Shown here piece after piece: positions 1 through 64,000 of a stretch of 64,000 nucleotides of DNA; position 1 is the first letter of the stretch, and every line of letters starts with the position of its first letter. Origin of the DNA: Rhodospirillum centenum SW (lineage in GTDB: Bacteria > Pseudomonadota > Alphaproteobacteria > Azospirillales > Azospirillaceae); NCBI RefSeq assembly GCF_000016185.1, contig NC_011420.2, positions 3,573,001-3,637,000 of the forward strand. The letters are read 5' to 3'. A program made the translations under genes and the position numbers. Under the pieces are notes generated by a model. It did no database searches, was not told the origin of the DNA, and saw nothing but the letters and a program-made list of their open reading frames with translations.

Positions 1-2
1 CC

Positions 3-1202
3 ATCCAGAAGGCCGACCAGACCTATGACCCGCAGGAGCAGGCGAAGTTCCTGATGGAGGCGGACAAGCTCCTGTCCGACATCATCACCCGTCTGCCGGA
101 AAGCCCGCTGGCGGTGCAGCTCGTCACCAACCAGTTCATCGGCGACTTCGACTATGTCGCGTTCCAGAGCCGCATCCGCGGGCTGGTCTGCGCCGAGCCG
201 CAGGCGACCGGCTGCTTCCTGCACCGGATCGAAACGATGATGCCGCCGCTGGAGTATCCCATCGCGGGTCCGCGCTGGGACTGGCTGTCGCTGGCGGTCG
301 CCCATTGGCATCTGGGGGACAGGGGGCGGGTGAAACCGATCATCGCCCCTTTCGTGATGGCCCTGCGCCGGTCAGCGCCGCCGGCGGAGGGCAGCCAGGA
401 CCTTTTCCTGGGCCGGGCGCTCGCGCTTACGGGCGAGCCTGATCTGGCGCTGCGCATCACCCGCTCCATTGCCGACTGCTCCACCCGCATCTACAACCTG
501 ACGGACATCGCCGAGGCGCTGGTCTGGCAGGGGGAGGGCACCCGCGCCACCGCCGTGGCGGAGGAGGCGGCGGACTATGCCCGCGCCAATGCCTGCGCCT
601 GGGAACTGGGGCTGGTCGCCCAGGCGCTGCTGCGCGTGGGCGACGAGGGGCGCGCCCGCACGCTGTTCCTGAACACGGTGGAGGAGCAGTTCTCGCGCTT
701 CAAGGAGCGCCGGGGCACCTGCTGTCCGCCCGAACTGGCGGTGGCCGCAGGCGACCTGGGCGACGTCAACCTCGCGCTCGGGCTGCTGCGCACGGTGCAG
801 GAGGAGAGCCCCTGGACCGTGCCGCAGGTGCTGGGCAAGCTCGGTGCCCGCGGGGAGAAGACCCTCACCCTCACCTTCGCCGACCAGATCGCGGACATGG
901 AGCTGAAGGCGGAGACCTATGTCGAGCTGATCGGGGCTTCGCTCAAGGCCGGGGACCGCAGGCAGGCCGATCTGGTCTCCACCCGCCTGGACGGCATGCT
1001 GAAGGGAGCCGACAAGAGCCCGCTGGTGCTGATCCAGCGCGCCCGTGCGGACCGGCTGCTGTTCAAGGATCAGCGCTGGCGTCCGCGCTTCCAGCAGGCA
1101 CTCGATCAGTCGGACAGAGAGGGGCAGGCGCGGCGCGACGTGGCCGTGCCCTTCCTCGCCGCCCTGGTGGAGATCGAGACCGGGCGCGCCATGCTGGAGT
1201 GA
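3..1202 (+). CDS. Helical-repeat (TPR-like) hypothetical protein, 5' truncated
   Basis: The reading frame is open to the left edge of the window, so the start lies outside; the ATG at 54 is probably internal. The visible part (about 400 residues) is almost entirely alpha-helical, with repeated blocks rich in Ala, Leu, Arg and Glu such as ALALTGEPDLALRI and AQALLRVGDEGRARTLF. These are spaced like TPR or Sel1-type helix pairs. No enzyme motif and no membrane segment are visible in the part present. Such proteins usually act as protein-binding scaffolds, but no partner can be named. The gene is followed by a perfect hairpin and a convergent gene. Confidence 0.6.
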   Translation: MQKADQTYDPQEQAKFLMEADKLLSDIITRLPESPLAVQLVTNQFIGDFDYVAFQSRIRGLVCAEPQATGCFLHRIETMMPPLEYPIAGPRWDWLSLAVAHWHLGDRGRVKPIIAPFVMALRRSAPPAEGSQDLFLGRALALTGEPDLALRITRSIADCSTRIYNLTDIAEALVWQGEGTRATAVAEEAADYARANACAWELGLVAQALLRVGDEGRARTLFLNTVEEQFSRFKERRGTCCPPELAVAAGDLGDVNLALGLLRTVQEESPWTVPQVLGKLGARGEKTLTLTFADQIADMELKAETYVELIGASLKAGDRRQADLVSTRLDGMLKGADKSPLVLIQRARADRLLFKDQRWRPRFQQALDQSDREGQARRDVAVPFLAALVEIETGRAMLE

Positions 1203-1209
1203 GCGGCGG

Positions 1210-1230
1210 CGGGGCGGGTTTCCCGCCCCG
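1210..1230. terminator. Hairpin between convergent genes
   Basis: A perfect 9-bp stem (CGGGGCGGG / CCCGCCCCG) with a three-base loop lies 7 bases after the stop of the upstream gene and 41 bases before the stop of the convergent one. There is no T-run, so it may be a weak or bidirectional terminator. Confidence 0.45.
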
Positions 1231-1271
1231 CGCACGACATCCTTCCCTCCTGCGCCCTGGCAGCCTGTACC

Positions 1272-1721
1272 CTACCGGCTGCCGGCCCGCGGCTTCAGCC
1301 GCCGGGCAAGCTGGCGGACATAGCGGCTGTCGGCCGGGCTGAACTCCCCGGCGGCGATGTCCTTGCGCAGGTCGGTCAGTTCCTGCCGCGTCTGATCGGA
1401 CAGGACATAGTCCGCCAGCATCCGGTCGATCAGATCCCGGTCCTCCGGTCCCCCGGCGTCGCCCGCGCCCGTGTCCGTACCGTCCACGCCGGCTCCGTCC
1501 GTGTCGGTATCGTCCACCCCGGCATCATCCAGGTCCAGGTCGAGCCCGTCTTCCGCGTCGCCGTCCGTCCGCGGGGCGGGCACCAGCAGCGCATCCCAGC
1601 CGACCCCGGCATCGACCATGCGGCGGTGGACCGTCCGCGCCGCTTCCAGGGCCTTGGCGTCATCCGGATCGCCCAGGCTGTCCAGCAGCGCGATGAAGCT
1701 CTCGCGGTCCATGAAGGGCAT
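1272..1721 (-). CDS. Hypothetical protein with an acidic Asp/Gly/Thr linker
   Basis: 149 residues. The start at 1721 follows an AAAGGAG ribosome site; a second ATG three codons in is also possible. The N-terminal 50 residues (MPFMDRESFIALLDSLGDPD) look like a small helical domain. The middle (about 50-95) is a low-complexity stretch of Asp, Gly, Thr and Val with the motif DGxDTDG repeated, and the C-terminus is a helical segment ending LARRLKPRAGSR. I do not recognise a family. The acidic linker could bind cations or simply be a flexible spacer. The gene stands alone between a convergent gene and an empty stretch. Confidence 0.55.
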   Translation of the reverse strand: MPFMDRESFIALLDSLGDPDDAKALEAARTVHRRMVDAGVGWDALLVPAPRTDGDAEDGLDLDLDDAGVDDTDTDGAGVDGTDTGAGDAGGPEDRDLIDRMLADYVLSDQTRQELTDLRKDIAAGEFSPADSRYVRQLARRLKPRAGSR

Positions 1722-2120
1722 GGCGGTTCGTCTCCTTTTTCGCCTTTCGCGTCCGCCCCTTAGGTGGGGAGCGACCGGGTCCCGTCAACCGCTGCCGTCA
1801 GCCGGATCCCGTCGGCCGGATCCCGTCAGCCGGCCGGACCGCGGGGACGATGTCCTGCCGCACCTTTTCCCAGGCCGTGCGGTTGAACGGGGCATGGAGG
1901 CAGGGTGACGCCGGGTCGCAGCCGACAGGAGCAGATTCGGCATCTTTTCCTGCCTGTTCCCGTTGCCCGTCTGCCGAGCGTTCCCGAAGGCGAAGCAGGG
2001 CGCGTATCCGCCGCAAGGCCGCACCCGCCTGCGGTTTCACCCGCTTGACAGGAGGGCGGAACCGCGCGACCCGTGGAGCCAAGGCGCCAAGCCATCCCAA
2101 GACGTTCCGACAGAGGCCCC
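1722..2120. other. Intergenic stretch with a 14-bp tandem repeat
   Basis: About 400 bases without a credible gene; the open frames here have shadow composition. At 1797-1833 the unit GTCAGCCGGATCCC is repeated (1797-1810, 1811-1824 with one change, then a partial copy at 1825-1833). The rest is featureless GC-rich sequence upstream of the YajQ gene. Confidence 0.5.
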
Positions 2121-2606
2121 ATGCCGTCCTTCGACATCGTCTCCAAGACCGACCTCGCCGAGGTGCAGAACGCCATCGACGGCGTGCTGCGCGAACTCCA
2201 GAACCGCTTCGACTTCAAGGGCTCCAAGAGCACGATCGAGCGCAAGGAGAACGAGATCACCCTCCATACCGAGGACAAGACGAAGCTGTCCCAGCTCCAG
2301 GAGATGGTGAAGGGCTACTTCGTGCGCCGCAAGCTCGACCCCGGCGCTCTCGACTGGGGCCGGGAGGAGAACGCGGCCGGCGGCACGCTGCGCCAGGTGG
2401 TGACGGTGCGGCAGGGAATCGACCAGGACCTCGCCAAGAAGATCGTCAAGGCCGTCAAGGACAGCAAAATGAAGGTCCAGGCCTCGATCCAGGGCGATGA
2501 ACTGCGCATCACCGGCAAGAAGATCGACGATCTTCAGGAGTGCATCCGGCTGGTCAAGGGGCTGAAGATCGAACAGCCCCTGCAGTACGTGAACTTCCGC
2601 GACTGA
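2121..2606 (+). CDS. YajQ family nucleotide-binding protein
   Basis: 161 residues starting MPSFDIVSKTDLAEVQNA, the canonical N-terminus of the YajQ (UPF0234) family; an upstream in-frame ATG at 2073 would add 16 atypical residues and is not preferred. Conserved family segments are visible: FDFKGSKSTIERKENEI (about 34-50) and the C-terminus LQYVNFRD. Members fold as two ferredoxin-like domains; in Xanthomonas a YajQ homologue binds cyclic di-GMP and acts with a transcription factor, while others bind nucleotides or tRNA. Full length for the family. It converges on the histidine kinase gene with a 24-base gap. Confidence 0.93.
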   Translation: MPSFDIVSKTDLAEVQNAIDGVLRELQNRFDFKGSKSTIERKENEITLHTEDKTKLSQLQEMVKGYFVRRKLDPGALDWGREENAAGGTLRQVVTVRQGIDQDLAKKIVKAVKDSKMKVQASIQGDELRITGKKIDDLQECIRLVKGLKIEQPLQYVNFRD

Positions 2607-2630
2607 CGCTTTGTCGATCTACGCCGGTCC

Positions 2631-4637
2631 CTATGCCCGCCGGCGCAGGTCGGTGCCGATGGCGGCCTCGATGGTGCGGCGCAGGCGGTTGGGGTGGATC
2701 GGCTTGTGCTCGATGGCGATGCCCAGCCGCCCGGCCTGCTCCAGCAGGTCGGGGTGGGTGTCGCCGGTCAGCAGCATGCCGGGGACCGCGGCGCCGAAGC
2801 GCGTCCGCACCTGGGCGATCAGGTCCGTGCCCAGGCCGCCGCCGGGCAGCCGGTAGTCGGAGATCACCAGTTCCGGGGCGCGGCCCAGCCGCTCCAGTGC
2901 CGCCAGCAGCCCCGGCGCGTCCGGGGCGGCAACGGGCCGGAGCCCCCAGTCGGTCAGCATCGCCTCCAGGGCGGCCAGTTGCAGCCGGTCGTCCTCGGCC
3001 ACGGCCACGACGATGCCGCGGCTGCCGTCCTGCGCCTCCCCGTCGCCGCCCCCGCCGGCGGCGGGCGCGACAGCCGCCGCCACCGGCACCGTCACGCTGA
3101 AGCAGGACCCCTTGCCGGGGACGGAGCGCACGCCGACCCGGTGGCCCAGCAGCTGCGCGGTGCGCTGCACGATGGCCAGCCCCAGCCCCAGCCCCTGGCG
3201 GCGGTCGCGCGGACCGTCGTCGAGCTGGACGAATTCCTCGAAGATGGCCTGCTGCTTCTCCGCGGGGATGCCGCTGCCGGTGTCCCAGACCTCCAGCCGC
3301 AGGTGCCCGTCCTGCCGCCGCGCGCCCAGCAGCAGCCCCCCGCCGGCCGTGTTGCGCACGGCGTTGCTCAGCAGGTTGCGCAGCATGCGGTCCAGCAGCA
3401 CCGGGTCGGAGCGGATGTCCACGGAAGCCGGCACCACCCGCAGGCGCAGCCCCTTCACCGCGGCCTGCGGCGCGAACTCCTGCGCCAGCCGGCGCAGCAT
3501 CGGGGCGACCGGCACGGTGGCCAGCGACGGCGTGACGGTTGCCGCCTCCAGCGCCGACAGCTCCAGCAGCGCGTTCAGCAGGGTCTCGCCCGAATCCAGC
3601 GATTCGCCCAGCTTGTGGGCAAGGTCGATCTGCGTCGCGTCCTCCAGGCGGGATTCCAGCAGGTGCAGGAACAGCCGCATGGCCTGGAAGGGCTGGCGCA
3701 GGTCGTGGCTGGCCGCGGCCAGGAAGCGCGACTTGGCGCGGTTCGCCCGCTCCGCCTCCAGCTTCGCGGCCTCCGCCTCGGCCTTGCGGCGCATGTCCGC
3801 GGTGACGTCGATGGCGATGCCGGTCAGCCCGACGATGACGCCGTTCTCCCGCTGCGGTTCCACGGCGATGTCGGTCCAGTGATCGTCCGTCCCGTCCCGT
3901 GCCGGCATGCGGAAGGTCTGACGGTCGCCGCGGCCGCTCTCCAGGACACGCTTCTTGAAGGCGTACATCTCCGCCAGACCGACGCCCGGCAGGTCCAGCA
4001 TCAGGTCGGTGCGGCCCAGGAAGTCCTCGTTCCGCAGGCCCTTTGGCAGATTGTAGACCCAGGTGTACCGCAGGTTGCGGTCCTGGGTGAAGATCGTCAC
4101 CGGGGCCACCCGCAGCGCCAGACGCAGGCGCATCTCGCTCTGTTCTGCCGCCCGGGCCGCCATGCGCTCGTGGGTCACGTCGATGCCGATGCCGGTCAGC
4201 CCGACGACGCGACCATCCGGTGCCCGCATCGGCGTCAGGCGCAGGTCGAAGATCTGCCCCCCCTCCGGTCCCGAGAGCGGGAAGGACAGTCGCTCCGCCG
4301 TGCCCGTCTTCAGCACGCGCTGCTTTGTCGTGATCAGCAGGCGCTGGTCGGGGCTGGGGGGAATGTCATGGTCGGTGCGGCCGATCATGCCGTCGGGATG
4401 CAGGGACACGCCGTCGGTGGCCCAGAGATAGCGCAGATCGCAGTCCTGCACGAACAGGACCACCGGGCCGGCGCCCGCGGCTTCCCTCAGCGCGCCTTCC
4501 CAGGCACGCAGGGCGCGTACCGCGTGCTGGAGTTCCTCCGCCTCGGACGCGCTCACGCGGTTGGCGGGCATCAGGGCGCGAAACAGACTGAGCAAGGTCG
4601 GGGACTCTTCTGAACGACGGTTACCCGGTGGCCGCAA
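2631..4637 (-). CDS. PAS-PAS hybrid sensor histidine kinase with receiver domain
   Basis: Up to 668 residues. Two PAS-type domains lie at about 50-155 and 170-280, each closing with a VVGLTGIxIDVT segment. The HisKA domain has its phosphoacceptor at H311 (AASHDLRQPF). The ATPase domain shows N-box LLSNAVRNT (about 422), G1 DTGSGIP (about 452) and G2 GLGLGLAIV (about 482). A receiver domain follows at about 541-660, with acidic pair E548/D549/D550, phosphoacceptor D594 and K645. No membrane segment is visible, so it is probably a soluble sensor; the histidine-to-C-terminal-receiver layout matches the hybrid kinase family that uses HDLRQP-type H boxes. The start is uncertain: 4637 is a TTG, and the ATG at residue 23 is an alternative. 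No cognate regulator is adjacent. Confidence 0.9.
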   Translation of the reverse strand: MRPPGNRRSEESPTLLSLFRALMPANRVSASEAEELQHAVRALRAWEGALREAAGAGPVVLFVQDCDLRYLWATDGVSLHPDGMIGRTDHDIPPSPDQRLLITTKQRVLKTGTAERLSFPLSGPEGGQIFDLRLTPMRAPDGRVVGLTGIGIDVTHERMAARAAEQSEMRLRLALRVAPVTIFTQDRNLRYTWVYNLPKGLRNEDFLGRTDLMLDLPGVGLAEMYAFKKRVLESGRGDRQTFRMPARDGTDDHWTDIAVEPQRENGVIVGLTGIAIDVTADMRRKAEAEAAKLEAERANRAKSRFLAAASHDLRQPFQAMRLFLHLLESRLEDATQIDLAHKLGESLDSGETLLNALLELSALEAATVTPSLATVPVAPMLRRLAQEFAPQAAVKGLRLRVVPASVDIRSDPVLLDRMLRNLLSNAVRNTAGGGLLLGARRQDGHLRLEVWDTGSGIPAEKQQAIFEEFVQLDDGPRDRRQGLGLGLAIVQRTAQLLGHRVGVRSVPGKGSCFSVTVPVAAAVAPAAGGGGDGEAQDGSRGIVVAVAEDDRLQLAALEAMLTDWGLRPVAAPDAPGLLAALERLGRAPELVISDYRLPGGGLGTDLIAQVRTRFGAAVPGMLLTGDTHPDLLEQAGRLGIAIEHKPIHPNRLRRTIEAAIGTDLRRRA

Positions 4638-4753
4638 GGATTAGAAAGTTGAATGGAACGATTGGAAACAGCCGCTTTCGGGGCACGGTCGAAAGTAATA
4701 GTCTATGCAGTCGATAGCGCTTTCGGCCGAGGCTCCGGTTCCGAGACACCCTA

Positions 4754-5518
4754 TCAGGTCACGATGAAGCGGCGGTCCGACTTTTCCAGGACAAGTGCCG
4801 TGAGCCGGCCGGTGACGTAGGCGCCGGTGTCGATGCCGATGCGGTTCGGCTGCACGTCCGGGGTCTCGCTGATCGAATGGCCGTGCACGACCAGGGCGCC
4901 ATGGTCGGCGCTGGAGGCCAGGAAGGCGTCCCTGATCCACAGCATGTCGTCTTCCTCCTGGTCGTCCAGCGGTCGGCCGGGCCGGATGCCGGCATGCACG
5001 AACAGGTAGCCCCCGACGGCGACATGGGTGCGCAGCGTCGTCAGGAAGGCCAGATGGTGGCGCGGCAGTCTTTCGCGCAGGCCGAGTCGGGCCTCCTCCA
5101 GCCAGACGGTTTCGGGCAGGGCGTCGCGCCGGCGCACGCCGTAGCTCATCAGGGTGGCCAGACCGCCGAAGCGCATCCAGTCGACCCCGACGCCAGGGTC
5201 CTCCAGGAAGCGCAGCAGTGCATCCTCATGGTTGCCCTTCAGGCAGATCATGCCGAATCCGGGCGGCGGCCCGCCGGCCAGCCGCTCCACCACCCCGGCT
5301 GAGTCCAGGCCGCGATCCACATAGTCGCCCAGCAGCACCAGCGTGTGCTGAAGCTCGGGTGCCGCGGCGGCGTCCGCGCGAATGCGCTCCAGCAGCCGGT
5401 CCAGCAGATCGGCGCGGCCATGGATGTCGCCGATGGCATACAGGCGCTGGCCCTCCGGCACCGTTGCGATGCGCGGCGGCGGCTTCGCCGTCTGTCGCCG
5501 GAACCAGGAACCGATCAC
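4754..5518 (-). CDS. Calcineurin-like metallophosphoesterase (PrpA/ApaH-like serine/threonine phosphatase)
   Basis: 254 residues from a GTG start preceded by GGGAG. The bimetal phosphoesterase signature is complete and in order: GDIHG (about 31), GDYVDRG (about 65), GNHE (about 95), VHAGI (about 174) and VHGHS (about 213), then IGIDTGAYVTGRLTAL near the C-terminus, typical of bacterial protein phosphatase 1-like enzymes and ApaH relatives. These dephosphorylate Ser/Thr phosphoproteins or cleave dinucleoside polyphosphates; the sequence alone does not decide which. No signal peptide, so cytosolic. It lies downstream of the secreted protein gene on the same strand, with a 63-base gap. Confidence 0.88.
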   Translation of the reverse strand: MIGSWFRRQTAKPPPRIATVPEGQRLYAIGDIHGRADLLDRLLERIRADAAAAPELQHTLVLLGDYVDRGLDSAGVVERLAGGPPPGFGMICLKGNHEDALLRFLEDPGVGVDWMRFGGLATLMSYGVRRRDALPETVWLEEARLGLRERLPRHHLAFLTTLRTHVAVGGYLFVHAGIRPGRPLDDQEEDDMLWIRDAFLASSADHGALVVHGHSISETPDVQPNRIGIDTGAYVTGRLTALVLEKSDRRFIVT

Positions 5519-5581
5519 GCAGGTCCACTCCCGTTGCCGCCCGGCCGCCCCTTCCCCCGGACGGGCGGCGCGGTCCGCAGA

Positions 5582-6328
5582 TTAGGGGAGGGGGGCCGGC
5601 GAGTCCAAGAGGATGTCCAGCCCCGCCAGGGGCACGCTCAGCGTGCGCCGGTCGAAGACCGTCCAGTGGTAGGGGGCGGGCTCCTCCTCCCGGCGGACAT
5701 GGAAACTCAGATGCAGCATCCGGCCCCGGTGCAGCTCCGGCAGCAGCCTGTCGGTGCCGGGGCAGGCGACGCCCAGCCGCCGCGTCTCCTTCAGGAGGGC
5801 GAAGCGGGCCACCAGTTCGCTCGCGGCGTCCGTGCCGGGGGCGAGACGCCCGGTCGCCACCTCCTCCAGGAAGGCGGTGAAGGCCGGTGCCATCGGCGTC
5901 CGCGGGGCGCTCGGCCCCTCATCCACGGCGCGGGCCAGCGCGCCCAGCTCCCGGTCGGTGTGGAAGCCGTGGACAGGGCCGTCATCCACCTGGAGCAGCA
6001 CCGGCCGGCGCACGTCGATGTCGCGGTCGAAACCGACATGGAGGCTGGTGCAGGCGGAGTCGCGGCGCAGGGTGATGCTGACCCGTCCGCGCCCGCCGCG
6101 GTGGTCGGCATAGGCGTGTCGGGCGGTGACGCTGCAGATCCGCGCCGCCCCACGCCCGTCGCAGGTGGCGTGCCAGACCCCCTGGCGGGCCTGCTCCTGC
6201 CGGCTCCCGTCCCTTGCGGCAGGACCGTCGGTCGCGGCGGCCGGCATCGCCGTCAGCCACAGCATCATGGCCAGGGCCGCAGGGCGGAACGCCGGCATGG
6301 CCGGGCGGCGGGGGAAGGGGACGCGCAT
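5582..6328 (-). CDS. Secreted hypothetical protein
   Basis: 248 residues from an ATG with a GGAG ribosome site 8 bases upstream. The N-terminus has an Arg-rich start, a hydrophobic core (AALAMMLWLTAM) and a likely cleavage site after PAAA, so export is expected. The mature part contains W/C pairs (GVWHATCDGRGAARICSV) and a further Cys at about 95 and 202, which could form disulfides in the periplasm. A loose resemblance to IalB-like invasion-locus proteins exists in the WxxxC...C pattern, but I would not assign it. No operon partner is evident. Confidence 0.6.
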   Translation of the reverse strand: MRVPFPRRPAMPAFRPAALAMMLWLTAMPAAATDGPAARDGSRQEQARQGVWHATCDGRGAARICSVTARHAYADHRGGRGRVSITLRRDSACTSLHVGFDRDIDVRRPVLLQVDDGPVHGFHTDRELGALARAVDEGPSAPRTPMAPAFTAFLEEVATGRLAPGTDAASELVARFALLKETRRLGVACPGTDRLLPELHRGRMLHLSFHVRREEEPAPYHWTVFDRRTLSVPLAGLDILLDSPAPLP

Positions 6329-6651
6329 GGCGTACTCCGTCGGGGCGTCCCCGACTCTTCCCCGGCGTCCCTTGCCGGGCCGTTAACGGGACCGCCACGG
6401 TCACAGCCGCGACCAATGGACGCCGGCCGGGCGGTCACGCCGGCCGTCGGAGAGGTTGCGGCCCGTGGCCGGCGGGCCCATATCGACGGGATCGGTTCCG
6501 CGGCGCTTCCCGCAGGGCGGGGGCCGCGCGACGAGGGGGCGTTCGGGGAGGGACGTTCGGGGAGGGGACGTTCGGGGACTTGTCTCCATCCTCGGCCGTT
6601 GGTGTCCACGGGGACAGGACCGGGACGACGGAACCGGACCAGAGGAGAACC
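6329..6651. other. Divergent intergenic region with short tandem repeat
   Basis: About 320 bases between divergent genes, so it must hold promoters for both, but no clear -35/-10 pair stands out. At 6541-6579 the unit GTTCGGGGAGGGGAC occurs two and a half times in tandem (6541-6554, 6555-6569, partial 6570-6579). No gene-like frame is seen. Confidence 0.5.
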
Positions 6652-7017
6652 ATGAGCGTGCTGGACGATCAGCCGCCGGCCGGGTTCCCGATCCAGCCGG
6701 TGGCCTTGAAGATTCTGGGTGACGGCGTGCTCGCCGCCACCATCGTGCGGGCGTCGGACCTGCCGCCCGACCAGGGCCTGTGGGCGATGCTCCTGGCCTT
6801 CATCATCGCCGTGCTGGCCAGCATGGCGGCGGGGACCATGCTCGTCCGCCGCGGCCAGCGCGAACTGTGGGACGTGACCTCCGTGGCCTGCCTGGGCGCC
6901 ATGGCCGTGCTGCTGTTCCTGAACGGGGCGCTGCTGGTCGGCCTCCTGATGCTGTGGCTGGCCTGGTACCGCTGGCAGCGGATCGAGGCGGGCGGCGATG
7001 GCGGGGACGGGGCGTGA
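6652..7017 (+). CDS. Small membrane protein
   Basis: 121 residues starting MSVLDDQPPAGF, with AGAGGAGAAC directly upstream of the ATG. Three hydrophobic segments can be read: about 43-63 (AMLLAFIIAVLASMAAGTML), 76-92 (VACLGAMAVLLFLNGAL) and 93-106. The charged C-terminus RWQRIEAGGDGG should be cytosolic. No family recognised. Its stop overlaps the GTG start of the next gene (GTGA), so the two are probably translated together. Confidence 0.65.
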   Translation: MSVLDDQPPAGFPIQPVALKILGDGVLAATIVRASDLPPDQGLWAMLLAFIIAVLASMAAGTMLVRRGQRELWDVTSVACLGAMAVLLFLNGALLVGLLMLWLAWYRWQRIEAGGDGGDGA

Positions 7018-7451
7018 GCGCCCGGTCATGTTCCGCCCCTGCACGCCCGGCCCCCGGCCGTCGGGCCTTGCTGGCGGGGGCGCTCGCGGCCCTGCCGCTG
7101 CTCCTGGCGGGGGGTGCGGCCCGGGCGGGCGGTCCCTACCGGCCGCCGCAGAACCATTTCCGGCTTCAGCCCTTCGCCATTCCGGTGCCGGCGCGCGGCC
7201 CCTTCGGCCTTGCCACGGTGGAACTGGACATCGTTCTCAAGGCCGATATCTGGCGCGACTACACCCGCTCGCAGCAGCCCCGGCTGCAAGGGCTCCTGCT
7301 GGCGGAGAACTGGAACCTCGCCGTCGGCAATGACGGCAAGGTGGGGGCGGAGACGGCGCTGCTTCTGAAGCAGCGGGCGACCGAGATCGCCCGCGACGTG
7401 CTGGGCGACATCGTGACCGAGGTGCTGATCGTCTCCCTGGTCGTGACCTGA
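7014..7451 (+). CDS. Exported hypothetical protein with RR signal sequence
   Basis: 145 residues from a GTG that overlaps the stop of the preceding membrane protein gene by four bases. The N-terminus reads PGRRALLAGALAALPLLLAG then GAARA, a twin-arginine-like or Sec signal peptide. The mature protein begins GGPYRPPQNHFRLQPF and ends with a long segment (ALLLKQRATEIARDVLGDI, then a very hydrophobic VTEVLIVSLVVT). The overall pattern of a single exported beta/alpha domain is reminiscent of FliL-like proteins, but no defining motif is present and I leave it unnamed. Confidence 0.6.
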   Translation: MSARSCSAPARPAPGRRALLAGALAALPLLLAGGAARAGGPYRPPQNHFRLQPFAIPVPARGPFGLATVELDIVLKADIWRDYTRSQQPRLQGLLLAENWNLAVGNDGKVGAETALLLKQRATEIARDVLGDIVTEVLIVSLVVT

Positions 7452-7466
7452 CCGGCGCGGGCGGCA

Positions 7467-8471
7467 TCAGCCCCAGAGGGCCGGCTCCGGGGGCGATACC
7501 GTCGCTCCGACGTAGCGCAGGCCGGGATCGCGGTCGCGCGCCAGCAGCAGCGGCCCGTCCAGGTCCACGTAGCGCGCGCCCTGCGCCAGCAAGAGGGCCG
7601 GCGCCATGGCGAGCGAGGTCGCCACCATGCAGCCGACCATCACCTCCAGCCCGGCGGCCCGGGCGGCGTCGCGCAGGGCCAGCGCCTCGGTCAGGCCGCC
7701 GGTCTTGTCCAGCTTCACGTTCACCACCCGGTACTTGCCGCGCAGCCGCTCCAGGCTGTCCAGCCCGTGGACGGACTCGTCCGCCCCCAACGGCACCGGG
7801 CTCTCGTAGCCCAGCAGCGCGTCGTCGTCCGCGGCGGGCAGGGGCTGCTCGATCAGTTCCACCCCCAGCCGGTGGAAGTCGGGCGCGAGGCGGTGCAGCG
7901 TCTGTGGCGTCCAGCCCTCGTTGGCATCCACGATCAGGCGCGACGCCGGGGCATGTTCCCGCACCGCCGCCACCCGCTCCAGGTCCAGCCCGTCGCCCGC
8001 CAGCTTCAGCTTCAGCAGCGGCCGGTCCGACGCCTCCCGCGCCGCCCGCGCCATGGCGTCGGGCGCGTCGATGGACAGGGTGAAGGCGGTCGTGACGGGG
8101 CCGGGCGCCGCGTCCAGGCCGGCGCGCTGCCAGACCGGCAGGCCGGTCCGCTTCGCCTCCAGGTCCCAGAGCGCGCAGTCCAGCGCGTTGCGCGCCGCCC
8201 CCGGCGGCAGCGCCCGTTGCAGCGCCGCCCGGTCCAGCCCGGCTTCGACGGCTCCGGCCAGCCCCTCCAGCGCCGCGGCCACGCCCTCCACCGTCTCGCC
8301 GTAGCGGGCATAGGGGACGCACTCGCCGCGGCCGGTGACGGCGCCGTCGCAGACCTCCGCCACCACCACCCGCGCCTCCGTCTTGGCGCCGCGGGCGATG
8401 CGGAAGGTGCCGCGGATCGGAAAGCTCTCGCAGCGCACGGTCAGGCGGCGGACCACGTCGGACGACGGCAT
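7467..8471 (-). CDS. L-Ala-D/L-Glu (dipeptide) epimerase, enolase superfamily
   Basis: 334 residues from the ATG at 8471 (MPSSDVVRRLTV); the frame extends 34 residues further upstream without homology-like composition. Enolase-superfamily features: an N-terminal capping domain, then the barrel with the catalytic lysines in LLKLKLAGDG, the metal ligands in VDANEGW, IEQPL and GADES, the second catalytic lysine in NVKLDKTGG, and the specificity segment DLDGPLLLARD near the C-terminus. This KxK / D-E-D / K arrangement with DxD at the end is that of dipeptide epimerases (YcjG/YkfB type) that act in murein peptide recycling. Cytosolic. It ends 15 bases from a convergent gene. Confidence 0.88.
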   Translation of the reverse strand: MPSSDVVRRLTVRCESFPIRGTFRIARGAKTEARVVVAEVCDGAVTGRGECVPYARYGETVEGVAAALEGLAGAVEAGLDRAALQRALPPGAARNALDCALWDLEAKRTGLPVWQRAGLDAAPGPVTTAFTLSIDAPDAMARAAREASDRPLLKLKLAGDGLDLERVAAVREHAPASRLIVDANEGWTPQTLHRLAPDFHRLGVELIEQPLPAADDDALLGYESPVPLGADESVHGLDSLERLRGKYRVVNVKLDKTGGLTEALALRDAARAAGLEVMVGCMVATSLAMAPALLLAQGARYVDLDGPLLLARDRDPGLRYVGATVSPPEPALWG

Positions 8472-8634
8472 CGGATCGGTTCTCTTCCTGGATCGCTCAG
8501 CGAAGGCTGGACGGGGGAACGCCCCCAGTCTACGTCCTGCGGCCAGATGCGCCAGGGGGCCGCGCGACGGCATGGTTGATTGCCGCGGCGCGTCGTCCCA
8601 CTTCTGGCCTGCGCAAGCGTGAAAGGGGGACTGA

Positions 8635-9468
8635 ATGGCGGCGCTCGCAACCGTCTGGCCGGCGGCCCTGGCCGAGACGAAGCTGGCCTATGCGGCCGTT
8701 CTGGCCGATCCCGGCCGGCTGCTGCGGTTCGGCGGCCTGCCGACCGTGCTGGCGCTGGGGCTCTGGGCCTTCCTGTCGATCGCCCGCCCGATGCCCGAGT
8801 CGGAGGACCCGGCCGTCATGGAAGCCTGGATGGCGACCAATGCCGGGTACGTCCTGCTGGCCATCCTGACCGCGCTGTGGAGCTACGGCCGGCTGGTCGT
8901 GCGCTGGTCGCGCTGGACCGTCACGGGCGACGGGACGGGCGGATTCCTCGATCCCGGCCTGGGTGGGCGGGAGCTGCGGACCCTGGGCTGGTCGCTGCTG
9001 GCCGGCCTGTGCGCCATGCCGACGCTGCTGCTGCTGGTGCTGGTGGGTGATGCCTTCCTCTTCCTCGGCGCCGCCCTGTTCGGGCTGGCGGGGGAGGAGG
9101 CGGCCCTCACCGGGGCCCAGCTCGGGGCGGTGCTCGGGGGGCTGATCGGTCTCCTGCCCGCCTACTACATCACCGGGCGGCTGCTGCCTGGGGTGGCGCC
9201 CGTGGCGCTGGGCCTGCCGGGCGCGCTCGGCCCCTCCTGGCGGACGACGAAGGAGGCGGCCCTCACGGCCATGCTGACGCTGTGGCTGATCGCCCTGCCC
9301 GGTGCCATCGTCGGGACGGTGTTCCTCCAGCTCGACCTGGGGCTGGCGCTGAACGTGGTCGGCCCGGTCCTGAGCTTCCTCGCCTATTCCGCCACCGCCG
9401 TCTCCATGGCCCGGCTCTGGCAGGCCGTGGTGGCGCCGGCGGCCCCGGCGGCGCCGGAGCGGGACTGA
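8635..9468 (+). CDS. Multi-pass membrane protein of unknown function
   Basis: 277 residues from an ATG with AAAGGGGGA upstream. About five or six hydrophobic segments can be read, at roughly 35-50, 69-86, 118-140, 150-182, 212-235 and 240-265. Between them lie short Arg/Trp-rich loops (VVRWSRWTV). The pattern resembles YjgN/DUF-type or DUF975-like integral proteins but no defining motif was found. It stands alone between a divergent epimerase gene and a convergent DUF885 gene. Confidence 0.65.
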   Translation: MAALATVWPAALAETKLAYAAVLADPGRLLRFGGLPTVLALGLWAFLSIARPMPESEDPAVMEAWMATNAGYVLLAILTALWSYGRLVVRWSRWTVTGDGTGGFLDPGLGGRELRTLGWSLLAGLCAMPTLLLLVLVGDAFLFLGAALFGLAGEEAALTGAQLGAVLGGLIGLLPAYYITGRLLPGVAPVALGLPGALGPSWRTTKEAALTAMLTLWLIALPGAIVGTVFLQLDLGLALNVVGPVLSFLAYSATAVSMARLWQAVVAPAAPAAPERD

Positions 9469-9515
9469 CCCCGCCCCGGCATCGCTCCGTCGCCCCGCCC
9501 TGGTCCCGAGAGCCG

Positions 9516-11387
9516 TCAGCCGGCCGCCGCCGCTCCTGCCGCCCCTGCCGGGACGGCGGGCGCGCGGGTCGCGGCGATCCAGTCGTCCACCACCCGCTCC
9601 AGCACGGTCAGCGGCAGGCCGCCGTTGCCCAGCACCACGTCATGGAAGGCGCGGATGTCGAAGCGGTCGCCCAGCGCCGCCCTGGCCCGCTCGCGCAGCT
9701 CCAGGATCTTCAGTTCGCCCACCTTGTAGGCCAGCGCCTGTCCGGGATCGACGACGTAGCGCTCGACCTCGATGCGGACGCCGTCCGGCTCCATGCCGGT
9801 GACGGAGACCATGTAGTCGATGGCCTGCTCCCGGCTCCAGCGCTTGTGGTGCAGCCCGGTGTCCACCACCAGCCGCGCCGCGCGGAAGATCTCCGACTGC
9901 AACCGCCCCAGGTCGCCGTAGGGATCGTCGGCGTAGAGCCCCATCTCCCGCGCCAGCCGCTCGGCGTAGAGCGCCCAGCCCTCGGCATAGGCGTTGAAGG
10001 GATAGACGCGGCGGAAGGTGGGCACGCCCTCGATGGTCTGCGCCCAGGCGAGCTGGAAGTGATGGCCCGGCACCGCCTCGTGATAGGTCAGGGTCGGCAG
10101 GCTCCAGCGCGGCCAGCGGTTCATGTCGCCCAGGTTGATGTAGAAGATGCCCGGCCGCGTGCCGTCCAGGGCCGGCGGGTTGTAGTAGCCGCCCGGTGCG
10201 GACTTTTCGGCGTGCTCCGGCACCCGCCAGACCTCGACCGGCTGCTTCGGCAGCAGGTTGAACCAGTCCGGCGCCTTCTTCATCACCGCTTCGGTCAGGC
10301 CGCGCACGTCCCGGAGCGCCGCCTCGCGGCCGGCCGCGTCGTTGGCGTAGCGGAAGCGCGGGTCCGCCGACAGCGCCGTCAGCCGCTCGGCCGCCGTGCC
10401 CTCCGTCAGGCCCAGGCCGCGCAGGATGGTGTCCATCTCGGTGGTGATGCGCTCCACCTCCTTCAGCCCCAGTTCGTGGACGGCGTCGGGGGTCAGGTCG
10501 GTGGTGGTCTGGCTGCGCACCATCAGGGCGTAGTATTCCTCGCCCCGCGGCTGGTGCCAGACGCCGGCGTCGTGCGTCGCCTTCGGGGCCAGCTCCTCGC
10601 GGAACAGCCGGGCCAGCGCGCGGTAGCCGGGATAGACGGCGGTGTCCACCGCCTCCACGGCCGCGGCCACCAGGGCATCCTTCTCCGCCGCCGGCAGGTC
10701 GGTCAGCTTCTCCAGCTTGGCGGCCAGCCCGCCGACCAGCGGGTTCTCCACCGCCGGGCTGGCGGTGAACGCCTCCATCTGCTCGGCGGTCCGGGCGACG
10801 ACGAAGTCGGGCGGGATCACACCCTTCTCCGCCTGGAAGCGGACCCAGTGGGCAAGCTGGTCGAATTTGGGGCCGAAGGCGCGCAGCCGCTCGACATAGC
10901 GTTCGGCGCTGCGCCGGTCGATGACACGGTGCTGCGCCTCCATGAACTGCGGCAGGCTGACCGGCGCGCCGGAAAGCTGGTTGACGGGATAGAGCCCGCC
11001 CGGCGTCATCCAGTCGAACGCCTGCTGCGCGACCAGATCGCCGTAGAACGACTCCATCACCGCGCGGGTCAGCACCTGCTGGCCGTTCAGCGTCTCCGGG
11101 GCGTAGCTGCGGATCTGCTCCAGGTAGCGGCGCAGGTCGGCCTTTGATTCCTCGAACCGTTCGGGCGACAGGTCGGTCAGCCGGCCGGAATGGAAGTCCA
11201 GCCAGGTGTTGTCCACCAGCCCCAGGAAGGTCAGCGTCTCCGGGTCGTCCAGGACCTGGTAGAGGGTCTGGCGCTCCACCATCCAGTCGATGGTCGGCGG
11301 CTTGCCCCAGCCGGCCACATAGACGACCGCGCCCGCGGCGATGCCCAGCACCGCCGCCGTGCCCAGCAGGATTCCCTTGACGCTCAT
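9516..11387 (-). CDS. DUF885 family protein, putative metallopeptidase-like
   Basis: 623 residues. An N-terminal signal or anchor (ILLGTAAVLGIAAGAVVYVAG, about 5-25) should place it at the membrane or in the periplasm. The DUF885 hallmarks are clear: YHEAVPGHHFQLAW at about 435, with an HExxxxHH-type metal site, followed by YAEGWALYAERLA about 30 residues later, whose Glu would be the third ligand. The last 60 residues (VVDPGQALAYKVGELKIL) are also typical of the family. Members look like zinc-dependent peptidases but few have been assayed. The gene is monocistronic and convergent with the membrane protein before it. Confidence 0.88.
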   Translation of the reverse strand: MSVKGILLGTAAVLGIAAGAVVYVAGWGKPPTIDWMVERQTLYQVLDDPETLTFLGLVDNTWLDFHSGRLTDLSPERFEESKADLRRYLEQIRSYAPETLNGQQVLTRAVMESFYGDLVAQQAFDWMTPGGLYPVNQLSGAPVSLPQFMEAQHRVIDRRSAERYVERLRAFGPKFDQLAHWVRFQAEKGVIPPDFVVARTAEQMEAFTASPAVENPLVGGLAAKLEKLTDLPAAEKDALVAAAVEAVDTAVYPGYRALARLFREELAPKATHDAGVWHQPRGEEYYALMVRSQTTTDLTPDAVHELGLKEVERITTEMDTILRGLGLTEGTAAERLTALSADPRFRYANDAAGREAALRDVRGLTEAVMKKAPDWFNLLPKQPVEVWRVPEHAEKSAPGGYYNPPALDGTRPGIFYINLGDMNRWPRWSLPTLTYHEAVPGHHFQLAWAQTIEGVPTFRRVYPFNAYAEGWALYAERLAREMGLYADDPYGDLGRLQSEIFRAARLVVDTGLHHKRWSREQAIDYMVSVTGMEPDGVRIEVERYVVDPGQALAYKVGELKILELRERARAALGDRFDIRAFHDVVLGNGGLPLTVLERVVDDWIAATRAPAVPAGAAGAAAAG

Positions 11388-11517
11388 GTGCCCCTGTCCG
11401 TCGTTGCGCGCCGGTGGCTCCGGCGCATTTGCGGCACTGTCGCGCGGCGGCCCCTGCCCGGCAAGGGCCGCGTCGTCACGCCGGCCAGAGCCGGAAAGAG
11501 CCTGACCGGGAAGGGGA

Positions 11518-12864
11518 TCAGCCGGGATGGCGCAGGGTCAGCATCCGGCAGGTCTGCGGCTGGTCGATCCGGACAACGGCGCCATCGGGCCAGCGCACCT
11601 CCAGCCGCTCCACCCGGGTCGCGGCGCCCAGGCCGAAATGCGCCACCGGCTCGCGCTGGCAGAAGGTGCCGCCGCCGTCGATGACGCGGATCTGCGTGCG
11701 CCCGCCCGCCGTCAGCCGCACCACCGCCCCGCGGGCGGGGGCGCCCATGCGGGTCAGGGGGCGCACCCGCAGCCAGTGGTGGCCGCGCGGTTCGGCCAGG
11801 AACAGGCTCAGCGGGTGCGGCCCCGCCCCGCCCGGTCCCAGCAGCAGCTCAAGCTGCCCGTCCCCGTCCAGGTCGGCCACGACGGCAGCGGTGCCGTGCG
11901 GGGCCGCGGCGTCGCCCGGGTCGATCCGGGTCCAGCGCTCGTCGCGCCAGGCGAACAGCCGGTTCGGCCCGCCCTGGACGGTGACCAGCAGCTCCTCGTG
12001 GCCGTCATTGTCGAAGTCGGCGGCGATCACTGTCCGCACCCGGCCGGGCTCGGCCAGCTCCGGCGGGGCGATGTCGGCGAAGCCGCCCCCGGCCCGGCGC
12101 TGGAACAGCCGGTGCGGCCCGTCCCCGTTCGCCACCACCAGATCCAGCAGCCCGTCGCCGTCGCTGTCCAGCAGGGCCGCGGCGCGGGCGGCGAAGCCCG
12201 GATCGGCGACGCCGTGGCTGCCGCCGATCTCCTCGAAGCCGCCGTCCCCCAGGTTGCGGAACAGCAGGTTCGGCCCCGTTCCGCCGACGACCACGTCCGG
12301 CGCCTCCCCGAACAGGGGGGCGGCCAGCAGGCAGGTCGCCGCCACCGGAACGTCCAGCCCGGCCTCCTCCGCCATGTCGTGCAGCCGGCCGCGCCGGTCC
12401 AGCTCGTAGAGCCGCAGCGCCCCCTCGCGCCCCGCCACCAGCACGCCGTAGCGGCCCTCGCCGCTGCGGTCCAGCACGGCCAGGGCGCGGCCGCCGTCGC
12501 GGTTTGCGGCCCCCAGATTCTCCGGCAGGGCGCAGAGGTCGATCCAGCGGCTGCCGAACCACGCGAACAGCCGGTCCGCCGCCGGTGCCGCGCCGGTCGC
12601 CGGCTCGCCGTTCAGGACATAGACCTCCTCCCGCCCGTCGCCGTCCAGGTCGGCGCAGGCGATGGCGACGGCGCGGCGCTCGGGATCGGCCAGGACGGGA
12701 TCGGCCATGTCCGCCAGGCCGTGACCGTCCCATTTCAGCACCCGGTTCGGCTGGCCGGCCACCAGGATCTCGTCCCGTCCGTCGCCGTCCACGTCGGCCA
12801 CCGCCAGACCCTGGGCATGGCCGGCGGGGTTGCGCGCGATCAGGTTCGAGCAGGCGATGAACAT
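11518..12864 (-). CDS. FG-GAP/VCBS repeat protein with ASPIC/UnbV C-terminal domain
   Basis: 448 residues from the ATG at 12864 (MFIACSNLIARN); an 82-residue upstream extension of the frame is Arg-rich and not gene-like. Seven or so blades of an integrin-like beta-propeller are marked by calcium-binding VCBS motifs: VDGDGRDEI, LDGDGREEV, SDGDGLLDL, FDNDGHEEL and LDGDGQLEL. The C-terminal 90 residues (GHHWLRVRPLTRMGAPARGA ... VERLEVRWPDG) are an ASPIC/UnbV domain. Such CRTAC1-like proteins are normally extracellular or periplasmic. No signal peptide is obvious here, which is unusual and could mean the true start is elsewhere. Confidence 0.85.
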   Translation of the reverse strand: MFIACSNLIARNPAGHAQGLAVADVDGDGRDEILVAGQPNRVLKWDGHGLADMADPVLADPERRAVAIACADLDGDGREEVYVLNGEPATGAAPAADRLFAWFGSRWIDLCALPENLGAANRDGGRALAVLDRSGEGRYGVLVAGREGALRLYELDRRGRLHDMAEEAGLDVPVAATCLLAAPLFGEAPDVVVGGTGPNLLFRNLGDGGFEEIGGSHGVADPGFAARAAALLDSDGDGLLDLVVANGDGPHRLFQRRAGGGFADIAPPELAEPGRVRTVIAADFDNDGHEELLVTVQGGPNRLFAWRDERWTRIDPGDAAAPHGTAAVVADLDGDGQLELLLGPGGAGPHPLSLFLAEPRGHHWLRVRPLTRMGAPARGAVVRLTAGGRTQIRVIDGGGTFCQREPVAHFGLGAATRVERLEVRWPDGAVVRIDQPQTCRMLTLRHPG

Positions 12865-12976
12865 CCGGACCTCCGGACCGCGGAAATGCCTGATTCGATA
12901 CACCCCGCGGCGGCGTCCCGGCAAGACGCCGGACCGGCGGAGGCCGGCACGCAGGGGCGGCGCGGAGAAGGGGCGC

Positions 12977-13411
12977 TCAGCGGCGCACGGCGGTGCTCTT
13001 CTTCTGCCGGGCCAGTTCCAGGAATGCGGCCTTGATCCGCGCGAACAGGCCCGGCGGGATGAAGCCGTAGGCGACCGACTCACCCTTGCCCGGGGCCGGC
13101 GCAAGCCCACCGTTGGGCCATTCGTCGATGTTGTGCTCCGACACGATCACCCAGCTCGGTGCATCATCAAGGCCGAGCGCCTGCTTGACCTTCGCCGGGA
13201 TTTCGACACCGACCGTATCGCCCATGGGTGGTGTATGCGTGATAGGCAGCAGGACAACGTAACGCGGTTGCGTGGCACTGTCGCTGGCGGCCACCAGACA
13301 GGCCGGACGGTCCTTGCCCTGGTCCTGCCCGCGGGCGGCTTCGTGCGTCCAGAGATAGTCATACCGGACGACCAGGCCGGGTCTGGGGTCGGTGAGCCGC
13401 ACCGACCCCAC
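12977..13411 (-). CDS. PemK/MazF-family toxin (putative endoribonuclease)
   Basis: 144 residues from a GTG at 13411 that directly abuts the stop of the antitoxin gene. The N-terminus reads PRPGLVVRYDYLWTHEA, then DRPACLVAA and a strand YVVLLPITHTPP. This is the SH3-like barrel layout of PemK/MazF toxins, with the conserved basic/Pro and Thr/Ser substrate positions (RPACLV, PITHT). The downstream SWVIVSEHNIDEWP strand is characteristic of the alphaproteobacterial long PemK-like branch. These toxins cut mRNA at short motifs and are neutralised by the cognate antitoxin. The tail QKKSTAVRR is basic. Not every residue of the active site can be verified by eye. Confidence 0.8.
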   Translation of the reverse strand: MGSVRLTDPRPGLVVRYDYLWTHEAARGQDQGKDRPACLVAASDSATQPRYVVLLPITHTPPMGDTVGVEIPAKVKQALGLDDAPSWVIVSEHNIDEWPNGGLAPAPGKGESVAYGFIPPGLFARIKAAFLELARQKKSTAVRR

Positions 13412-13666
13412 CTACTTCAGCAGATCATCCAGATGTCGGTGTTCGGGGGCCATCTCGGCCCGCTCAACCGCGGCCTGGACGATGTCGGCGACATCGACGG
13501 TCCGATGCGTCCGCTGCGCGGCGGCCTTCAGCCAGTCATAGTGCTCGGCCGTCATCAGCACATATTCGCGGCGTCCGTGCCGGGTGATCTCCACCGGTTC
13601 GCGCCGTGCTTCGTGCTGGAACTGGCCGATATTGCGCTGGAATTCGAGGACGCCGACGGTGGGCAT
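13412..13666 (-). CDS. Phd/YefM-like antitoxin
   Basis: 84 residues from the ATG at 13666 (MPTVGVLEFQRNIGQFQ); an upstream TTG at 13699 is less likely. The N-terminal half matches the Phd/YefM pattern: a strand, a helix (EFQRNIGQFQHEA), then PVEITRHGRREYVLMTAEHYDWL, the DNA-binding dimer fold. The C-terminal helix (about 60-84) would wrap the toxin. Gene order antitoxin-toxin with no gap predicts coupled translation and autoregulation. The pair sits divergently next to nrdA, just outside the defence island. Confidence 0.82.
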   Translation of the reverse strand: MPTVGVLEFQRNIGQFQHEARREPVEITRHGRREYVLMTAEHYDWLKAAAQRTHRTVDVADIVQAAVERAEMAPEHRHLDDLLK

Positions 13667-13825
13667 GGCTGGAATCCCGATGCTGGAAGGTTGCCTCAAT
13701 CCCCCGGATGATCCGTGTTCTGGCCGTGGCGATCAACCATCGACTCCGGGTCGGGTATGGTCCGACCGGACGGGCCGGCCCGCTCCGGGGCCAACGACCA
13801 GTTTTCCCTTGGCAGGGGTGCGACA

Positions 13826-13863
13826 TCTGGTACGATGTCCGCTTGCCGCCTCTAGATGTGGTG
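13826..13863 (+). promoter_or_regulatory. Twin NrdR-like boxes upstream of nrdA
   Basis: Two imperfect palindromes lie 62-99 bases before the nrdA ATG: 13826-13842 (TCTGGTACGATGTCCGC) and 13849-13863 (CCTCTAGATGTGGTG). The second matches CCCTAGATATAGTG upstream of nrdB at 11 of 14 positions, and the first matches the outer nrdB box at several positions at the same spacing (about 22-23 bases start to start). NrdR is the known zinc/ATP-cone repressor of ribonucleotide reductase genes and binds paired boxes. Site assignment is by resemblance. Confidence 0.6.
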
Positions 13864-13924
13864 GTGAAGCCCGGCTTATCCACAGACCGGGCATACCGGG
13901 GCTGGGGATAACGGGGACAGAGTC

Positions 13925-15790
13925 ATGCGCGACGGCGACATCGGGGACGTGCGGCAGCAGGGAACGCCGGAAACGGGCGGCCTTTTCGCCCGGGTGCAGA
14001 TGACCAAGCACCCGGCCGTGCTTGTGGATCATTCCCGGGACAACCTGTTGACGGCGTTCGGCAAGGCCACGCTGGACGACCGCTATCTGCTGCCGGGCGA
14101 GTCCTACCAGGACCTGTTCGCCCGCGTCGCCAGCTACTACGCCGACGACACGGCGCACGCCCAGCGCCTCTACGACTACATCTCGCGCCTCTGGTTCATG
14201 CCGGCGACGCCGGTGCTGTCCAACGGCGGCACCGACCGGGGCCTGCCGATCTCCTGCTTCCTGAACGAGGCGTCGGACAGCCTGGAGGGCATCGTCGGCC
14301 TCTGGAACGAGAATGTCTGGCTGGCCGCCAAGGGCGGCGGCATCGGCAGCTACTGGGGCAACCTGCGCTCCATCGGGGAGCGGGTGAAGGGCAACGGCAA
14401 GACCTCGGGCGTCATCCCCTTCATCCGGGTGATGGACAGCCTGACGCTGGCGATTTCCCAGGGCTCCCTGCGCCGCGGCTCGGCCGCCTGCTACCTGCCG
14501 GTCTGGCACCCGGAGATCGAGGAGTTCGTGGAGATGCGCCGCCCCACCGGCGGCGACCCGAACCGCAAGGCGCTGAACCTGCACCACGGCGTGGTCATCC
14601 CCGACGCCTTCATGCGCGCGGTGGAGGCGGACGAGGACTGGAAGCTGGTCAGCCCGAAGGACGGCGCGACCCTGCGCGTCGTCTCCGCCCGCCAGCTCTG
14701 GATCCGCATCCTGACGGCGCGGGTGGAGACGGGCGAGCCCTATCTGCTGTTCATCGACCATGTGAACCGCGCCATCCCGGAGCACCACAAGCTGGCCGGG
14801 CTGACGGTGAAGATGTCGAACCTCTGCGCGGAGATCACGCTGCCCACGGGGCTCGACCCCTGGGGCCAGCAGCGCACGGCCGTCTGCTGCCTGTCGTCTC
14901 TGAACCTGGAGACGTTCCTGGAGTGGCAGGACCACCCGACCTTCATCGAGGACACGCTGCGCTTCCTCGACAACGTGCTGACCGACTTCATCGCCAAGGC
15001 GCCGGACGAGATGGCGCGGGCGAAGTACGCGGCCATGCGTGAACGCTCGGTCGGTCTCGGCGTCATGGGCTTCCACAGCTTCCTGCAAGGCCAGGGCGTG
15101 CCGATCGAGGGCGTGATGGCGAAGGTGTGGAACAAGCGCATCTTCGCCCACATCAAGCGCCAGGCCGATGCCGCCAGCCTTGCGCTGGGGGCGGAGCGCG
15201 GGCCCTGCCCCGACGCCGCGGAGTATGGCGGCAAGGAGCGCTTCTCCAACAAGATCGCCATCGCGCCGACGGCCAGCATCTCCATCATCTGCGGCGGTGC
15301 CAGCCCCGGCATCGAGCCGATCGCGGCCAACGCCTACACGCACAAGACCCTGTCGGGGAGCTGGTCGGTCCGCAACAAGTACCTGGAGGCGGTGCTGGAG
15401 CGGCACGGCCGCAACGACGAGGACACCTGGTCGGCCATCACCCTGAACGGCGGCTCGGTGCAGCATCTGGACTTCCTGTCCCAGGACGAGAAGGACCTGT
15501 TCAGGACCGCCTTCGAGATCGACCAGCGCTGGCTGATCGAGCACGCCGCCGACCGCACGCCCTTCATCTGCCAGTCGCAGTCGCTGAACGTCTTCCTGCC
15601 GGCGGACGTCCACAAGCGCGACCTGCACCAGATCCACTTCCAGGCCTGGAAGAAGGGCGTGAAGAGCCTCTACTACCTGCGCTCGCTCTCCGTGCAGCGC
15701 GCCGAAAGCGAATCCCGCCCGGCCGCCGCCGCGAAGCCCGACACGCCGCCGGAACCGGCGAAGTACGAGGAATGCCTCGCCTGCCAGTGA
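13925..15790 (+). CDS. nrdA: Class I ribonucleoside-diphosphate reductase, alpha subunit
   Basis: 621 residues. Reduces ribonucleotides to deoxyribonucleotides together with NrdB. The radical-chemistry residues are in place: C111 (LPISCF) and C322 (AVCCLSS) as the redox pair, N299/C301/E303 (SNLCAE) as the active site, the PTASISIICGGASPGIEP segment, the tyrosine pair in KSLYYLRSL for radical transfer, and a C-terminal CxxC (ECLACQ) for re-reduction by thioredoxin. The protein is short because the N-terminal ATP-cone is missing, so dATP shut-off through that domain is not expected. Its partner nrdB lies about 26 kb away on the other strand. NrdR-like boxes precede the gene. The start is the ATG at 13925 after GGGGACAG. 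Confidence 0.95.
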   Translation: MRDGDIGDVRQQGTPETGGLFARVQMTKHPAVLVDHSRDNLLTAFGKATLDDRYLLPGESYQDLFARVASYYADDTAHAQRLYDYISRLWFMPATPVLSNGGTDRGLPISCFLNEASDSLEGIVGLWNENVWLAAKGGGIGSYWGNLRSIGERVKGNGKTSGVIPFIRVMDSLTLAISQGSLRRGSAACYLPVWHPEIEEFVEMRRPTGGDPNRKALNLHHGVVIPDAFMRAVEADEDWKLVSPKDGATLRVVSARQLWIRILTARVETGEPYLLFIDHVNRAIPEHHKLAGLTVKMSNLCAEITLPTGLDPWGQQRTAVCCLSSLNLETFLEWQDHPTFIEDTLRFLDNVLTDFIAKAPDEMARAKYAAMRERSVGLGVMGFHSFLQGQGVPIEGVMAKVWNKRIFAHIKRQADAASLALGAERGPCPDAAEYGGKERFSNKIAIAPTASISIICGGASPGIEPIAANAYTHKTLSGSWSVRNKYLEAVLERHGRNDEDTWSAITLNGGSVQHLDFLSQDEKDLFRTAFEIDQRWLIEHAADRTPFICQSQSLNVFLPADVHKRDLHQIHFQAWKKGVKSLYYLRSLSVQRAESESRPAAAAKPDTPPEPAKYEECLACQ

Positions 15791-16158
15791 GGGGCGGGGC
15801 GGCTGATCCTGCCGCGCACACGATCCAGACCGCGAGCAGGAACCTGGACGATGGCGGTCCGCCAATGGATGCCATGGTAATGGAGGATGGCGCCCGCCAG
15901 TCCTTTTTTTGAGCAACAGATGCGCTTCGATGTGGAAGGGGGGGGCAAATAACAACAAATAGTAGCAAATTTATTGCATAAATAAATTATTCATACAAAA
16001 ATTTATATTACCTTTAAAGGAAATCTGGTTTTGCTTTGATAAAACTGTCGACACGATCCCTGTGGTCGTGGTTTTATATGACGTGTGCCCTCGTTGCTAT
16101 TTTTTAAATTCGGTCACGGTGATTTGTGGGAATTTAATGTATTCATAGAGGTGTAGAG
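15791..16158. other. AT-rich left edge of the defence island
   Basis: No gene. From about 15900 the composition drops sharply (runs such as AAATTTATTGCATAAATAAA), in contrast to the GC-rich chromosome before it. A T7 run at 15903-15909 after GC-rich sequence may end nrdA transcription. A small inverted repeat CACGA...TCGTG lies at 16052-16070, about 90 bases before jetA, and could be an operator. Several ATA-rich hexamers could serve as -10 elements but no clear -35/-10 pair stands out. Confidence 0.5.
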
Positions 16159-17670
16159 GTGAGCCTCTTCGGGGAACTTCACGAAGATGCCTTCCTACTG
16201 TTCAGTCGTGCGAACAGGCATCTCTACGCGCAGCTTGTTACCGACCTGTTCGAGCGATTCTTCAGCGACACGGTGACCTTTCCCAATCGCCTGGAAGTAG
16301 TTGGTTATATTTACGATCTGCTGCGCAATCAGCCCGAACTCTGGGCCGACGACGGGGAGGATTGGTCCGGGGTTGCCGATGTGAGAACCACAGGGCGCCG
16401 GATCCGACGCGCCCGTCCCGAGGACAGGCGGCAGGACCTCCTCCTCGACTGCGCCTATCGGGCTTACGGCCGCCTCATCGATACGGGATGGCTGGAAGAG
16501 GAGAGTTACGGCCTGAAGATCACGGTCGACATGCCGCCTGCGGCGATGCTTTTGGCCGAGCGGCTGGCGGCGATCCAGAGAGGACTGGCAACCTCGTTCC
16601 GTGGCGTGGTTGTCACCATTCGAAATGCGCTTGCCGCAGTAGTCAATGTCGATGGCCGCGTCAATGCCGTCGGCCTGAACAAGGCGGCTGAGATGGCAGT
16701 CCGCTTTTCCCGTGAACTGCGGGCGGTGTTGTCAAGTCTGCGCTCGATTGAGCGGGACATTCTCGCGTCGGAAAGCCTGAACGAGCGCCTTGCCACGTTC
16801 GTGCAGGATTTTATTGGTAAGCTCGTGCTCAAGGACTTCGAGTCCATCTACAAGACAAACCATCCCTACCGGTTCAAGCATGAGATCCTCGGCTACGTCG
16901 ACGCCATCAGCGACGAGGGATACCTGCGTGACCAGATCATCGATGGCTATGTCGAAGGTGAGGTTTCGCTTACGCGAAGCGAAGCGGGGTTGCAGCTCGA
17001 TCAGGACCTCTTCACCATCCGCAATGTCTTTGACAACGTCGACCAGACCTACGACCGGATCAACGTCTACCGGGTACGGCTGGAAGGACGGCTGCGCAAT
17101 GTCTTGAAATACGCTGAGCTGGGTGACCATCGCCATTCCCAGCGGGTCACCGGACTGACAGCACGGCTCGACCGGGTCCTGACCGGACTCGGCGAGGTCG
17201 GCATGATGGGATGGCTTGATGACCGGCAGCCCAGAGGGTTCGTCCTGCCGGAGGTGACTCCCTGGGCTCCGCACTTGCTGGCCCAGCCGCGGGCTCCCAA
17301 ACCACCGGTCGAGGCGACCGCCGTGCGGCGGCAGCAATTTGATCCCGTCCTTGCCGCCTTCCGCCGCCTGCTTCGTGACTACAATGATCTGTTTGTGGTG
17401 GAGACGGCCCGTGTATTGCGCTTTCTGGACTGCCGGGTGCCTCCAGGCTGTACCGGCGAAGCCCGATGGCTGTCCATCAATGGCGTTGAAGATTTCCTCG
17501 TTTTCGAACAGCTGCGCCGCCTCCGCTATAAGCCGTCGTCGGAGTTCGCGCAGCATTACGAAATCCTGCCATGCCCCGAGGGGGCTTGGCGGGATGACGA
17601 ATGGATTCGCTGCAAGAATTTCCTGATCCGCACTAAGATCGCCGGTACAGCTATCGACAACGATGCGTAA
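16159..17670 (+). CDS. jetA: Wadjet defence protein JetA (kleisin-like subunit)
   Basis: 503 residues from a GTG after GAGGT. First gene of a four-gene Wadjet operon that restricts plasmids and other small circular DNA. JetA is the MukF-like kleisin that bridges the SMC heads. The N-terminus MSLFGELHEDAFLLFSRANR, followed by LYAQLVTDLFERFF, resembles the PF18982-type JetA rather than the DUF3375 type, which points to a type III-like rather than type I Wadjet. The type call is by eye. A winged-helix-like N-terminal third is followed by a mainly helical middle (about 180-330) and a C-terminal domain ending LIRTKIAGTAIDNDA. Lower GC than the chromosome. jetB follows after 19 bases. Confidence 0.82.
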   Translation: MSLFGELHEDAFLLFSRANRHLYAQLVTDLFERFFSDTVTFPNRLEVVGYIYDLLRNQPELWADDGEDWSGVADVRTTGRRIRRARPEDRRQDLLLDCAYRAYGRLIDTGWLEEESYGLKITVDMPPAAMLLAERLAAIQRGLATSFRGVVVTIRNALAAVVNVDGRVNAVGLNKAAEMAVRFSRELRAVLSSLRSIERDILASESLNERLATFVQDFIGKLVLKDFESIYKTNHPYRFKHEILGYVDAISDEGYLRDQIIDGYVEGEVSLTRSEAGLQLDQDLFTIRNVFDNVDQTYDRINVYRVRLEGRLRNVLKYAELGDHRHSQRVTGLTARLDRVLTGLGEVGMMGWLDDRQPRGFVLPEVTPWAPHLLAQPRAPKPPVEATAVRRQQFDPVLAAFRRLLRDYNDLFVVETARVLRFLDCRVPPGCTGEARWLSINGVEDFLVFEQLRRLRYKPSSEFAQHYEILPCPEGAWRDDEWIRCKNFLIRTKIAGTAIDNDA

Positions 17671-17689
17671 GTGCTGGAGGTCCATCACC

Positions 17690-18364
17690 ATGCTGAAGGA
17701 TTTGGTCGACATAGAAGTGCGTTTCGGCGACCGGGTCGTGGACGACGTCCGGCAGGTCGCCAACCAACTCCTCCAGCGTCAGTTCCTGTTCGCCGGCGAC
17801 CGCGGCACCACCCACGCCTATGAAATTGTGACAGGCCCGCGCTTCCGGAGCTATTTCACAGCGCTGTTCGATGCGTTGGGCTATCAGTTGCGGATCAGCG
17901 AAACTGAACAGTGGGTCGGCCTGCTACCCGATCCCGAGCTGGACCTTTTCCCGAAAATGCGGATGGACAAGACCATCGTGCTGCTGATCCTGGCGCTCGC
18001 TTGGCAGGATGCGGCAAACCGCGGCGCCGCGGAGGCCCGCGCGGTGGTGAAGACCACGCTCAATGAGGTGCTCGAACGCTACCGCGACATCGCAGGTCGT
18101 AACCGTAAGGAGGCCCTGATCTCGGCGCGCTTCGAGGATGCTCTACGCGAATTCCACCGGCGCGGCCTTGTCTGGCTCGGCGACTGGGATCCGGAAGCGG
18201 CCGACCGCGAAATCGAGATTCGCCCGATGCTGCATCTGCTGGTGGGCGGAAACGCGCTCGATCTCCTCGAACGCTTCGCCGCGGAAGCGGAGAGCGCGAT
18301 TACACGGGAGCGGAGGACCAGATCGCCGCAGGACGACGGTGAACAGGAAGGAACGGAAGAGTGA
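17690..18364 (+). CDS. jetB: Wadjet defence protein JetB (DUF4194-like)
   Basis: 224 residues from the ATG at 17690 with GGAGG ten bases upstream; an upstream ATG at 17663 overlaps jetA and has no ribosome site. JetB is the MukE-like subunit that binds the kleisin JetA. The pattern RQVANQLLQRQFLFAGDRG, YFTALFDALGYQLRI, then the long central helix MDKTIVLLILALAWQD and FHRRGLVWLGDWD match the DUF4194 family of tandem winged helices. The C-terminal 25 residues are charged and probably disordered. Its stop overlaps the GTG start of jetC. Confidence 0.83.
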   Translation: MLKDLVDIEVRFGDRVVDDVRQVANQLLQRQFLFAGDRGTTHAYEIVTGPRFRSYFTALFDALGYQLRISETEQWVGLLPDPELDLFPKMRMDKTIVLLILALAWQDAANRGAAEARAVVKTTLNEVLERYRDIAGRNRKEALISARFEDALREFHRRGLVWLGDWDPEAADREIEIRPMLHLLVGGNALDLLERFAAEAESAITRERRTRSPQDDGEQEGTEE

Positions 18365-21300
18365 AGCACCTCATCCGCATCGGCATGATCAACTGGCATC
18401 TGCTGCCCGCGACCGACATAGACGTGAGCGGCGACATCGGCGTGATCGGCGAAAACCGCAGCGGCAAGTCGACCCTCCTTGATCTCATCCAGGTGGTCGT
18501 CACGGGCAATAACGGGCGCTATCTGCGTCTCAACGCGAGCGCAACCGACGGCAACCGCAAGCGCAGCCTCCGCTCCGTCCAAGCCTACTGTCTCGGCCGA
18601 CTTAGCCCTGACCAGGTAATGCGCTCACAGGCGCTTACATACATCTATCTGGTGTTCCAGGACACTGGGCTGCCTCATCACGTGACCTCGATCGGACTCG
18701 CGCTGGAAGCGAGCCAGAACGAGGCTGCCGAACGGCCACCGGTACAGTTCATCGCCGACGGGATCAGCCTGAGCCATACCCATTTCCTGGAACTGTCCGC
18801 TGACGGTGCCGAACAGCCGCGCGACTGGGCCGTGGTGCGCCCGCACCTGGAGCGCCTGTGCAGCGAGGCGGGCGGTACTCTGTTGACCTATCGCAACGAG
18901 CCGGGCAAATACGTGCAGGACTACATGAAGATCCTGTCGACCGGCGGCCGCTTCATCAACACCGATCAGTTCCTGAAGGCGTTTGTCAACGCGATTTCCT
19001 TCGAACAGATCCCCTCGGCTACAGACTTCGTGCGCCGCTACCTTCTCGAAGATTCCCCGATCCGCATTGGTCAACTACGCGAGTCCATCGCCACCTACCA
19101 CTCCTTCCGCAAACAGGTCGAGGAGGCGCGGACCAAGCTGGCTCGGCTGCACGCTTTGCGCAGCGCCATTTCGACGTTCAAGGACGACCTCCTTGCCCAG
19201 GATCGTGAGCAGTGGATCGCCGCGCGGGCTCAGTTGGACCATGCCTTTGTCGAGAACCGCACGCTACGTCGTCGGCGCGATCAGAACCTGGCCGATCAAG
19301 CGGAGGCCAAGCGGGCGAGAACGCAGCTGGAGGCGCTGCGCGAGGAGCTCGGGAACGAGCTTGGGACGGTGCGCGACGCTATTGCTGCACAGAGCGGCAG
19401 TGCCCAGCGGCGCCAGCTCGAAAGCGAACGGGCGCTTGCAGAAACCCGGTTGAAGGAGACAGTCGGGCAGTTGGAGACCATCCAAAAGGCGGTCAACCAG
19501 GGGGCCCATGCCCTGAAATTCCGTATGCTTCTGCCAACCATGCCCGGGGAGCCCTTCGTGGTCGTGGAGCGGATGCGCCAAGCTGGCGGGCCGGCGCGGG
19601 TGCCCGTCTGGCCGAACGATCCTCAGGCTCTGGCCACCGCCCTCGACGACCCCCGTCTCCGCCTCCCTCCGTTGATCGATGCCTGCGAAAGGGCGGCCAA
19701 CGAGGAAACCAAGGCTCAGGGCCTCAAGGAACAGGAACTGCGGGAAGTGGTCCGGCAGATCAAGGATATCGAGGCGACCGGCATCGCTATCGACAGCACC
19801 GTTGAGAGACTGGTGGCCGAGATGGAGGGCTTCGGCTGGCGACCGCGCATCGTCTGCACCCTTCTGCGTGTGATGGACGACCGTTGGCGCGATGCTGTGG
19901 AAGCCCTGCTGGGACGCGACCGCGAGGCTGTCATCGTCGCGGACGCCCACGTCGAGGATGCGATCCGTTACCTTCAGCACAACCGTGTCCGCCTGCGAGG
20001 CTGCCGCGTGGTGAACAGCCGCAAGCTGTCGCCGGCGGAGGGGCGGCCGGAACCAGGAACCTTGGCGGGCGTGCTCGCCTCGGACGATCCACTGGCGATG
20101 GCGTTCGTCGTTCGTCGCATCGGCGGGGTCAGGCTCGCCTACTCGGTCGAGGATCTGCACCGCCCCGGCCGGGCCGTGATGCAGGACGGCACCTACGACG
20201 ATGGTCTGGTTGTCGAGATGCGCGCGGTTGCCGGAGGCTACAAGATCGGCGCGGGTGCTGGCCGTATCGGGCTGTCAGCCCTGGAACGCCGGCGGAATGC
20301 GATCAAAGAGGAGTTGGAGGAACTGGAAGGCCGCGCAAAGGACCTGCGCACCGCGGCCGGCTGTCTTACGGTGCTGTCGGCGGCGGTCGGCAGGGGCACG
20401 GACCTGATCGCCGCATTGGACCGTTACACTTGGTTGAAGGAAAAGCTCGACACGCTTGCCGAGGACATCCGCGCGCTGGAGCGGAACATCAATCCCGAAT
20501 TCAAGGCGCGCATGGTGGAGATCGATCAGCAGATCCGCCTGTACACCAAGGGTATCGAGGACGCCGTCCGCGCCGAGGAGCGGGCTACGCAGAGCATCAG
20601 CACGGCCAGTATGACGCTTGGCGGTGGTGAAAATGCTGTGGGTTCTGAGTTGAGCGTCCAGTTTGCCCGCCAGAAGTTCCAGGCAGTGCGCCACCGGATC
20701 GATCGGCCGGCGTCGCGCGCCGCCTATCGCGCGGCCGTGGCGGCGCAGAAGGGAAACCTCACCCGGACCGCGGATCTCGCCCGCCGCAACGCCGAGGCCG
20801 CAGCCCAGCGGATCCAATCGGTAAGAATTGGCATCTTTGATGGCTATCTGGCCTTCAATATGGAGTTCGGGCTGAAGAACGAGTTCACCCGGGAGCAGGC
20901 CCAGGTCCTCCGCGACATTGCCCCCTGGGTCGAACAGGGTATCGCGCGCATCGAAGGGATCGATCTGGTGCGCCATCAGGCGGAAGCGGAGGCTGCGGCG
21001 GACCGTTCTCGTAACTTCTTCCAACACTCCTTTGCCTATGAGTTGCGACGCCGGTTCGACGCCCTTCACTCCGCTCTGGAGGACATGAACCGGACGTTGC
21101 GCGCGCACGACTTCCACTACGAGGTCTACCGCTTCGTTGCCCATCCTGTGGAGCCCTATCAGGCGATCATCAGGCTGGTAGAAGCCTCTCGGGTTGACGA
21201 TTCCGTGTTTGCGCTGCTGTTCGACAGTCAGGCCGATGACACGCACCCGCATGCCATCGCGCTGAAAATGGTGCAGGAGCTGCTGTTGGATGAGAAGCGA

Positions 21301-21810
21301 GATGTGGCGGATTTCGAGGACTATCGCCACTATTACAGCTTCAATCTCATCATGAAGGACATCAAGACGAACCGCGAAGTGGATCTGGAAACCCGGCGGG
21401 GTACCGGATCCGGCGCCGAGCAGCAGGTGCCTTTCTATATCGCCATCGGCACCGCCCTTGCCGCTGCGTACCATGGTAAGGCGGCAGGTGACGTGGCAAA
21501 GGAGAAGGGGATCGGCCTTGCCGTGTTCGACGAAGCCTTCTCCAAACTCGATGGCAGGAACCAGAAAGCCTGCATGGATTATTACGAGAATCTGGGATTG
21601 CAGGTCATCGTGGCTGCGCCGTTCGAGAAGCGGGCAACGCTCTACGAGACCCTGGAGTATTTCGTCGAAACCTTCCGCAACGGGGACCTGATCCACGTGG
21701 ATTGGTATGGGGTGGGCGAACGCACCCGGCAGGATCTTGCCGAGGCGAACCCGGCTAACCTCGGCCTCGACGGGTTCCGGCGGATGATGGCCGCTCAGGC
21801 GGAGACGTGA
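18361..21810 (+). CDS. jetC: Wadjet SMC-like ATPase JetC (MukB-like)
   Basis: 1149 residues from a GTG overlapping the jetB stop (GTGA). The DNA-translocating motor of Wadjet. Walker A GENRSGKST lies at residues 30-38. Coiled coils run from about 235-400 and 600-880. A globular hinge is present at about 490-650 (PRIVCTLLRVMDDRWRDAVE, YKIGAGAGRIGLSA). The ABC signature region GTGSGAEQQVPFY (about 1013) and Walker B GLAVFDEAFSKLDG (about 1051-1064) are intact, so ATP hydrolysis is expected. This is the COG4913-type SbcC/MukB-like protein found in Wadjet systems. Full length for the family. Confidence 0.93.
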   Translation: MKHLIRIGMINWHLLPATDIDVSGDIGVIGENRSGKSTLLDLIQVVVTGNNGRYLRLNASATDGNRKRSLRSVQAYCLGRLSPDQVMRSQALTYIYLVFQDTGLPHHVTSIGLALEASQNEAAERPPVQFIADGISLSHTHFLELSADGAEQPRDWAVVRPHLERLCSEAGGTLLTYRNEPGKYVQDYMKILSTGGRFINTDQFLKAFVNAISFEQIPSATDFVRRYLLEDSPIRIGQLRESIATYHSFRKQVEEARTKLARLHALRSAISTFKDDLLAQDREQWIAARAQLDHAFVENRTLRRRRDQNLADQAEAKRARTQLEALREELGNELGTVRDAIAAQSGSAQRRQLESERALAETRLKETVGQLETIQKAVNQGAHALKFRMLLPTMPGEPFVVVERMRQAGGPARVPVWPNDPQALATALDDPRLRLPPLIDACERAANEETKAQGLKEQELREVVRQIKDIEATGIAIDSTVERLVAEMEGFGWRPRIVCTLLRVMDDRWRDAVEALLGRDREAVIVADAHVEDAIRYLQHNRVRLRGCRVVNSRKLSPAEGRPEPGTLAGVLASDDPLAMAFVVRRIGGVRLAYSVEDLHRPGRAVMQDGTYDDGLVVEMRAVAGGYKIGAGAGRIGLSALERRRNAIKEELEELEGRAKDLRTAAGCLTVLSAAVGRGTDLIAALDRYTWLKEKLDTLAEDIRALERNINPEFKARMVEIDQQIRLYTKGIEDAVRAEERATQSISTASMTLGGGENAVGSELSVQFARQKFQAVRHRIDRPASRAAYRAAVAAQKGNLTRTADLARRNAEAAAQRIQSVRIGIFDGYLAFNMEFGLKNEFTREQAQVLRDIAPWVEQGIARIEGIDLVRHQAEAEAAADRSRNFFQHSFAYELRRRFDALHSALEDMNRTLRAHDFHYEVYRFVAHPVEPYQAIIRLVEASRVDDSVFALLFDSQADDTHPHAIALKMVQELLLDEKRDVADFEDYRHYYSFNLIMKDIKTNREVDLETRRGTGSGAEQQVPFYIAIGTALAAAYHGKAAGDVAKEKGIGLAVFDEAFSKLDGRNQKACMDYYENLGLQVIVAAPFEKRATLYETLEYFVETFRNGDLIHVDWYGVGERTRQDLAEANPANLGLDGFRRMMAAQAET

Positions 21811-21813
21811 GCC

Positions 21814-22947
21814 GTGGCGAAGCGGTTCCGCGATGCGGTCGGCGCCCTGGAGCATATGCTGTCGACCATAGAGCGGGAGCCGGGGCGCACCGTCGTCCGT
21901 GTTTATCCAGATTATGAAGGCATGCGCACCGGCGAGGAACTGGAGCGCTTCGAACGCGTGATGACGGCGGCGGGGAAGGCCGGCGCCGTGCACATCGCCC
22001 TTGAACGACGGCCGAGCGGCCCCGCTTCGATCCGCTCTGTGGCACTTGCCGACGCAACGAAACTTGCGGCTCATCTCGGCCGCGTGCCTGCAACGGACGA
22101 AGCCGCTCGGGCGATCGACGTTCTCCGCCGCCTCACCGGCCCTCTGCCCGCCTGGGTCGGTGAGATCGTGGATGAAATCGCCGCCGCATGGGCCATTCGA
22201 CGCGAGGGGTATCCGGGATTGGAGCCCGGTGATGTGGCAACGGCGGCCGGTTTCATTCGGCTCCTGTGTGCGGTGGATCGCGGGGAGCATGTCGGAGTGG
22301 ACATGCGTACCTTCTCCCGACGCGCCTGCGGCGACAGCAAGGCGGCCGAGCTGGGCTTGCCACGTCTGGCACGCGCTCTGCGCAAGCGCTTTGATCTTCC
22401 CGACGCTCCTCCGCGCGAAGCTCTCGCAGCGTTCGGCATCGAGAAGTTCCCCCAGCCGGTCCTGCTGCGCGGGTCGCTGACGCTGTCCGGCGACACGCGG
22501 CTGGACGGACGGCCCTATGTCGGAGTGCCTCCGGAATGGCTGGACACTTTGGTGATTGTCGGCCGGCCAGGGTATTTCCTGGTTATCGAGAACCTCGCGT
22601 CCTTCAACCGTTACGTCCGGGAGGTGGATGATGGCGGCATCATCTTGTATTCCGGCGGCTTCCCTGCGCTTGCAACGCTGAAGGCCATCCGTCGTATGGA
22701 TGCGCTCCTGCCCGCCGATGTGCCGTTCTTCCATTGGGGAGATGTCGATGCGGACGGCGTGCGGATTCTTCAGTACATCGCACGGTCCATCAGTCGCCCG
22801 TTGCGCCCTCACCTGATGGGGGTCGATGCGTGGAGCGACACGGCCGTTTCCGAGCTTTGCTCGCAGCTTGGCGAGCCTGCCTTCCTGCCGATGGAGCAGG
22901 AGCAACTGGATCCGGAAAGTCCTTTGGCCATCACTTCCGCATCGTAG
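21814..22947 (+). CDS. jetD: Wadjet nuclease subunit JetD (Toprim)
   Basis: 377 residues from a GTG three bases after the jetC stop. JetD is the nuclease that cuts the DNA loop captured by JetABC. The N-terminal arm (about 1-190) is helical and winged-helix-like (DUF3322 type). The C-terminal half (about 225-377) is a Toprim domain of the DUF2220 type: catalytic Glu in FLVIENLASFNRYV, an IILYSGGFP strand, and the acidic metal site HWGDVDADG. The C-terminus FLPMEQEQLDPE is typical of the family. All catalytic acidic residues are present, so the system looks functional. Nothing recognisable follows for 620 bases. Confidence 0.9.
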   Translation: MAKRFRDAVGALEHMLSTIEREPGRTVVRVYPDYEGMRTGEELERFERVMTAAGKAGAVHIALERRPSGPASIRSVALADATKLAAHLGRVPATDEAARAIDVLRRLTGPLPAWVGEIVDEIAAAWAIRREGYPGLEPGDVATAAGFIRLLCAVDRGEHVGVDMRTFSRRACGDSKAAELGLPRLARALRKRFDLPDAPPREALAAFGIEKFPQPVLLRGSLTLSGDTRLDGRPYVGVPPEWLDTLVIVGRPGYFLVIENLASFNRYVREVDDGGIILYSGGFPALATLKAIRRMDALLPADVPFFHWGDVDADGVRILQYIARSISRPLRPHLMGVDAWSDTAVSELCSQLGEPAFLPMEQEQLDPESPLAITSAS

Positions 22948-23567
22948 CTTTGTGTCGCCAGGGCGCGGGCCGTACTGAACAAGATGATGCTGGGCACCCG
23001 CGTCCAAACGGTTTCGAGTTGAGCTTTGTCGAGCGCCCCCTGGCTGTCTTTGCGCTGGCGCTTTCTTTCCTTGCGATTCCCGATGGCCACGATGCTGTCT
23101 TCCGGGTTTCTGTACCGCTTGGAATGCTCCCTTTGTCACGGAGATCGCCTGCCGCCTTCCGGCGAGTGTCCGTAGCACTCAAGTGTCAATGTATGATCTT
23201 TCTGAATGATATCAAGATAATCAGCGTTATTTGCGGGTATTTTTATTGTCTATATTATTAATTTGTTTTAATTAATTGAAATTTTTATCTGGGATAATAC
23301 ACAGAGAAATCTTTAAATGGTGACTCTAATATTCGGGCCAGGATACGTCACGGTCTGCTGCAGCGCATAGCGGATGCTGCCGTCCAAGGGAGCTTCTAAA
23401 TCTGGGATAGGACGGTGTAGCGTCCGAATAGAGCTTCACATACCTCTTTCGTGCAGGCATCATACGCTTTCTGATGGGTGCATTTGCCGTCAATGCAGCT
23501 TTTTGAGAACAGTTCAAAGGGGGCGGCCCACCCATGATGTTCCTGTGTCCCTAAAGGATGCGCCTTC
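22948..23567. other. 620-bp AT-rich gap between Wadjet and CRISPR modules
   Basis: No credible gene. The first 230 bases are moderately GC-rich and may be a decayed remnant: reverse-strand frames are open for 80-90 codons (22931-23182 and 22809-23090) but have no recognisable domain. From 23190 to 23330 the sequence is strongly AT-rich (GTCTATATTATTAATTTG). The nonamer TCTGGGATA occurs twice, at about 23289 and 23401. The region must contain the promoter for the cas operon; TATATT and GATAAT are candidate -10 elements, but no matched -35 is convincing. Confidence 0.45.
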
Positions 23568-25670
23568 ATGGACAATAAACTTATAAATAATCAACCTGGT
23601 ATTTCATCTCGGTCCGGCGTGCCCTGTCAGAAGGAAGTATCTTCTGCTGAATCGGATGTTGTTCGCCGGTTCTGCCATGAGGATGGTGATGCTTCCGATC
23701 CACAGCGCCACCCGTTTGGTGGTGCCGCACCTCCCGAACGGGCAGGGGGCAGGCCCGACCATCCCGGCCATTTCAGGATGGCGGTGGCGGCGGCACTTCA
23801 GAGCAGTGACCGGCTCGGGCTGCTCACCGTTGCCTTGGGGCCCGTACAGCCTTTCATCGCAGCCGCCCGATCGCTCCGCGATCTACGGACCGGCAGCGCA
23901 CTTCTGTCCTACCTGTCGTTCTGCGCGATGCGGCCGGTGATCGACAGACTGGGCAAGCACAACCTGATATCGCCCAGCCTGTACGGAAACCCGTGGCAGA
24001 GATCTGGGCAGGGCGAAGAAACCATCCCCACGTCCGGCCTACCGCATCGGTTCCTGGCACTCGTCCCCTGGGGAGAGGAGGGGGCAGAGGCTGCGACCCT
24101 GGCGCGTGCCTGCGAGGCAGCTGCGAAGGACGCGCTGGTTGAGATTGCTGCTGCGGTGCGGGGAAAGATCGCTGAGCGGATGGACGATTTCCGCGGCTGG
24201 GATGCACTGTGGGATGCGCAGATCGACGCCATGCTGCATGTCCGTGCCGTGGCGGTCCCGTTGGATGTCGACGCATCAACGCTTTCCCGCCTTGGGATTC
24301 CGACGGATGCGGATGAAGGTGGAGGGGTGGGCTGGATCGGGCTGGTGGACCTCGCCGGCCGGGTGCTGGCAGCCCGACGATCAGTCCTGCCGGTGCCGGT
24401 GAACCCTGCGGCCGAGGCTACGGGAACTGTAGCGAAATGCACCCTTCTGGGCAGCTGGGAGCAGATGGGAGATGGGGTCTTCTGGAAGGTCGCCCCCGAT
24501 CGGTTGAGAATGGGCGGCGTGCGGATGCGCCCGAGCGAACGGTTCTGCGCCCAGTCCCTGGTCAAGCGGTTCGCCTTTCCAGCTTTTCCTCAGATCACGT
24601 TCGGGTTTGAACCGAAGGATGTCCGCTTCCCTGATACCGCTACCGTGGCAGCCGCGGAGTGGCTGGAGGGTGCCGGACCGGATTTGCAGCGGTATGCTGA
24701 TCGGGGTGAGTGGTCCGGGCAGTGGCTGCACTGGGTGCGGCAAGATCAGGATAAAGACGAAGCCCGCTGCCCGGACGAGGTCTGGGCGCAGATCTTGGAG
24801 GCTAAAAGAAATAGCAAAAACAATCCGCCGTCTTATTATGCAATTCTCGTCGCCGATGGCGACAATATGGGGCAGTGGTTGCGGGGGGATAAGCTTGACC
24901 AAGGCCGGCGCATGTCGCCCCTGCATCATATGGCGATTTCCGAAGCCTTGGCGAATTTTTCCGTCCATGCAGCTCCTGCCATCGTCACAAATCATAAGGG
25001 CTGGCTGATCTATTCCGGGGGAGATGACGTATTGGCCGTACTGCCGGCCGCGCGTGCCCTGTCCTGCGCCCTCGCCTTGCGCAATGCGTTCCGCGGCACC
25101 GGGGGGTGGTATGAGGGACGGCTCGCATTGGGTGACAAGGCCGGCCTGTCGGTCGGCGTGGCCGTGGTCCATCACAAGGAGGATCTGCGGGAGGCGCTGG
25201 ACGCTGCCCGCACGGCGGAGAAGAAGGCAAAGGGTGATGGCCGAGACCGTCTGGCGCTGACGGTGCGCCGCCGGTCGGGGGAACATGCGACCAGCTTTCT
25301 GCGCTGGGAGAATGTGCCCTGGATGACCGCGCTGGTGGAGGCGTTCCGCGATGGTGCCTCCGACCGCTGGGCCTATCGACTGCGGGGCATGGCCGGCACC
25401 CTGGACGGGTTGCCGGTGGACGCGGGCACGGCAGAGCTGAAACGCCAGGTCGGCCGGTCGGAAGGAGAGACGCTGGAGAGACTGGCCCGGCTCGGGCCGA
25501 TCCTGGACCTCGCGCCGGCAGCCACGGATGACGACACCAAGGCCATGGCCCTGGCGGCGCTGGCGGCTGCCTATGAGCGGTTCCGCCATGGCCATGATGG
25601 CCCGCGGATCGCTGACTTCGCCCTGGCCTGTCAGGATGCCAGTTTCCTCGCCCGTGGCCGCGACCGCTGA
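23568..25670 (+). CDS. cas10: Cas10/Cmr2, type III-B CRISPR large subunit with active cyclase motif
   Basis: 700 residues from the ATG at 23568 (AAAGGA 11 bases upstream); the first 70 residues are poorly gene-like and the ATG at 23778 is an alternative. The Cmr2 segment GPVQPFIAAARSLRDLRTGS begins near residue 91 and marks type III-B. The second palm domain carries YSGGDDVLAVLP with the GGDD at 484-487, so cyclic oligoadenylate synthesis is expected on target RNA binding. No N-terminal HD nuclease domain is seen, since the palm-associated region starts almost at once. A zinc-finger-like element was not identified. First gene of a tightly packed cas operon; cmr3 follows after 15 bases. Confidence 0.93.
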   Translation: MDNKLINNQPGISSRSGVPCQKEVSSAESDVVRRFCHEDGDASDPQRHPFGGAAPPERAGGRPDHPGHFRMAVAAALQSSDRLGLLTVALGPVQPFIAAARSLRDLRTGSALLSYLSFCAMRPVIDRLGKHNLISPSLYGNPWQRSGQGEETIPTSGLPHRFLALVPWGEEGAEAATLARACEAAAKDALVEIAAAVRGKIAERMDDFRGWDALWDAQIDAMLHVRAVAVPLDVDASTLSRLGIPTDADEGGGVGWIGLVDLAGRVLAARRSVLPVPVNPAAEATGTVAKCTLLGSWEQMGDGVFWKVAPDRLRMGGVRMRPSERFCAQSLVKRFAFPAFPQITFGFEPKDVRFPDTATVAAAEWLEGAGPDLQRYADRGEWSGQWLHWVRQDQDKDEARCPDEVWAQILEAKRNSKNNPPSYYAILVADGDNMGQWLRGDKLDQGRRMSPLHHMAISEALANFSVHAAPAIVTNHKGWLIYSGGDDVLAVLPAARALSCALALRNAFRGTGGWYEGRLALGDKAGLSVGVAVVHHKEDLREALDAARTAEKKAKGDGRDRLALTVRRRSGEHATSFLRWENVPWMTALVEAFRDGASDRWAYRLRGMAGTLDGLPVDAGTAELKRQVGRSEGETLERLARLGPILDLAPAATDDDTKAMALAALAAAYERFRHGHDGPRIADFALACQDASFLARGRDR

Positions 25671-25685
25671 GAGGGGCAACGCGCG

Positions 25686-26777
25686 ATGACCGGAAGAACT
25701 GTCACTTTGATCCTTGAGCCGCTGGACGGCCTCTTCTTCCGCGGCGGCAAGCCGTTCGGCGCCGGTACCGGCGCCACCAGCGGCCTGCCCCAGCCGCAGA
25801 CCCTGGCTGGTGCGCTGCGGACTGCGCTGATGCAGCGTCTGAACTGTAATTTCGGGACGCTGAAGTCAGACCTGGAGCGCGGTGTACCGCTGGATGCCGC
25901 GCTGGCCGGTCAGGGCGCCGATCTGGGCGCCATCGCCGACCTGTCCGTCCGCGGGCCCTGGCTGGCGAAGGACGGTGCCCCGCTGCTTCCCGCGCCGCTG
26001 CATCTGCATCGGGAAAAGCATGGACAGGCGCTGCACCTCCTGACCCCGTTGCGCGATGACCTGCCCGGTTGGCGCGAAACCGCAGCGCCGGAGTGGGAGC
26101 GGCCGTTATGGGCGGCGACAGAGGCTGTCACCGAACCGGCGGGTGGCTTCATCACCCTGAAGGGCATGGCCGAAGTTCTGGAGGGCCGCCCGCCGGCCGC
26201 CGATACCCTCTGGCCCGGGGACTGCCTGTATGACATCGACCGTCGCGTCGGGCTGGCGATCAAGGGGGACACGCTGACCGGCGAGGACGGGATGCTCTAT
26301 GGGGTGGGCTTTCTGTGCCTGCGAAAGGGTGTGTCCTTCGTCGCCCAGATCGACGGGCTGACCGACGCCCTCAAGGACGTCCTCAGCACCTCTGAGGTCA
26401 TTGCCTGGGGGGGAGAGGGCCGGCGGGTCAGGGTCGGGATCAAGGACGGCGCTCTGCCTTGGCCCGAACCGCCCGACACGCCGGCGTCCGATCAGGGCGG
26501 AACGGTGCTGGTGCTGACCACGCCCGCCTTCCTGGACGGCGGTTGGCGGGGCGCGGACTGGCGACCGCTGGCGGCCGCCGTGCGCGACCCGGTCCCGGTC
26601 TCCGGCTGGGATCTGGCGCGCCGTCAGCCGAAGCCCACCCGCTTCGCCGTGCCGGCTGGAAGTGTCTTCTTCTTCGCGGGTGATCCGCCGGAGGATCTGG
26701 CCCTTGGGCCGGGCACGGCGGAGGACCGGCATCTTGGTTATGGATGTGTCCTGAAGGGAGTGTGGCGTCATGCCTGA
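25686..26777 (+). CDS. cmr3: Cmr3, type III-B Cas5-family subunit
   Basis: 363 residues. Cmr3 binds the 5' handle of the crRNA and docks on Cas10. The diagnostic N-terminus LILEPLDGLFFRGGKPFGAG, then SGLPQPQTLAGALRTAL, is clear (residues 8-48), as is the C-terminal glycine-rich segment LGYGCVLKGVWRHA typical of RAMP proteins. RBS GAGGGGCAAC lies before the ATG at 25686. The 3' end overlaps the start of cmr4 by eight bases, supporting translational coupling. Confidence 0.92.
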   Translation: MTGRTVTLILEPLDGLFFRGGKPFGAGTGATSGLPQPQTLAGALRTALMQRLNCNFGTLKSDLERGVPLDAALAGQGADLGAIADLSVRGPWLAKDGAPLLPAPLHLHREKHGQALHLLTPLRDDLPGWRETAAPEWERPLWAATEAVTEPAGGFITLKGMAEVLEGRPPAADTLWPGDCLYDIDRRVGLAIKGDTLTGEDGMLYGVGFLCLRKGVSFVAQIDGLTDALKDVLSTSEVIAWGGEGRRVRVGIKDGALPWPEPPDTPASDQGGTVLVLTTPAFLDGGWRGADWRPLAAAVRDPVPVSGWDLARRQPKPTRFAVPAGSVFFFAGDPPEDLALGPGTAEDRHLGYGCVLKGVWRHA

Positions 26778-27666
26778 TGGGGCGAGAGCAAGCCTGTTCA
26801 TTCATGCCTTGACCGGCCTGCACCCGGGTTCGGGCACCGCTCTGGGGGTGGTCGATCTGCCGGTCCAGCGCGAGCGGCACACCAATTGGCCGTTGATCCC
26901 CGCCTCTTCAATCAAGGGCGTGCTGCGGGCCGCGATGAAGCGCAAGCACAATGACGATGGACAGCTCTGGGCCGTGTTCGGCCCCGATACGGACAACGCG
27001 GCCGAGCATGCCGGTGCGCTGGCGCTGACCGATGCCCGGATCCTGGCCTTTCCGGTGCGGTCGCTGAAAGGCGTGTTCGCCTGGATCACCTGCCCGACGG
27101 TGTTGGCCCGGTTCTGCCGCGACCGGGCCCTTGTGGGCGAGCAGCCGCTGCCGGCCGTACCGACCGTAACGACCGGCAAGGTCCGCTGTCCGAAGGTAGG
27201 CCCGGAGCAAGAAAGCCCGCTGCTGATCGACAACACCGCGCTGATCCTGGAGGAGTTCGACTTCGACTACGAGGGCGATCCCGGACTATGGCCGGAGGTG
27301 CTGGCCCAGACGGTGGATGCGGCGACCGGGGATCGGATGCGCACCCATCTGGCGATCCTGTCGGATGATGATTTCGGTCATTTCGTACAGCATGCGACCG
27401 AGGTGGTCGCCCGCATCGGACTGGACGCGAAGACCAAGACGGTCAAGAACGGCGCTCTTTTCTATGAGGAGGTGCTTCCGGCCGAGACCCTGTTCCATGC
27501 CTTGGTCATGGCGGAATCCAGCCGCAGGGCAGAGGTGCCGATGCCGGCCGCCGAGGTGCTGGCGTGGGTGCGCCAATCTGAGCTGGACGTGGTTCAGATC
27601 GGCGCCGATGAGACCATCGGCCGTGGCATCTGCCGCCTGACATGGGCGGACGGAGGTGCGCGATGA
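26770..27666 (+). CDS. cmr4: Cmr4, type III-B Cas7-family backbone and target-RNA nuclease
   Basis: 298 residues. Repeating backbone subunit that wraps the crRNA and cuts target RNA at six-nucleotide intervals. The conserved loop LHPGSGTALGVVDLPVQRER contains D29, the position of the catalytic aspartate known from archaeal Cmr4, so target slicing is expected. ASSIKGVLRAAMKRK is the RAMP alpha1 segment, and the C-terminal G-rich loop ADETIGRGICRLTW is intact. The stop codon overlaps the ATG of cmr5 (ATGA). Length is normal for Cmr4. Confidence 0.93.
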   Translation: MPDGARASLFIHALTGLHPGSGTALGVVDLPVQRERHTNWPLIPASSIKGVLRAAMKRKHNDDGQLWAVFGPDTDNAAEHAGALALTDARILAFPVRSLKGVFAWITCPTVLARFCRDRALVGEQPLPAVPTVTTGKVRCPKVGPEQESPLLIDNTALILEEFDFDYEGDPGLWPEVLAQTVDAATGDRMRTHLAILSDDDFGHFVQHATEVVARIGLDAKTKTVKNGALFYEEVLPAETLFHALVMAESSRRAEVPMPAAEVLAWVRQSELDVVQIGADETIGRGICRLTWADGGAR

Positions 27667-28331
27667 GCAGGAAATCGAAGGGGCGCGGTGACCATCATCA
27701 CCCCCGACAGGCGGTGCCGGCCGGACCGCCCCAGGCGGTCGCCGTGAGTCCCCCCCCGTATCACCCCACGATGGCTGCGCAGGCGTCGACGCCTGCGGGG
27801 GGCCCAGCGTCAGGGGGCCAGGGTTTTACAGGCGGATCGGCCGCGGCGGGCTCATCGCCCGCATCGCCGAAGTCCGTTACCGCCCGTGCCCAGGACGTGG
27901 CCCAGCAACGTGCCGCCCACGCCTGGGCTGTCATCAAGAAGATCGAGACATGCCCGGCAGAGGCGAAAAAAGACTTCGGCGGTCACGCCAAGAAACTGCC
28001 GATGCGCATCCGGGCCGCCGGGCTGGGCCAGGCCTTGGCCTTCGTGCGGGCCAAGGCCAAGGCCAAGGAGAAGGAGGGAAAACGAAAGGAGGGCCTTGTC
28101 CTGCTGCTGCAAACCGTCGGCGGGTGGGTCCTGCCCCGTCTCAAGTCTGATGCGGACATTACCGGCACTCCGGCCCTCGCATCCGACGACGCGCTGATCC
28201 GCGACATCCTGGGCGGCGACAGAATCTTTCTGCGCCGGGCCACGCTGGAGACGCTGGCCTATCTGGAATGGCTGAACCGTTTTGCCGAGGCGGAGGGGCT
28301 GGGCGATGGCGACGACACAGAATGGGATTGA
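27663..28331 (+). CDS. cmr5: Cmr5, type III-B small subunit with long N-terminal extension
   Basis: 222 residues from the ATG overlapping the cmr4 stop, with GGAGG upstream. The helical Cmr5 core occupies about 70-222: VTARAQDVAQQRAAHAWAVI, KKLPMRIRAAGLGQALAF and ATLETLAYLEWLNRFAEAE. It stabilises the Cmr4 filament along the target RNA. Normal Cmr5 is about 120-160 residues; the extra N-terminal 65-70 residues are a Lys/Arg/His start followed by a Pro/Ala/Gly-rich low-complexity stretch. This tail is probably disordered. The 3' end overlaps the next gene by 26 bases. Confidence 0.9.
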   Translation: MSRKSKGRGDHHHPRQAVPAGPPQAVAVSPPPYHPTMAAQASTPAGGPASGGQGFTGGSAAAGSSPASPKSVTARAQDVAQQRAAHAWAVIKKIETCPAEAKKDFGGHAKKLPMRIRAAGLGQALAFVRAKAKAKEKEGKRKEGLVLLLQTVGGWVLPRLKSDADITGTPALASDDALIRDILGGDRIFLRRATLETLAYLEWLNRFAEAEGLGDGDDTEWD

Positions 28332-30588
28332 CGCCGGGCCGTTCGTGCCGGCTGGAACGCGGGCACGTTTCGACCGCATACAGCCACCGGAGCGCCATCC
28401 CGGCCTGCAACTGGACAAGTTCAGCGTCGGCGGAGCGCAGAAGGATCTACAGGCCGAGGCTCTGAAAGAGGTCTGTGCGACGAAGGGCGACAAGGCGGCG
28501 CTGGACTGGGCGCTGAAGCGCCGCAACGCGATGCTCGACGCGCTGGGCGCCACCCGGTTCGAGGCGACGACCGAGGGACCGCTCACCCTGCATCTGTCAC
28601 GCGCCTCGGCGCTGGAGAATGCCGGCATCTGCCTGCACCCGCTTCATGGTTTCTGCTATCTGCCGGGCAGCGGCCTCAAGGGCATGGCGCGCGCCTGGGC
28701 GCTGACCGAAGCCGGCCTCACGGAGGATGATCCGACCTTCACGGCGATCTTCGGTCGTTCCCCTGACCCGAAGAAGAACGTTGCGGGCACTGCGGGCGCA
28801 GTCGTGTTCCATGACGCCTGGCCGCTGACCTGGCCCAGGCTGGTCCGCGATATCGTCACCAACCACCATAAGAAGTACTATCAGGACAGCGAGCCTCCCG
28901 GGGACTGGATGGAGCCGGTGCCGGTCCAGTTCCTGGCCGTGGAGCAGGGCTGGCGGTTCAGCTTCGCCCTGTCCGTCCGCTCCGGTGCCGATGCGGCCTT
29001 GGCTTCGGCCCTGGTCGCCACGGCGGCGGACTGGTTGCGCGCCGCGCTTACCGTGAAGGGGGCCGGGGCCAAGACCAACGCCGGCTATGGCACCTTCGTG
29101 CCGGTGGAGGGGCCACGCCCGGCGCCACCGGCGGAACGCTCGCTGACCGTCACGCTGGATCTCGTCAGCCCCGCCTTCTTCGCGGGTGCCACGCAGGACG
29201 GAAATGACTGCGATCTGCGCCCCGCCACCCTGCGCGGCCTGCTTCGCTGGTGGTGGCGCACCCTGCACGTGGCCCACGTCTCTCTTAAGGACCTGAAAAA
29301 CCTTGAAACTCTGGTCTGGGGCGATGTCAAGACCGGAGGCTCCGTCAGAGTAGCCTTGACACCGATTGAGAAGAAGGGGTGCTTTAAGTTCGATAAAGAT
29401 GACGCTGGATTCTACAATAAAAATAATCTCCAGAAGCCTTCTGGCAAAAAAACAACCCAAGGATTGTTCTATTCGTCCTATGGTATGGACGAAAAATCCA
29501 AAAATATACGCCGGCAGAGATGGTGCATGGAGGCAGGATCAAGATGGCAGCTTACCTTGACGGCTCGCTCCCCTCTGGTTCTTCGTCAGGCAGCCTCCGC
29601 ATTGTGGTTGCTTTGTAATTTTGGGGGCGCTGGCTCTAAAAGCAGAAAGGGCTTCGGATCATTTGCAGATGTACAGATTCGGGTCGGATCAGAATCTCTT
29701 ATAGATTCTTTGAACGACTGTAAATCTGCAGCGGCAGAGTTTCGTTCGATCTATCGCATTGTTTCAATGCCCTCGAAAGCCGAGACTGCTTCCATCGACG
29801 ATCTGATGGGACCATTGGAGATAGACCTGCCATGGCGGAATCCCTGGTTCGCATTGGACCAGGTCGGTTATGCGACCCAAGCCTTTGCTCAGAAATATAA
29901 ACACAACCCGGCAAAACAGGTGCTGGGTTTGCCTCGCAAAATTCATGGCCCTAAAGACGATGGCCCGATCACCAACAGAGATGGAATTCGACAGCAAGCG
30001 AACTGGGAACCGCCTGTCTGGCTTGGCCACGATCACCCGAGGCGGCCAAGGGAGGTGCTGCCAGAGCGGTTCCGCGATGCATCGCCTGTCCACTATCATC
30101 TTACTCGTAGCGCGAATGGCACGCTGGCACTGCGGGTCGTCGCGTTCCCGTCACGCAATCTAGGGGGCAAGGATGGCGGGCGCGCCCTGTTCGCCGACTT
30201 GTTCGAGCGCCTTCGGGAGGAGCTTGGCCGCAGGTGCTCTGATCCTGCCCTGTCCAGACTTGGTCAGTCAGCGCTCCGTTCGTCGAATCCTGCCCCTTTC
30301 CAGCAGAACAGCTTGCCCGCCCCAGGCACACGGGTCAGGGCAGTCCTGCTTGAGGAGAAGACGAAAAAGGGCGGGTGGAAAGCGCGCTACCCGCAAAACG
30401 GGACTGTTGGGCCGATTCAGAACACCCAGGATGTCCCGTCGAACTGTAAGGCAGGGGATGAGGTAGAACTTGTCATCCGCAGCAGGACCGATTTCGGATG
30501 GCCAACGCTGAGGGATGACGCACCGCCTAAATCGCCGATAACTTCACAGAATAGTGGGCCGAGCGGTGGAGCCGGTCGGCGACGATGA
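28306..30588 (+). CDS. Cmr6-Cmr1 fusion protein, type III-B
   Basis: 760 residues from the ATG at 28306 (GGAGGGG upstream). Residues about 1-265 are Cmr6: the glycine loop CYLPGSGLKGMARAWAL (118-134) and GAGAKTNAGYGTFVPVEG (252-269). After a short Pro-rich linker, about 279-650 are Cmr1: LDLVSPAFFAGA, the signature DLRPATLRGLLRWWWRTLH (303-321) and a glycine loop GAGSKSRKGFGSF (441-453). A third small domain at about 671-735 (TRVRAVLLEEKTKKGGWKAR ... GDEVELVIRSR) looks beta-rich and OB-like. Cmr6 and Cmr1 sit next to each other at the 3' end of the crRNA in known Cmr complexes, so the fusion order fits the structure. Bases 29290-30000 are notably AT-richer than the rest of the gene. Confidence 0.9.
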   Translation: MATTQNGIDAGPFVPAGTRARFDRIQPPERHPGLQLDKFSVGGAQKDLQAEALKEVCATKGDKAALDWALKRRNAMLDALGATRFEATTEGPLTLHLSRASALENAGICLHPLHGFCYLPGSGLKGMARAWALTEAGLTEDDPTFTAIFGRSPDPKKNVAGTAGAVVFHDAWPLTWPRLVRDIVTNHHKKYYQDSEPPGDWMEPVPVQFLAVEQGWRFSFALSVRSGADAALASALVATAADWLRAALTVKGAGAKTNAGYGTFVPVEGPRPAPPAERSLTVTLDLVSPAFFAGATQDGNDCDLRPATLRGLLRWWWRTLHVAHVSLKDLKNLETLVWGDVKTGGSVRVALTPIEKKGCFKFDKDDAGFYNKNNLQKPSGKKTTQGLFYSSYGMDEKSKNIRRQRWCMEAGSRWQLTLTARSPLVLRQAASALWLLCNFGGAGSKSRKGFGSFADVQIRVGSESLIDSLNDCKSAAAEFRSIYRIVSMPSKAETASIDDLMGPLEIDLPWRNPWFALDQVGYATQAFAQKYKHNPAKQVLGLPRKIHGPKDDGPITNRDGIRQQANWEPPVWLGHDHPRRPREVLPERFRDASPVHYHLTRSANGTLALRVVAFPSRNLGGKDGGRALFADLFERLREELGRRCSDPALSRLGQSALRSSNPAPFQQNSLPAPGTRVRAVLLEEKTKKGGWKARYPQNGTVGPIQNTQDVPSNCKAGDEVELVIRSRTDFGWPTLRDDAPPKSPITSQNSGPSGGAGRRR

Positions 30589-30695
30589 TGGCCATTCTTC
30601 TGGCCGATGGATAATGAAGTCAGAACATCTTGTATATCCTTTCCTGAAATGAACTCTATCACTTTTGCCTAATTATTAATGATGGAGATGTCGAC

Positions 30696-32300
30696 ATGGC
30701 TAAAAATATTGATCGTCTTATCAGCTTTGTTGGACTTGGTTCGAAAAACGAATCGGGGCAGAATGATTACAAACCTACTCGCTATTTTTGGGAGGGACGG
30801 GGCGAGGGGCCGATTCAAACAAAGCATGTCTCCCTGGCGTTGACGCGTATTTTGCAGCCGGCTGAAACCGTACTGCTGACCACGGCAAAGGCCAGGGAGA
30901 CGTGGCAGGAACGACTGCCCGCAGCCTTTCAAGAGGTCGGGCTGCCTGCGCCGAAGTTCGTGGACATCCCCGATGGCAAGGATCAGTCGGAACTGTGGCG
31001 GATCTTCGAGATCTGCCGCACGCACCTGGACCCGCCAGAGGCCATGTCGGGCGGAACGGTCATGGACATCACCCATGGCTTCCGATCCCAGCCCTTTCTG
31101 GCCGGTGCTGCGGCGGCCTTTACCCGCTTGACGCGAAACCTGGACGACAGCCGCTCGGTCACGCTGGTCTATGGCGCTTTCGAAGCCAGGGATGCAGAGG
31201 ATCGAACCCCCATCATTGATCTCACTTCCTTCCTCGACATCGTCGATTGGGCTCAGGCGATCATGCTGTTCCTGCGCACCGGCCGCGGCAAAGATCTGGT
31301 TGCGCTGACGAGTCGAGACGCTGGGGCGCTGTTCCGCCGTTGGGATGAAGGGGGGCGTCCAGGGACGAAGCCCGGGCTCACCGGTTTGAAGAGGCCGCTT
31401 GAGGATTTCGCCGCTGATCTTGCCACGCTGCGTACCGGAAGCCTTCTGTTGCCGACCGGGACGGCGCAGAAGCTGAAAGCCAAGATCGACGAACTCGATA
31501 CAGAGCTTAAGGGGCATCCCGCTCTGACAACCATCATCGATCGGCTGCGGACCATGGCGGCCGATCTGGTCCTGCCCGACGGTGTGGACACCCTGTCCGG
31601 TCCCGACGCCCAGAAGACCATGGCCGCCCTGGCCCGTCGCTATCTGGAGATGGACCGCTACATGGAGGCGGCGGCGATTGTCCGCGAGGGGATGGTGAGT
31701 CTCTATGCGCAACCTGAAGCCGGTCGGCCAGGGCAGAGCTTCTCCAAAAAAGCTCGAGACGAGGCGGAATGTCGTTGGCGCCGACTGGATTCAAACGCCA
31801 GGGGAGATGGACAGCTACGCAATGACCTGCTGCATGCCGGTTTCAATAGAGGTCCGGCTGGAGCGCCGCAGATTGCGAACGGTGTCAGGAAACTTGTGGA
31901 GAACCTTGCCACCGCTCAGATCCCTGAGGAAACTCAGTCGTCCCCTCTCTTCCTCAACCTTTCCAACCACCCCAGTGCCGAGTGGGAGGCCACCCAGCGG
32001 GAGGCCGCACGGAAGCTCGCGCCGGAAATCCGTGATCTGCCCTTCCCCGCAGTGCCGCCCGAAGCAGATGACGCTGCCATCAGTCAGATTGCCCGGGACC
32101 TTGCCAAGCAGGTGCCCCCCGGCACCACCCATGCGATGATCCAAGGCGAATTCACACTGGCCTTCGCGCTGGTGCGCGAGCTTTACAGAGATGGCGTTGT
32201 CTGTCTGGCGGCCACCACCGACCGGGAAATGGAGACGGAGCCGGACGGCAGCCGGCGCTATCGCTTCCGCTTCGTGCGCTTCCGCGCCTACCCCGTCTGA
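30696..32300 (+). CDS. CARF-HEPN effector (Csx1/TM1812-like, DxTHG) with fused C-terminal domain
   Basis: 534 residues. Residues about 1-190 form a CARF domain with the DxTHG motif DITHGFR at 124-130, the cyclic oligoadenylate pocket of the TM1812/Csx1 family. A HEPN domain follows at about 290-410 with its RNase motif RNDLLH (R375, H380; Rx4H). It should be a cOA-activated ribonuclease that acts after Cas10 detects target RNA. Residues 417-534 form an extra Rossmann-like unit: [58 protein letters not shown]. This is not part of ordinary Csx1. It recalls small standalone CRISPR ancillary proteins that bind or break cOA (Csx15/16/20 group), but that link is inference. cas1 follows after 10 bases. 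Confidence 0.85.
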
Positions 32301-32310
32301 ATCCCCGCCC

Positions 32311-33363
32311 GTGACCACCCTCTATGTCACCGTCCCCGGCGCCATCGTGCGCACCGAGTCCGGCTCCCTGTCCGTCTGGATCGAGGTGCAGGCCGACGAC
32401 GGCGGGCCGGATGACGGGCCGATCCGCCGCAAGCGCCTGACCAGCATCGAACCACACCGGCTGGAGACGCTGGTGCTGCTGGGCCAGACGGCGCTGACGC
32501 CGAACGCCATGCGGCTGTGCATGGCCCACCGGATCACCGTGGCTCTGCTGGACGGCGGCGGCAATCTGGCCGCCCGGGTGGTCCCGCCCGAGGCGCGCAC
32601 GGCCGATCTCCGCCTGCATCAGTACACGCTGCATCATACCCCGGAGGAGCGGCTGATCCGGGCGCGCGGCGTGGTGGCGGCCAAGCTGCACAACGCTGCC
32701 GAGGTGCTGCGCGCCGTCCGCAGCAACCAGTCCAACCCGGACATCGCACGGGCCATCGCGGAGGTGGAGCGGACCGCCGCCACGGTCGCCGATGCCGTCA
32801 CGCCGGAAACCCTTCTCGGCATCGAGGGCAACGGGGCGCGCCAGTACTTCGCCGGCCTGCGCGCCGCCTTCGTGGGGGACATCCGGTTCACCGGCCGGGC
32901 CCAGCGGCCCCCGCCCGACCCCGCCAATTCCATGCTGTCCTTCGGCTATGTGCTGCTGGGCAACCGCATCGCCGGGCTGCTGGAGGCACGCGGGATCGAT
33001 CCCTGTCTGGGGTTCTTTCATGCGTTGCGTCCCGGCCGGCCGTCGCTGGCTCTGGACCTGCTGGAGGAGCTGCGCCAGCCGGTCGTCGACCGGCTGGTGC
33101 TGCGCCTGTGCAATCTGCGCATGCTGAAGCCCGACATGTTCGAAGCCGATGCCGAACGGCCCGGGGGCGTGCGCCTGACGGTGGAAGGGCGCCGCACCTT
33201 TCTGGAGGAGTGGGAGGCCCAGCTCGCCCGGCCGCTGCGTGAACAGGGAACGCCGTCCGGGCAGCGGCTGGACGTGCATCGGCTGATCCAGCGCCAGGTT
33301 GACCGTCTGGTCGCCGATCTGCGCGGGGGCGAGCCGTACCGCCCCTTCCGCTTCGGCGGCTGA
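32311..33363 (+). CDS. cas1: Cas1 integrase
   Basis: 350 residues from the GTG at 32311; the open frame upstream lies inside the previous gene in another frame. Spacer-integration nuclease acting with Cas2. Catalytic residues are present: Glu in [16 protein letters not shown], His in [16 protein letters not shown] and the acidic residues of [16 protein letters not shown]. The N-terminal beta domain begins [12 protein letters not shown]. No reverse transcriptase fusion is present. Ribosome site is weak. Full length. Confidence 0.93.
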
Positions 33364-33393
33364 CCGGCTGCGCACGCGGAGCGGGGCCGCATC

Positions 33394-33774
33394 ATGGCGC
33401 TGTGGACCGACCCCGACGATGACGAGTTCTTCGAGGACCCGTTCGATGCCGATGTCGATACCCTTGCCACCCTGCTGACCGGGAAGCCGCCGATGAACCG
33501 CTACGTCGTCTCCTATGACATCATCGACAACAGGCGCCGCGTGAAGGTGTCCAACTGCCTGGACAGCTATGGCCAGCGGGTCCAGAAGAGCGTGTTCGAG
33601 GTGCTGATCTCCAAACAGCTCCATGCCCGCATGATCCGCGAACTGACCGCTCTGATCGACGCCGGACAGGATCGGATCAGCATCTATCCCCAGTGCGGCA
33701 GTTGTGATGCCCGCCGCGTCGATCTGGGGGTTGCGCCGGACAAGCCCGTACACCAGAATTGGATCATCGTCTGA
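33394..33774 (+). CDS. cas2: Cas2 with possible acidic N-terminal extension
   Basis: 126 residues if translated from 33394 (GGAG upstream); the Cas2 core starts at the ATG at 33493, MNRYVVSYDIIDNRRRVKVSN, with the ferredoxin-fold metal aspartate in SYDIID, followed by GQRVQKSVFEVLIS and RISIYPQCGSCDARRV. The extra 33 residues are strongly acidic (DPDDDEFFEDPFDADVD). Either start is possible. Cas2 forms the bridge between Cas1 dimers during spacer capture. The CRISPR leader and array follow 226 bases downstream. Confidence 0.9.
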   Translation: MALWTDPDDDEFFEDPFDADVDTLATLLTGKPPMNRYVVSYDIIDNRRRVKVSNCLDSYGQRVQKSVFEVLISKQLHARMIRELTALIDAGQDRISIYPQCGSCDARRVDLGVAPDKPVHQNWIIV

Positions 33775-34000
33775 TCCTCAAGGAAACGGACGGTCGGCAG
33801 GCAAGGGGAATCGTAACCGCTGTGGCATGCCAGGGCCGGGGGGGCTCACGATTCGGGCCAGGGTCTTGAAACTGTGAAGAAAAAAACCTTCTTCCCGCGC
33901 CGACGGCGGCTGAAGAGGTGGGCTGCGGGCCGGGCGCCGGGCCGGTTACGAGAAACCGCCGGCCATGCCTTTGCTCCACTTTGTCTTTTCAGGGCTGCTT
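33775..34000 (+). promoter_or_regulatory. CRISPR leader
   Basis: 226 bases between the cas2 stop and the first repeat, with an A-rich tract (GAAGAAAAAAACC, about 33875) and no gene. Perfect repeats start here and the degenerate repeat lies at the far end, so this is the leader and transcription runs left to right. The promoter was not pinned down. Confidence 0.7.
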
Positions 34001-36077
34001 CCGCAGCCCTCTCCCCGCTACCGAGGGGACTGAAACGAGCACCTCCTCCATCTCGTCACGTCGCCAACGGTCGATCCGCAGCCCTCTCCCCGCTACCGAG
34101 GGGACTGAAACGCCACCTCGGCAAGCGCCACCAGCGTTTCCGCATCCAGTCCGCAGCCCTCTCCCCGCTACCGAGGGGACTGAAACGCGGTTGGTCCAAC
34201 GTGCGTTACACCCATCGTTACGCCACTCCGCAGCCCTCTCCCCGCTACCGAGGGGACTGAAACATGCTGGACGATTTCGCGCTCTTCCTCGTCGGTATCA
34301 TAAAAGTCCGCAGCCCTCTCCCCGCTACCGAGGGGACTGAAACGTCGTCGAGGTCGATGTCGTCCTCGGGATGGAGCCACCAGTCCGCAGCCCTCTCCCC
34401 GCTACCGAGGGGACTGAAACAGGAGCGCCGCGCCGAGCTACGATGATTGACGCTCGCTCCGCAGCCCTCTCCCCGCTACCGAGGGGACTGAAACGAGGTT
34501 GGCCTCCACGGTCAACGTGTCGAAGGTGAGCTTTCCGCAGCCCTCTCCCCGCTACCGAGGGGACTGAAACCATCGCGGCTTGCGTCGGAACGTCCGGTCT
34601 GCTAAGAAAACTCCGCAGCCCTCTCCCCGCTACCGAGGGGACTGAAACCCGGTCGGGTTCCTCTTCCATCAACTCAAGCAGAGCCGCTCCGCAGCCCTCT
34701 CCCCGCTACCGAGGGGACTGAAACTCCCCAGCCGTCACGACGGTGCCGCCGTCCGCGGGTGTTTCCGCAGCCCTCTCCCCGCTACCGAGGGGACTGAAAC
34801 GCGGGCGAGCCCCCGCCGAAGAAACCGACGGTGATATCCCGCAGCCCTCTCCCCGCTACCGAGGGGACTGAAACCCAAGGGACGCGAGAGCAATAACGGA
34901 GTGGTGCGGGGACCCGCAGCCCTCTCCCCGCTACCGAGGGGACTGAAACAATATTCATGCTCGCTGACACATAAGAATTGCCGTCAACCGCAGCCCTCTC
35001 CCCGCTACCGAGGGGACTGAAACCACGTGCGGCGGACGCCATTACCCGAATGGCGGGCGACCCGCAGCCCTCTCCCCGCTACCGAGGGGACTGAAACGCG
35101 GGCGCAGGGTGTGAGCGTCAGTCCGCGGTCCGCAGCCGCAGCCCTCTCCCCGCTACCGAGGGGACTGAAACTCCTCTCGGAGATGCGCTCCAAGGGGCTG
35201 GACTTCGCCGCCGCAGCCCTCTCCCCGCTACCGAGGGGACTGAAACCCGTACTCCAGTACGGCATCCTGATTGAAACGGATGCTGTCCGCAGCCCTCTCC
35301 CCGCTACCGAGGGGACTGAAACGGTGCGGACGACGACCATCCTGCCGATCATGTCCAGACCGAGTCCGCAGCCCTCTCCCCGCTACCGAGGGGACTGAAA
35401 CTCGCGCCGCTCGCCACCATCGTGATGTCACGACCAAATCCGCAGCCCTCTCCCCGCTACCGAGGGGACTGAAACCCGCGGCGATGCGCGTGCCGTCGGC
35501 TTTGGCGGCGTCCAGCGTCCGCAGCCCTCTCCCCGCTACCGAGGGGACTGAAACAGGTGCTGCCCCGTCGTGAGGCACGCGACGGCAATCGCTCCGCAGC
35601 CCTCTCCCCGCTACCGAGGGGACTGAAACAGGGCGTCCCCGACGCCCAGAGCCGCAACCGGGACGCTCCGCAGCCCTCTCCCCGCTACCGAGGGGACTGA
35701 AACACCCCGCTTCCTTTAGCCGCTGAAACAGTCCAGCCGGTCCGCAGCCCTCTCCCCGCTACCGAGGGGACTGAAACTTGAGCATGTCGGAGACGCATCC
35801 GTTTTCGAGCATGCAGTCCGCAGCCCTCTCCCCGCTACCGAGGGGACTGAAACAGGACGCGGGCCGAGGCGAAGGGGTCGGCCGTACAGAACCCGCAGCC
35901 CTCTCCCCGCTACCGAGGGGACTGAAACGACGAACGACGCGTACCGCCCGCACGGGGAAATGGTGTCCGCAGCCCTCTCCCCGCTACCGAGGGGACTGAA
36001 ACACAGCGGGGCCATCCTCTCTATGTAGCTTGCCATTCAACCCGCAGCCCTCTCCCCGCTATCGAGGGGGGAGAGGC
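34001..36077 (+). CRISPR. Type III-B CRISPR array, 28 repeats and 27 spacers
   Basis: The 36-base repeat begins CCGCAGCCCTCTCCC and ends GAGGGGACTGAAAC. 27 copies look identical; the last one (36042-36077) matches for its first 20 bases and then diverges (TATCGAGGGGGG), the normal sign of the distal end. Repeats start at 34001, 34076, 34151, 34228, 34308, 34385, 34459, 34535, 34613, 34689, 34765, 34839, 34914, 34988, 35062, 35136, 35211, 35287, 35366, 35440, 35519, 35594, 35668, 35742, 35818, 35893, 35967 and 36042. Spacers are 38-44 bases, mostly 38-40, and none appears duplicated. The 8-base 5' handle of a mature crRNA would be ACTGAAAC. The stem CCCTC...GAGGGG would be the Cas6 substrate. 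Confidence 0.98.
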
Positions 36078-36116
36078 GCGGGCGGTTCGTTCTTGCGGGG
36101 ATGGAGGGCGCGGGGG

Positions 36117-37025
36117 TCACTCCAGGGGCTGGATGAGCACCTGCCCCAGCCCGAACACCGTGGCCTTGCCCAGATGCACCCAGCCGAGCGCGGCCAGCAG
36201 GGGCCAGAGCGGCCCCGGTCCCTCCGGCAGGTCGAGCGAGCCTGTCACCCCGTGCAGGTCCAGTTCGCCCTGGTTCGCGGAATACCGGTGCAGGTGGGCC
36301 GGGCTGCCCCGCCATCGGCCGGCCGGCAGCGCCCGCGCCCAGGCGAGCGCCGGCCCGTTCAGGGCGGACAGTGCCGCGCCTCCGTTCCCGGCCGTGGCCC
36401 CGGCCAGCCGGGACAGCCGCCGCAGACCGACCGCCACGATGTCCGGCAGGGTGGGCTGGTCGATCAGCCGCCCCCGGCGCAGCATCCGCACCGGCACATC
36501 GAAGACCAGACGGCAGGGCAGCCCGGCCGTGGCCTCCCCTGCCGTGCCCAGGGGCCAGACCACCTGATCCAGGCCGAACGGGTCGGCCGTGCCTGCCCGT
36601 ACCTGTCCGTCCGGCCCCAGTGACCGGATCGCCCGGACGGCGAAGGGTCGGCGCTCCGGCCCCAGCCCGCGCGCCGAGGCCAGCAGCCAGCCCTCCAGAA
36701 GGGCAGGGTCTTGGTGCAGGGCCTCTGCCATGCTGATCCACTCCACCGCCGGCCAGTCCACCGCATCCGGGGGCGCGGGGCGCAGCAGATACCGCGGATG
36801 CGCCTCTGCCCCCGATTCGGCACGCCCCTCGAAAACGGCGGCGTAGCAGCCCGGGTCATGGTCGTGCAGAGCCGCGCCCCAGACCCCGCGCAGCATCGGC
36901 ACCGTGGTCATCACGCCCGGCGTATCCAGCACCAGTCTCCGGGCCTTGACATGCACCGAGGCGAGGGCGACGCGCAGCTCATCGGCCAGGGCGGAGGCCG
37001 GGGGAAGGTCGGCTGTCGGGAGCAT
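36117..37025 (-). CDS. cas6: Cas6 pre-crRNA endoribonuclease
   Basis: 302 residues, on the opposite strand 40 bases beyond the array, facing it. Cas6 cuts within each repeat to free crRNAs that load on the Cmr complex. The RAMP C-terminal glycine loop HLGKATVFGLGQVLI (about 283-297) is characteristic of the PF10040-type Cas6, and the N-terminal half (DELRVALASVHVKARRLVLD, then TTVPMLRGVWGAALHD) matches that family's start. Catalytic histidine not assigned. GC content is chromosome-like, higher than in the cmr genes. Confidence 0.82.
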   Translation of the reverse strand: MLPTADLPPASALADELRVALASVHVKARRLVLDTPGVMTTVPMLRGVWGAALHDHDPGCYAAVFEGRAESGAEAHPRYLLRPAPPDAVDWPAVEWISMAEALHQDPALLEGWLLASARGLGPERRPFAVRAIRSLGPDGQVRAGTADPFGLDQVVWPLGTAGEATAGLPCRLVFDVPVRMLRRGRLIDQPTLPDIVAVGLRRLSRLAGATAGNGGAALSALNGPALAWARALPAGRWRGSPAHLHRYSANQGELDLHGVTGSLDLPEGPGPLWPLLAALGWVHLGKATVFGLGQVLIQPLE

Positions 37026-37190
37026 GTGCAGGCCCGGGCTCCAAAGCAGATGGCTCAGAAGCCGCAGCTTTCATCGAGCCCGGCCGCGCGTCAACGTGCA
37101 GCGGTCGCTGACGGCATGCTGCGGGCCGGATGATGCGCGTCGGCGTCCGCGTCGAGCGCCCGTCCGGACACCGGCCGGACGGACCGCCCT

Positions 37191-37766
37191 TCAGTCCGCC
37201 AGGCGGTAGACGTACCGACAGGACGGACGCTGGCCGCCGCGCTGCGGCAGGTCGGAGACATAGTCGCCGTCATAGGCGAAGCCCATCCGCTCCAGCACCC
37301 GGCGGGAGACGTGGTTCTGCGCGAAGGTGTTGCCCACCACCTCGCGGTAGCCGCGCTCGCGCAGCAGGTCCAGCGCGAAGGCCACGGCCTCCTGCACATA
37401 CCCCTGCCCGCGGAAGGGGAGGCCGATCCAGTAGCCGATCACGGCCACCGGCTTCGCGTCCTTCCAGCCGATGCTGCCCAGCACGGCGCCGTCCTCGCGG
37501 CGGCGGATGGTGAAGTAGGGGCTGGCCGTGCCCCGCCCCTCGATCCACCGGCGCATCGCCTCCTCCGTGCAGGGCCAGGGCATGGAGGCCGTCATCATGA
37601 TGGCGTCCCGGTCCCCGCCCAGGAGGGCCGCAAAGGCCCCGGCATCGTCGGGCACCTGGGGGCGGAACTCCAGCCGCGCACTGTGGTAGGTCTCCGCCAC
37701 CGCGGCCGCCACCAGACCGGCAGGGTCCGCATTCACGGGACCGGCGTTCACGGATTCGGTGCTCAT
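37191..37766 (-). CDS. GNAT acetyltransferase (RimJ/RimL-like)
   Basis: 191 residues. GNAT fold with motif A VIGYWIGLPFRGQGYVQEAV (about 115-134, acetyl-CoA pyrophosphate loop RGQGY) and the later NHVSRRVLERMGFAYDG segment typical of ribosomal-protein N-acetyltransferases (RimJ/RimL). Substrate cannot be told. The start overlaps the stop of the DUF29 gene by four bases (ATGA), so both belong to one operon. Confidence 0.85.
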   Translation of the reverse strand: MSTESVNAGPVNADPAGLVAAAVAETYHSARLEFRPQVPDDAGAFAALLGGDRDAIMMTASMPWPCTEEAMRRWIEGRGTASPYFTIRRREDGAVLGSIGWKDAKPVAVIGYWIGLPFRGQGYVQEAVAFALDLLRERGYREVVGNTFAQNHVSRRVLERMGFAYDGDYVSDLPQRGGQRPSCRYVYRLAD

Positions 37767-38251
37767 GCAGCATCCCCCCGGATCAGCGCAGCCAGGGCAT
37801 CGGGCTCGAACCCCTCGTCGAGCAGCAGGTCGAGCCCGGCGGGGCAGGGGGCGGGCAGGTCCGGGGCGGTCTCCCCGTACTCTGCAAGGTCCGCGAGCGC
37901 GTCACGCCGGGCCAGCCTCCAGGCCCGCTCCAGATCAAGACGCTGGCGCATGCCCTCGCTGAAGCGGGTCAGGGCATCACCCTGCCAGGTGCGGATCTCC
38001 CGCCGCCAGCCGGCCGCCGCCAACGCCTCGGGCGAGGCGGCGAGCTTGATGCCGTGGCCCAGGACCCGGCGCAGCAGGGATTCCACGGTCCGCAGTTCGG
38101 AGATGCCCAAATCCTCGATCTCCTCGGCCACATGCTGGAGGTCGAGGTCGTTGGGCAGGTCCCGCCGGCCCTTCGCCAGACCGCGGAGAACCTGCGCCTG
38201 ATGCTGCGACCAGGCGAAGATGTCGGTGTCGTATCCCAGCGGATCGCGCAT
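37763..38251 (-). CDS. DUF29 family protein
   Basis: 162 residues from the ATG at 38251 (MRDPLGYDTDIFAWSQHQA). The pattern YDTDIFAWSQHQAQVLRGL, LDLQHVAEEIEDLG, ELRTVESLLRRVLGHGIKL is the DUF29 signature, a helical family common in cyanobacteria and Azospirillum-like alphaproteobacteria. Function unknown. An intrinsic terminator separates it from the upstream peptidase gene, so it should have its own promoter. Confidence 0.82.
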   Translation of the reverse strand: MRDPLGYDTDIFAWSQHQAQVLRGLAKGRRDLPNDLDLQHVAEEIEDLGISELRTVESLLRRVLGHGIKLAASPEALAAAGWRREIRTWQGDALTRFSEGMRQRLDLERAWRLARRDALADLAEYGETAPDLPAPCPAGLDLLLDEGFEPDALAALIRGDAA

Positions 38252-38326
38252 CGGTCCCTCCGGCCGCGATGGTAGCGTGGCCCCCGATGGCGGTCCAGCG
38301 GCTGCGGGGGGCCGGCCCCTCAACGG

Positions 38327-38359
38327 AAAACGCCGCGCGGGGGGCTCCCCCGCGCGGCG
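38327..38359 (-). terminator. Intrinsic terminator after the prolyl oligopeptidase gene
   Basis: On the minus strand a 13-bp GC-only stem (CGCCGCGCGGGGG and its complement) with a three-base loop is followed by TTTT. It lies about 50 bases after the oligopeptidase stop codon. Confidence 0.85.
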
Positions 38360-38408
38360 TGTTCTTCCGCAGAAATGTCGTCGCCGGACCGTCCGGCGAC
38401 CCTGCCGG

Positions 38409-40556
38409 TCAGCGGTCCTTCGGCGGGTCCATCAGCTTTTGCATGAGGTAGACCCCCTGCAGGCCGGTGATGAAGGCGCGCTGCTTCAGGTTGGCCGCCG
38501 CCGAGTGGCCGCCCTCGATGTTCTCGTAATAGAGCACCGGATGGCCCTGGGCCTGCATCCGGGCCGCCATCTTGCGGGCATGGCCGGGGTGCACGCGGTC
38601 GTCCTTGGTCGAGGTGTAGAAGAAGACCTCGGGGTAGTCCTTGTCCTTCTTCACGTTCTGGTACGGGCTGTACTTCTCGATATAGGCCCGTTCCTCGGGG
38701 ATGTCGGGATTGCCGTACTCGCCCATCCACGACGCGCCGGCCAGCAGCTTGTTGTAGCGCAGCATGTCCAGCAGCGGCACGGCGCAGATCACGGCGCTGT
38801 AGAGGTCCGGCCGCTGGGTGAAGGCGGTGCCGACCAGCAGGCCGCCGTTGGAGCCGCCGAAGATGCCCAGCCGCTTCGGGCTGGTGACCTTCGTCTTCAC
38901 CAGATCCTCCGCCACGGCGGCGAAGTCGTCGAAGGCGCGCTGCCGGTTCTCCTTCAGCGCCGCCTGATGCCAGCGCGGCCCGTACTCGCCGCCGCCGCGG
39001 ATGTTGGCGACGGCATAGACCCCGCCCGCCTCCAGCCACGCCTTGGACAGGGGCGAGAGATAGGACGGCGTCGAGCTGATCTCGAACCCGCCATAGCCGT
39101 ACATCAGGGTCGGGGCGTCGCCGGTCGGCTCCAGCCCCTTGCGCTTCACGATGAAGTAGGGGACGCGGGTGCCGTCGGCGCTGGTGGCGAAACGCTGCTC
39201 GGTGGTGAAGGGGGCGGCGTCGAAGCGGGCCGGCAGCGACTTGATCGCCTCCGGCGCGCCACCGCCCGGCATCAGGTACAGCGTGTCGGGCTGCAGGAAG
39301 CTGGCGAAGTTGACCAGCACGTCGGTGCTGAAGCTGTCGGTGGAGACGATGCGGAGGCTGCCGGCCTCGGGCAGGGCCACGTCCTTGCGGACCCAGCCGT
39401 CCTTGCCCGGGGTCAGCGCCGTCAGCCGGCCCTTCACGTCGTCCAGCAGGGCGGCGTAGACGGCGTCCTTGGCGATGGCGACGGACTGGATGGCGACCGT
39501 GTCCGTCGGCGCCAGGATCAGCTCGGCGGTCTTCGGCGCGGCACCGCCTTCGATCTCCGCCAGCGGCACGGCGACCAGCGCGCCCTGCGGCAGGGTCTTC
39601 CCGCCCACCGTCCAGGCGGCGCGCAGCAGCAGCAGCAGCCGGCCCTGGAAGGTGCCCTGCAACTCCACGGTCAGCGGCAGCGCCAGCTTCGTGGTCTTGC
39701 CGTCCTTGCCGACCAGATGCCATTCCTCGGTGAAGAAGTCGGGGCCGCGGTTCAGCAGCAGCACCGTGCCCTCCGGCCGGTGGATCGCCAGCGGCCGGGC
39801 CCAGACGTCATCCTTCGCCACGGTCAGCAGCACGGGCGCCTTGGTAAGCTCGGTGCCGCGCTTCCACAGCCGGACCTGCCGCGGATAGCCGCTGTCGGTC
39901 ATGCTGTCGGGGCCGAAATCGCTGGCGACCAGCAGCGTGTCCTGGTCGGCCCAGGCGTACCACTGCTTGGCCTCGAACAGGACGAAGCCGCCCTTCACGA
40001 ACGCCTTCTTCTCGACGTCGAACTCGCGGATCACGGCGGCGTCCTTGCCGCCGCGCGACAGCCGGACGAGGCAGCGGCTGCTGTCCGGCGCCAGGCAGAG
40101 ATGGCCCTGGTAGACCCAGTTCTCGTTCTCTTCCCTGGCCAGGGCGTCGATGTCCAGCACCACGTCCCAGGCCGGATCGGCCGTGCGGTAGCTGTCCACC
40201 GTGGTGCGGCGCCAGAGGCCGCGGACATGGTTCTCGTCCTGCCAGAAATTATCGACCACCCCGCCTTCCAGCGAGCCGTAGGGGATGCGGTCGCGCGCCG
40301 TCAGGATGCGCTCGGCCTCGGCCCGCAGCGGTTCGAAACGGGGGTCCTTCTCCAGCCGGGCGAGCGTCTTCGCGTTCTGCTCGCGGGCCCAGGCGATGGC
40401 CTTGTCGCCCTCGACCTCCTCAAGCCACTGGAACTCGTCCGCCGCCATGTCCTTGACCTGTGCCGTCTGCTGCTGTGCCAGGGCGGCACCGGCCAGCCCC
40501 GTGCCGGCCAGCAGACCGGCGGCCAGCGCCGCGAGAAGGGAACCCGTCTTCGCCAT
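38409..40556 (-). CDS. Prolyl oligopeptidase family serine peptidase (S9A), exported
   Basis: 715 residues from the ATG at 40556; the frame runs on upstream but MAKTGSLLAALAAGLLAG is a clear signal peptide, cleaved after ALA. The N-terminal two-thirds form a beta-propeller with DEFQWLEEVEGDKAIAWA at its start. The C-terminal alpha/beta hydrolase carries the nucleophile in IFGGSNGGLL, the aspartate in STKDDRVHPGHA and the histidine in NIEGGHS. Cleaves short Pro-containing peptides in the periplasm. Upstream are a YhaV/PrlF pair in the same orientation and a short gap. Confidence 0.93.
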   Translation of the reverse strand: MAKTGSLLAALAAGLLAGTGLAGAALAQQQTAQVKDMAADEFQWLEEVEGDKAIAWAREQNAKTLARLEKDPRFEPLRAEAERILTARDRIPYGSLEGGVVDNFWQDENHVRGLWRRTTVDSYRTADPAWDVVLDIDALAREENENWVYQGHLCLAPDSSRCLVRLSRGGKDAAVIREFDVEKKAFVKGGFVLFEAKQWYAWADQDTLLVASDFGPDSMTDSGYPRQVRLWKRGTELTKAPVLLTVAKDDVWARPLAIHRPEGTVLLLNRGPDFFTEEWHLVGKDGKTTKLALPLTVELQGTFQGRLLLLLRAAWTVGGKTLPQGALVAVPLAEIEGGAAPKTAELILAPTDTVAIQSVAIAKDAVYAALLDDVKGRLTALTPGKDGWVRKDVALPEAGSLRIVSTDSFSTDVLVNFASFLQPDTLYLMPGGGAPEAIKSLPARFDAAPFTTEQRFATSADGTRVPYFIVKRKGLEPTGDAPTLMYGYGGFEISSTPSYLSPLSKAWLEAGGVYAVANIRGGGEYGPRWHQAALKENRQRAFDDFAAVAEDLVKTKVTSPKRLGIFGGSNGGLLVGTAFTQRPDLYSAVICAVPLLDMLRYNKLLAGASWMGEYGNPDIPEERAYIEKYSPYQNVKKDKDYPEVFFYTSTKDDRVHPGHARKMAARMQAQGHPVLYYENIEGGHSAAANLKQRAFITGLQGVYLMQKLMDPPKDR

Positions 40557-40684
40557 CGTTTCTTCTCCAAGCCTCCTGACGGGGGCGGCCGCCCCCCTTC
40601 CTCGGGGTTTACCATCCCCCGGAGGGTGGCGGAAGGACAGCTTCGGCCCCGGGTCGGGGGTCCGGTCGGGGACACGCCCCCGGC

Positions 40685-41131
40685 CTATCCTTCCCGCGCC
40701 GCGTCGCGGCAGGCCCGCAGCAGGGCGGGCCAGTCCTCCGGCGGGGTGCCCCGCGCGACCATGCGCCCGAACACGGCATAGGGATCGCCGGCATCGCCGT
40801 CCTTGCGCAGCCCGTCCGCTCCGTTCAGCCAGCAGTAGGCGATGATCCGGCTGCTGCTGTCGAAGCGGAAGAAGAGCCGCCAGCGCCCGGTCGCAACGCG
40901 CCGCCAGGGCGAGAGTGGCCCCTTCAGCCGGTAGTCGGCCCGGTTCGGGTCGGCCGGCACCTCCACCAGCATGATGGTCAGCAGCCGGCCCAGCAGCTTG
41001 GCGTTGGGATGGTGGACATAGTCCACCGGGTCCGCCGCGCGCAGCCGGCGGACGCTGTCGGCCAGCCGGTCCAGGCTCGCCGTCAGGGCGGGATATTCCA
41101 GCAGGCGCCAGCCGTTGCGGATGACAGGCAT
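40685..41131 (-). CDS. yhaV: YhaV-family toxin (RelE-type ribonuclease)
   Basis: 148 residues. Matches YhaV through RNGWRLLEYPALTASLDRL, then HHPNAKLLGRLLTIM, the catalytic strand RLFFRFDSSSRIIAYCWLN and the C-terminal YAVFGRMVARGTPPEDW. YhaV cleaves mRNA and is held inactive by PrlF. Lies 14 bases downstream of its antitoxin gene in one operon. Full length. Confidence 0.9.
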   Translation of the reverse strand: MPVIRNGWRLLEYPALTASLDRLADSVRRLRAADPVDYVHHPNAKLLGRLLTIMLVEVPADPNRADYRLKGPLSPWRRVATGRWRLFFRFDSSSRIIAYCWLNGADGLRKDGDAGDPYAVFGRMVARGTPPEDWPALLRACRDAAREG

Positions 41132-41145
41132 CGCCCCCGCGGCCC

Positions 41146-41505
41146 TCAGAACGACGCGTCGCCCAGGTCGTCGTCGTCGCCCACGGTGACGCCGACGACC
41201 AGTTCCCCCATCTCCGCCAGCCGTTCCTCGGACAGGTCGCGCAACTGGCGGGCATCGGCCTCGATGAAGGACAGCCAGGCTGCCAGCATCGGGTCGGCAG
41301 CGTCCTCCACCGCGGTCTCCTCGGGCAGCTCCTGCGCCACGACCAGCATGACGCCGGGTCCGACCACCCGCGCCTTCAGGGCGCCGCGGAACTCCGGATG
41401 GCGGCGGAACAGCGCCTTGTCGAAGCGCAGCGCTTCTGAATTGCCGGCGGTCGTGCCGCGACCCTGGTAGTCGGTGCTGTCGGTGTGGCCGCTGCGCCCG
41501 GTCAT
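41146..41505 (-). CDS. prlF: PrlF-family antitoxin
   Basis: 119 residues from the ATG at 41505. The AbrB-like swapped-hairpin N-terminus normally seen in PrlF is shortened and Thr/Gly-rich here (SGHTDSTDYQGRGTT). Then come SEALRFDKALFRRHPEFRGA and the acidic helix WLSFIEADARQLRDLSEE that bind YhaV. Partner and position define it: directly upstream of a YhaV toxin. The C-terminal VGDDDDLGDASF is acidic. An upstream palindrome may be its operator. Confidence 0.82.
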   Translation of the reverse strand: MTGRSGHTDSTDYQGRGTTAGNSEALRFDKALFRRHPEFRGALKARVVGPGVMLVVAQELPEETAVEDAADPMLAAWLSFIEADARQLRDLSEERLAEMGELVVGVTVGDDDDLGDASF

Positions 41506-41538
41506 GTCAGCCTCCCCGCCGGCAGTGCGGATGCCGGA

Positions 41539-41556
41539 CGTACGAACAAGAGTACG
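41539..41556. promoter_or_regulatory. Palindrome upstream of prlF-yhaV, candidate operator
   Basis: CGTAC-(8)-GTACG, a perfect 5-bp inverted repeat 34 bases before the prlF start. PrlF/YhaV pairs are autoregulated, so this is a plausible binding site; no experiment is implied. Confidence 0.4.
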
Positions 41557-41601
41557 CACGCTGCCGGGCGAGGGTCAAGGACGCTCCCGTCCGCGGACGC
41601 C

Positions 41602-42570
41602 TCAGTCCGCGAATGCCTCGTCCCAGGTGCCGCGGGTGGCGGCCTTGCTGTATTCGGTGGCGCGGTTCTCGAAGAAGTTGGTGTGCTCGATCCCGTTCAG
41701 GATGGCGTCCATCCAGGGCAGGGGGTTCTTCTCGATGCGGTAGACCGGCTCCAGGCCGAGCTGGCCCAGCCGGCGGTCGGCGATCCAGCGGATGTAGCGC
41801 TTCACATCCTCGGCGGTCATGCCCTCCACCGGGCCCATCTCGAAGGCGAGATCGATGAAGGCGTCCTCGTGATGGACGATCGTCTCGCAGCAGACGGTCA
41901 GCTCGCGCTGGAACGCCTCGGTCCAGACCTGCGGGTTCTCGTTCACGAAGGTGCGGAACAGCTTGATCATCGAGAGCGTGTGCAGCGTCTCGTCGCGCAC
42001 CGACCAGGTGACGATCTGGCCCATCCCCTTCATCTTGTTGAAGCGGGGGAAGTTCATCAGGATGGCGAAGCTGGCGAACAGTTGCAGCCCCTCGGTGAAG
42101 GCGCCGAACACGGCCAGGGTCTTGGCGATGTCCTCCAGGCTGTCGACGTTGAAGCCCTGCATGTAGTCGTACTTGTCCTTCATCTCCTTGTAGCGGAGGA
42201 AGGCCGAGTACTCGATCTCCGGCATGCCGATCGTGTCCAGCAGGTGGCTGTAGGCCGCGATGTGGACCGTCTCCATGGCGGAGAAGGCGGCCAGCATCAT
42301 GCAGACCTCGGTCGGCTGGAAGACGCGGCTGTAGTGCCGCATGTAGCAGTTGTTCACCTCCACGTCGGCCTGCGTGAAGAAGCGGAAGATCTGCGTCAGC
42401 AGGTTCCGTTCGGCCTCCGTCAGCTTCTGGCGCCAGTCCTTCACGTCGTCGGCCAGCGGCACTTCCTCCGGCAGCCAGTGGATGCGCTGCTGCGTCAGCC
42501 ACGCCTCGTAGGCCCAGGGATAGCGGAAGGGCTTGTAGACCGGGTTGGGCGTCAGCAGGGGGGAGGCCAT
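41602..42570 (-). CDS. nrdB: Class I ribonucleoside-diphosphate reductase, beta subunit
   Basis: 322 residues from the ATG at 42570; a GTG nine bases upstream would lie inside an NrdR-like box. Makes the tyrosyl radical used by NrdA. Diiron ligands can be placed: D69 (FFTQADVEV), E100 and H103 (SAMETVHIAAYS), the Glu of FTEGLQLF, and Glu/His of SVRDETLHTL. Y107 is the radical tyrosine. No ATP-cone at the N-terminus. The distance D-to-E (31) and E-to-Y (7) match E. coli NrdB. The C-terminal tail (EYSKAATRGTWDEAFAD) would dock on NrdA. Confidence 0.96.
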   Translation of the reverse strand: MASPLLTPNPVYKPFRYPWAYEAWLTQQRIHWLPEEVPLADDVKDWRQKLTEAERNLLTQIFRFFTQADVEVNNCYMRHYSRVFQPTEVCMMLAAFSAMETVHIAAYSHLLDTIGMPEIEYSAFLRYKEMKDKYDYMQGFNVDSLEDIAKTLAVFGAFTEGLQLFASFAILMNFPRFNKMKGMGQIVTWSVRDETLHTLSMIKLFRTFVNENPQVWTEAFQRELTVCCETIVHHEDAFIDLAFEMGPVEGMTAEDVKRYIRWIADRRLGQLGLEPVYRIEKNPLPWMDAILNGIEHTNFFENRATEYSKAATRGTWDEAFAD

Positions 42571-42577
42571 GGCGTCC

Positions 42578-42614
42578 ACACTATATCTAGGGGGTGGTGC
42601 GATAAGATAGCACA
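42578..42614 (-). promoter_or_regulatory. Twin NrdR-like boxes upstream of nrdB
   Basis: Read on the minus strand, TGTGCTATCTTATCGC (42599-42614) and CCCCTAGATATAGTGT (42578-42593). The second is a near-consensus NrdR box. It ends only 7 bases before the nrdB ATG, so bound NrdR would cover the ribosome-binding region and probably the transcription start. Paired arrangement and spacing match nrdA. Confidence 0.68.
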
Positions 42615-42694
42615 GGATAGGCCCCGGGGAAGGGCCTCCTCCCGTCGCGGCCCTGTGGAAAGCGGGGGCGGTTCCGCCCGCCCCGGCGCGGCGG

Positions 42695-43330
42695 TCAGCG
42701 CCGCCGCGGGTCCACGGCCCGGGCCGCGGCCTCCAGGGTGCGGGTGGCGAGCGCCTGCACCTCTTCCAGCGTCAGGCGGCCGTCGCCGTCCGCGTCGGCG
42801 GCGGCGAAGCGGGCCTCCGCCTGGGTCCGCAGCTCCGCCGCCGTGACCTGGAAGTCGGCATCCGTGTCGGCCGACATCACGGCATCCAGCCGGGGCCGGG
42901 CCCGGCTGCGGGCGGCGCGCTCACGCGGGACGACGCCTGCCGCGGACGGATCGCCGCCCGGCGTTCCCTCCGTCCCCGGCCGGTCGCGTCCGGTCGGTTC
43001 CGGCGGGGCGCGGAACGGGGAGCGCAGGCGGTACTCGGTCAGTTCCGCGGCGGTGATGCGTCCGTCGCGGTTCAGGTCGAAGGCGGCGAAGGCGCGGTCG
43101 GTGTCGGCCAGCAGTTCGATCCGGTCCACGGCCCCGTCGCCATTGCGGTCGGCCCGCCGGAACCAGTCGGTCAGCGCGGCGCGGTAGGCTTCCGGGTCGG
43201 GGGTGGGGGCGGAGAGCAGCTCTCCCGCCGGGCTCAGGGCGGTCAGGCGTGGGCGCGGGATGTCCGGGTCGGAACCGGCGCAGGCCGCAAGCAGCAGGGT
43301 CAGCGCGGCGAAGGCGGGAAGCTGGCGCAT
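42695..43330 (-). CDS. EF-hand lipoprotein
   Basis: 211 residues. Signal peptide with lipobox LLAAC (Cys at 17), so anchored in the envelope. Four EF-hand-like loops: DRNGDGAVDRIE, DLNRDGRITAAE, DTDADFQVTAAE and DADGDGRLTLEE. The third lacks the usual Gly at position 6 and may bind calcium poorly. The two pairs are separated by a Pro/Arg/Gly-rich linker. Likely a calcium sensor or buffer in the periplasm; no target known. Confidence 0.85.
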   Translation of the reverse strand: MRQLPAFAALTLLLAACAGSDPDIPRPRLTALSPAGELLSAPTPDPEAYRAALTDWFRRADRNGDGAVDRIELLADTDRAFAAFDLNRDGRITAAELTEYRLRSPFRAPPEPTGRDRPGTEGTPGGDPSAAGVVPRERAARSRARPRLDAVMSADTDADFQVTAAELRTQAEARFAAADADGDGRLTLEEVQALATRTLEAAARAVDPRRR

Positions 43331-43353
43331 GGGCGGCGGGTCTCGGGCTTCGG

Positions 43354-43503
43354 CGCGGGAGCGCCGGGGAAGGGCAATGGCGCGACAGCGCCGGGAAAGG
43401 CGACGGCGCGACAGCGCCGGGAAGGGCGACGGCGCGACAGCGCCGGGGAAGGGCGACGGCGGAGCGCCGGGACGGCAGCGGCACGACAGCGCCGGGGAAG
43501 GGG
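43354..43503. repeat. GC-rich 26-27 bp tandem repeat
   Basis: Four to five imperfect copies of a unit like GCGCGACAGCGCCGGGAAGG plus GCGACG, in the gap before the HAD hydrolase gene. One copy is shortened and changed (about 43460-43482). No function evident. Confidence 0.75.
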
Positions 43504-43650
43504 TGGGACCTCAGCTTACACGTCGGCCGTGGCGGCGAGTAGCCTTCCGGACGGGCCGCCGGCACGGGACCGGCATTTCGCAGGTGCGCACGGGGGCGGC
43601 GCGGGGTAAAGCTGGCGACCCGCCTTCCGCATCCGCTGCCCGGCCTGCCC

Positions 43651-44286
43651 ATGACCGTCCGACTGGCCATCTTCGACTTCGACGGCACGCTGGCCGACAG
43701 CTATCCCTGGTTCGCCGCGAATTTCAATTCGATGGCGGAACGATGGCGCGTTCCCAGGCTTTCGGCGGAGGAGCTGGAGGCGATGCGGGACACCGGCGCG
43801 CGCACCCTGATCGCGCATCTGGGCGTGCCGTCCTGGAAGCTGCCGCTGATCGCGGCCGACATGAAGCGGCGCATGGCGCGGGACATCGGCAGCCTGCCCC
43901 TGTTCGACGGCGTGCCCGCCCTGCTGGCCGGGCTGCGCGCCGCGGGCACCACCGTTGCCGTCCTGACCTCCAACTCCGAACCCAACGTGCGCCGGGTGAT
44001 GGGACCGGAGGTGGCGGAAAACGTGGACCGTTTCGTCTGCGGAACAGCCTTGTTCGGCAAGGCCCCGAAGCTGCGCCGGCTGCTGCGCGACCTGCGCGTC
44101 CCGGCGGCGGAGGCGCTCTCCATCGGGGACGAGATCCGCGATCTCGACGCGGCGCGGGAGGCGGGGGTGCCCTTCGCCGGGGTCGCCTGGGGCTATACCC
44201 GCCCGGCCGCGCTCGCCGCGGCCGGGGCCGATCCGGTCTTCGACACCGTGGCCGGAATGGCCGCCGGACTGGGCGTCCGCCTCTAG
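43651..44286 (+). CDS. HAD-superfamily phosphatase (Gph-like)
   Basis: 211 residues. HAD motifs: I FDFDGTLAD (8-16), II VLTSNS (about 104), III K in FGKAPKLRRLL (about 137) and IV IGDEIRDLDAAREAG (about 158). The cap domain is the small C1 helical type of phosphoglycolate phosphatase relatives. Substrate unknown. Start at 43651 after a gap with tandem repeats. Confidence 0.9.
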   Translation: MTVRLAIFDFDGTLADSYPWFAANFNSMAERWRVPRLSAEELEAMRDTGARTLIAHLGVPSWKLPLIAADMKRRMARDIGSLPLFDGVPALLAGLRAAGTTVAVLTSNSEPNVRRVMGPEVAENVDRFVCGTALFGKAPKLRRLLRDLRVPAAEALSIGDEIRDLDAAREAGVPFAGVAWGYTRPAALAAAGADPVFDTVAGMAAGLGVRL

Positions 44287-44400
44287 CCTCGCGGCCCGGT
44301 GCTGGCACGCCGGGCGGGATTGGTGTACCTCACCGCCATGCTGCGCCGCGGGACCCGCCGGGGTCCGCCGGCGACCAGTCCGCAAGGGGAGGGACCCGCC

Positions 44401-45228
44401 ATGAGCGCCACCGGTCAGTCCAAGCGCCTCGCCGTGCCCGACATCGCCGCCCGCAAGGGCCGGGAGCCCGTGGCCGTGCTGACGGCCTACACCGTCTCCA
44501 TGGCCCGCCTGCTGGACCCGCATGTGGAGGTGCTGCTGGTCGGCGACAGCCTGGGCATGGTGCTGTACGGCTTCGACAGCACCCTGCCGGTGACGCTGGA
44601 CATGATGATCGCCCACGGCGCTGCCGTGGTGCGCGGCTCGTCGCGCGCCTGCGTCGTCGTGGACATGCCCTGGGCCAGCTACCAGGAGGGCCGCGAGCAG
44701 GCCTTCCGCAACGCCGCCCGCATCCTGGCCGAGACCGGCTGCGCCGCGGTCAAGCTGGAGGGCGGGGAGGAGATGGCGGAGACGGTGGATTTCCTGGTCC
44801 GCCGCGGCATCCCGGTGATGGGGCATGTCGGGTTGACGCCGCAGGCGGTCAACGCGCTGGGCGGCTACCGCGCCCGCGGCCGCAGCGACGCCGAGCAGGC
44901 GAAGATCCTGGGCGACGCCCGTGCCGTGGCCGAGGCCGGCGCCTTCGCCCTGGTCGTGGAGGGGGTGGTGGAGCCGTTGGCCCGCGCCGTGACGGAGGCC
45001 GTGCCCTGCGTCACCATCGGCATCGGCGCGTCGGCGGCCTGTGACGGGCAGGTGCTGGTCTCCGACGACCTGCTGGGTCTCTACGGTGCCTTCACGCCGA
45101 AATTCGTCCGGCGCTATGCCGAGCTGGGGCCGGTGATCGAGGAAGCGGCCGCCACCTATGCCGCCGACGTGCGCGCCCGTCGCTTTCCCGGCACCGAACA
45201 CGTCTTCGCGGCCCGGAAGGCGTCCTGA
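44401..45228 (+). CDS. panB: 3-methyl-2-oxobutanoate hydroxymethyltransferase
   Basis: 275 residues from the ATG at 44401 with AAGGGGAGGGA upstream. First committed enzyme of pantothenate and coenzyme A synthesis: adds a hydroxymethyl group from methylene-tetrahydrofolate to alpha-ketoisovalerate. Motifs: [14 protein letters not shown]-like start ([14 protein letters not shown]), [13 protein letters not shown] (metal Asp), [30 protein letters not shown], and [15 protein letters not shown]. Full length. panC is not adjacent. Confidence 0.95.
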
Positions 45229-45252
45229 TCCTTCCGGCCCGTTCCGTATCGG

Positions 45253-45278
45253 CCGGCGCGCCTCAACAAGGCGGCCGG
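45253..45278. terminator. Hairpin between convergent panB and minE
   Basis: CCGGC-g-CGCCT, loop CAACA, AGGCG-GCCGG: a ten-pair stem with one bulge just after panB and just before the minE stop. No T-run. Confidence 0.4.
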
Positions 45279-45282
45279 CGGT

Positions 45283-45576
45283 TCAGCCGGCCGCCGTCGC
45301 GGCCGGCTGGCGGGGGGCGCCCTTGGTCGGTGCCGGCAGCTCGACATTCACCTCAAGCATGGAGCAGCCGCTTTCGCGCTCCAGCTTGACGGCGACCTTG
45401 TCGTCGTCGATCGGCACGTACTTCTTGATCACGGCCAGCAGTTCCTTCTGCAAGGCCGGCAGGAAGTCGGGGGCGTTGCGGTCGGCGCGTTCGTGCGCCA
45501 GCACGATCTGGAGGCGGTCCTTCGCGGTGGTGGCGGTCGGTTCCTTGTTCCGGCGGAAGAAATCCATAAGGTTCAT
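45283..45576 (-). CDS. minE: Cell division topological specificity factor MinE
   Basis: 97 residues. Drives MinD oscillation. N-terminal membrane/MinD-binding part [20 protein letters not shown], then [20 protein letters not shown] and [18 protein letters not shown], both diagnostic. The C-terminal 15 residues ([16 protein letters not shown]) are an unstructured extension. Overlaps the minD stop by four bases (ATGA). Confidence 0.96.
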
Positions 45577-46388
45577 GCGGACCTCCGCAGCAGCCGGTCG
45601 AAGAAGCCCTTGCGCTCCGGCTTGGCGAAGCGGTGCTCGATCTTCTCGCCCAGGAAGCGGGCCACCGCGTCCATGTAGGCCTGCCCGGCGGTGGACTTCT
45701 CGTCCAGGATGACCGGCATGCCGACATTGCTGGCCTTCAGCACGGCCGGGCTCTCCGGGATGATGCCGATCAGCGGGATGGCCAGGATCTCCAGCACGTC
45801 CTCCACCTTCAGCATCTCGCCCTTGTCCACGCGCTCCAGGTCGTAGCGCGTGACCAGCAGGTGCTCCTGCACCGGGTCGAGCCCCATCTCGGCGCGGCGC
45901 GAGCGGGCCTGGATGACGCCCAGGATGCGGTCGCTGTCGCGCACCGAGGAGACCTCGGGGTTGGTCACGATGATGGCGTGGTCGGCGAAGTAGAGCGCCA
46001 TCTGCGCGCCCCGCTCGATGCCGGCCGGGCTGTCGCAGACGATGTAGTCGAACTCCTTCTTCAGCTCCTCCAGGATGCGCTCCACGCCGTCACGGCTGAG
46101 CGCATCCTTGTCCCGCGTCTGCGAGGTGGGGAGGATGAACAGGTTCTCGACCCGCTTGTCCTTGATCAGCGCCTGGCTGAGCCGCGCCTCGCCATGGATC
46201 ACGTTGATGAAGTCGAAGACGACACGGCGCTCGCACCCCATGATGAGGTCGAGGTTCCGCAGACCCACGTCGAAATCGATGATGCAGGTCTTGAACCCGC
46301 GCAGGGCAAGGCCCGTCCCGAAGGCGGCGCTGGAGGTCGTCTTGCCCACGCCGCCCTTGCCGGAAGTCATCGTGATGATCTTGGCCAA
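45573..46388 (-). CDS. minD: Septum site-determining ATPase MinD
   Basis: 271 residues from a TTG at 46388 (reads [18 protein letters not shown]), with GGAG 8 bases upstream; the frame continues upstream but out of homology. Deviant Walker A KGGVGKTT at 11-18, switch [16 protein letters not shown], switch [14 protein letters not shown] and C-terminal amphipathic membrane helix ([10 protein letters not shown]). Recruits MinC to the membrane at poles. Confidence 0.96.
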
Positions 46389-46428
46389 GAGGCGTCTCCA
46401 CTTCTTCTGGTTGACGGGCGCCCCGTGC

Positions 46429-47238
46429 TCACACGGCCACGGGGTCGATATGCAGGAAACCGTTGTCGAGATAGATCTGGACCTGCCGGCGCCGCAGCGA
46501 CTTGTCCATGTCCTCGCTGACCCGGTAGAGGCCCGCGATGGAGACCAGTTCGGCTTCCAGGCTGTGGCAGAAGATGCGGGCGCTGCGGTCGCCGCCGACA
46601 CCCGCCAGGGCACGGCCGCGCAGGGCACCATAGACATGGATGCTGCCGTCGGCCACCAGTTCGGCGCCGGGGCTGACCGCCCCGATCACGATCAGGTCGC
46701 CGCCCTCGGCATAGATCTGCCGGCCGGACCGGATCGGCTCGGTGACGATCAGGCTGCCGCGGGAGGGGGCGGGCGCCGGGGCCGGCTGCGGTTGCGGGGG
46801 CTGCTGCGGCTGCGCCGCCGCGGCCGGGGCGCCGCCGCCCAGCGCGCCCTGTGCGGCGCTGCGCCCGGAATCCGCCAGCGGCCGGATCGGTTCGGAGGCG
46901 CCGCCGCGGGCCGGCGGCACCACGGCCAGCCCGGCCGCCAGCGCCGCATCCTGCAATTCGCGGGTGCCGCCCTGGAGCCCGATGCAGATCAGGCCCAGAT
47001 TGCGCAGCAGCCCGGTGAACTGGGCGAAGTCGAAGGGAGCGCCGGCCGGCAGGTCGTCCAGGTCCAGCACCACGGGGGCGTTGCGGAAGAAATTGGGCGC
47101 CTGCGCGATCTTGCCCGCCAGAACGGGGAAGAAATTCGGGTTGCGCGGATCGCCCACCTTCAGGACCATCAGGGTGAAGGTGCTTCCGCGCATCTGGAAC
47201 GGCGCATCACGATAGGCCATCTGGGCGCTTGTATTCAC
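46429..47238 (-). CDS. minC: Septum inhibitor MinC
   Basis: 269 residues from a GTG at 47238 behind GGTGGGG; the ATG at 47220 is an alternative. The N-terminal FtsZ-inhibiting domain (about 10-110: FTLMVLKVGDPRNPNFFPVL) is joined by an unusually long Pro/Gln/Ala linker (about 140-165) to the C-terminal beta-helix (IYAEGGDLIVIGAVSPGAEL, VYGALRGRALAGVGGD) that binds MinD. First gene of minCDE; 40 bases before minD. Confidence 0.92.
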   Translation of the reverse strand: MNTSAQMAYRDAPFQMRGSTFTLMVLKVGDPRNPNFFPVLAGKIAQAPNFFRNAPVVLDLDDLPAGAPFDFAQFTGLLRNLGLICIGLQGGTRELQDAALAAGLAVVPPARGGASEPIRPLADSGRSAAQGALGGGAPAAAAQPQQPPQPQPAPAPAPSRGSLIVTEPIRSGRQIYAEGGDLIVIGAVSPGAELVADGSIHVYGALRGRALAGVGGDRSARIFCHSLEAELVSIAGLYRVSEDMDKSLRRRQVQIYLDNGFLHIDPVAV

Positions 47239-47431
47239 TGGTCCCCACCCGTCATCCGCGACCCGGCCGGCGCCACTCTGTTCGAATCGAAACGGTCGCA
47301 CTCCCGGATCGGTGCACCGGACCCCGTCCTCGGAATCCTGGCACCGACCTGTGCGGGAAGCGCCGTTCAAGCCCAAGCAGGCGCTGCCGTCAAGCGGGAT
47401 CATCCGCCATATTTTGAGACAAAACCCAGGT

Positions 47432-47461
47432 CTTATACAAGATTTATGTTATTGCGTGCAA
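47432..47461 (-). promoter_or_regulatory. Candidate sigma-70 promoter for minCDE
   Basis: On the minus strand TTGCAC (47456-47461), 18 bases, TATAAG (47432-47437). It lies in the only AT-rich part of the 350-base region upstream of minC, about 190 bases before its start. Confidence 0.42.
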
Positions 47462-47589
47462 AGGCTTCGCAGGGGGCGGGAAAAGATCGCGGACCCACGG
47501 CCGTTCCCCCGAACTATGCCGTCCGGAAGGGCGGCGGCAAGCGCGGAATCGGGTAACCGGCAGGGCCACGGCATGCCCCTGGCGCGGGA

Positions 47590-47910
47590 TCAGCCGCCGT
47601 GCCCGTCCCCGACCGCGCCGCCCAGACGGGCCAGACGCGCCCGGTACTCGGCTTCCGGGATCAGGCCGCGGCGGAACAGGGCGGTCAGCGCCTGCCGGGC
47701 GCGGCGGTCGTCCTCGTCCCGGTCCGGCGCCTCGGTCCCGGACTCCTCGTCGGTCACCGCGCCGGCCGCCGCCGGGTATCCACCGCCCCTGTGGCCGGGT
47801 CCTGCCGCCATTGCCGCCTCCGCCGCTGTCCTGACTCCTGCTGCCGCCGCGCAGTCTAGCCGAGCCCGCCCGGCCGGGCCACCCCGGGCCGGATGCGGGA
47901 CCTGCTCCAT
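47590..47910 (-). CDS. Small SHOCT-domain-like protein
   Basis: 106 residues from the ATG at 47910, or 73 from the ATG at 47811. The C-terminus (ARQALTALFRRGLIPEAEYR, then ARLARLGG) matches the SHOCT pattern, a short helix-turn-helix seen at the ends of oligomeric proteins. The N-terminal part is Ala/Gly-rich and acidic. Same strand as minC but 350 bases upstream of it. The start is uncertain. Confidence 0.5.
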   Translation of the reverse strand: MEQVPHPARGGPAGRARLDCAAAAGVRTAAEAAMAAGPGHRGGGYPAAAGAVTDEESGTEAPDRDEDDRRARQALTALFRRGLIPEAEYRARLARLGGAVGDGHGG

Positions 47911-48016
47911 GTCCCTTGCGCAATATCTTGTGTGAATCTTCCGTTGCCGCCGCAACACATGCTGACGTGCGGCATTTATTCCGGTACTCTCCTGACCGTG
48001 GTGCAGCCGCGAAATG

Positions 48017-48046
48017 GATACCGGGACTTGCGATACCGGGATTTGC
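48017..48046. repeat. 15-bp tandem direct repeat in the phoH leader
   Basis: GATACCGGGACTTGC followed directly by GATACCGGGATTTGC; 14 of 15 positions agree. Lies 85 bases before an intrinsic terminator and 160 before phoH. Confidence 0.85.
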
Positions 48047-48130
48047 CAGGCCCCCCGATCCCGCTCCAGGCGACGGAGCCCGCCCCCGATGGCGGTGCCC
48101 TTCCGGCCTCTGCCGCTGCCCCCTGCCGAA

Positions 48131-48163
48131 ACCGCACGCCTCCGCCGGAGGGTGCGGTTTTTT
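48131..48163 (+). terminator. Intrinsic terminator in the phoH leader
   Basis: A 7-bp stem ACCGCAC / GTGCGGT enclosing a smaller CCTCC / GGAGG stem, followed by six Ts. It reads left to right, yet no plus-strand gene ends before it; phoH begins 42 bases later. It therefore ends either a small RNA or an attenuated phoH leader. Confidence 0.85.
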
Positions 48164-48204
48164 CGTGCGCGCGTTTCCCCGACACCCTTGGAGGAGAAAC
48201 CTAG

Positions 48205-48936
48205 ATGGCCAAGCGCCAGTCCAGAGCCGCTGCTTCCGCCGATGCCAAGGTCCATCCGCTGTTCCCGCGCGGGGCGGCCTGGGACCCCCTGGGCGAGGAC
48301 CGCCGGGAGCAGAGCTACGTCCGGACGGTCAAGCCGCAGAGCGAGGGGCAGAAGGACCTGATGGAGGCGATCGCCGGCCATCACCTGACCCTCGCCCTCG
48401 GTCCCGCCGGGACGGGCAAGACCTACCTCGCCATCTCGGCGGCGGTGGAGGCCCTGGACGCCGGCCGGGTGGACCGCATCGTGCTGTCGCGCCCGGCCAT
48501 CGAGGCGGGGGAGAGCATCGGCTACCTGCCGGGCGACATGGGGGAGAAGATGGCCCCCTTCCTGCGCCCGCTCTACGACGCGCTGAACGACCGGCTGGGC
48601 GGCAAGCGCGCCCGCGCCCTGATGGCGGACGGCGCCATCGAGATCGCGCCCGTCGGCTTCATGCGCGGGCGCACCCTGAACAACGCCTTCATCGTGATCG
48701 ACGAGGCGCAGAACTGCACCTATGCCCAGATCAAGATGCTGCTGACCCGGCTCGGCTGGCACTCGACCATGGTGCTGACCGGCGATCCGGACCAGTCCGA
48801 CCTGCTGGACGGGCTTTCCGGTCTGGCCGACATCGCCCGGCGGCTGGAGCCGGTGGACGGCATCGCCGTCGTCCGGCTGGGCGACCGCGACATCGTCCGC
48901 CATCCGCTGGTGGCCAGCATGCTGACGGTGCTCTGA
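48205..48936 (+). CDS. PhoH-family ATPase
   Basis: 243 residues with GGAGGAGAAACC upstream. Walker A GPAGTGKT at 66-73, then IVLSRPAIEAGE, IGYLPGDMGEKM and Walker B VIDEAQN at 164-170, followed by VLTGDPDQSD. The short single-domain form related to E. coli PhoH itself rather than YbeZ. Binds ATP and has been linked to RNA metabolism and phosphate starvation; the precise role is not settled. Preceded by an unusual leader with a terminator. Confidence 0.93.
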   Translation: MAKRQSRAAASADAKVHPLFPRGAAWDPLGEDRREQSYVRTVKPQSEGQKDLMEAIAGHHLTLALGPAGTGKTYLAISAAVEALDAGRVDRIVLSRPAIEAGESIGYLPGDMGEKMAPFLRPLYDALNDRLGGKRARALMADGAIEIAPVGFMRGRTLNNAFIVIDEAQNCTYAQIKMLLTRLGWHSTMVLTGDPDQSDLLDGLSGLADIARRLEPVDGIAVVRLGDRDIVRHPLVASMLTVL

Positions 48937-48961
48937 CGGGCCGCTGACGGCGGTTCCGGAT

Positions 48962-48989
48962 ACGGGATGGTGCCGTGGCACCGTCCCGT
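48962..48989. terminator. Bidirectional hairpin between phoH and ldh
   Basis: ACGGGA-T-GGTGCC-GT-GGCACC-G-TCCCGT: two perfect 6-bp arms joined by one T-G wobble, in the gap between convergent genes. No T-run, but the stem is strong. Confidence 0.6.
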
Positions 48990-49004
48990 TCCCGCCCCGC
49001 AGGG

Positions 49005-50018
<1,014 letters not shown>

Positions 50019-50220
50019 TCAAGCGGGGCGCTCCTTCCGTCGGCTCCCGCTCCCGCTCCGGCGGGCCTTTCCTCCCGGGAGCCGAGCGCGTAGGCTGCGG
50101 CCGGTCCCGTCCGGACCCGTCAGCCCCCTGGTGCCACCGCGTCCGCAGGACCATCTGACGGGACGCTTCCGGATGGTGCCGCCGGCCCTTTCCGGAAGAA
50201 CGCCCCAGGAGAGAACGTCC

Positions 50221-50856
50221 ATGACGCCATCCCGAGTTCTCCGCATCGCCATCGGCATCCTGGCCGGGCTGATCCTCGCCGCCCTGGTGGCGTTCTGGAC
50301 CGTGCGGCAGGACGCCGGCCGGGCCGGCGGTGTGCCCGCAGGGGCCATCGCCACGCCGGGGGTGACCATCGGCGGCGATTTCCGGCTGGTGGACGAGACG
50401 GGGCGCGAGGTCACCTCGGCCGACTATGCCGGCAAGTACCGGCTGATCTTCTTCGGCTTCACCTTCTGCCCGGATATCTGTCCGACGGAACTGCAGCTCA
50501 TCGCCCGCGCGCTTGACGCGCTGGGGCCGGACGCGGCGGCGGTGCAGCCCCTGTTCGTCAGCATCGACCCCGAGCGCGACGGCCCGGCCCAGCTTGCCGA
50601 GTACACGGACATGTTCCATCCCGCCATCGTCGGGCTGACCGGCACGCCGGAACAGGTGGCCGCCGCCGCCCGCGCCTTCCGGGTCTACTATGCCAAGGCG
50701 CCCGCCGCCGACGGCTCGACCTACACCATGGACCATTCCACCTACACCTACCTGATGGGGCCGGACGGCGGGTTCCTCACCGTCTTCCCCCGCGGGACCG
50801 GGGCCGGCGAGATCGCCGACGCCATCCGCCAGTACATCCGCTCCGCAAGCCGATAG
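50221..50856 (+). CDS. SCO1/SenC-family copper protein
   Basis: 211 residues from the ATG at 50221 (GGAGAGAAC upstream). N-terminal membrane anchor (VLRIAIGILAGLILAALVAF), then a thioredoxin fold facing the periplasm. Copper ligands are complete: C83 and C87 (FCPDICPTE) and H172 (MDHSTYTYL). Helps assemble the CuA site of cytochrome oxidase. Followed 14 bases later by a PCu(A)C chaperone gene, its usual partner. Confidence 0.94.
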   Translation: MTPSRVLRIAIGILAGLILAALVAFWTVRQDAGRAGGVPAGAIATPGVTIGGDFRLVDETGREVTSADYAGKYRLIFFGFTFCPDICPTELQLIARALDALGPDAAAVQPLFVSIDPERDGPAQLAEYTDMFHPAIVGLTGTPEQVAAAARAFRVYYAKAPAADGSTYTMDHSTYTYLMGPDGGFLTVFPRGTGAGEIADAIRQYIRSASR

Positions 50857-50870
50857 GGAGAACCGCATCC

Positions 50871-51446
50871 ATGTCCGCCAAGTCCGTCCGGCTGGCCGCC
50901 GCCGCCCTCTGCGCCCTGCTGGCCGGTCCGGCCCTGGCCGCGACCGATCCGCTGCCCCCGGTCAAGGCCGGGCCGCTGTCGCTGGAGGTGGTATGGGCAC
51001 GCGCCACCGCCTCGTCCGCCAAGGCGGGGGCCGCCTATCTGACCATCGTCAACGGCGGTGCCGACGACCGTCTGACCACCGCGGCCTCCCCGGTGGCGGA
51101 GACGGTGGAGCTGCACACCCACATCATGGACGGCTCGGTCGCCCGCATGCGCAAGGTCGAGGGCGGCATCGAGATCCCCGGCGATGCCGAGCTGGTGCTG
51201 GAGCCCGGCGGGCTGCACGTCATGCTGATCGGGCTGAAGCAGCCGTTGAAGCCGGGCGAGACCTTTCCGCTGACCCTGACCTTCGAGAAGGCGGGGGCCG
51301 TCGGGCTGACGGCGCAGGTGCGCGCGCCCGGGGACGAGCCCGACGCCCATGCCGGCCACGACCACGACCACGATCATGAGCATGGCGACGACCATGACCA
51401 TGATCACGACCATGGGGACGGCAAGGCCGCCGACCACCACCATTGA
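50871..51446 (+). CDS. PCu(A)C copper chaperone with His-rich tail
   Basis: 191 residues. Sec signal cleaved after ALA. The copper site of the family is visible: HTHIMDG, then M in VARMRKVEG, and HVMLIGL, giving the HxM-type set of His and Met ligands. The last 40 residues are a tail of repeated His-Asp/His-Glu (HDHDHDHEHGDDHDHDHDHG), absent from many homologues, that could hold extra Cu or Zn. Delivers copper to Sco1 and cytochrome oxidase. In one operon with the sco gene. Confidence 0.93.
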   Translation: MSAKSVRLAAAALCALLAGPALAATDPLPPVKAGPLSLEVVWARATASSAKAGAAYLTIVNGGADDRLTTAASPVAETVELHTHIMDGSVARMRKVEGGIEIPGDAELVLEPGGLHVMLIGLKQPLKPGETFPLTLTFEKAGAVGLTAQVRAPGDEPDAHAGHDHDHDHEHGDDHDHDHDHGDGKAADHHH

Positions 51447-51603
51447 GGCCCCCGGGGCGGCGGCGGTGCGTCGCCGGCCGGCCGCGGGCTCCGGCAGCGC
51501 ACCGGCCGTTCCCGGACGGTGCTGCCCGCTGCGCCGCAGCATCCCCTTGGAGTCGGAGACTAAACCTTGTCATTTCAGGTACTTAACGGAGAGTTTTCGA
51601 CAC

Positions 51604-51632
51604 TTGACAGGGGTAGGTGCGGCCCGTATGGT
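51604..51632 (+). promoter_or_regulatory. Sigma-70-type promoter of the F0 ATP synthase operon
   Basis: TTGACA, exactly 17 bases, TATGGT, ending 50 bases before the atpI ATG. The -35 is perfect and the spacing ideal. Confidence 0.75.
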
Positions 51633-51682
51633 GCCGCCGCTTTCGCGCGGCGTCGAACTCGGCGGCGAAGGGTGCTCCCATC

Positions 51683-52087
51683 ATGACGGATGATCCGGAC
51701 ATGACGGGGGACAGAACACCCCCCTCGCTGGAGGAGATCGAGGCCAGGCTGCGGCGGGCACGGCGGAACGCCGGCATCGTGACGTCGTCGCCCGATCCGG
51801 GCGCCGAGGTCGATACCCGCGGCGGGCTGGGGTTCGGTTTCCGGATCGGGGTCGAGCTGCTGGCCGCGATGGTTGTCGGTGTCGGCGGCGGTCTGATGAT
51901 CGACCGCTGGCTGGAAACGGCGCCCTGGGGGCTTGTGGTGATGTTCTTTCTCGGCGCGGGCGCCGGGGTGATGAACGTCTTCCGGGCCGTCACGGGCGCC
52001 GGTTACGCAGTTGGGTTCCGGCATTCCGCCGAGGCGGAAGGGTCGGAAGAAAGTCGGCAGGACGAAGGGCGAGGACACCGTGGCTGA
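51683..52087 (+). CDS. atpI: ATP synthase assembly protein AtpI
   Basis: 134 residues from the ATG at 51683. Two membrane segments (IGVELLAAMVVGVGGGLMID and WGLVVMFFLGAGAGVMNVF) separated by a short basic loop, typical of AtpI, which helps assemble the c-ring. N-terminal PSLEEIEARLRRARR is cytosolic. Ends within atpB by 8 bases. Confidence 0.88.
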   Translation: MTDDPDMTGDRTPPSLEEIEARLRRARRNAGIVTSSPDPGAEVDTRGGLGFGFRIGVELLAAMVVGVGGGLMIDRWLETAPWGLVVMFFLGAGAGVMNVFRAVTGAGYAVGFRHSAEAEGSEESRQDEGRGHRG

Positions 52088-52826
52088 TCCGCTGCATCAA
52101 TTCGAAATCCAGCCGATCGTGCCGATCCAGATCGGCGGGCTCGACCTGTCCTTCAGCAATTCCGCGGCCTTCATGGTCGCCGCGGTGCTTGCCACCACGA
52201 CGCTCCTGATGTTCGGCATGCGCGGGCGGGCCATCGTGCCGGGCCGGCTGCAGTCGATGGCGGAGCTGCTCTACGAATTCATCGCCGGCATGGTGAAGGA
52301 GAATGCGGGGCCGGAAGCCCGGCGCTATTTCCCGCTGGTGTTCTCGATCTTCACCTTCATCCTGTTCGGCAACCTCCTGGGCATGATCCCGGGGGCGTTC
52401 ACCTTCACCAGCCATATCGCCGTGACGTTCGCGCTGGCGATGGTGGTGTTCCTGTTCGTGACGATCCTGGCGCTGGTGCGGCATGGCCTGCACTTCTTCT
52501 CCTTCTTCATGCCCCAGGGCGCGCCGATCTGGCTGGCGCCGCTGATCGTCCCGATCGAGATCGTCTCCTACCTGTCCCGGCCGGTCAGCCTCAGCATCCG
52601 ACTGTTCGCCAACATGATGGCCGGTCACACGATGCTGAAGGTCTTCGCCGGGTTCACGGTCAGCATGGGCGCAGCCCTGGGCGGGCTCGGCTACGCCTTC
52701 GGTCTGATCCCTGTCCTTCTCAACGTGGCCCTGATCGGCTTCGAGATTCTCGTCGCCTTCATGCAGGCCTACGTCTTCACCATCCTGACCTGCATCTACA
52801 TCCGCGACGCAATCGAACTGCACTGA
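52080..52826 (+). CDS. atpB: ATP synthase F0 subunit a
   Basis: 248 residues from the GTG at 52080 (VADPLHQFEIQPIVP), overlapping atpI. Five to six membrane helices. The essential proton-channel arginine is in LSIRLFANMMAGH, and FGNLLGMIPG and AFMQAYVFTILTCIY are conserved. No unusual features. Confidence 0.96.
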   Translation: MADPLHQFEIQPIVPIQIGGLDLSFSNSAAFMVAAVLATTTLLMFGMRGRAIVPGRLQSMAELLYEFIAGMVKENAGPEARRYFPLVFSIFTFILFGNLLGMIPGAFTFTSHIAVTFALAMVVFLFVTILALVRHGLHFFSFFMPQGAPIWLAPLIVPIEIVSYLSRPVSLSIRLFANMMAGHTMLKVFAGFTVSMGAALGGLGYAFGLIPVLLNVALIGFEILVAFMQAYVFTILTCIYIRDAIELH

Positions 52827-52897
52827 GCGCTCGAACGCACAAGAAGCGGGGGTCGGGTTAACCGTCCAACCGTCCCATCGGAAGAGGAAGAGTTAAA

Positions 52898-53122
52898 ATG
52901 GAAGCTGAAGCGGCAAGGTACATCGGCGCCGGGCTGGCCATGTTCGCCCTGGCTGGCGTTGGCATCGGTATCGCCAACATCTTCTCCAACCTGATCGCTT
53001 CGGTCGCCCGCAACCCGGCGGCCCGCAACCAGGTGTTCCCGATCGGCATTCTGGGCTTCGCTCTGACCGAAGCCGTCGCGCTGTTCGCGCTGCTGATCGC
53101 CTTCCTGATCCTGTTCGCCTGA
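52898..53122 (+). CDS. atpE: ATP synthase F0 subunit c
   Basis: 74 residues, two hydrophobic helices joined by the polar loop ARNPAARNQ. The proton-carrying carboxylate is the Glu of [26 protein letters not shown] lies upstream. Full length for alphaproteobacteria. Confidence 0.97.
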
Positions 53123-53282
53123 GCCAGTCCCTTCCGGCTCGATGGAACGGTCCGCGGCGTGGGGATGTCTCCGCGCCGCGGTTTGTTGGGGCCGGCCCCG
53201 CCTTCGGGCAGGGGCCCGTGCTTCCCGGGATCGAGGCGGCTGCCGGGCCTTCCGGCGGTCGCGCACGCAAGGTGATCCTCGC

Positions 53283-54014
53283 ATGGTGGATTTCAGGCTG
53301 ACGTTGGCCCGGCGGGCCGGGGCCCTGGTGCTGGGTCTGGCGCTGGCCGCTTCCCCGGCCCTGCCGGCTCTTGCCCAGGATGCCGGGGCGCCGCAGGGCG
53401 TGACCCAGGAGGTGGCGCCGCCGGCGGCCGCCCAGGACGACGCGCACGGCACGGCGGAGCACATCGCCGAGGGCGTGGCGGCGGAGACGGCGGAGCACGC
53501 CAAGGGCGGGCTGCCGCAGCTCAACCCCGACACCTACCCGACCCAGATCTTCTGGCTGGCGGTGACCTTCGGCCTGCTGCTGTTCCTGATGTCCAAGGTG
53601 GCGCTGCCCCGCGTCGCCGAGGTGCTGGAAGCCCGGCAGGAGAAGATCGCCGACGACCTCGACCGCGCCGGTGCGCTGAAGGCCGAGGCGGACGCCGTCA
53701 TCGAGAATTACGAGCGCGAGCTGGCCGAGGCCCGCGCCAAGGCGCAGAAGGTGCTGTCCGACGCGACCCTCGCGGCGGAGAGCGAGACCACGCAGCGCCT
53801 GGGTGAGCTGGCCGCCGATCTGGCCGAGCGCGCCCGTGCCGCCGAAGCCCGCATCGAGCAGGCCCGGCGCGCCGCCCTGGGCAACATCCGCGGCGTTGCC
53901 GCCGAGACGGCCGTCGCCGCCGCGGCGAAGCTGGCCGGTCTGGATCTCGATCCGGCTACCGCCGAGGCGGCCGTCGAAGAGGCTCTGAACCGCGTCCGGC
54001 AGGAGGTCGTGTGA
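53283..54014 (+). CDS. atpF': ATP synthase F0 subunit b' with N-terminal signal-like segment
   Basis: 243 residues from the ATG at 53283. The b' core starts at GLPQLNPDTYPTQIFWLAVT (about 77), with one membrane helix followed by a long coiled coil (about 115-235) that forms part of the peripheral stalk. The first 30 residues look like a cleavable signal peptide (GALVLGLALAASPALPALAQ), followed by an Ala/Glu/His-rich stretch; ordinary b' subunits are about 160-180 residues and lack this. Its TGA overlaps the atpF ATG. Confidence 0.92.
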   Translation: MVDFRLTLARRAGALVLGLALAASPALPALAQDAGAPQGVTQEVAPPAAAQDDAHGTAEHIAEGVAAETAEHAKGGLPQLNPDTYPTQIFWLAVTFGLLLFLMSKVALPRVAEVLEARQEKIADDLDRAGALKAEADAVIENYERELAEARAKAQKVLSDATLAAESETTQRLGELAADLAERARAAEARIEQARRAALGNIRGVAAETAVAAAAKLAGLDLDPATAEAAVEEALNRVRQEVV

Positions 54015-54496
54015 TGCTCCAGAATCCCACCTTCTGGGTTCTCGTCGCCTTCGTCCTGTTCGTCGCCGCCGTCTGGCGCATCGCCGCGAACACCATCGGC
54101 AAGGCGCTGGATGACCGGGCGGAGCGCATCCGCGAGGAGATCGAGCAGGCGCAGAAGCTGCGCGAGGACGCCCAGGCGGCCCTCGCCCAGTATCAGCGCA
54201 AGCAGCGCGACGCGCTGAAGGAGGCGGAGAACATCATCGCCGCCGCCCGCGAGGAAGCCGACCGCATCCGCCGCCGGGCCGCCACCGACCTGGAGGCATC
54301 CCTGCGGCGCCGTGAGGCGCAGGCGATGGAGAAGATCGCCCAGGCCGAGGCGCAGGCCGTCCAGCAGGTCCGCGACCTTGCCGTGGACATCGCCGTCGCC
54401 GCCACGGAGCGCATCCTGGTCCAGAACATGGACGCGACGCGCGACGAGGTCCTGGTCGGCAATGCCATCGCCGAACTTCCGGCCAAGCTGCACTGA
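54014..54496 (+). CDS. atpF: ATP synthase F0 subunit b
   Basis: 160 residues from the ATG at 54014, with AGGAGG 7 bases upstream inside the b' gene. One membrane helix (PTFWVLVAFVLFVAAVW) and an Arg/Glu-rich coiled coil. Last gene of the F0 operon; F1 genes are elsewhere, as is usual in alphaproteobacteria. Confidence 0.95.
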   Translation: MLQNPTFWVLVAFVLFVAAVWRIAANTIGKALDDRAERIREEIEQAQKLREDAQAALAQYQRKQRDALKEAENIIAAAREEADRIRRRAATDLEASLRRREAQAMEKIAQAEAQAVQQVRDLAVDIAVAATERILVQNMDATRDEVLVGNAIAELPAKLH

Positions 54497-54518
54497 CCCC
54501 GGTTCCGCCGGTCAAGAC

Positions 54519-54547
54519 AAAGGGCGTCCCTCGCGGGCGCCCTTTTT
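54519..54547 (+). terminator. Intrinsic terminator of the F0 operon
   Basis: AAAGGGCG / CGCCCTTT, an 8-bp stem extended by an inner CCC/GGG, followed by a five-T run, 22 bases after atpF. Confidence 0.9.
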
Positions 54548-54638
54548 GTTCGTGCCCGTGCCGGCGCCGGGGTGGCGGCCCCCGGAATCGGCGGGTGCCG
54601 GCCTTCGCTCCCCGCACGCCGACCGACGTTCCGGCGAC

Positions 54639-55619
54639 CTAGGCGGTGTGCTTCAAGCGGGCGGTCAGGCCCAGGAAGGCCGGGTAGGGGTGGGTGACGA
54701 CATAGGTCGGCACCGGCCCCAGATAGTCCCGCATCCGCCCCTTCTCGACGAACCGCTTGCGGAACCGGGAATGGCTGAAGAAGGGCAGCAGGCGGGGCAC
54801 GATCCCGCCCATGACATAGAGCCCGCCGCGCGCCCCCAGGCTCAGCGCCAGGTTTCCCGCCACCGTTCCCAGCATGGCGCAGAACGTCTCCAGCGCCTCG
54901 TGGCAGTAGACGTCGCTGCGGTCCAGCCCGCGGGCGGAGATGTCGGCAGGATCCAGCGGCTCCGGCTCGCGCCCGTCCAGCAGCATCAGCGCGCTGTAGA
55001 GGTTCTGCAACCCCATGCCGGAGACCACGCGCTCGGCCGAGACATGGTCGTAGATCTTGCGCAGTTCGGCCAGCACCTGCCCCTCGCGGTCGCTGACCGG
55101 GGCCATGGTGACATGACCGCCCTCCGTCGCCAGGGCCGTCCAGCCCGACGGGCCGGGGATCAGGGCGGAGACGCCCAGGCCGGTGCCCGGCCCGATGACG
55201 GCGACGGGGGCACCGGGCAGCGGGGTGCCGTCGCCCACCTGCACCCGTTCGTCCTCCGCCAGTTCGGGGACGGCGAGGGCCGCCGCCGTGAAATCGTTGA
55301 TCACCTCCAGCCGGTCGAAGCCCAGCGCCCGCCGTACCCCGGAGATGGAGAACTCCCAGGTCAGGTTGGTCATGCGGATCAGGTCGCCCGTCACCGGGGA
55401 GGCGATGGCGAAGGCGCCGCGGTCGGGCCGCAGCGGGGCCGGAGCCGACTCCAGATAGTGCTCCGCCGCTTCGGCGGGGGACGGGAAGTCGGCGCACCGG
55501 AGGGTGCGTTCCGCCGTGACGCGGCCGTCCAGCACCAGGGCGAAGCGGGCGTTGGTGGCGCCGATGTCCGCGATCAGGGCCGGCGAGGGATGTCCGGTAT
55601 CGGGGGCGGCAGGGCTCAT
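54639..55619 (-). CDS. glk: Glucokinase
   Basis: 326 residues. Phosphorylates glucose with ATP. Motifs: phosphate 1 ADIGATNARFAL (17-28), VINDFTAAALAV (sugar contact Asp), adenosine motif VIGPGTGLGVSAL, and TEGGHVTMAP, plus the later GGLYVMGGI. This is the ROK-independent Glk type of proteobacteria. The start overlaps the otsA stop by four bases, so the two are one operon linking glucose phosphorylation to trehalose. Confidence 0.94.
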   Translation of the reverse strand: MSPAAPDTGHPSPALIADIGATNARFALVLDGRVTAERTLRCADFPSPAEAAEHYLESAPAPLRPDRGAFAIASPVTGDLIRMTNLTWEFSISGVRRALGFDRLEVINDFTAAALAVPELAEDERVQVGDGTPLPGAPVAVIGPGTGLGVSALIPGPSGWTALATEGGHVTMAPVSDREGQVLAELRKIYDHVSAERVVSGMGLQNLYSALMLLDGREPEPLDPADISARGLDRSDVYCHEALETFCAMLGTVAGNLALSLGARGGLYVMGGIVPRLLPFFSHSRFRKRFVEKGRMRDYLGPVPTYVVTHPYPAFLGLTARLKHTA

Positions 55620-57028
55620 GCCGCGGTACCCGCATCACCGAGCGGTGCGGCCAGCGTCTCCACATAGCTGCGCCGCCAGTGGGTGATGTCGTTGCCCTTC
55701 AGCACGCTCATCATCGCCTCGAAGCGTTCGCGCCGCTCCTGGAGCGGCATGGTCAGGCCGCGCTGGAGATTCTCCGCCGTGGCCCGGATGTCATAGGGGT
55801 TGACGATCAGGGCGGCGTCAAGCTCCTTCGCCGCGCCCGCGAATCGGGACAGCACCAGCACGCCGGGATCGGCCGGGTCCTGGCAGGCGACGTACTCCTT
55901 CGCCACCAGATTCATGCCGTCGCGCAGGGGCGTCACCAGCCCGATACGGGCATGCCGGAAGAAGCCCGCCAGCGTCCGGCGGTTGAAGCTCTTGTTCAGA
56001 TAGCGGATCGGCACCCAGTCGAACTCGGCGTAGCGGCCGTTGATATGGCCGGCCAGGGCCTCCAGCTCGCGCCGGATGGCCTGGTATTCGGCCACGTCGC
56101 CCCGGGAGGGCGGCGCCACCTGCATGAAGCTGACCTGGCCCCGGTTGCCGGGATAGCTGTCCAGCAGCTCCTGGAACGCCTCGAACCGCTGCGGCAGCCC
56201 CTTGGAATAGTCCAGCCGGTCCACCCCGATGATCAGGGCCCGCTCGACCAGGCTCTCCCGCAGGCGCCGGGTCTGAGCCGACTCCGCCGCCTGCGCGGCA
56301 AGCTGGGCGAGCGGCAGCGTGTCGATGCTGATGGGGAAGGCGCGGGCCAGCAGATCGCGGCCATAGGCCCGGATGCGGCAGCCCCGGCCCGATCCCAGTT
56401 CCTCCACGCTGCCGCCGGCCTCGTACTTCACGTAATGGACGAAGCAGCGCAGGTCGCTCTCTGTCTGGAACCCCACCAGATCGTAGGCGCACAGGCCGCG
56501 CACCAGCGACTCGTGCGCCGGCAGGGCGACCAGGATCTCCGGCGCCGGAAAAGGCGTGTGCAGATAGAACCCCATGCGCTGGCTCAGCCCCATGGCGCGG
56601 AGCTGTTCGGCGAACGGGATCAGGTGGTAGTCGTGGACCCAGACCATGTCGTCGGGGCGGAGCAGGGCGGCCAGCTTGCCGGCGAACAGGCTGTTCACCC
56701 GCTGATAGCCGGCATAGGTGCGCCCGCTGAAGCTGGCCAGATCCAGCCGGTAATGGAACAGGGGCCACAGGGTCGAGTTGGCGAATCCGTTGTAGTACTC
56801 GTCCAGGTCACGCTGGGTCAGGCCCAGGGTGGCGTAGGTGATGCGGCCTGATTCGGTGATGCGCGGGGGGCCGTCGGTCCCGTCCACGATATCGCCGCTC
56901 CAGCCGAACCAGATGCCGCCGCCCCGGCTCTTCAGGGCTTCCTGGACGGCCACCGCCAGGCCCCCGGCCTGGCTCTTGCTTTCATCCACCGGGGCGACGC
57001 GGTTCGAAACGACCACCAGTCGGCTCAC
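55616..57028 (-). CDS. otsA: Trehalose-6-phosphate synthase
   Basis: 470 residues from the GTG at 57028 ([12 protein letters not shown]), GGAGG ten bases upstream; the frame extends 101 residues further but is not gene-like. Makes trehalose-6-phosphate from UDP-glucose and glucose-6-phosphate. Motifs: [63 protein letters not shown] and [12 protein letters not shown]. Glucose-6-phosphate can come from the overlapping glk gene. otsB is not in the window. Osmoprotectant role known for the family. Confidence 0.95.
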
Positions 57029-57407
57029 GGGTTCGGTTCCTCCGGATTCTTCGGGACGGGTCGGGGACAGGACGGGCCCGCAGGCCCGCGGCACCTCGCC
57101 GCAGACAGGTGCCCGGAAGACGGGCACGCCGAATAATCCGACCGCAGCAGCACGGCCGAAGTAACGGCACGATAACGGGCAGGGGAGCGCGACATCACCC
57201 GGACTGACGGCGTATGTCCTTGGCCCTAGGGGTGTTCCGGGTCGGTTTCCGCAGTGCAGCGAGGCGGTTGCGTCGGACGGGAACATTTCGTCGGCCCAAC
57301 GATGTCGGCAAGGGCGTACCCCGCGCGACACTTGGTCCGGAAATTAGGCCTTGCGGACTTCGGCCCTGGCGAGCATATTGTGCAGTGCGACATTGATCGC
57401 GTCTTTG

Positions 57408-57484
57408 ACCCGATCGTGTCGTAACGCACTTCTTGGGCGTTTCCTCCCTAAACTCAGGCCGTGCCCTCTGGCACGGCCTTTTTC
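57408..57484 (+). ncRNA. MmgR/alpha-r8-like small RNA
   Basis: Stretch without a gene, ending in a strong intrinsic terminator: GGCCGTGCC / GGCACGGCC with loop CTCT (57457-57478) and five Ts. Just upstream is TTTCCTCCCTAAACT (57440-57454). The decamer TTTCCTCCCT is, as I recall, the single-stranded invariant core of the alpha-r8 (MmgR) sRNA family of alphaproteobacteria, which limits polyhydroxybutyrate granule proteins. The about 75-base size fits. The 5' end is estimated. TTGTGCAGTGCGACA at 57378-57392 resembles PHB-regulator (PhaR) sites, which would fit, but this is speculative. Confidence 0.5.
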
Positions 57485-57516
57485 TTTGGCCGTGTCCCCC
57501 GCGGGACTCACCGCCC

Positions 57517-58059
57517 TCACGGCGGGCTCCTGTCGCCCTCGCCCAGGGGACGGTGCAGCATCAGCCAGTCCAGCCAGCGCCCATGCTTGAAACCGGCGCC
57601 GGGCAGCAGCCCGACCTCGGCGAAGCCCAGCGAGCGGTGCAGGCGGACCGACGCGGCGTTTCCCGCATCCCCGATCACCGCCACCATGCGGCGGTAGCCC
57701 AGTGCCGTGCAGCGCCCGATCAGGGCTTCCAGCAGCAGCCGGCCCAGCCCGCGGCCTTGGGCTCCGGCGGCGACGTAGACGGAGTCCTCCACCGTGTAGC
57801 GGTAGGCCGGGCGCTGCCGGAACGGGCTGGCATAGGCGTATCCCAGCACCTGCCCCGCCATATCGGCCACCAGGAAGGGCAGTCCGCAGGCCTCCACCGC
57901 GGCCAGGCGGCGGGCCATCTCGGCCGCGTCGGGCGGCTCAAGCTCGTAGCTGGCGCAGGCGTGCAGCACCTCGGGCGCGTAGATGGCGGCCAGGGCGGCG
58001 GCATCGGCCGCCGTGGCGGGGCGCACCCGCACGCCGGCGACGCCCGGGACAGGGCTCAC
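57517..58059 (-). CDS. GNAT acetyltransferase (phosphinothricin/methionine-sulfoximine type)
   Basis: 180 residues from a GTG that overlaps the stop of the following amidohydrolase gene. The pattern VRPATAADAAALAAIYAPEV, YRYTVEDSVYVAAGAQGRGL (acetyl-CoA loop GRGLG), then RRMVAVIGDAGNAASVRLHR is that of PAT/MnaT/YncA-like enzymes, which acetylate small amino-acid analogues such as phosphinothricin or methionine sulfone. Substrate not assigned. Confidence 0.88.
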   Translation of the reverse strand: MSPVPGVAGVRVRPATAADAAALAAIYAPEVLHACASYELEPPDAAEMARRLAAVEACGLPFLVADMAGQVLGYAYASPFRQRPAYRYTVEDSVYVAAGAQGRGLGRLLLEALIGRCTALGYRRMVAVIGDAGNAASVRLHRSLGFAEVGLLPGAGFKHGRWLDWLMLHRPLGEGDRSPP

Positions 58060-59042
58060 CGGCGCCCCCTGTGCAGCCGCTCCGCCGGGACATGCGCCAG
58101 GGCGGCGGTCAGCCGGCGCATGTGCTGGGCCAGGGTCGCCAGATAGGGGCGACGGCGCAGCCTGTGTTCGTCCATGTAGAGCGATCGGTTCAGCTCGATC
58201 TGGAGGGCATGGACGCCCCGTTCCGGGTGGCCGTAATGCCGGGTCGTGTAGCCGCCGGCATAGGGCGCGTTGCGGCCGACCAGATAGCCCAGCATGGTCA
58301 GGGTCGATTCGGCCTGCGCCGTCAGGGCGGGGGCGCAGGCGCTGCCGTGGCAGTCGCCCAGGATCATGTCCAGCCGGCCCCCGGCGGCGGCCTCGGGCGG
58401 CAGGTCGATGGACGGCATGGAATGGCAGTCCAGCAGGATGCAGTAGCCGAACCGCTCCCGCGTCTCCGCCACCAGGGACTGGAGGGCGGCGTGGTAGGGC
58501 CGGTAGCAGCGCTCCACCCGCTCCAGCGCCTCGCCGAAGCGCAGCTTGCGCCGGTAGATCTCCTCACCGGTGGCGACGATCCGGGCGATGGTGCCCAGCC
58601 CGGCGGCGACGCGGGCGCTGCGGCTGTTGACGTAGGGCGGCACCGGCCCCTCGAACATGCCGGGGTCCAGTTCGTAGGGCTCCCGGTTGGGATCGACATA
58701 GGCACGCGGGAATTCCGCCGCCAGCAGGGGTGTGCCCAGCTCCGCCGCCTCGGCGAAGATCTCGTCCACGAAGCAGTCCTCGGACCGGCGCAGGGTATGC
58801 GCGTCCAGCCGCGCCTCGGCCAGGAAGCTCTCCGGATAGACACGCCCGCTGTGGGGGGAGGCCAGCACCAGCGGCAGAACCTGCTGCGCCGGCCGCCACA
58901 GCCGGTAGACGCCGGGCACCGCCTCCATCCGCCCGGGGTCCGCCCGGCCCGCCTCCGCTCCGCCCCGCTCCGCCCGCGGGGCGCGGGTCGAGGCGGCGCA
59001 GGGGTCCGGGTCGGGCTCGGGGCGGGGGAGCGTGCTGTCCAT
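58056..59042 (-). CDS. N-formylglutamate amidohydrolase family protein
   Basis: 328 residues from the ATG at 59042; the first 40 residues are Pro/Arg-rich and may not all be real. Metal and catalytic features: LASPHSGRVYPE, AAEFPRAYVDPNREPYELD, LLDCHSMPS and ILGDCHGSACAP, typical of PF05013 enzymes that release glutamate from N-formylglutamate in histidine degradation. No hut genes are nearby, so the physiological substrate may differ. Its gene lies upstream of the GNAT gene and overlaps it by four bases. Confidence 0.87.
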   Translation of the reverse strand: MDSTLPRPEPDPDPCAASTRAPRAERGGAEAGRADPGRMEAVPGVYRLWRPAQQVLPLVLASPHSGRVYPESFLAEARLDAHTLRRSEDCFVDEIFAEAAELGTPLLAAEFPRAYVDPNREPYELDPGMFEGPVPPYVNSRSARVAAGLGTIARIVATGEEIYRRKLRFGEALERVERCYRPYHAALQSLVAETRERFGYCILLDCHSMPSIDLPPEAAAGGRLDMILGDCHGSACAPALTAQAESTLTMLGYLVGRNAPYAGGYTTRHYGHPERGVHALQIELNRSLYMDEHRLRRRPYLATLAQHMRRLTAALAHVPAERLHRGRR

Positions 59043-59114
59043 GATTCCAGATGTAACGGAGTTACCGGTTCCTGTCATCGCGCCGCCGTGCAGCGTGCCG
59101 CCGCACCTGACCTT

Positions 59115-59137
59115 CCGCACCGGCCCTTCCGGTGCGG
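59115..59137. other. Perfect hairpin upstream of the amidohydrolase gene
   Basis: CCGCACCGG, loop CCCTT, CCGGTGCGG, followed by only three Ts. No plus-strand gene precedes it. It could be a leftover terminator or a leader structure for the minus-strand gene. Confidence 0.5.
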
Positions 59138-59281
59138 TTTCCGCGGCGCGACCGGCACCGTCCGGGGCGCTCCGGAAAAAAGTGCGCGTCCCCGCAACGG
59201 AAGTGTTGCCAAGCCCCGCCGGCGATGCTAAACCCCCGCTCCACGCCGCGGGGGTTTCCCCGAGGCGGACCCGCAAGGGAT

Positions 59282-59356
<75 letters not shown>

Positions 59357-59617
59357 TCCCTTCCTCGATCCAGATATCCGGGTGCATGACCAGGGCGTAT
59401 GGCTCCGCCCCCTGCAGGGGACGGACAGCCCGTGCCAAGGGCACCCGCTCTGTGCCATTCCGACCGCGCTGTGCTCTGTCCATCTCCCCGGCCGCGGCCC
59501 ATGGCTGCGCCATGATCTTGGCGCTTGCGTTTATAGCGTTCAGGTCCACATGCTCGTGCCATGACAGTGCCCGGCCGGCACCGGCGGGCGGAACGACCGG
59601 GGCCGGGGGAGGGACGC

Positions 59618-60100
59618 ATGGACGCGGCAGCAGAACAGATTCGCCGGCTTGAGCCCATCGCACCGCAGGAGGACGAGCGGAGCGAGGTCCGTAGGCTGTC
59701 GGCCCTGCTGGACGACGCCCTGAAGGGCGTGGAGGCCGGCACGGGCCGCTGCCGGCTCGTCGGTCCGCTCGGGGAGACTGTCGATCTGCCTCCCTCGGTC
59801 TTCTATGTTCTGGAGCGGGTGGCGGAAGTCATGGCCCATGGGGATGCCATCACCATCGTACCCGTCGGCCAGGACCTTACCACCCAGCAGGCTGCCAATA
59901 TCCTCAACATTTCCCGCCAGCATCTGGTGACGCTGCTGGATGGTGGGCGGATTCCGTATCGGAAGGTGGGCAGCCATCGGCGTCTGGACATCCAGGATGT
60001 GCTGGCATTCCGGCAGGAACGGGCCCGGCAGCGCCGACAGGCCCTGGACTCCCTGGCGGCCTTGAGCGAAGAGGGAGAAGGGTATCCCGAACTCGACTAG
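59618..60100 (+). CDS. Excisionase-family HTH protein, probable antitoxin
   Basis: 160 residues from the ATG at 59618 (GGGGGAGGGA upstream). A MerR-like winged HTH sits at about 85-135: QDLTTQQAANILNISRQHLV, then LLDGGRIPYRKVGSHRRLDI and QDVLAFRQERARQRR, the excisionase-family pattern used by many antitoxins. The N-terminal part (VDLPPSVFYVLERVAEVMA) looks like a dimerisation helix. Followed 20 bases later by a PIN-domain gene, so the two form a probable toxin-antitoxin unit. Confidence 0.85.
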   Translation: MDAAAEQIRRLEPIAPQEDERSEVRRLSALLDDALKGVEAGTGRCRLVGPLGETVDLPPSVFYVLERVAEVMAHGDAITIVPVGQDLTTQQAANILNISRQHLVTLLDGGRIPYRKVGSHRRLDIQDVLAFRQERARQRRQALDSLAALSEEGEGYPELD

Positions 60101-60120
60101 GGTACGAACTCAACCGGGGG

Positions 60121-60705
60121 GTGTTCTTGATTCCAGCACCGTTCCGGGTCGTGCTTGATGCGAACGTCCTGTTCCCCTTCACGGTACGGGATACGTTGCT
60201 CCGGGCGGCCGAGCAGGATCTGTACCTGCCCGGATGGACCGACGGAATCCTGGAGGAGATGCGCCGCAACCTCGTCGCCCGGGGCCACACGAGGGAGGAC
60301 CAGTCGCACCGTCTTGTCGCGACGATCGCGGCCGCTTTCCCGGAAGCACGGATCACCGGCCATGACTGCCTGATCCCCTGCATGCCGAACGAACCGGAGG
60401 ATCGACATGTAGCTGCTGCGGCTGTCAGGTCCGCGGCCCAGCTTATCGTAACCGGCAACCTCCGGCATTTCCGTAGCCTTCCCGACGGGATCGAAGCCAG
60501 GACCGCGGAGGATTTTCTCTGCGATCTCCACGACCTCGCACCCGACCGGATGGCGCAGGTGATTGCCGATCAGGCGGCGGCTCTGACCCGGCCGCCGCGC
60601 ACGGTGGATGACATCCTGCGGGCCTTCGACAGGCTGACGCCCCGCTTCGCCCGCCTTGTGCGGGCCACGCGGGCCACGCAAGCGGGCGGGTTGGCCAGCG
60701 GGTGA
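60121..60705 (+). CDS. PIN-domain protein, probable toxin
   Basis: 194 residues from a GTG. PIN fold with acidic residues in VVLDANVLFPF (D13), DGILEEMRRN (E44 region), EDRHVAAAAV (D93 area) and IVTGNLRHF. These Mg-binding positions are those of VapC-like ribonucleases; the C-terminal extension of about 60 residues is longer than VapC. Pairs with the HTH protein upstream. Confidence 0.85.
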   Translation: MFLIPAPFRVVLDANVLFPFTVRDTLLRAAEQDLYLPGWTDGILEEMRRNLVARGHTREDQSHRLVATIAAAFPEARITGHDCLIPCMPNEPEDRHVAAAAVRSAAQLIVTGNLRHFRSLPDGIEARTAEDFLCDLHDLAPDRMAQVIADQAAALTRPPRTVDDILRAFDRLTPRFARLVRATRATQAGGLASG

Positions 60706-60726
60706 GCGGAGCCCGCGTCCCGTGCC

Positions 60727-62574
60727 TCACCCCGGCTCCACCCGCACCGCCAGCGGCAGGCGGCCCAGGGCGCGGCGGGCGGTTTCCTCGGTCTCCGCGC
60801 CGCCGGGGACGCGGACGACGACGACCATGCCGCGCTCCGGCTCCGTCACCGCCACCACCTCCGCCGCCACGCCGGGCAGGGCCAGCGCCAGCTCGTCGCG
60901 GCAGGCGCGCTCGGCCGCGATCTGGCGCAGCTTCGGCTTGAAGATCTTGCCCACCGGGGTCAGCGGCATCTCCGGCAGCACCACCACCTCGCGCGGCTTG
61001 GCCGGCGGCTCGTCCACCCTCTCCTGGAGGAAGCGGGCCAGCGCCTCGGCGTCCAGCGGCCCGGCGGAGGTGACGAACAGCATCGGCACCTCCCCGGCAT
61101 AGGCGTCCGGGCGGCCCACGGCGGCGGCCAGGGCGACGCCGGGGAAACCGGCGGCCGGGTCCTCCAGCATGCGCGGGTCGATGTTGTGGCCGCCCCGGAT
61201 GATGACATCCTTCAGCCGCCCGGCGATGTGGACGCAGCCCGCGGCATCGATGCGGGCGAGGTCACCCGTGCGCAGCCACTCGTTTCCCGCCTCGTCGCGG
61301 TAGAAGGCGCCGGCGGTATCGCGCGGATCGACATAGCCGGCGAAGACGCTGGGGCCGCGCACCAGCAGCTCGCCCAGCGGGCCGGGCCGGTCGCGGTGCA
61401 GCACCCCGTCGGCCAGCACGGCCAGTTCCGCCAGCGCCGCGCGCGGCCCCACGGCGGTGCTGTCCGGCGTGCGGTAGTGCGGCCACTGCGCCACCGCTCC
61501 CGACAGTTCGGTCATGCCGTAGACCTGCCGCACGGCCCCGCCCCAGATCGCGTTGAAGCGCCGCTCCACCTCCGGCGGCAGGGTGGCGGCGCCGACCCCG
61601 ACCAGCCGCAGGCTTGAGATGTCCAGCCCCTCGCGCGGCACGGCGCAGAGGGCCCCCAGCACCGTCGGCACCACGCCCAGCACGGTCAGCCGGTGCCGGT
61701 CCACCAGTCGCCAGACGGCCTGCACCATCTTCGGGTCGCGGTAGCCCGCGGCGGTGGCGATGTAGAGCGTGGCGCCGGCGGCGAAGGTGGGGATGCTGCC
61801 GGTGAAGGCACCGCCGACATGGAACAGCGGCAGCCCCAGCAGCAGCCGGTCCTCCGCCCGCGTCCCCGTGGACAGCATGGACGCCACCGACGCCGCCACC
61901 ATGGAGCGGTTGGTCAGCTTCGCCACCTTCGGCCGGCCGGTGGTGCCGCCGGTGGGGTAGAGTGCCGCCACCCGCTCCGCCTGGGCCGGGTCGCGGCCCG
62001 CGGCCAGGGTGGCGCGCCAGTCGGGATCGGGCTCCAGCCCCTCCTCCCCGAAGGCGACGCTGCCGTCCACCGGCAGGGTGACGATGCGCTCCAGCGTCGG
62101 CACCTCGCGCTCCAGCCCCGCCACCTTCTCGTACAGCCCGCCGGGCAGGCCGGGCGGCGGCACCAGCAGCAGGCGGGCGCCGACGGCGTTCAACTGGGCG
62201 GCGATGGCCTCGCGGGTGAACAGCAGGTTCAGCGGCTGGGCGCGGCAGGCTTCCACCGCCGCCCACAGGGCGACCTGGGTGGCGGGCACGCCCGGCGCCA
62301 GCACCGACACCGTGTCGTCCTGCGTCAATCCCTGCGCCCGGTACCAGCGGATCGCGGCGGCCAGCAGGCCCATGAAGCGGCCGTAGCCGATGCTCGGCGG
62401 ATCGGGGTCGTCCGGCACCCGCAGATAGACCAGCGCCGTCCCGTCCGGGTTCGCCTCCGCCCCGGCGGCGATCAGGTCGATCAGCCGCGGATGCCGGTCG
62501 ATCAGTTCCGCCGCCTGCCGGTCGATCTCCGCCTCCTGGGCGTGGATGCGCTCGCGGCCGTCCTCGATGTCCAT
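60727..62574 (-). CDS. Acyl-CoA synthetase (AMP-binding)
   Basis: 615 residues from the ATG at 62574. Adenylation motifs are complete: YPTGGTTGRPKVAKLTN (A3, about 202), QVYGMTELSG (A5), LRTGDLARIDAAG (A7), KDVIIRGGHNIDPR (A8) and the catalytic lysine in VGKIFKPKLR (A10, about 560). Activates a carboxylic acid to its CoA thioester. Adjacent to an enoyl-CoA hydratase gene in the same orientation, 47 bases apart, which suggests fatty or aromatic acid degradation; substrate unknown. Confidence 0.92.
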   Translation of the reverse strand: MDIEDGRERIHAQEAEIDRQAAELIDRHPRLIDLIAAGAEANPDGTALVYLRVPDDPDPPSIGYGRFMGLLAAAIRWYRAQGLTQDDTVSVLAPGVPATQVALWAAVEACRAQPLNLLFTREAIAAQLNAVGARLLLVPPPGLPGGLYEKVAGLEREVPTLERIVTLPVDGSVAFGEEGLEPDPDWRATLAAGRDPAQAERVAALYPTGGTTGRPKVAKLTNRSMVAASVASMLSTGTRAEDRLLLGLPLFHVGGAFTGSIPTFAAGATLYIATAAGYRDPKMVQAVWRLVDRHRLTVLGVVPTVLGALCAVPREGLDISSLRLVGVGAATLPPEVERRFNAIWGGAVRQVYGMTELSGAVAQWPHYRTPDSTAVGPRAALAELAVLADGVLHRDRPGPLGELLVRGPSVFAGYVDPRDTAGAFYRDEAGNEWLRTGDLARIDAAGCVHIAGRLKDVIIRGGHNIDPRMLEDPAAGFPGVALAAAVGRPDAYAGEVPMLFVTSAGPLDAEALARFLQERVDEPPAKPREVVVLPEMPLTPVGKIFKPKLRQIAAERACRDELALALPGVAAEVVAVTEPERGMVVVVRVPGGAETEETARRALGRLPLAVRVEPG

Positions 62575-62621
62575 GCCGTTCCTCCCTGGTGTGTCCGTGT
62601 CCGTCGGGGACTTCGCCCGTG

Positions 62622-63440
62622 TCAGCGGCCGGGAAAGGCCGGGGGGCGCTTTTCCAGGAAGTGGGCGACGCCTTCGCGGAAATCCTCCGAACCCAGGCTC
62701 GCCAGCATCTCCTCGTCGGCCAGGACGGACGCCTCGGCCAGCCCGTGCAGCAGGCCGGCATAGACCTGCCGCTTGATCACCGCCAGCGAGCGGGGGGAGA
62801 CGCCGTGCGCCAGATCGGCGGCATAGGCCCGCACGGCCTCCGCGAAGCCTTCGTCCGGCAGCAGCCGGGCCAGCCCCAGGGCGGCCGCCTCCTCCGCCGT
62901 CAGGGTGCGGGCGGTGTAGAGCAGGTCCAGCGCGTTCATCGGCCCGACCAGCCGCGGCAGCATCCAGGCCGAGCCGTATTCCGCGATCAGGCCGCGGCGG
63001 GAGAAGGCGGTGGTCACCTTGGCGCCCGCGGCGACGAAGCGGATGTCGCAGAAGAGCGCGAAGCACAGCCCGATGCCGGCCACCGGCCCGTTGATGGCGG
63101 CGATCACCGGCTTGGGCGTCTTCAGCGGATAGGTCAGGGGCTGGTCGAAGTCCCGGCCCGGCGTCGGATCGTGCGCCAGGTCGGGGAAGACCTCGCGGCC
63201 CGGCGCCGTGCCCGACGCCAGCATGCCGCCCATGGCCACCATGTCCGCCCCGGCGCAGAAGCCGCGGCCGGCACCCGTGACGACGATCACCCGCACCCGG
63301 TCGTCCGCACCGGCCTCGGCGAAGGCGGCCTTCAGGTCCTGCGCCATGGCCGGGGTCCAGGCGTTCAGCCGGTCCGGCCGGTTCAGGGTGATCGTCGCCA
63401 CCCGGTCGGCGACGTCGTACAGGATGTCGGTGAAGGCCAT
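62622..63440 (-). CDS. Enoyl-CoA hydratase/isomerase family protein
   Basis: 272 residues. Crotonase fold with the oxyanion hole in RGFCAGADM (about 59) and NGPVAGIGLCFALFCDIRF (about 119). The glutamates used by hydratases are replaced: the position after GSAWMLPRLVG gives PMNALDLL, so hydratase chemistry is not certain and an isomerase or hydrolase role is possible. In an operon with the acyl-CoA synthetase. Confidence 0.9.
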   Translation of the reverse strand: MAFTDILYDVADRVATITLNRPDRLNAWTPAMAQDLKAAFAEAGADDRVRVIVVTGAGRGFCAGADMVAMGGMLASGTAPGREVFPDLAHDPTPGRDFDQPLTYPLKTPKPVIAAINGPVAGIGLCFALFCDIRFVAAGAKVTTAFSRRGLIAEYGSAWMLPRLVGPMNALDLLYTARTLTAEEAAALGLARLLPDEGFAEAVRAYAADLAHGVSPRSLAVIKRQVYAGLLHGLAEASVLADEEMLASLGSEDFREGVAHFLEKRPPAFPGR

Positions 63441-63626
63441 GCGCGTATCCTCCCAGGGCTCCCGCGGCCGTCTGCCGTCGGGGCCGTTCGTTGTTGCCTG
63501 GGATGATTACCCGGCACCCCCGGGGGGCGCGACCGGGTTCGCGCCGGGATGCGCGGGCCGTCCGCGCTGCGGTGGGCGGCCTCCGCCTGCCGGGCCGGGG
63601 GCGGGAAGCGAGAAGGGGGGGCGGGA

Positions 63627-64000
63627 TCAGCCGTGCCAGTCGCGCGCCAGCCGGCGCGAGGCCAGCAGCATCAGCAGCGCCGCCAGCAGGTAGAAGCCCA
63701 GGCCGTAGAGGATGGACCAGCGCAGGCTGTCGTCGCCGTAGACCGCCGCCAGCCGGTCGGACATCCAGCCCAGGAACCAGATGCCGAAGCCGATGCCGAT
63801 CAGGTTGTTCACGAACAGGAAGACGGCCGAAGCCGTGGTCCGCATGGCCGGCGGCACCAGATGCTGCACGGCCGACAGCACCGGCCCCAGCCAGATCAGG
63901 GCCAGGGCCTGCGGGATCAGGAACAGCACGAAGGAGACCGTCAGCGACGGCGACAGCAGCCCCGCCGCATAGAAGGGGGCCGCCAGCAGGAAGGACGCGG
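63627..64000 (-). CDS. MFS transporter, C-terminal part (truncated by window)
   Basis: The frame is open to the right edge, so the N-terminus lies outside. The visible 120 or so residues have three to four membrane helices: FLLAAPFYAAGLLSP, SFVLFLIPQALALIWLGPVL, TTASAVFLFVNNLIGIGFGI and SILYGLGFYLLAALLML. The loop HLVPPAMRTTASAVF is typical of MFS carriers related to sugar-phosphate or aromatic acid transporters. Substrate unknown. Confidence 0.82.
   Translation of the reverse strand, partial: ASFLLAAPFYAAGLLSPSLTVSFVLFLIPQALALIWLGPVLSAVQHLVPPAMRTTASAVFLFVNNLIGIGFGIWFLGWMSDRLAAVYGDDSLRWSILYGLGFYLLAALLMLLASRRLARDWHG

What the first reader, a model, noticed from the sequence alone, without database searches (positions are those of the whole stretch)
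28306..30588. Cmr6 and Cmr1 fused into a single 760-residue protein
Two complete RAMP modules lie in one open frame with no stop: Cmr6 (LPGSGLKGMARAW, NAGYGTFVP) then Cmr1 (DLRPATLRGLLRWWW, KSRKGFGSF). In known type III-B complexes these two subunits are neighbours at the crRNA 3' end, so a covalent link would fix their ratio and position and could change how the complex caps the filament. The fusion may exist in other genomes; I cannot tell how common it is.
Basis: partly seen in the sequence, partly recalled or inferred. Interest (0 to 1): 0.78.

Follow-up and report, generated by a model that had tools for sequence, protein, structure and literature searches.

The report
Cmr6–Cmr1 fusion with shared tail domain
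A bacterial RNA-guided immune complex has two of its neighbouring subunits (Cmr6 and Cmr1) joined in one protein; this join recurs across many bacterial phyla, was already known in one cyanobacterium, and here ends in a small, extremely conserved domain that also appears on other RNA-targeting CRISPR proteins, including a Cas13a.

Summary
In detail: 28306-30588 is one uninterrupted frame with Cmr6 followed by Cmr1, each above NCBI's curated cut-off, in a complete type III-B locus (cas10-cmr3-cmr4-cmr5-cmr6/1, CARF-HEPN-Csx20, cas1, cas2, 27-repeat array, cas6). It is not an error: 14 full-length homologues (37-46% identity) with the same domain order occur in about ten bacterial groups, including finished genomes. 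A Cmr1-6 fusion is, however, already published: Microcystis aeruginosa (PMC11855584), with the complex purified. The lineage here appears to be a different, broader one. Every full-length fusion of this lineage has it. The CTD is also found on some unfused Cmr6, on type III-D Cas7 (TIGR03986), and on a Cas13a beside its own CRISPR array. Predicted folds point weakly to an OB/S1-like nucleic-acid-binding fold. Most likely the fused chain is the crRNA-3'-end cap, with the CTD a flexible arm that helps capture target RNA; the arm's role is inferred. New variant of a known kind.

The parts
28306..30588 (+). cmr6-cmr1-CTD fusion gene, 760 aa
28483..29097 (+). Cmr6 RAMP module (aa 60-264)
   Evidence: TIGR01898 104.4 bits; fused-family alignment A1
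29098..29136 (+). Cmr6-Cmr1 linker, 13 aa (6-33 aa in homologues)
29137..29715 (+). Cmr1 N-terminal RAMP module (aa 278-470), with invariant R314-W315-W316-W317
   Evidence: TIGR01894 42.2 bits; alignment to Pyrococcus Cmr1 4w8x
29797..30228 (+). Cmr1 C-terminal half (aa 498-641)
   Evidence: conserved in A1; Foldseek match of the model to Cmr1 structures
30229..30312 (+). Low-complexity linker to the CTD (aa 642-669)
   Evidence: pLDDT below 50 over aa 658-668; 25-51 aa in homologues
30313..30510 (+). C-terminal domain (CTD, aa 670-735), OB/S1-like by prediction
30355..30378 (+). run EKTKKGGW (aa 684-691), identical in the 27 aligned CTDs of III-B and III-D proteins
23568..25670 (+). cas10/cmr2 (GGDD motif present, no HD-domain match)
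25686..26777 (+). cmr3
26770..27666 (+). cmr4
27642..28331 (+). cmr5 (domain aa 86-218; true start may lie downstream); overlaps the fusion gene by 26 bases
30696..32300 (+). CARF-HEPN-Csx20 protein (RNDLLH HEPN motif)
   Evidence: PADLOC CARF_HEPN_CSX20, 388 bits over the full length
32191..33363 (+). cas1
33394..33774 (+). cas2
34001..36004 (+). CRISPR array, 27 perfect copies of the 30-nt repeat core
36117..37025 (-). cas6

Best explanation
The gene encodes the whole crRNA-3'-end cap of a type III-B (Cmr) complex as one chain. Its Cmr6 module caps the Cmr4 backbone, a short linker leads to a Cmr1 module that holds the crRNA 3' end, and a longer flexible linker carries a small OB/S1-like domain. 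Because target pairing in III-B begins at this end (the seed), the tethered domain most likely binds single-stranded RNA and helps capture the target or hold the crRNA tail. The fusion guarantees one Cmr1 per complex. Shown here: domain content and order, conservation, operon context, distribution. Shown by published work in other systems: Cmr1/Cmr6 position and seed. Inferred: placement of the fused chain in the complex, the OB fold and the RNA binding of the CTD. Evolution (inferred): cmr1, which stands first in the operon of the unfused loci L015, L018 and L019, moved between cmr6 and a CTD that was already the tail of Cmr6.
For: Both modules score above curated cut-offs, and the AF2 model matches solved Cmr1 and Cmr6 chains. 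The same order occurs in 14 further full-length proteins, mostly with cmr5 directly upstream. The tryptophan pair by which Cmr1 binds the crRNA 3' region is invariant. Cmr1/Cmr6 sit at the crRNA 3' end and are needed for target binding, and the seed lies there (PMC8376896). A natural Cmr1-6 chain co-purifies with Cas10/Cmr3/Cmr4/Cmr5 (PMC11855584). The Cmr6-to-Cmr1 linker is only 6-33 aa in all homologues, as expected for adjacent domains. CTD: 13 of 66 columns invariant, the highest density in the protein; about half of the 50 best Foldseek matches are S1/OB RNA-binding domains; in III-D it sits on the TIGR03986 Cas7, whose C-terminal part resembles the last Cas7 domain of gRAMP; Cmr6 proteins elsewhere carry a cold-shock (OB) domain at the other end (L054, PF00313; PDB 9arw by name). 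The CTD is on some standalone Cmr6 but on no standalone Cmr1 seen.
Against: No CTD structure match reaches E 0.001, and the CTD construct modelled alone lacked the last strand; no significant Pfam match; no solved homologue by sequence. RNA binding is untested. The CTD tree is unresolved, so the direction Cmr6-CTD to Cmr6-Cmr1-CTD is not established. A Cas13a also carries the CTD, so its role cannot depend on a III-B-specific surface.
Confidence: 0.6

Rival explanations
1. The fusion is as described, but the CTD is a protein-docking module: it brings type III and type VI effectors to a common cellular partner (for example ribosome, RNA polymerase or an ancillary nuclease) rather than binding target RNA.
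For: A run of eight residues conserved across III-B and III-D, and nearly so in VI-A (EKTKRGGW), suggests one specific ligand; crRNA handles differ between these types, so a shared ligand may well be a host component. Many S1-domain matches in the fold search are proteins that act on ribosomes or RNA polymerase.
Against: The run is basic and aromatic, as in RNA-binding S1/OB loops (inference). No accessory gene common to all CTD loci was seen, but this was not searched systematically.
Confidence: 0.27
2. The chain is made as one polypeptide but is cut after translation, so that the working complex contains ordinary separate Cmr6 and Cmr1.
For: The linkers vary in length and composition and could be protease-sensitive.
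Against: No shared motif in the Cmr6-Cmr1 linker, which is only 6 aa in L012/L014. In Microcystis, His-tagged Cmr1-6 co-purified with the other subunits as distinct bands.
Confidence: 0.05
3. It is the same lineage as the published Microcystis Cmr1-6, so nothing is new beyond another host.
For: Same two modules in one protein; cyanobacteria hold ~650-aa Cmr6-Cmr1-like proteins.
Against: The window protein scores 16.7 bits against PADLOC PDLC01212, which the ~650-aa cyanobacterial proteins match at 122-129 bits. A tree of the Cmr6 module puts those apart, and one clade of all fusions is rejected (AU p 0.029). They lack the CTD. Whether the Microcystis protein itself belongs to that ~650-aa group was not tested.
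Confidence: 0.15
4. The fusion is a frameshift or assembly artefact joining two genes.
For: None found.
Against: Single finished contig; 14 full-length homologues with the same architecture, including finished chromosomes L003 and L020.
Confidence: 0.01

Closest known systems
Cmr1-6 fusion of Microcystis aeruginosa FACHB-524 cluster 4 (PMC11855584)
   Same: Cmr6 and Cmr1 modules in one protein of a III-B operon (cas10, cmr3, cmr4, cmr5, fusion, CARF gene); purified as part of a complex and active against T4 in E. coli
   Different: No CTD was seen in the passages read; the ~650-aa cyanobacterial fusions that resemble it form a separate branch. Its own sequence was not compared.
Separate Cmr6 and Cmr1 of canonical III-B complexes (PDB 3x1l, 9l7c, 6s6b, 4w8x, 4w8v)
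   Same: Each half matches in sequence and predicted fold
   Different: Two chains there, one chain plus CTD here
Type III-Dv fused Cas7 subunits and III-E Cas7-11 (PMC11026444)
   Same: Adjacent Cas7-like subunits joined by short linkers along the crRNA
   Different: Other subunits are fused; Cmr6 and Cmr1 do not take part; no CTD seen in the passages read
Cmr6 proteins with an N-terminal cold-shock (OB) domain (PDB 9arw; L054)
   Same: A small OB-fold domain added to the crRNA-3'-end subunit; L054 is sister to the main fusion clade
   Different: Other end of the protein, different domain family, no Cmr1 fused
S1/OB domain noted in III-B variants with Csx10 (now III-D) by Makarova 2011 (PMC3150331)
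   Same: An OB-fold domain fused to type III proteins of a related group
   Different: Whether it is the same domain as this CTD could not be checked; Cmr6-Cmr1 fusions and Cas13a are not mentioned in that section

Membership tests
Type III-B (Cmr) system | cas10/cmr2, cmr3, cmr4, cmr5, cmr6 and cmr1 present together | tested here: met
   All six detected above NCBIfam cut-offs, cmr6 and cmr1 in one gene
Cmr6 (TIGR01898) | Score above the curated cut-off | tested here: met
   104.4 against 51.1 bits
Cmr1 (TIGR01894) | Score above the curated cut-off | tested here: met
   42.2 against 28.65 bits
Cmr1 | Conserved tryptophan pair that binds the crRNA 3' region (Pyrococcus W38/W39) | tested here: met
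   RWWWR aligned to the WW of 4w8x, invariant in 15 fused proteins; role from PMC5965380
Cyanobacterial ~650-aa Cmr6 variant (PADLOC PDLC01212) | Full-length match to the 499-position model | tested here: not met
   16.7 bits, part of the model only; separate in the tree, AU p 0.029
S1/OB-fold domain (for the CTD) | Significant sequence or fold match to S1/CSD/OB domains | tested here: inconclusive
   Pfam S1 best E 0.011 in one of 27 members; Foldseek best E 0.04, about half of the top 50 S1/OB
Type III-D Cas7 TIGR03986 (other host of the CTD) | Score above the curated cut-off in a CTD-bearing protein | tested here: met
   L021 335.8 against 161.35 bits; L022-L024, L026 and L065 by PADLOC Cas7_IIId; L025 not scanned
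Cas13a (type VI-A; other host of the CTD) | NF038188 above cut-off, two HEPN RxxxxH motifs, adjacent CRISPR array | tested here: met
   361.5 against 150 bits on the C-terminal half; RNGSFH and RNRLAH in the sequence; 66-nt-spaced array 8592-9500 of L085
Functional III-B complex with a fused cap | The chain assembles once per complex at the crRNA 3' end | not testable with these tools
   Needs purification and structure; purification has been done for the Microcystis fusion only

The most novel reading that the evidence does not exclude
The CTD is a portable module of RNA-targeting CRISPR immunity. The same ~70-residue domain has been attached to the crRNA-3'-end subunit of types III-B and III-D and to the single effector Cas13a of type VI-A, crossing from class 1 to class 2, because it gives all of them one shared property, such as capture of single-stranded target RNA or docking to transcribing or translating machinery.
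Probability: 0.55. Interest if true: 0.75.

Novelty: new variant of a known kind. Interest (0 to 1): 0.55.

Why it matters
The fusion itself is a useful natural design: it fixes the cap of a III-B complex at one copy and removes a separate subunit, a step like those that elsewhere led to single-chain III-E effectors. The CTD matters more. A domain shared by III-B, III-D and VI-A effectors, the last of which is otherwise unrelated in architecture, points to a need common to RNA-targeting immunity that the core effectors do not meet alone. It is small and testable, and describing it would improve annotation, since no Pfam model covers it.

Tried and rejected
Searches of the open-access library for a Cmr6-Cmr1 fusion found one report, Microcystis; most subscription papers are not covered. 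The motif (KTKKGGW, EKTKKGG) is in no held paper. CTD against plasmids and phages (tblastn): no match; viral contigs: 47 pattern matches, none a relative; PDB by sequence: none meaningful. A single origin of all CTD-bearing fusions: the Lentisphaerae pair L012/L014 falls apart from the rest in the Cmr6-module tree, but holding them together is not rejected (AU p 0.134). A CTD tree to find the direction of transfer: too few columns; the Cas13a CTD pairs with the alphaproteobacterial fusion L007 at 90/55 only. Relatives of the CTD-bearing Cas13a: none in the other 15 genomes of its family; two viral-contig homologues (43%) end without the CTD. Frameshift or assembly error: rejected by the homologues.

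Full report
Observation. The frame 28306-30588 (+) is open throughout, 760 aa from ATG (an in-frame TTG lies at 28282). NCBIfam finds Cmr6 (TIGR01898, 104.4 bits, cut-off 51.1) and Cmr1 (TIGR01894, 42.2 bits, cut-off 28.65) on consecutive stretches; PADLOC agrees. The gene is the fifth of cas10-cmr3-cmr4-cmr5-cmr6/1 and is followed by a CARF-HEPN-Csx20 gene, cas1, cas2, an array of 27 perfect repeat cores and, on the other strand, cas6. Cas10 has the GGDD motif and no HD-domain match, so the system probably acts through cyclic oligoadenylate and the CARF-HEPN nuclease (inference).

Not an artefact. A scan of 84,980 species genomes returned 14 full-length proteins of the same architecture, plus L013, in which the Cmr6 part is split between two frames. 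Record titles name Acidobacteria, Deltaproteobacteria, Binatia, Planctomycetes, Sericytochromatia, Hyphomonadaceae, Thermoanaerobaculia, Rhodothermales, Hydrogenedentes, Lentisphaerae and a Fermentithermobacillus. Aligned identity to the window protein is 37-46%. The gene order is the same where flanks are long enough, with cmr5 not detected in L012 and L014. Most are metagenome-assembled, but the window, L003 and L020 are whole chromosomes. Of 12 fusion genomes searched whole, most have no separate Cmr6 or Cmr1; G399 has a separate pair too, G403 has two fusions, and G407 and G412 have one weak extra match each.

How common. In 399 genomes of the own phylum, 18 have Cmr6 above cut-off and only the window's lies in a fusion-length frame. 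In 247 genomes of the phylum of L001 (Acidobacteria) three have full-length fusions and one a C-terminal fragment, against about 20 with separate Cmr6; in 246 of the phylum of L004 (Planctomycetes) three against about a dozen; in 194 of the phylum of L006 (Sericytochromatia, cyanobacteria) five genomes, one of them cut off by a contig end. The centre genome of each of the last three samples is itself a fusion carrier, so these rates are slightly high. In the own order (82 genomes) only the window genome has the CTD, and G+C falls from about 0.70-0.74 to 0.58-0.68 over 16-36 kb, so the locus was probably acquired.

Known before. A natural Cmr1-6 fusion is published: Microcystis aeruginosa FACHB-524 cluster 4, in which tagged Cmr1-6 co-purified with Cas10, Cmr3, Cmr4 and Cmr5 and the complex protected E. 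coli from T4 (PMC11855584). The fusion as such is therefore not new. Cyanobacteria hold a ~650-aa Cmr6-Cmr1-like family (PADLOC PDLC01212) to which the Microcystis protein probably belongs (not tested). The window protein is not of that family: 16.7 bits, a separate place in the Cmr6-module tree, and a single clade of all fusions rejected (AU p 0.029). So Cmr6 and Cmr1 have probably been joined at least twice. Within the CTD-lineage fusions 21 rows form one supported clade; the Lentisphaerae pair falls apart from it, but one clade is not rejected (p 0.134).

The third domain. Residues 670-735 are conserved in all fused proteins, with 13 of 66 columns invariant, a higher density than in Cmr6 (27/205), Cmr1N (24/193) or Cmr1C (7/144). 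The run EKTKKGGW is identical in all 27 CTDs of alignment A2. One caution: these loci were gathered partly with the pattern EKTKKGGW, so complete identity is partly by selection; later profile searches, free of that pattern, found variants (EERTKKGGW in L074, EERTNKGGW in L091, DKTKKGAW in L088, EKTKRGGW in the Cas13a L069, and a degenerate form in L068). Pfam has no match above threshold. AlphaFold2 gives strands and a short helix of OB type in the full model (E676-683, E691-694, E701-704, a short helix, E719-724; pLDDT mostly 80-91). The CTD modelled alone is of moderate confidence and lacks the last strand. Foldseek finds no significant match, but about half of its 50 best are S1/OB RNA-binding domains (exosome Rrp4/Rrp44, eIF2alpha, NusA, eIF1A and others). 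I call it OB/S1-like with moderate confidence.

Where else the CTD occurs. (a) C-terminal on standalone Cmr6: L015, L016, L018, L019, L047, L055, L063, L068, L088, L091 and a fragment, L092. (b) C-terminal on type III-D Cas7 of the TIGR03986 kind: L021-L026, L065 (L025 not scanned). Their RAMP fold is spread over ~470 residues, as in insertion-bearing Cas7, and the C-terminal part resembles the last Cas7 domain of gRAMP, which fits the crRNA-3'-end Cas7 (inference; compare PMC11026444). (c) C-terminal on a Cas13a of a genome of the window's own class (G1138; E 3e-23, 5.5e-24): 1311-aa frame, NF038188 361.5 bits on the C-terminal half, two HEPN motifs, array with 66-nt spacing directly downstream. 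Two viral-contig relatives end without the CTD, and no solved Cas13a matched it. Apart from L017, cut at a contig end, every CTD found sits on an RNA-targeting CRISPR effector, including all hits of the CTD-profile searches of 198, 200 and 82 genomes.

Mechanism. Published work places Cmr1 and Cmr6 as the heterodimer at the crRNA 3' end, finds both needed for target binding, and locates the seed there (PMC8376896). The fused chain keeps the WW pair of Cmr1 and joins the modules through 6-33 residues, as expected if they lie side by side. The CTD hangs on a further 25-51 residues that look disordered. An RNA-binding arm at the seed end would help target capture or hold the crRNA tail; this is inference. 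L054, sister to the main fusion clade, carries a cold-shock domain at the N-terminus of Cmr6 (PF00313), as does PDB 9arw by its name: OB-type domains seem to have been added to this subunit more than once. The chief rival is docking to a shared host partner.

Evolution. Cmr1 stands first in the operon of the unfused loci L015, L018 and L019, whose Cmr6 ends in the CTD. CTDs were seen on Cmr6 and on no standalone Cmr1. The simplest route to Cmr6-Cmr1-CTD is insertion of cmr1 between cmr6 and its tail. The CTD tree cannot confirm this, and later addition of a CTD to an already fused chain is not excluded.

Verdict. A real fusion, a new and widespread lineage of a published kind of fusion, carrying a conserved domain whose presence on III-B, III-D and VI-A effectors is the more interesting result.

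Noticed in passing
16159-22947: Complete Wadjet type I defence operon (jetA, jetB, jetC, jetD; PADLOC 651, 276, 1426 and 440 bits) directly upstream of the CRISPR locus, in the same stretch of lowered G+C: a defence island.
   Followed up: partly
L085:4545-8477 (L069), array 8592-9500: Cas13a with the same C-terminal domain as the Cmr6-Cmr1 fusion; homologues L094/L095 lack it.
   Followed up: partly
L062:697-2508 (-): Cmr6 in one frame with a C-terminal SAVED-like part (PDLC02018, 73 bits): a possible cap subunit fused to a cyclic-nucleotide sensor.
   Followed up: no
L054:140-1561: Cmr6 with an N-terminal cold-shock domain (PF00313), sister to the main fusion clade.
   Followed up: partly
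L074, L075, L076: Fusions of 938-981 aa in the phylum of L006 with a long N-terminal extension and, in L074, a long Arg-rich linker before the CTD.
   Followed up: no
27642-27900: The cmr5 frame has an ~85-residue Pro/Ala/Gly-rich N-terminal extension before the Cmr5 domain; the true start may be downstream.
   Followed up: no
PDB 9z7q chain I: A solved chain named Cmr1-MntA matches the Cmr1 module, which hints at another kind of Cmr1 fusion elsewhere.
   Followed up: no
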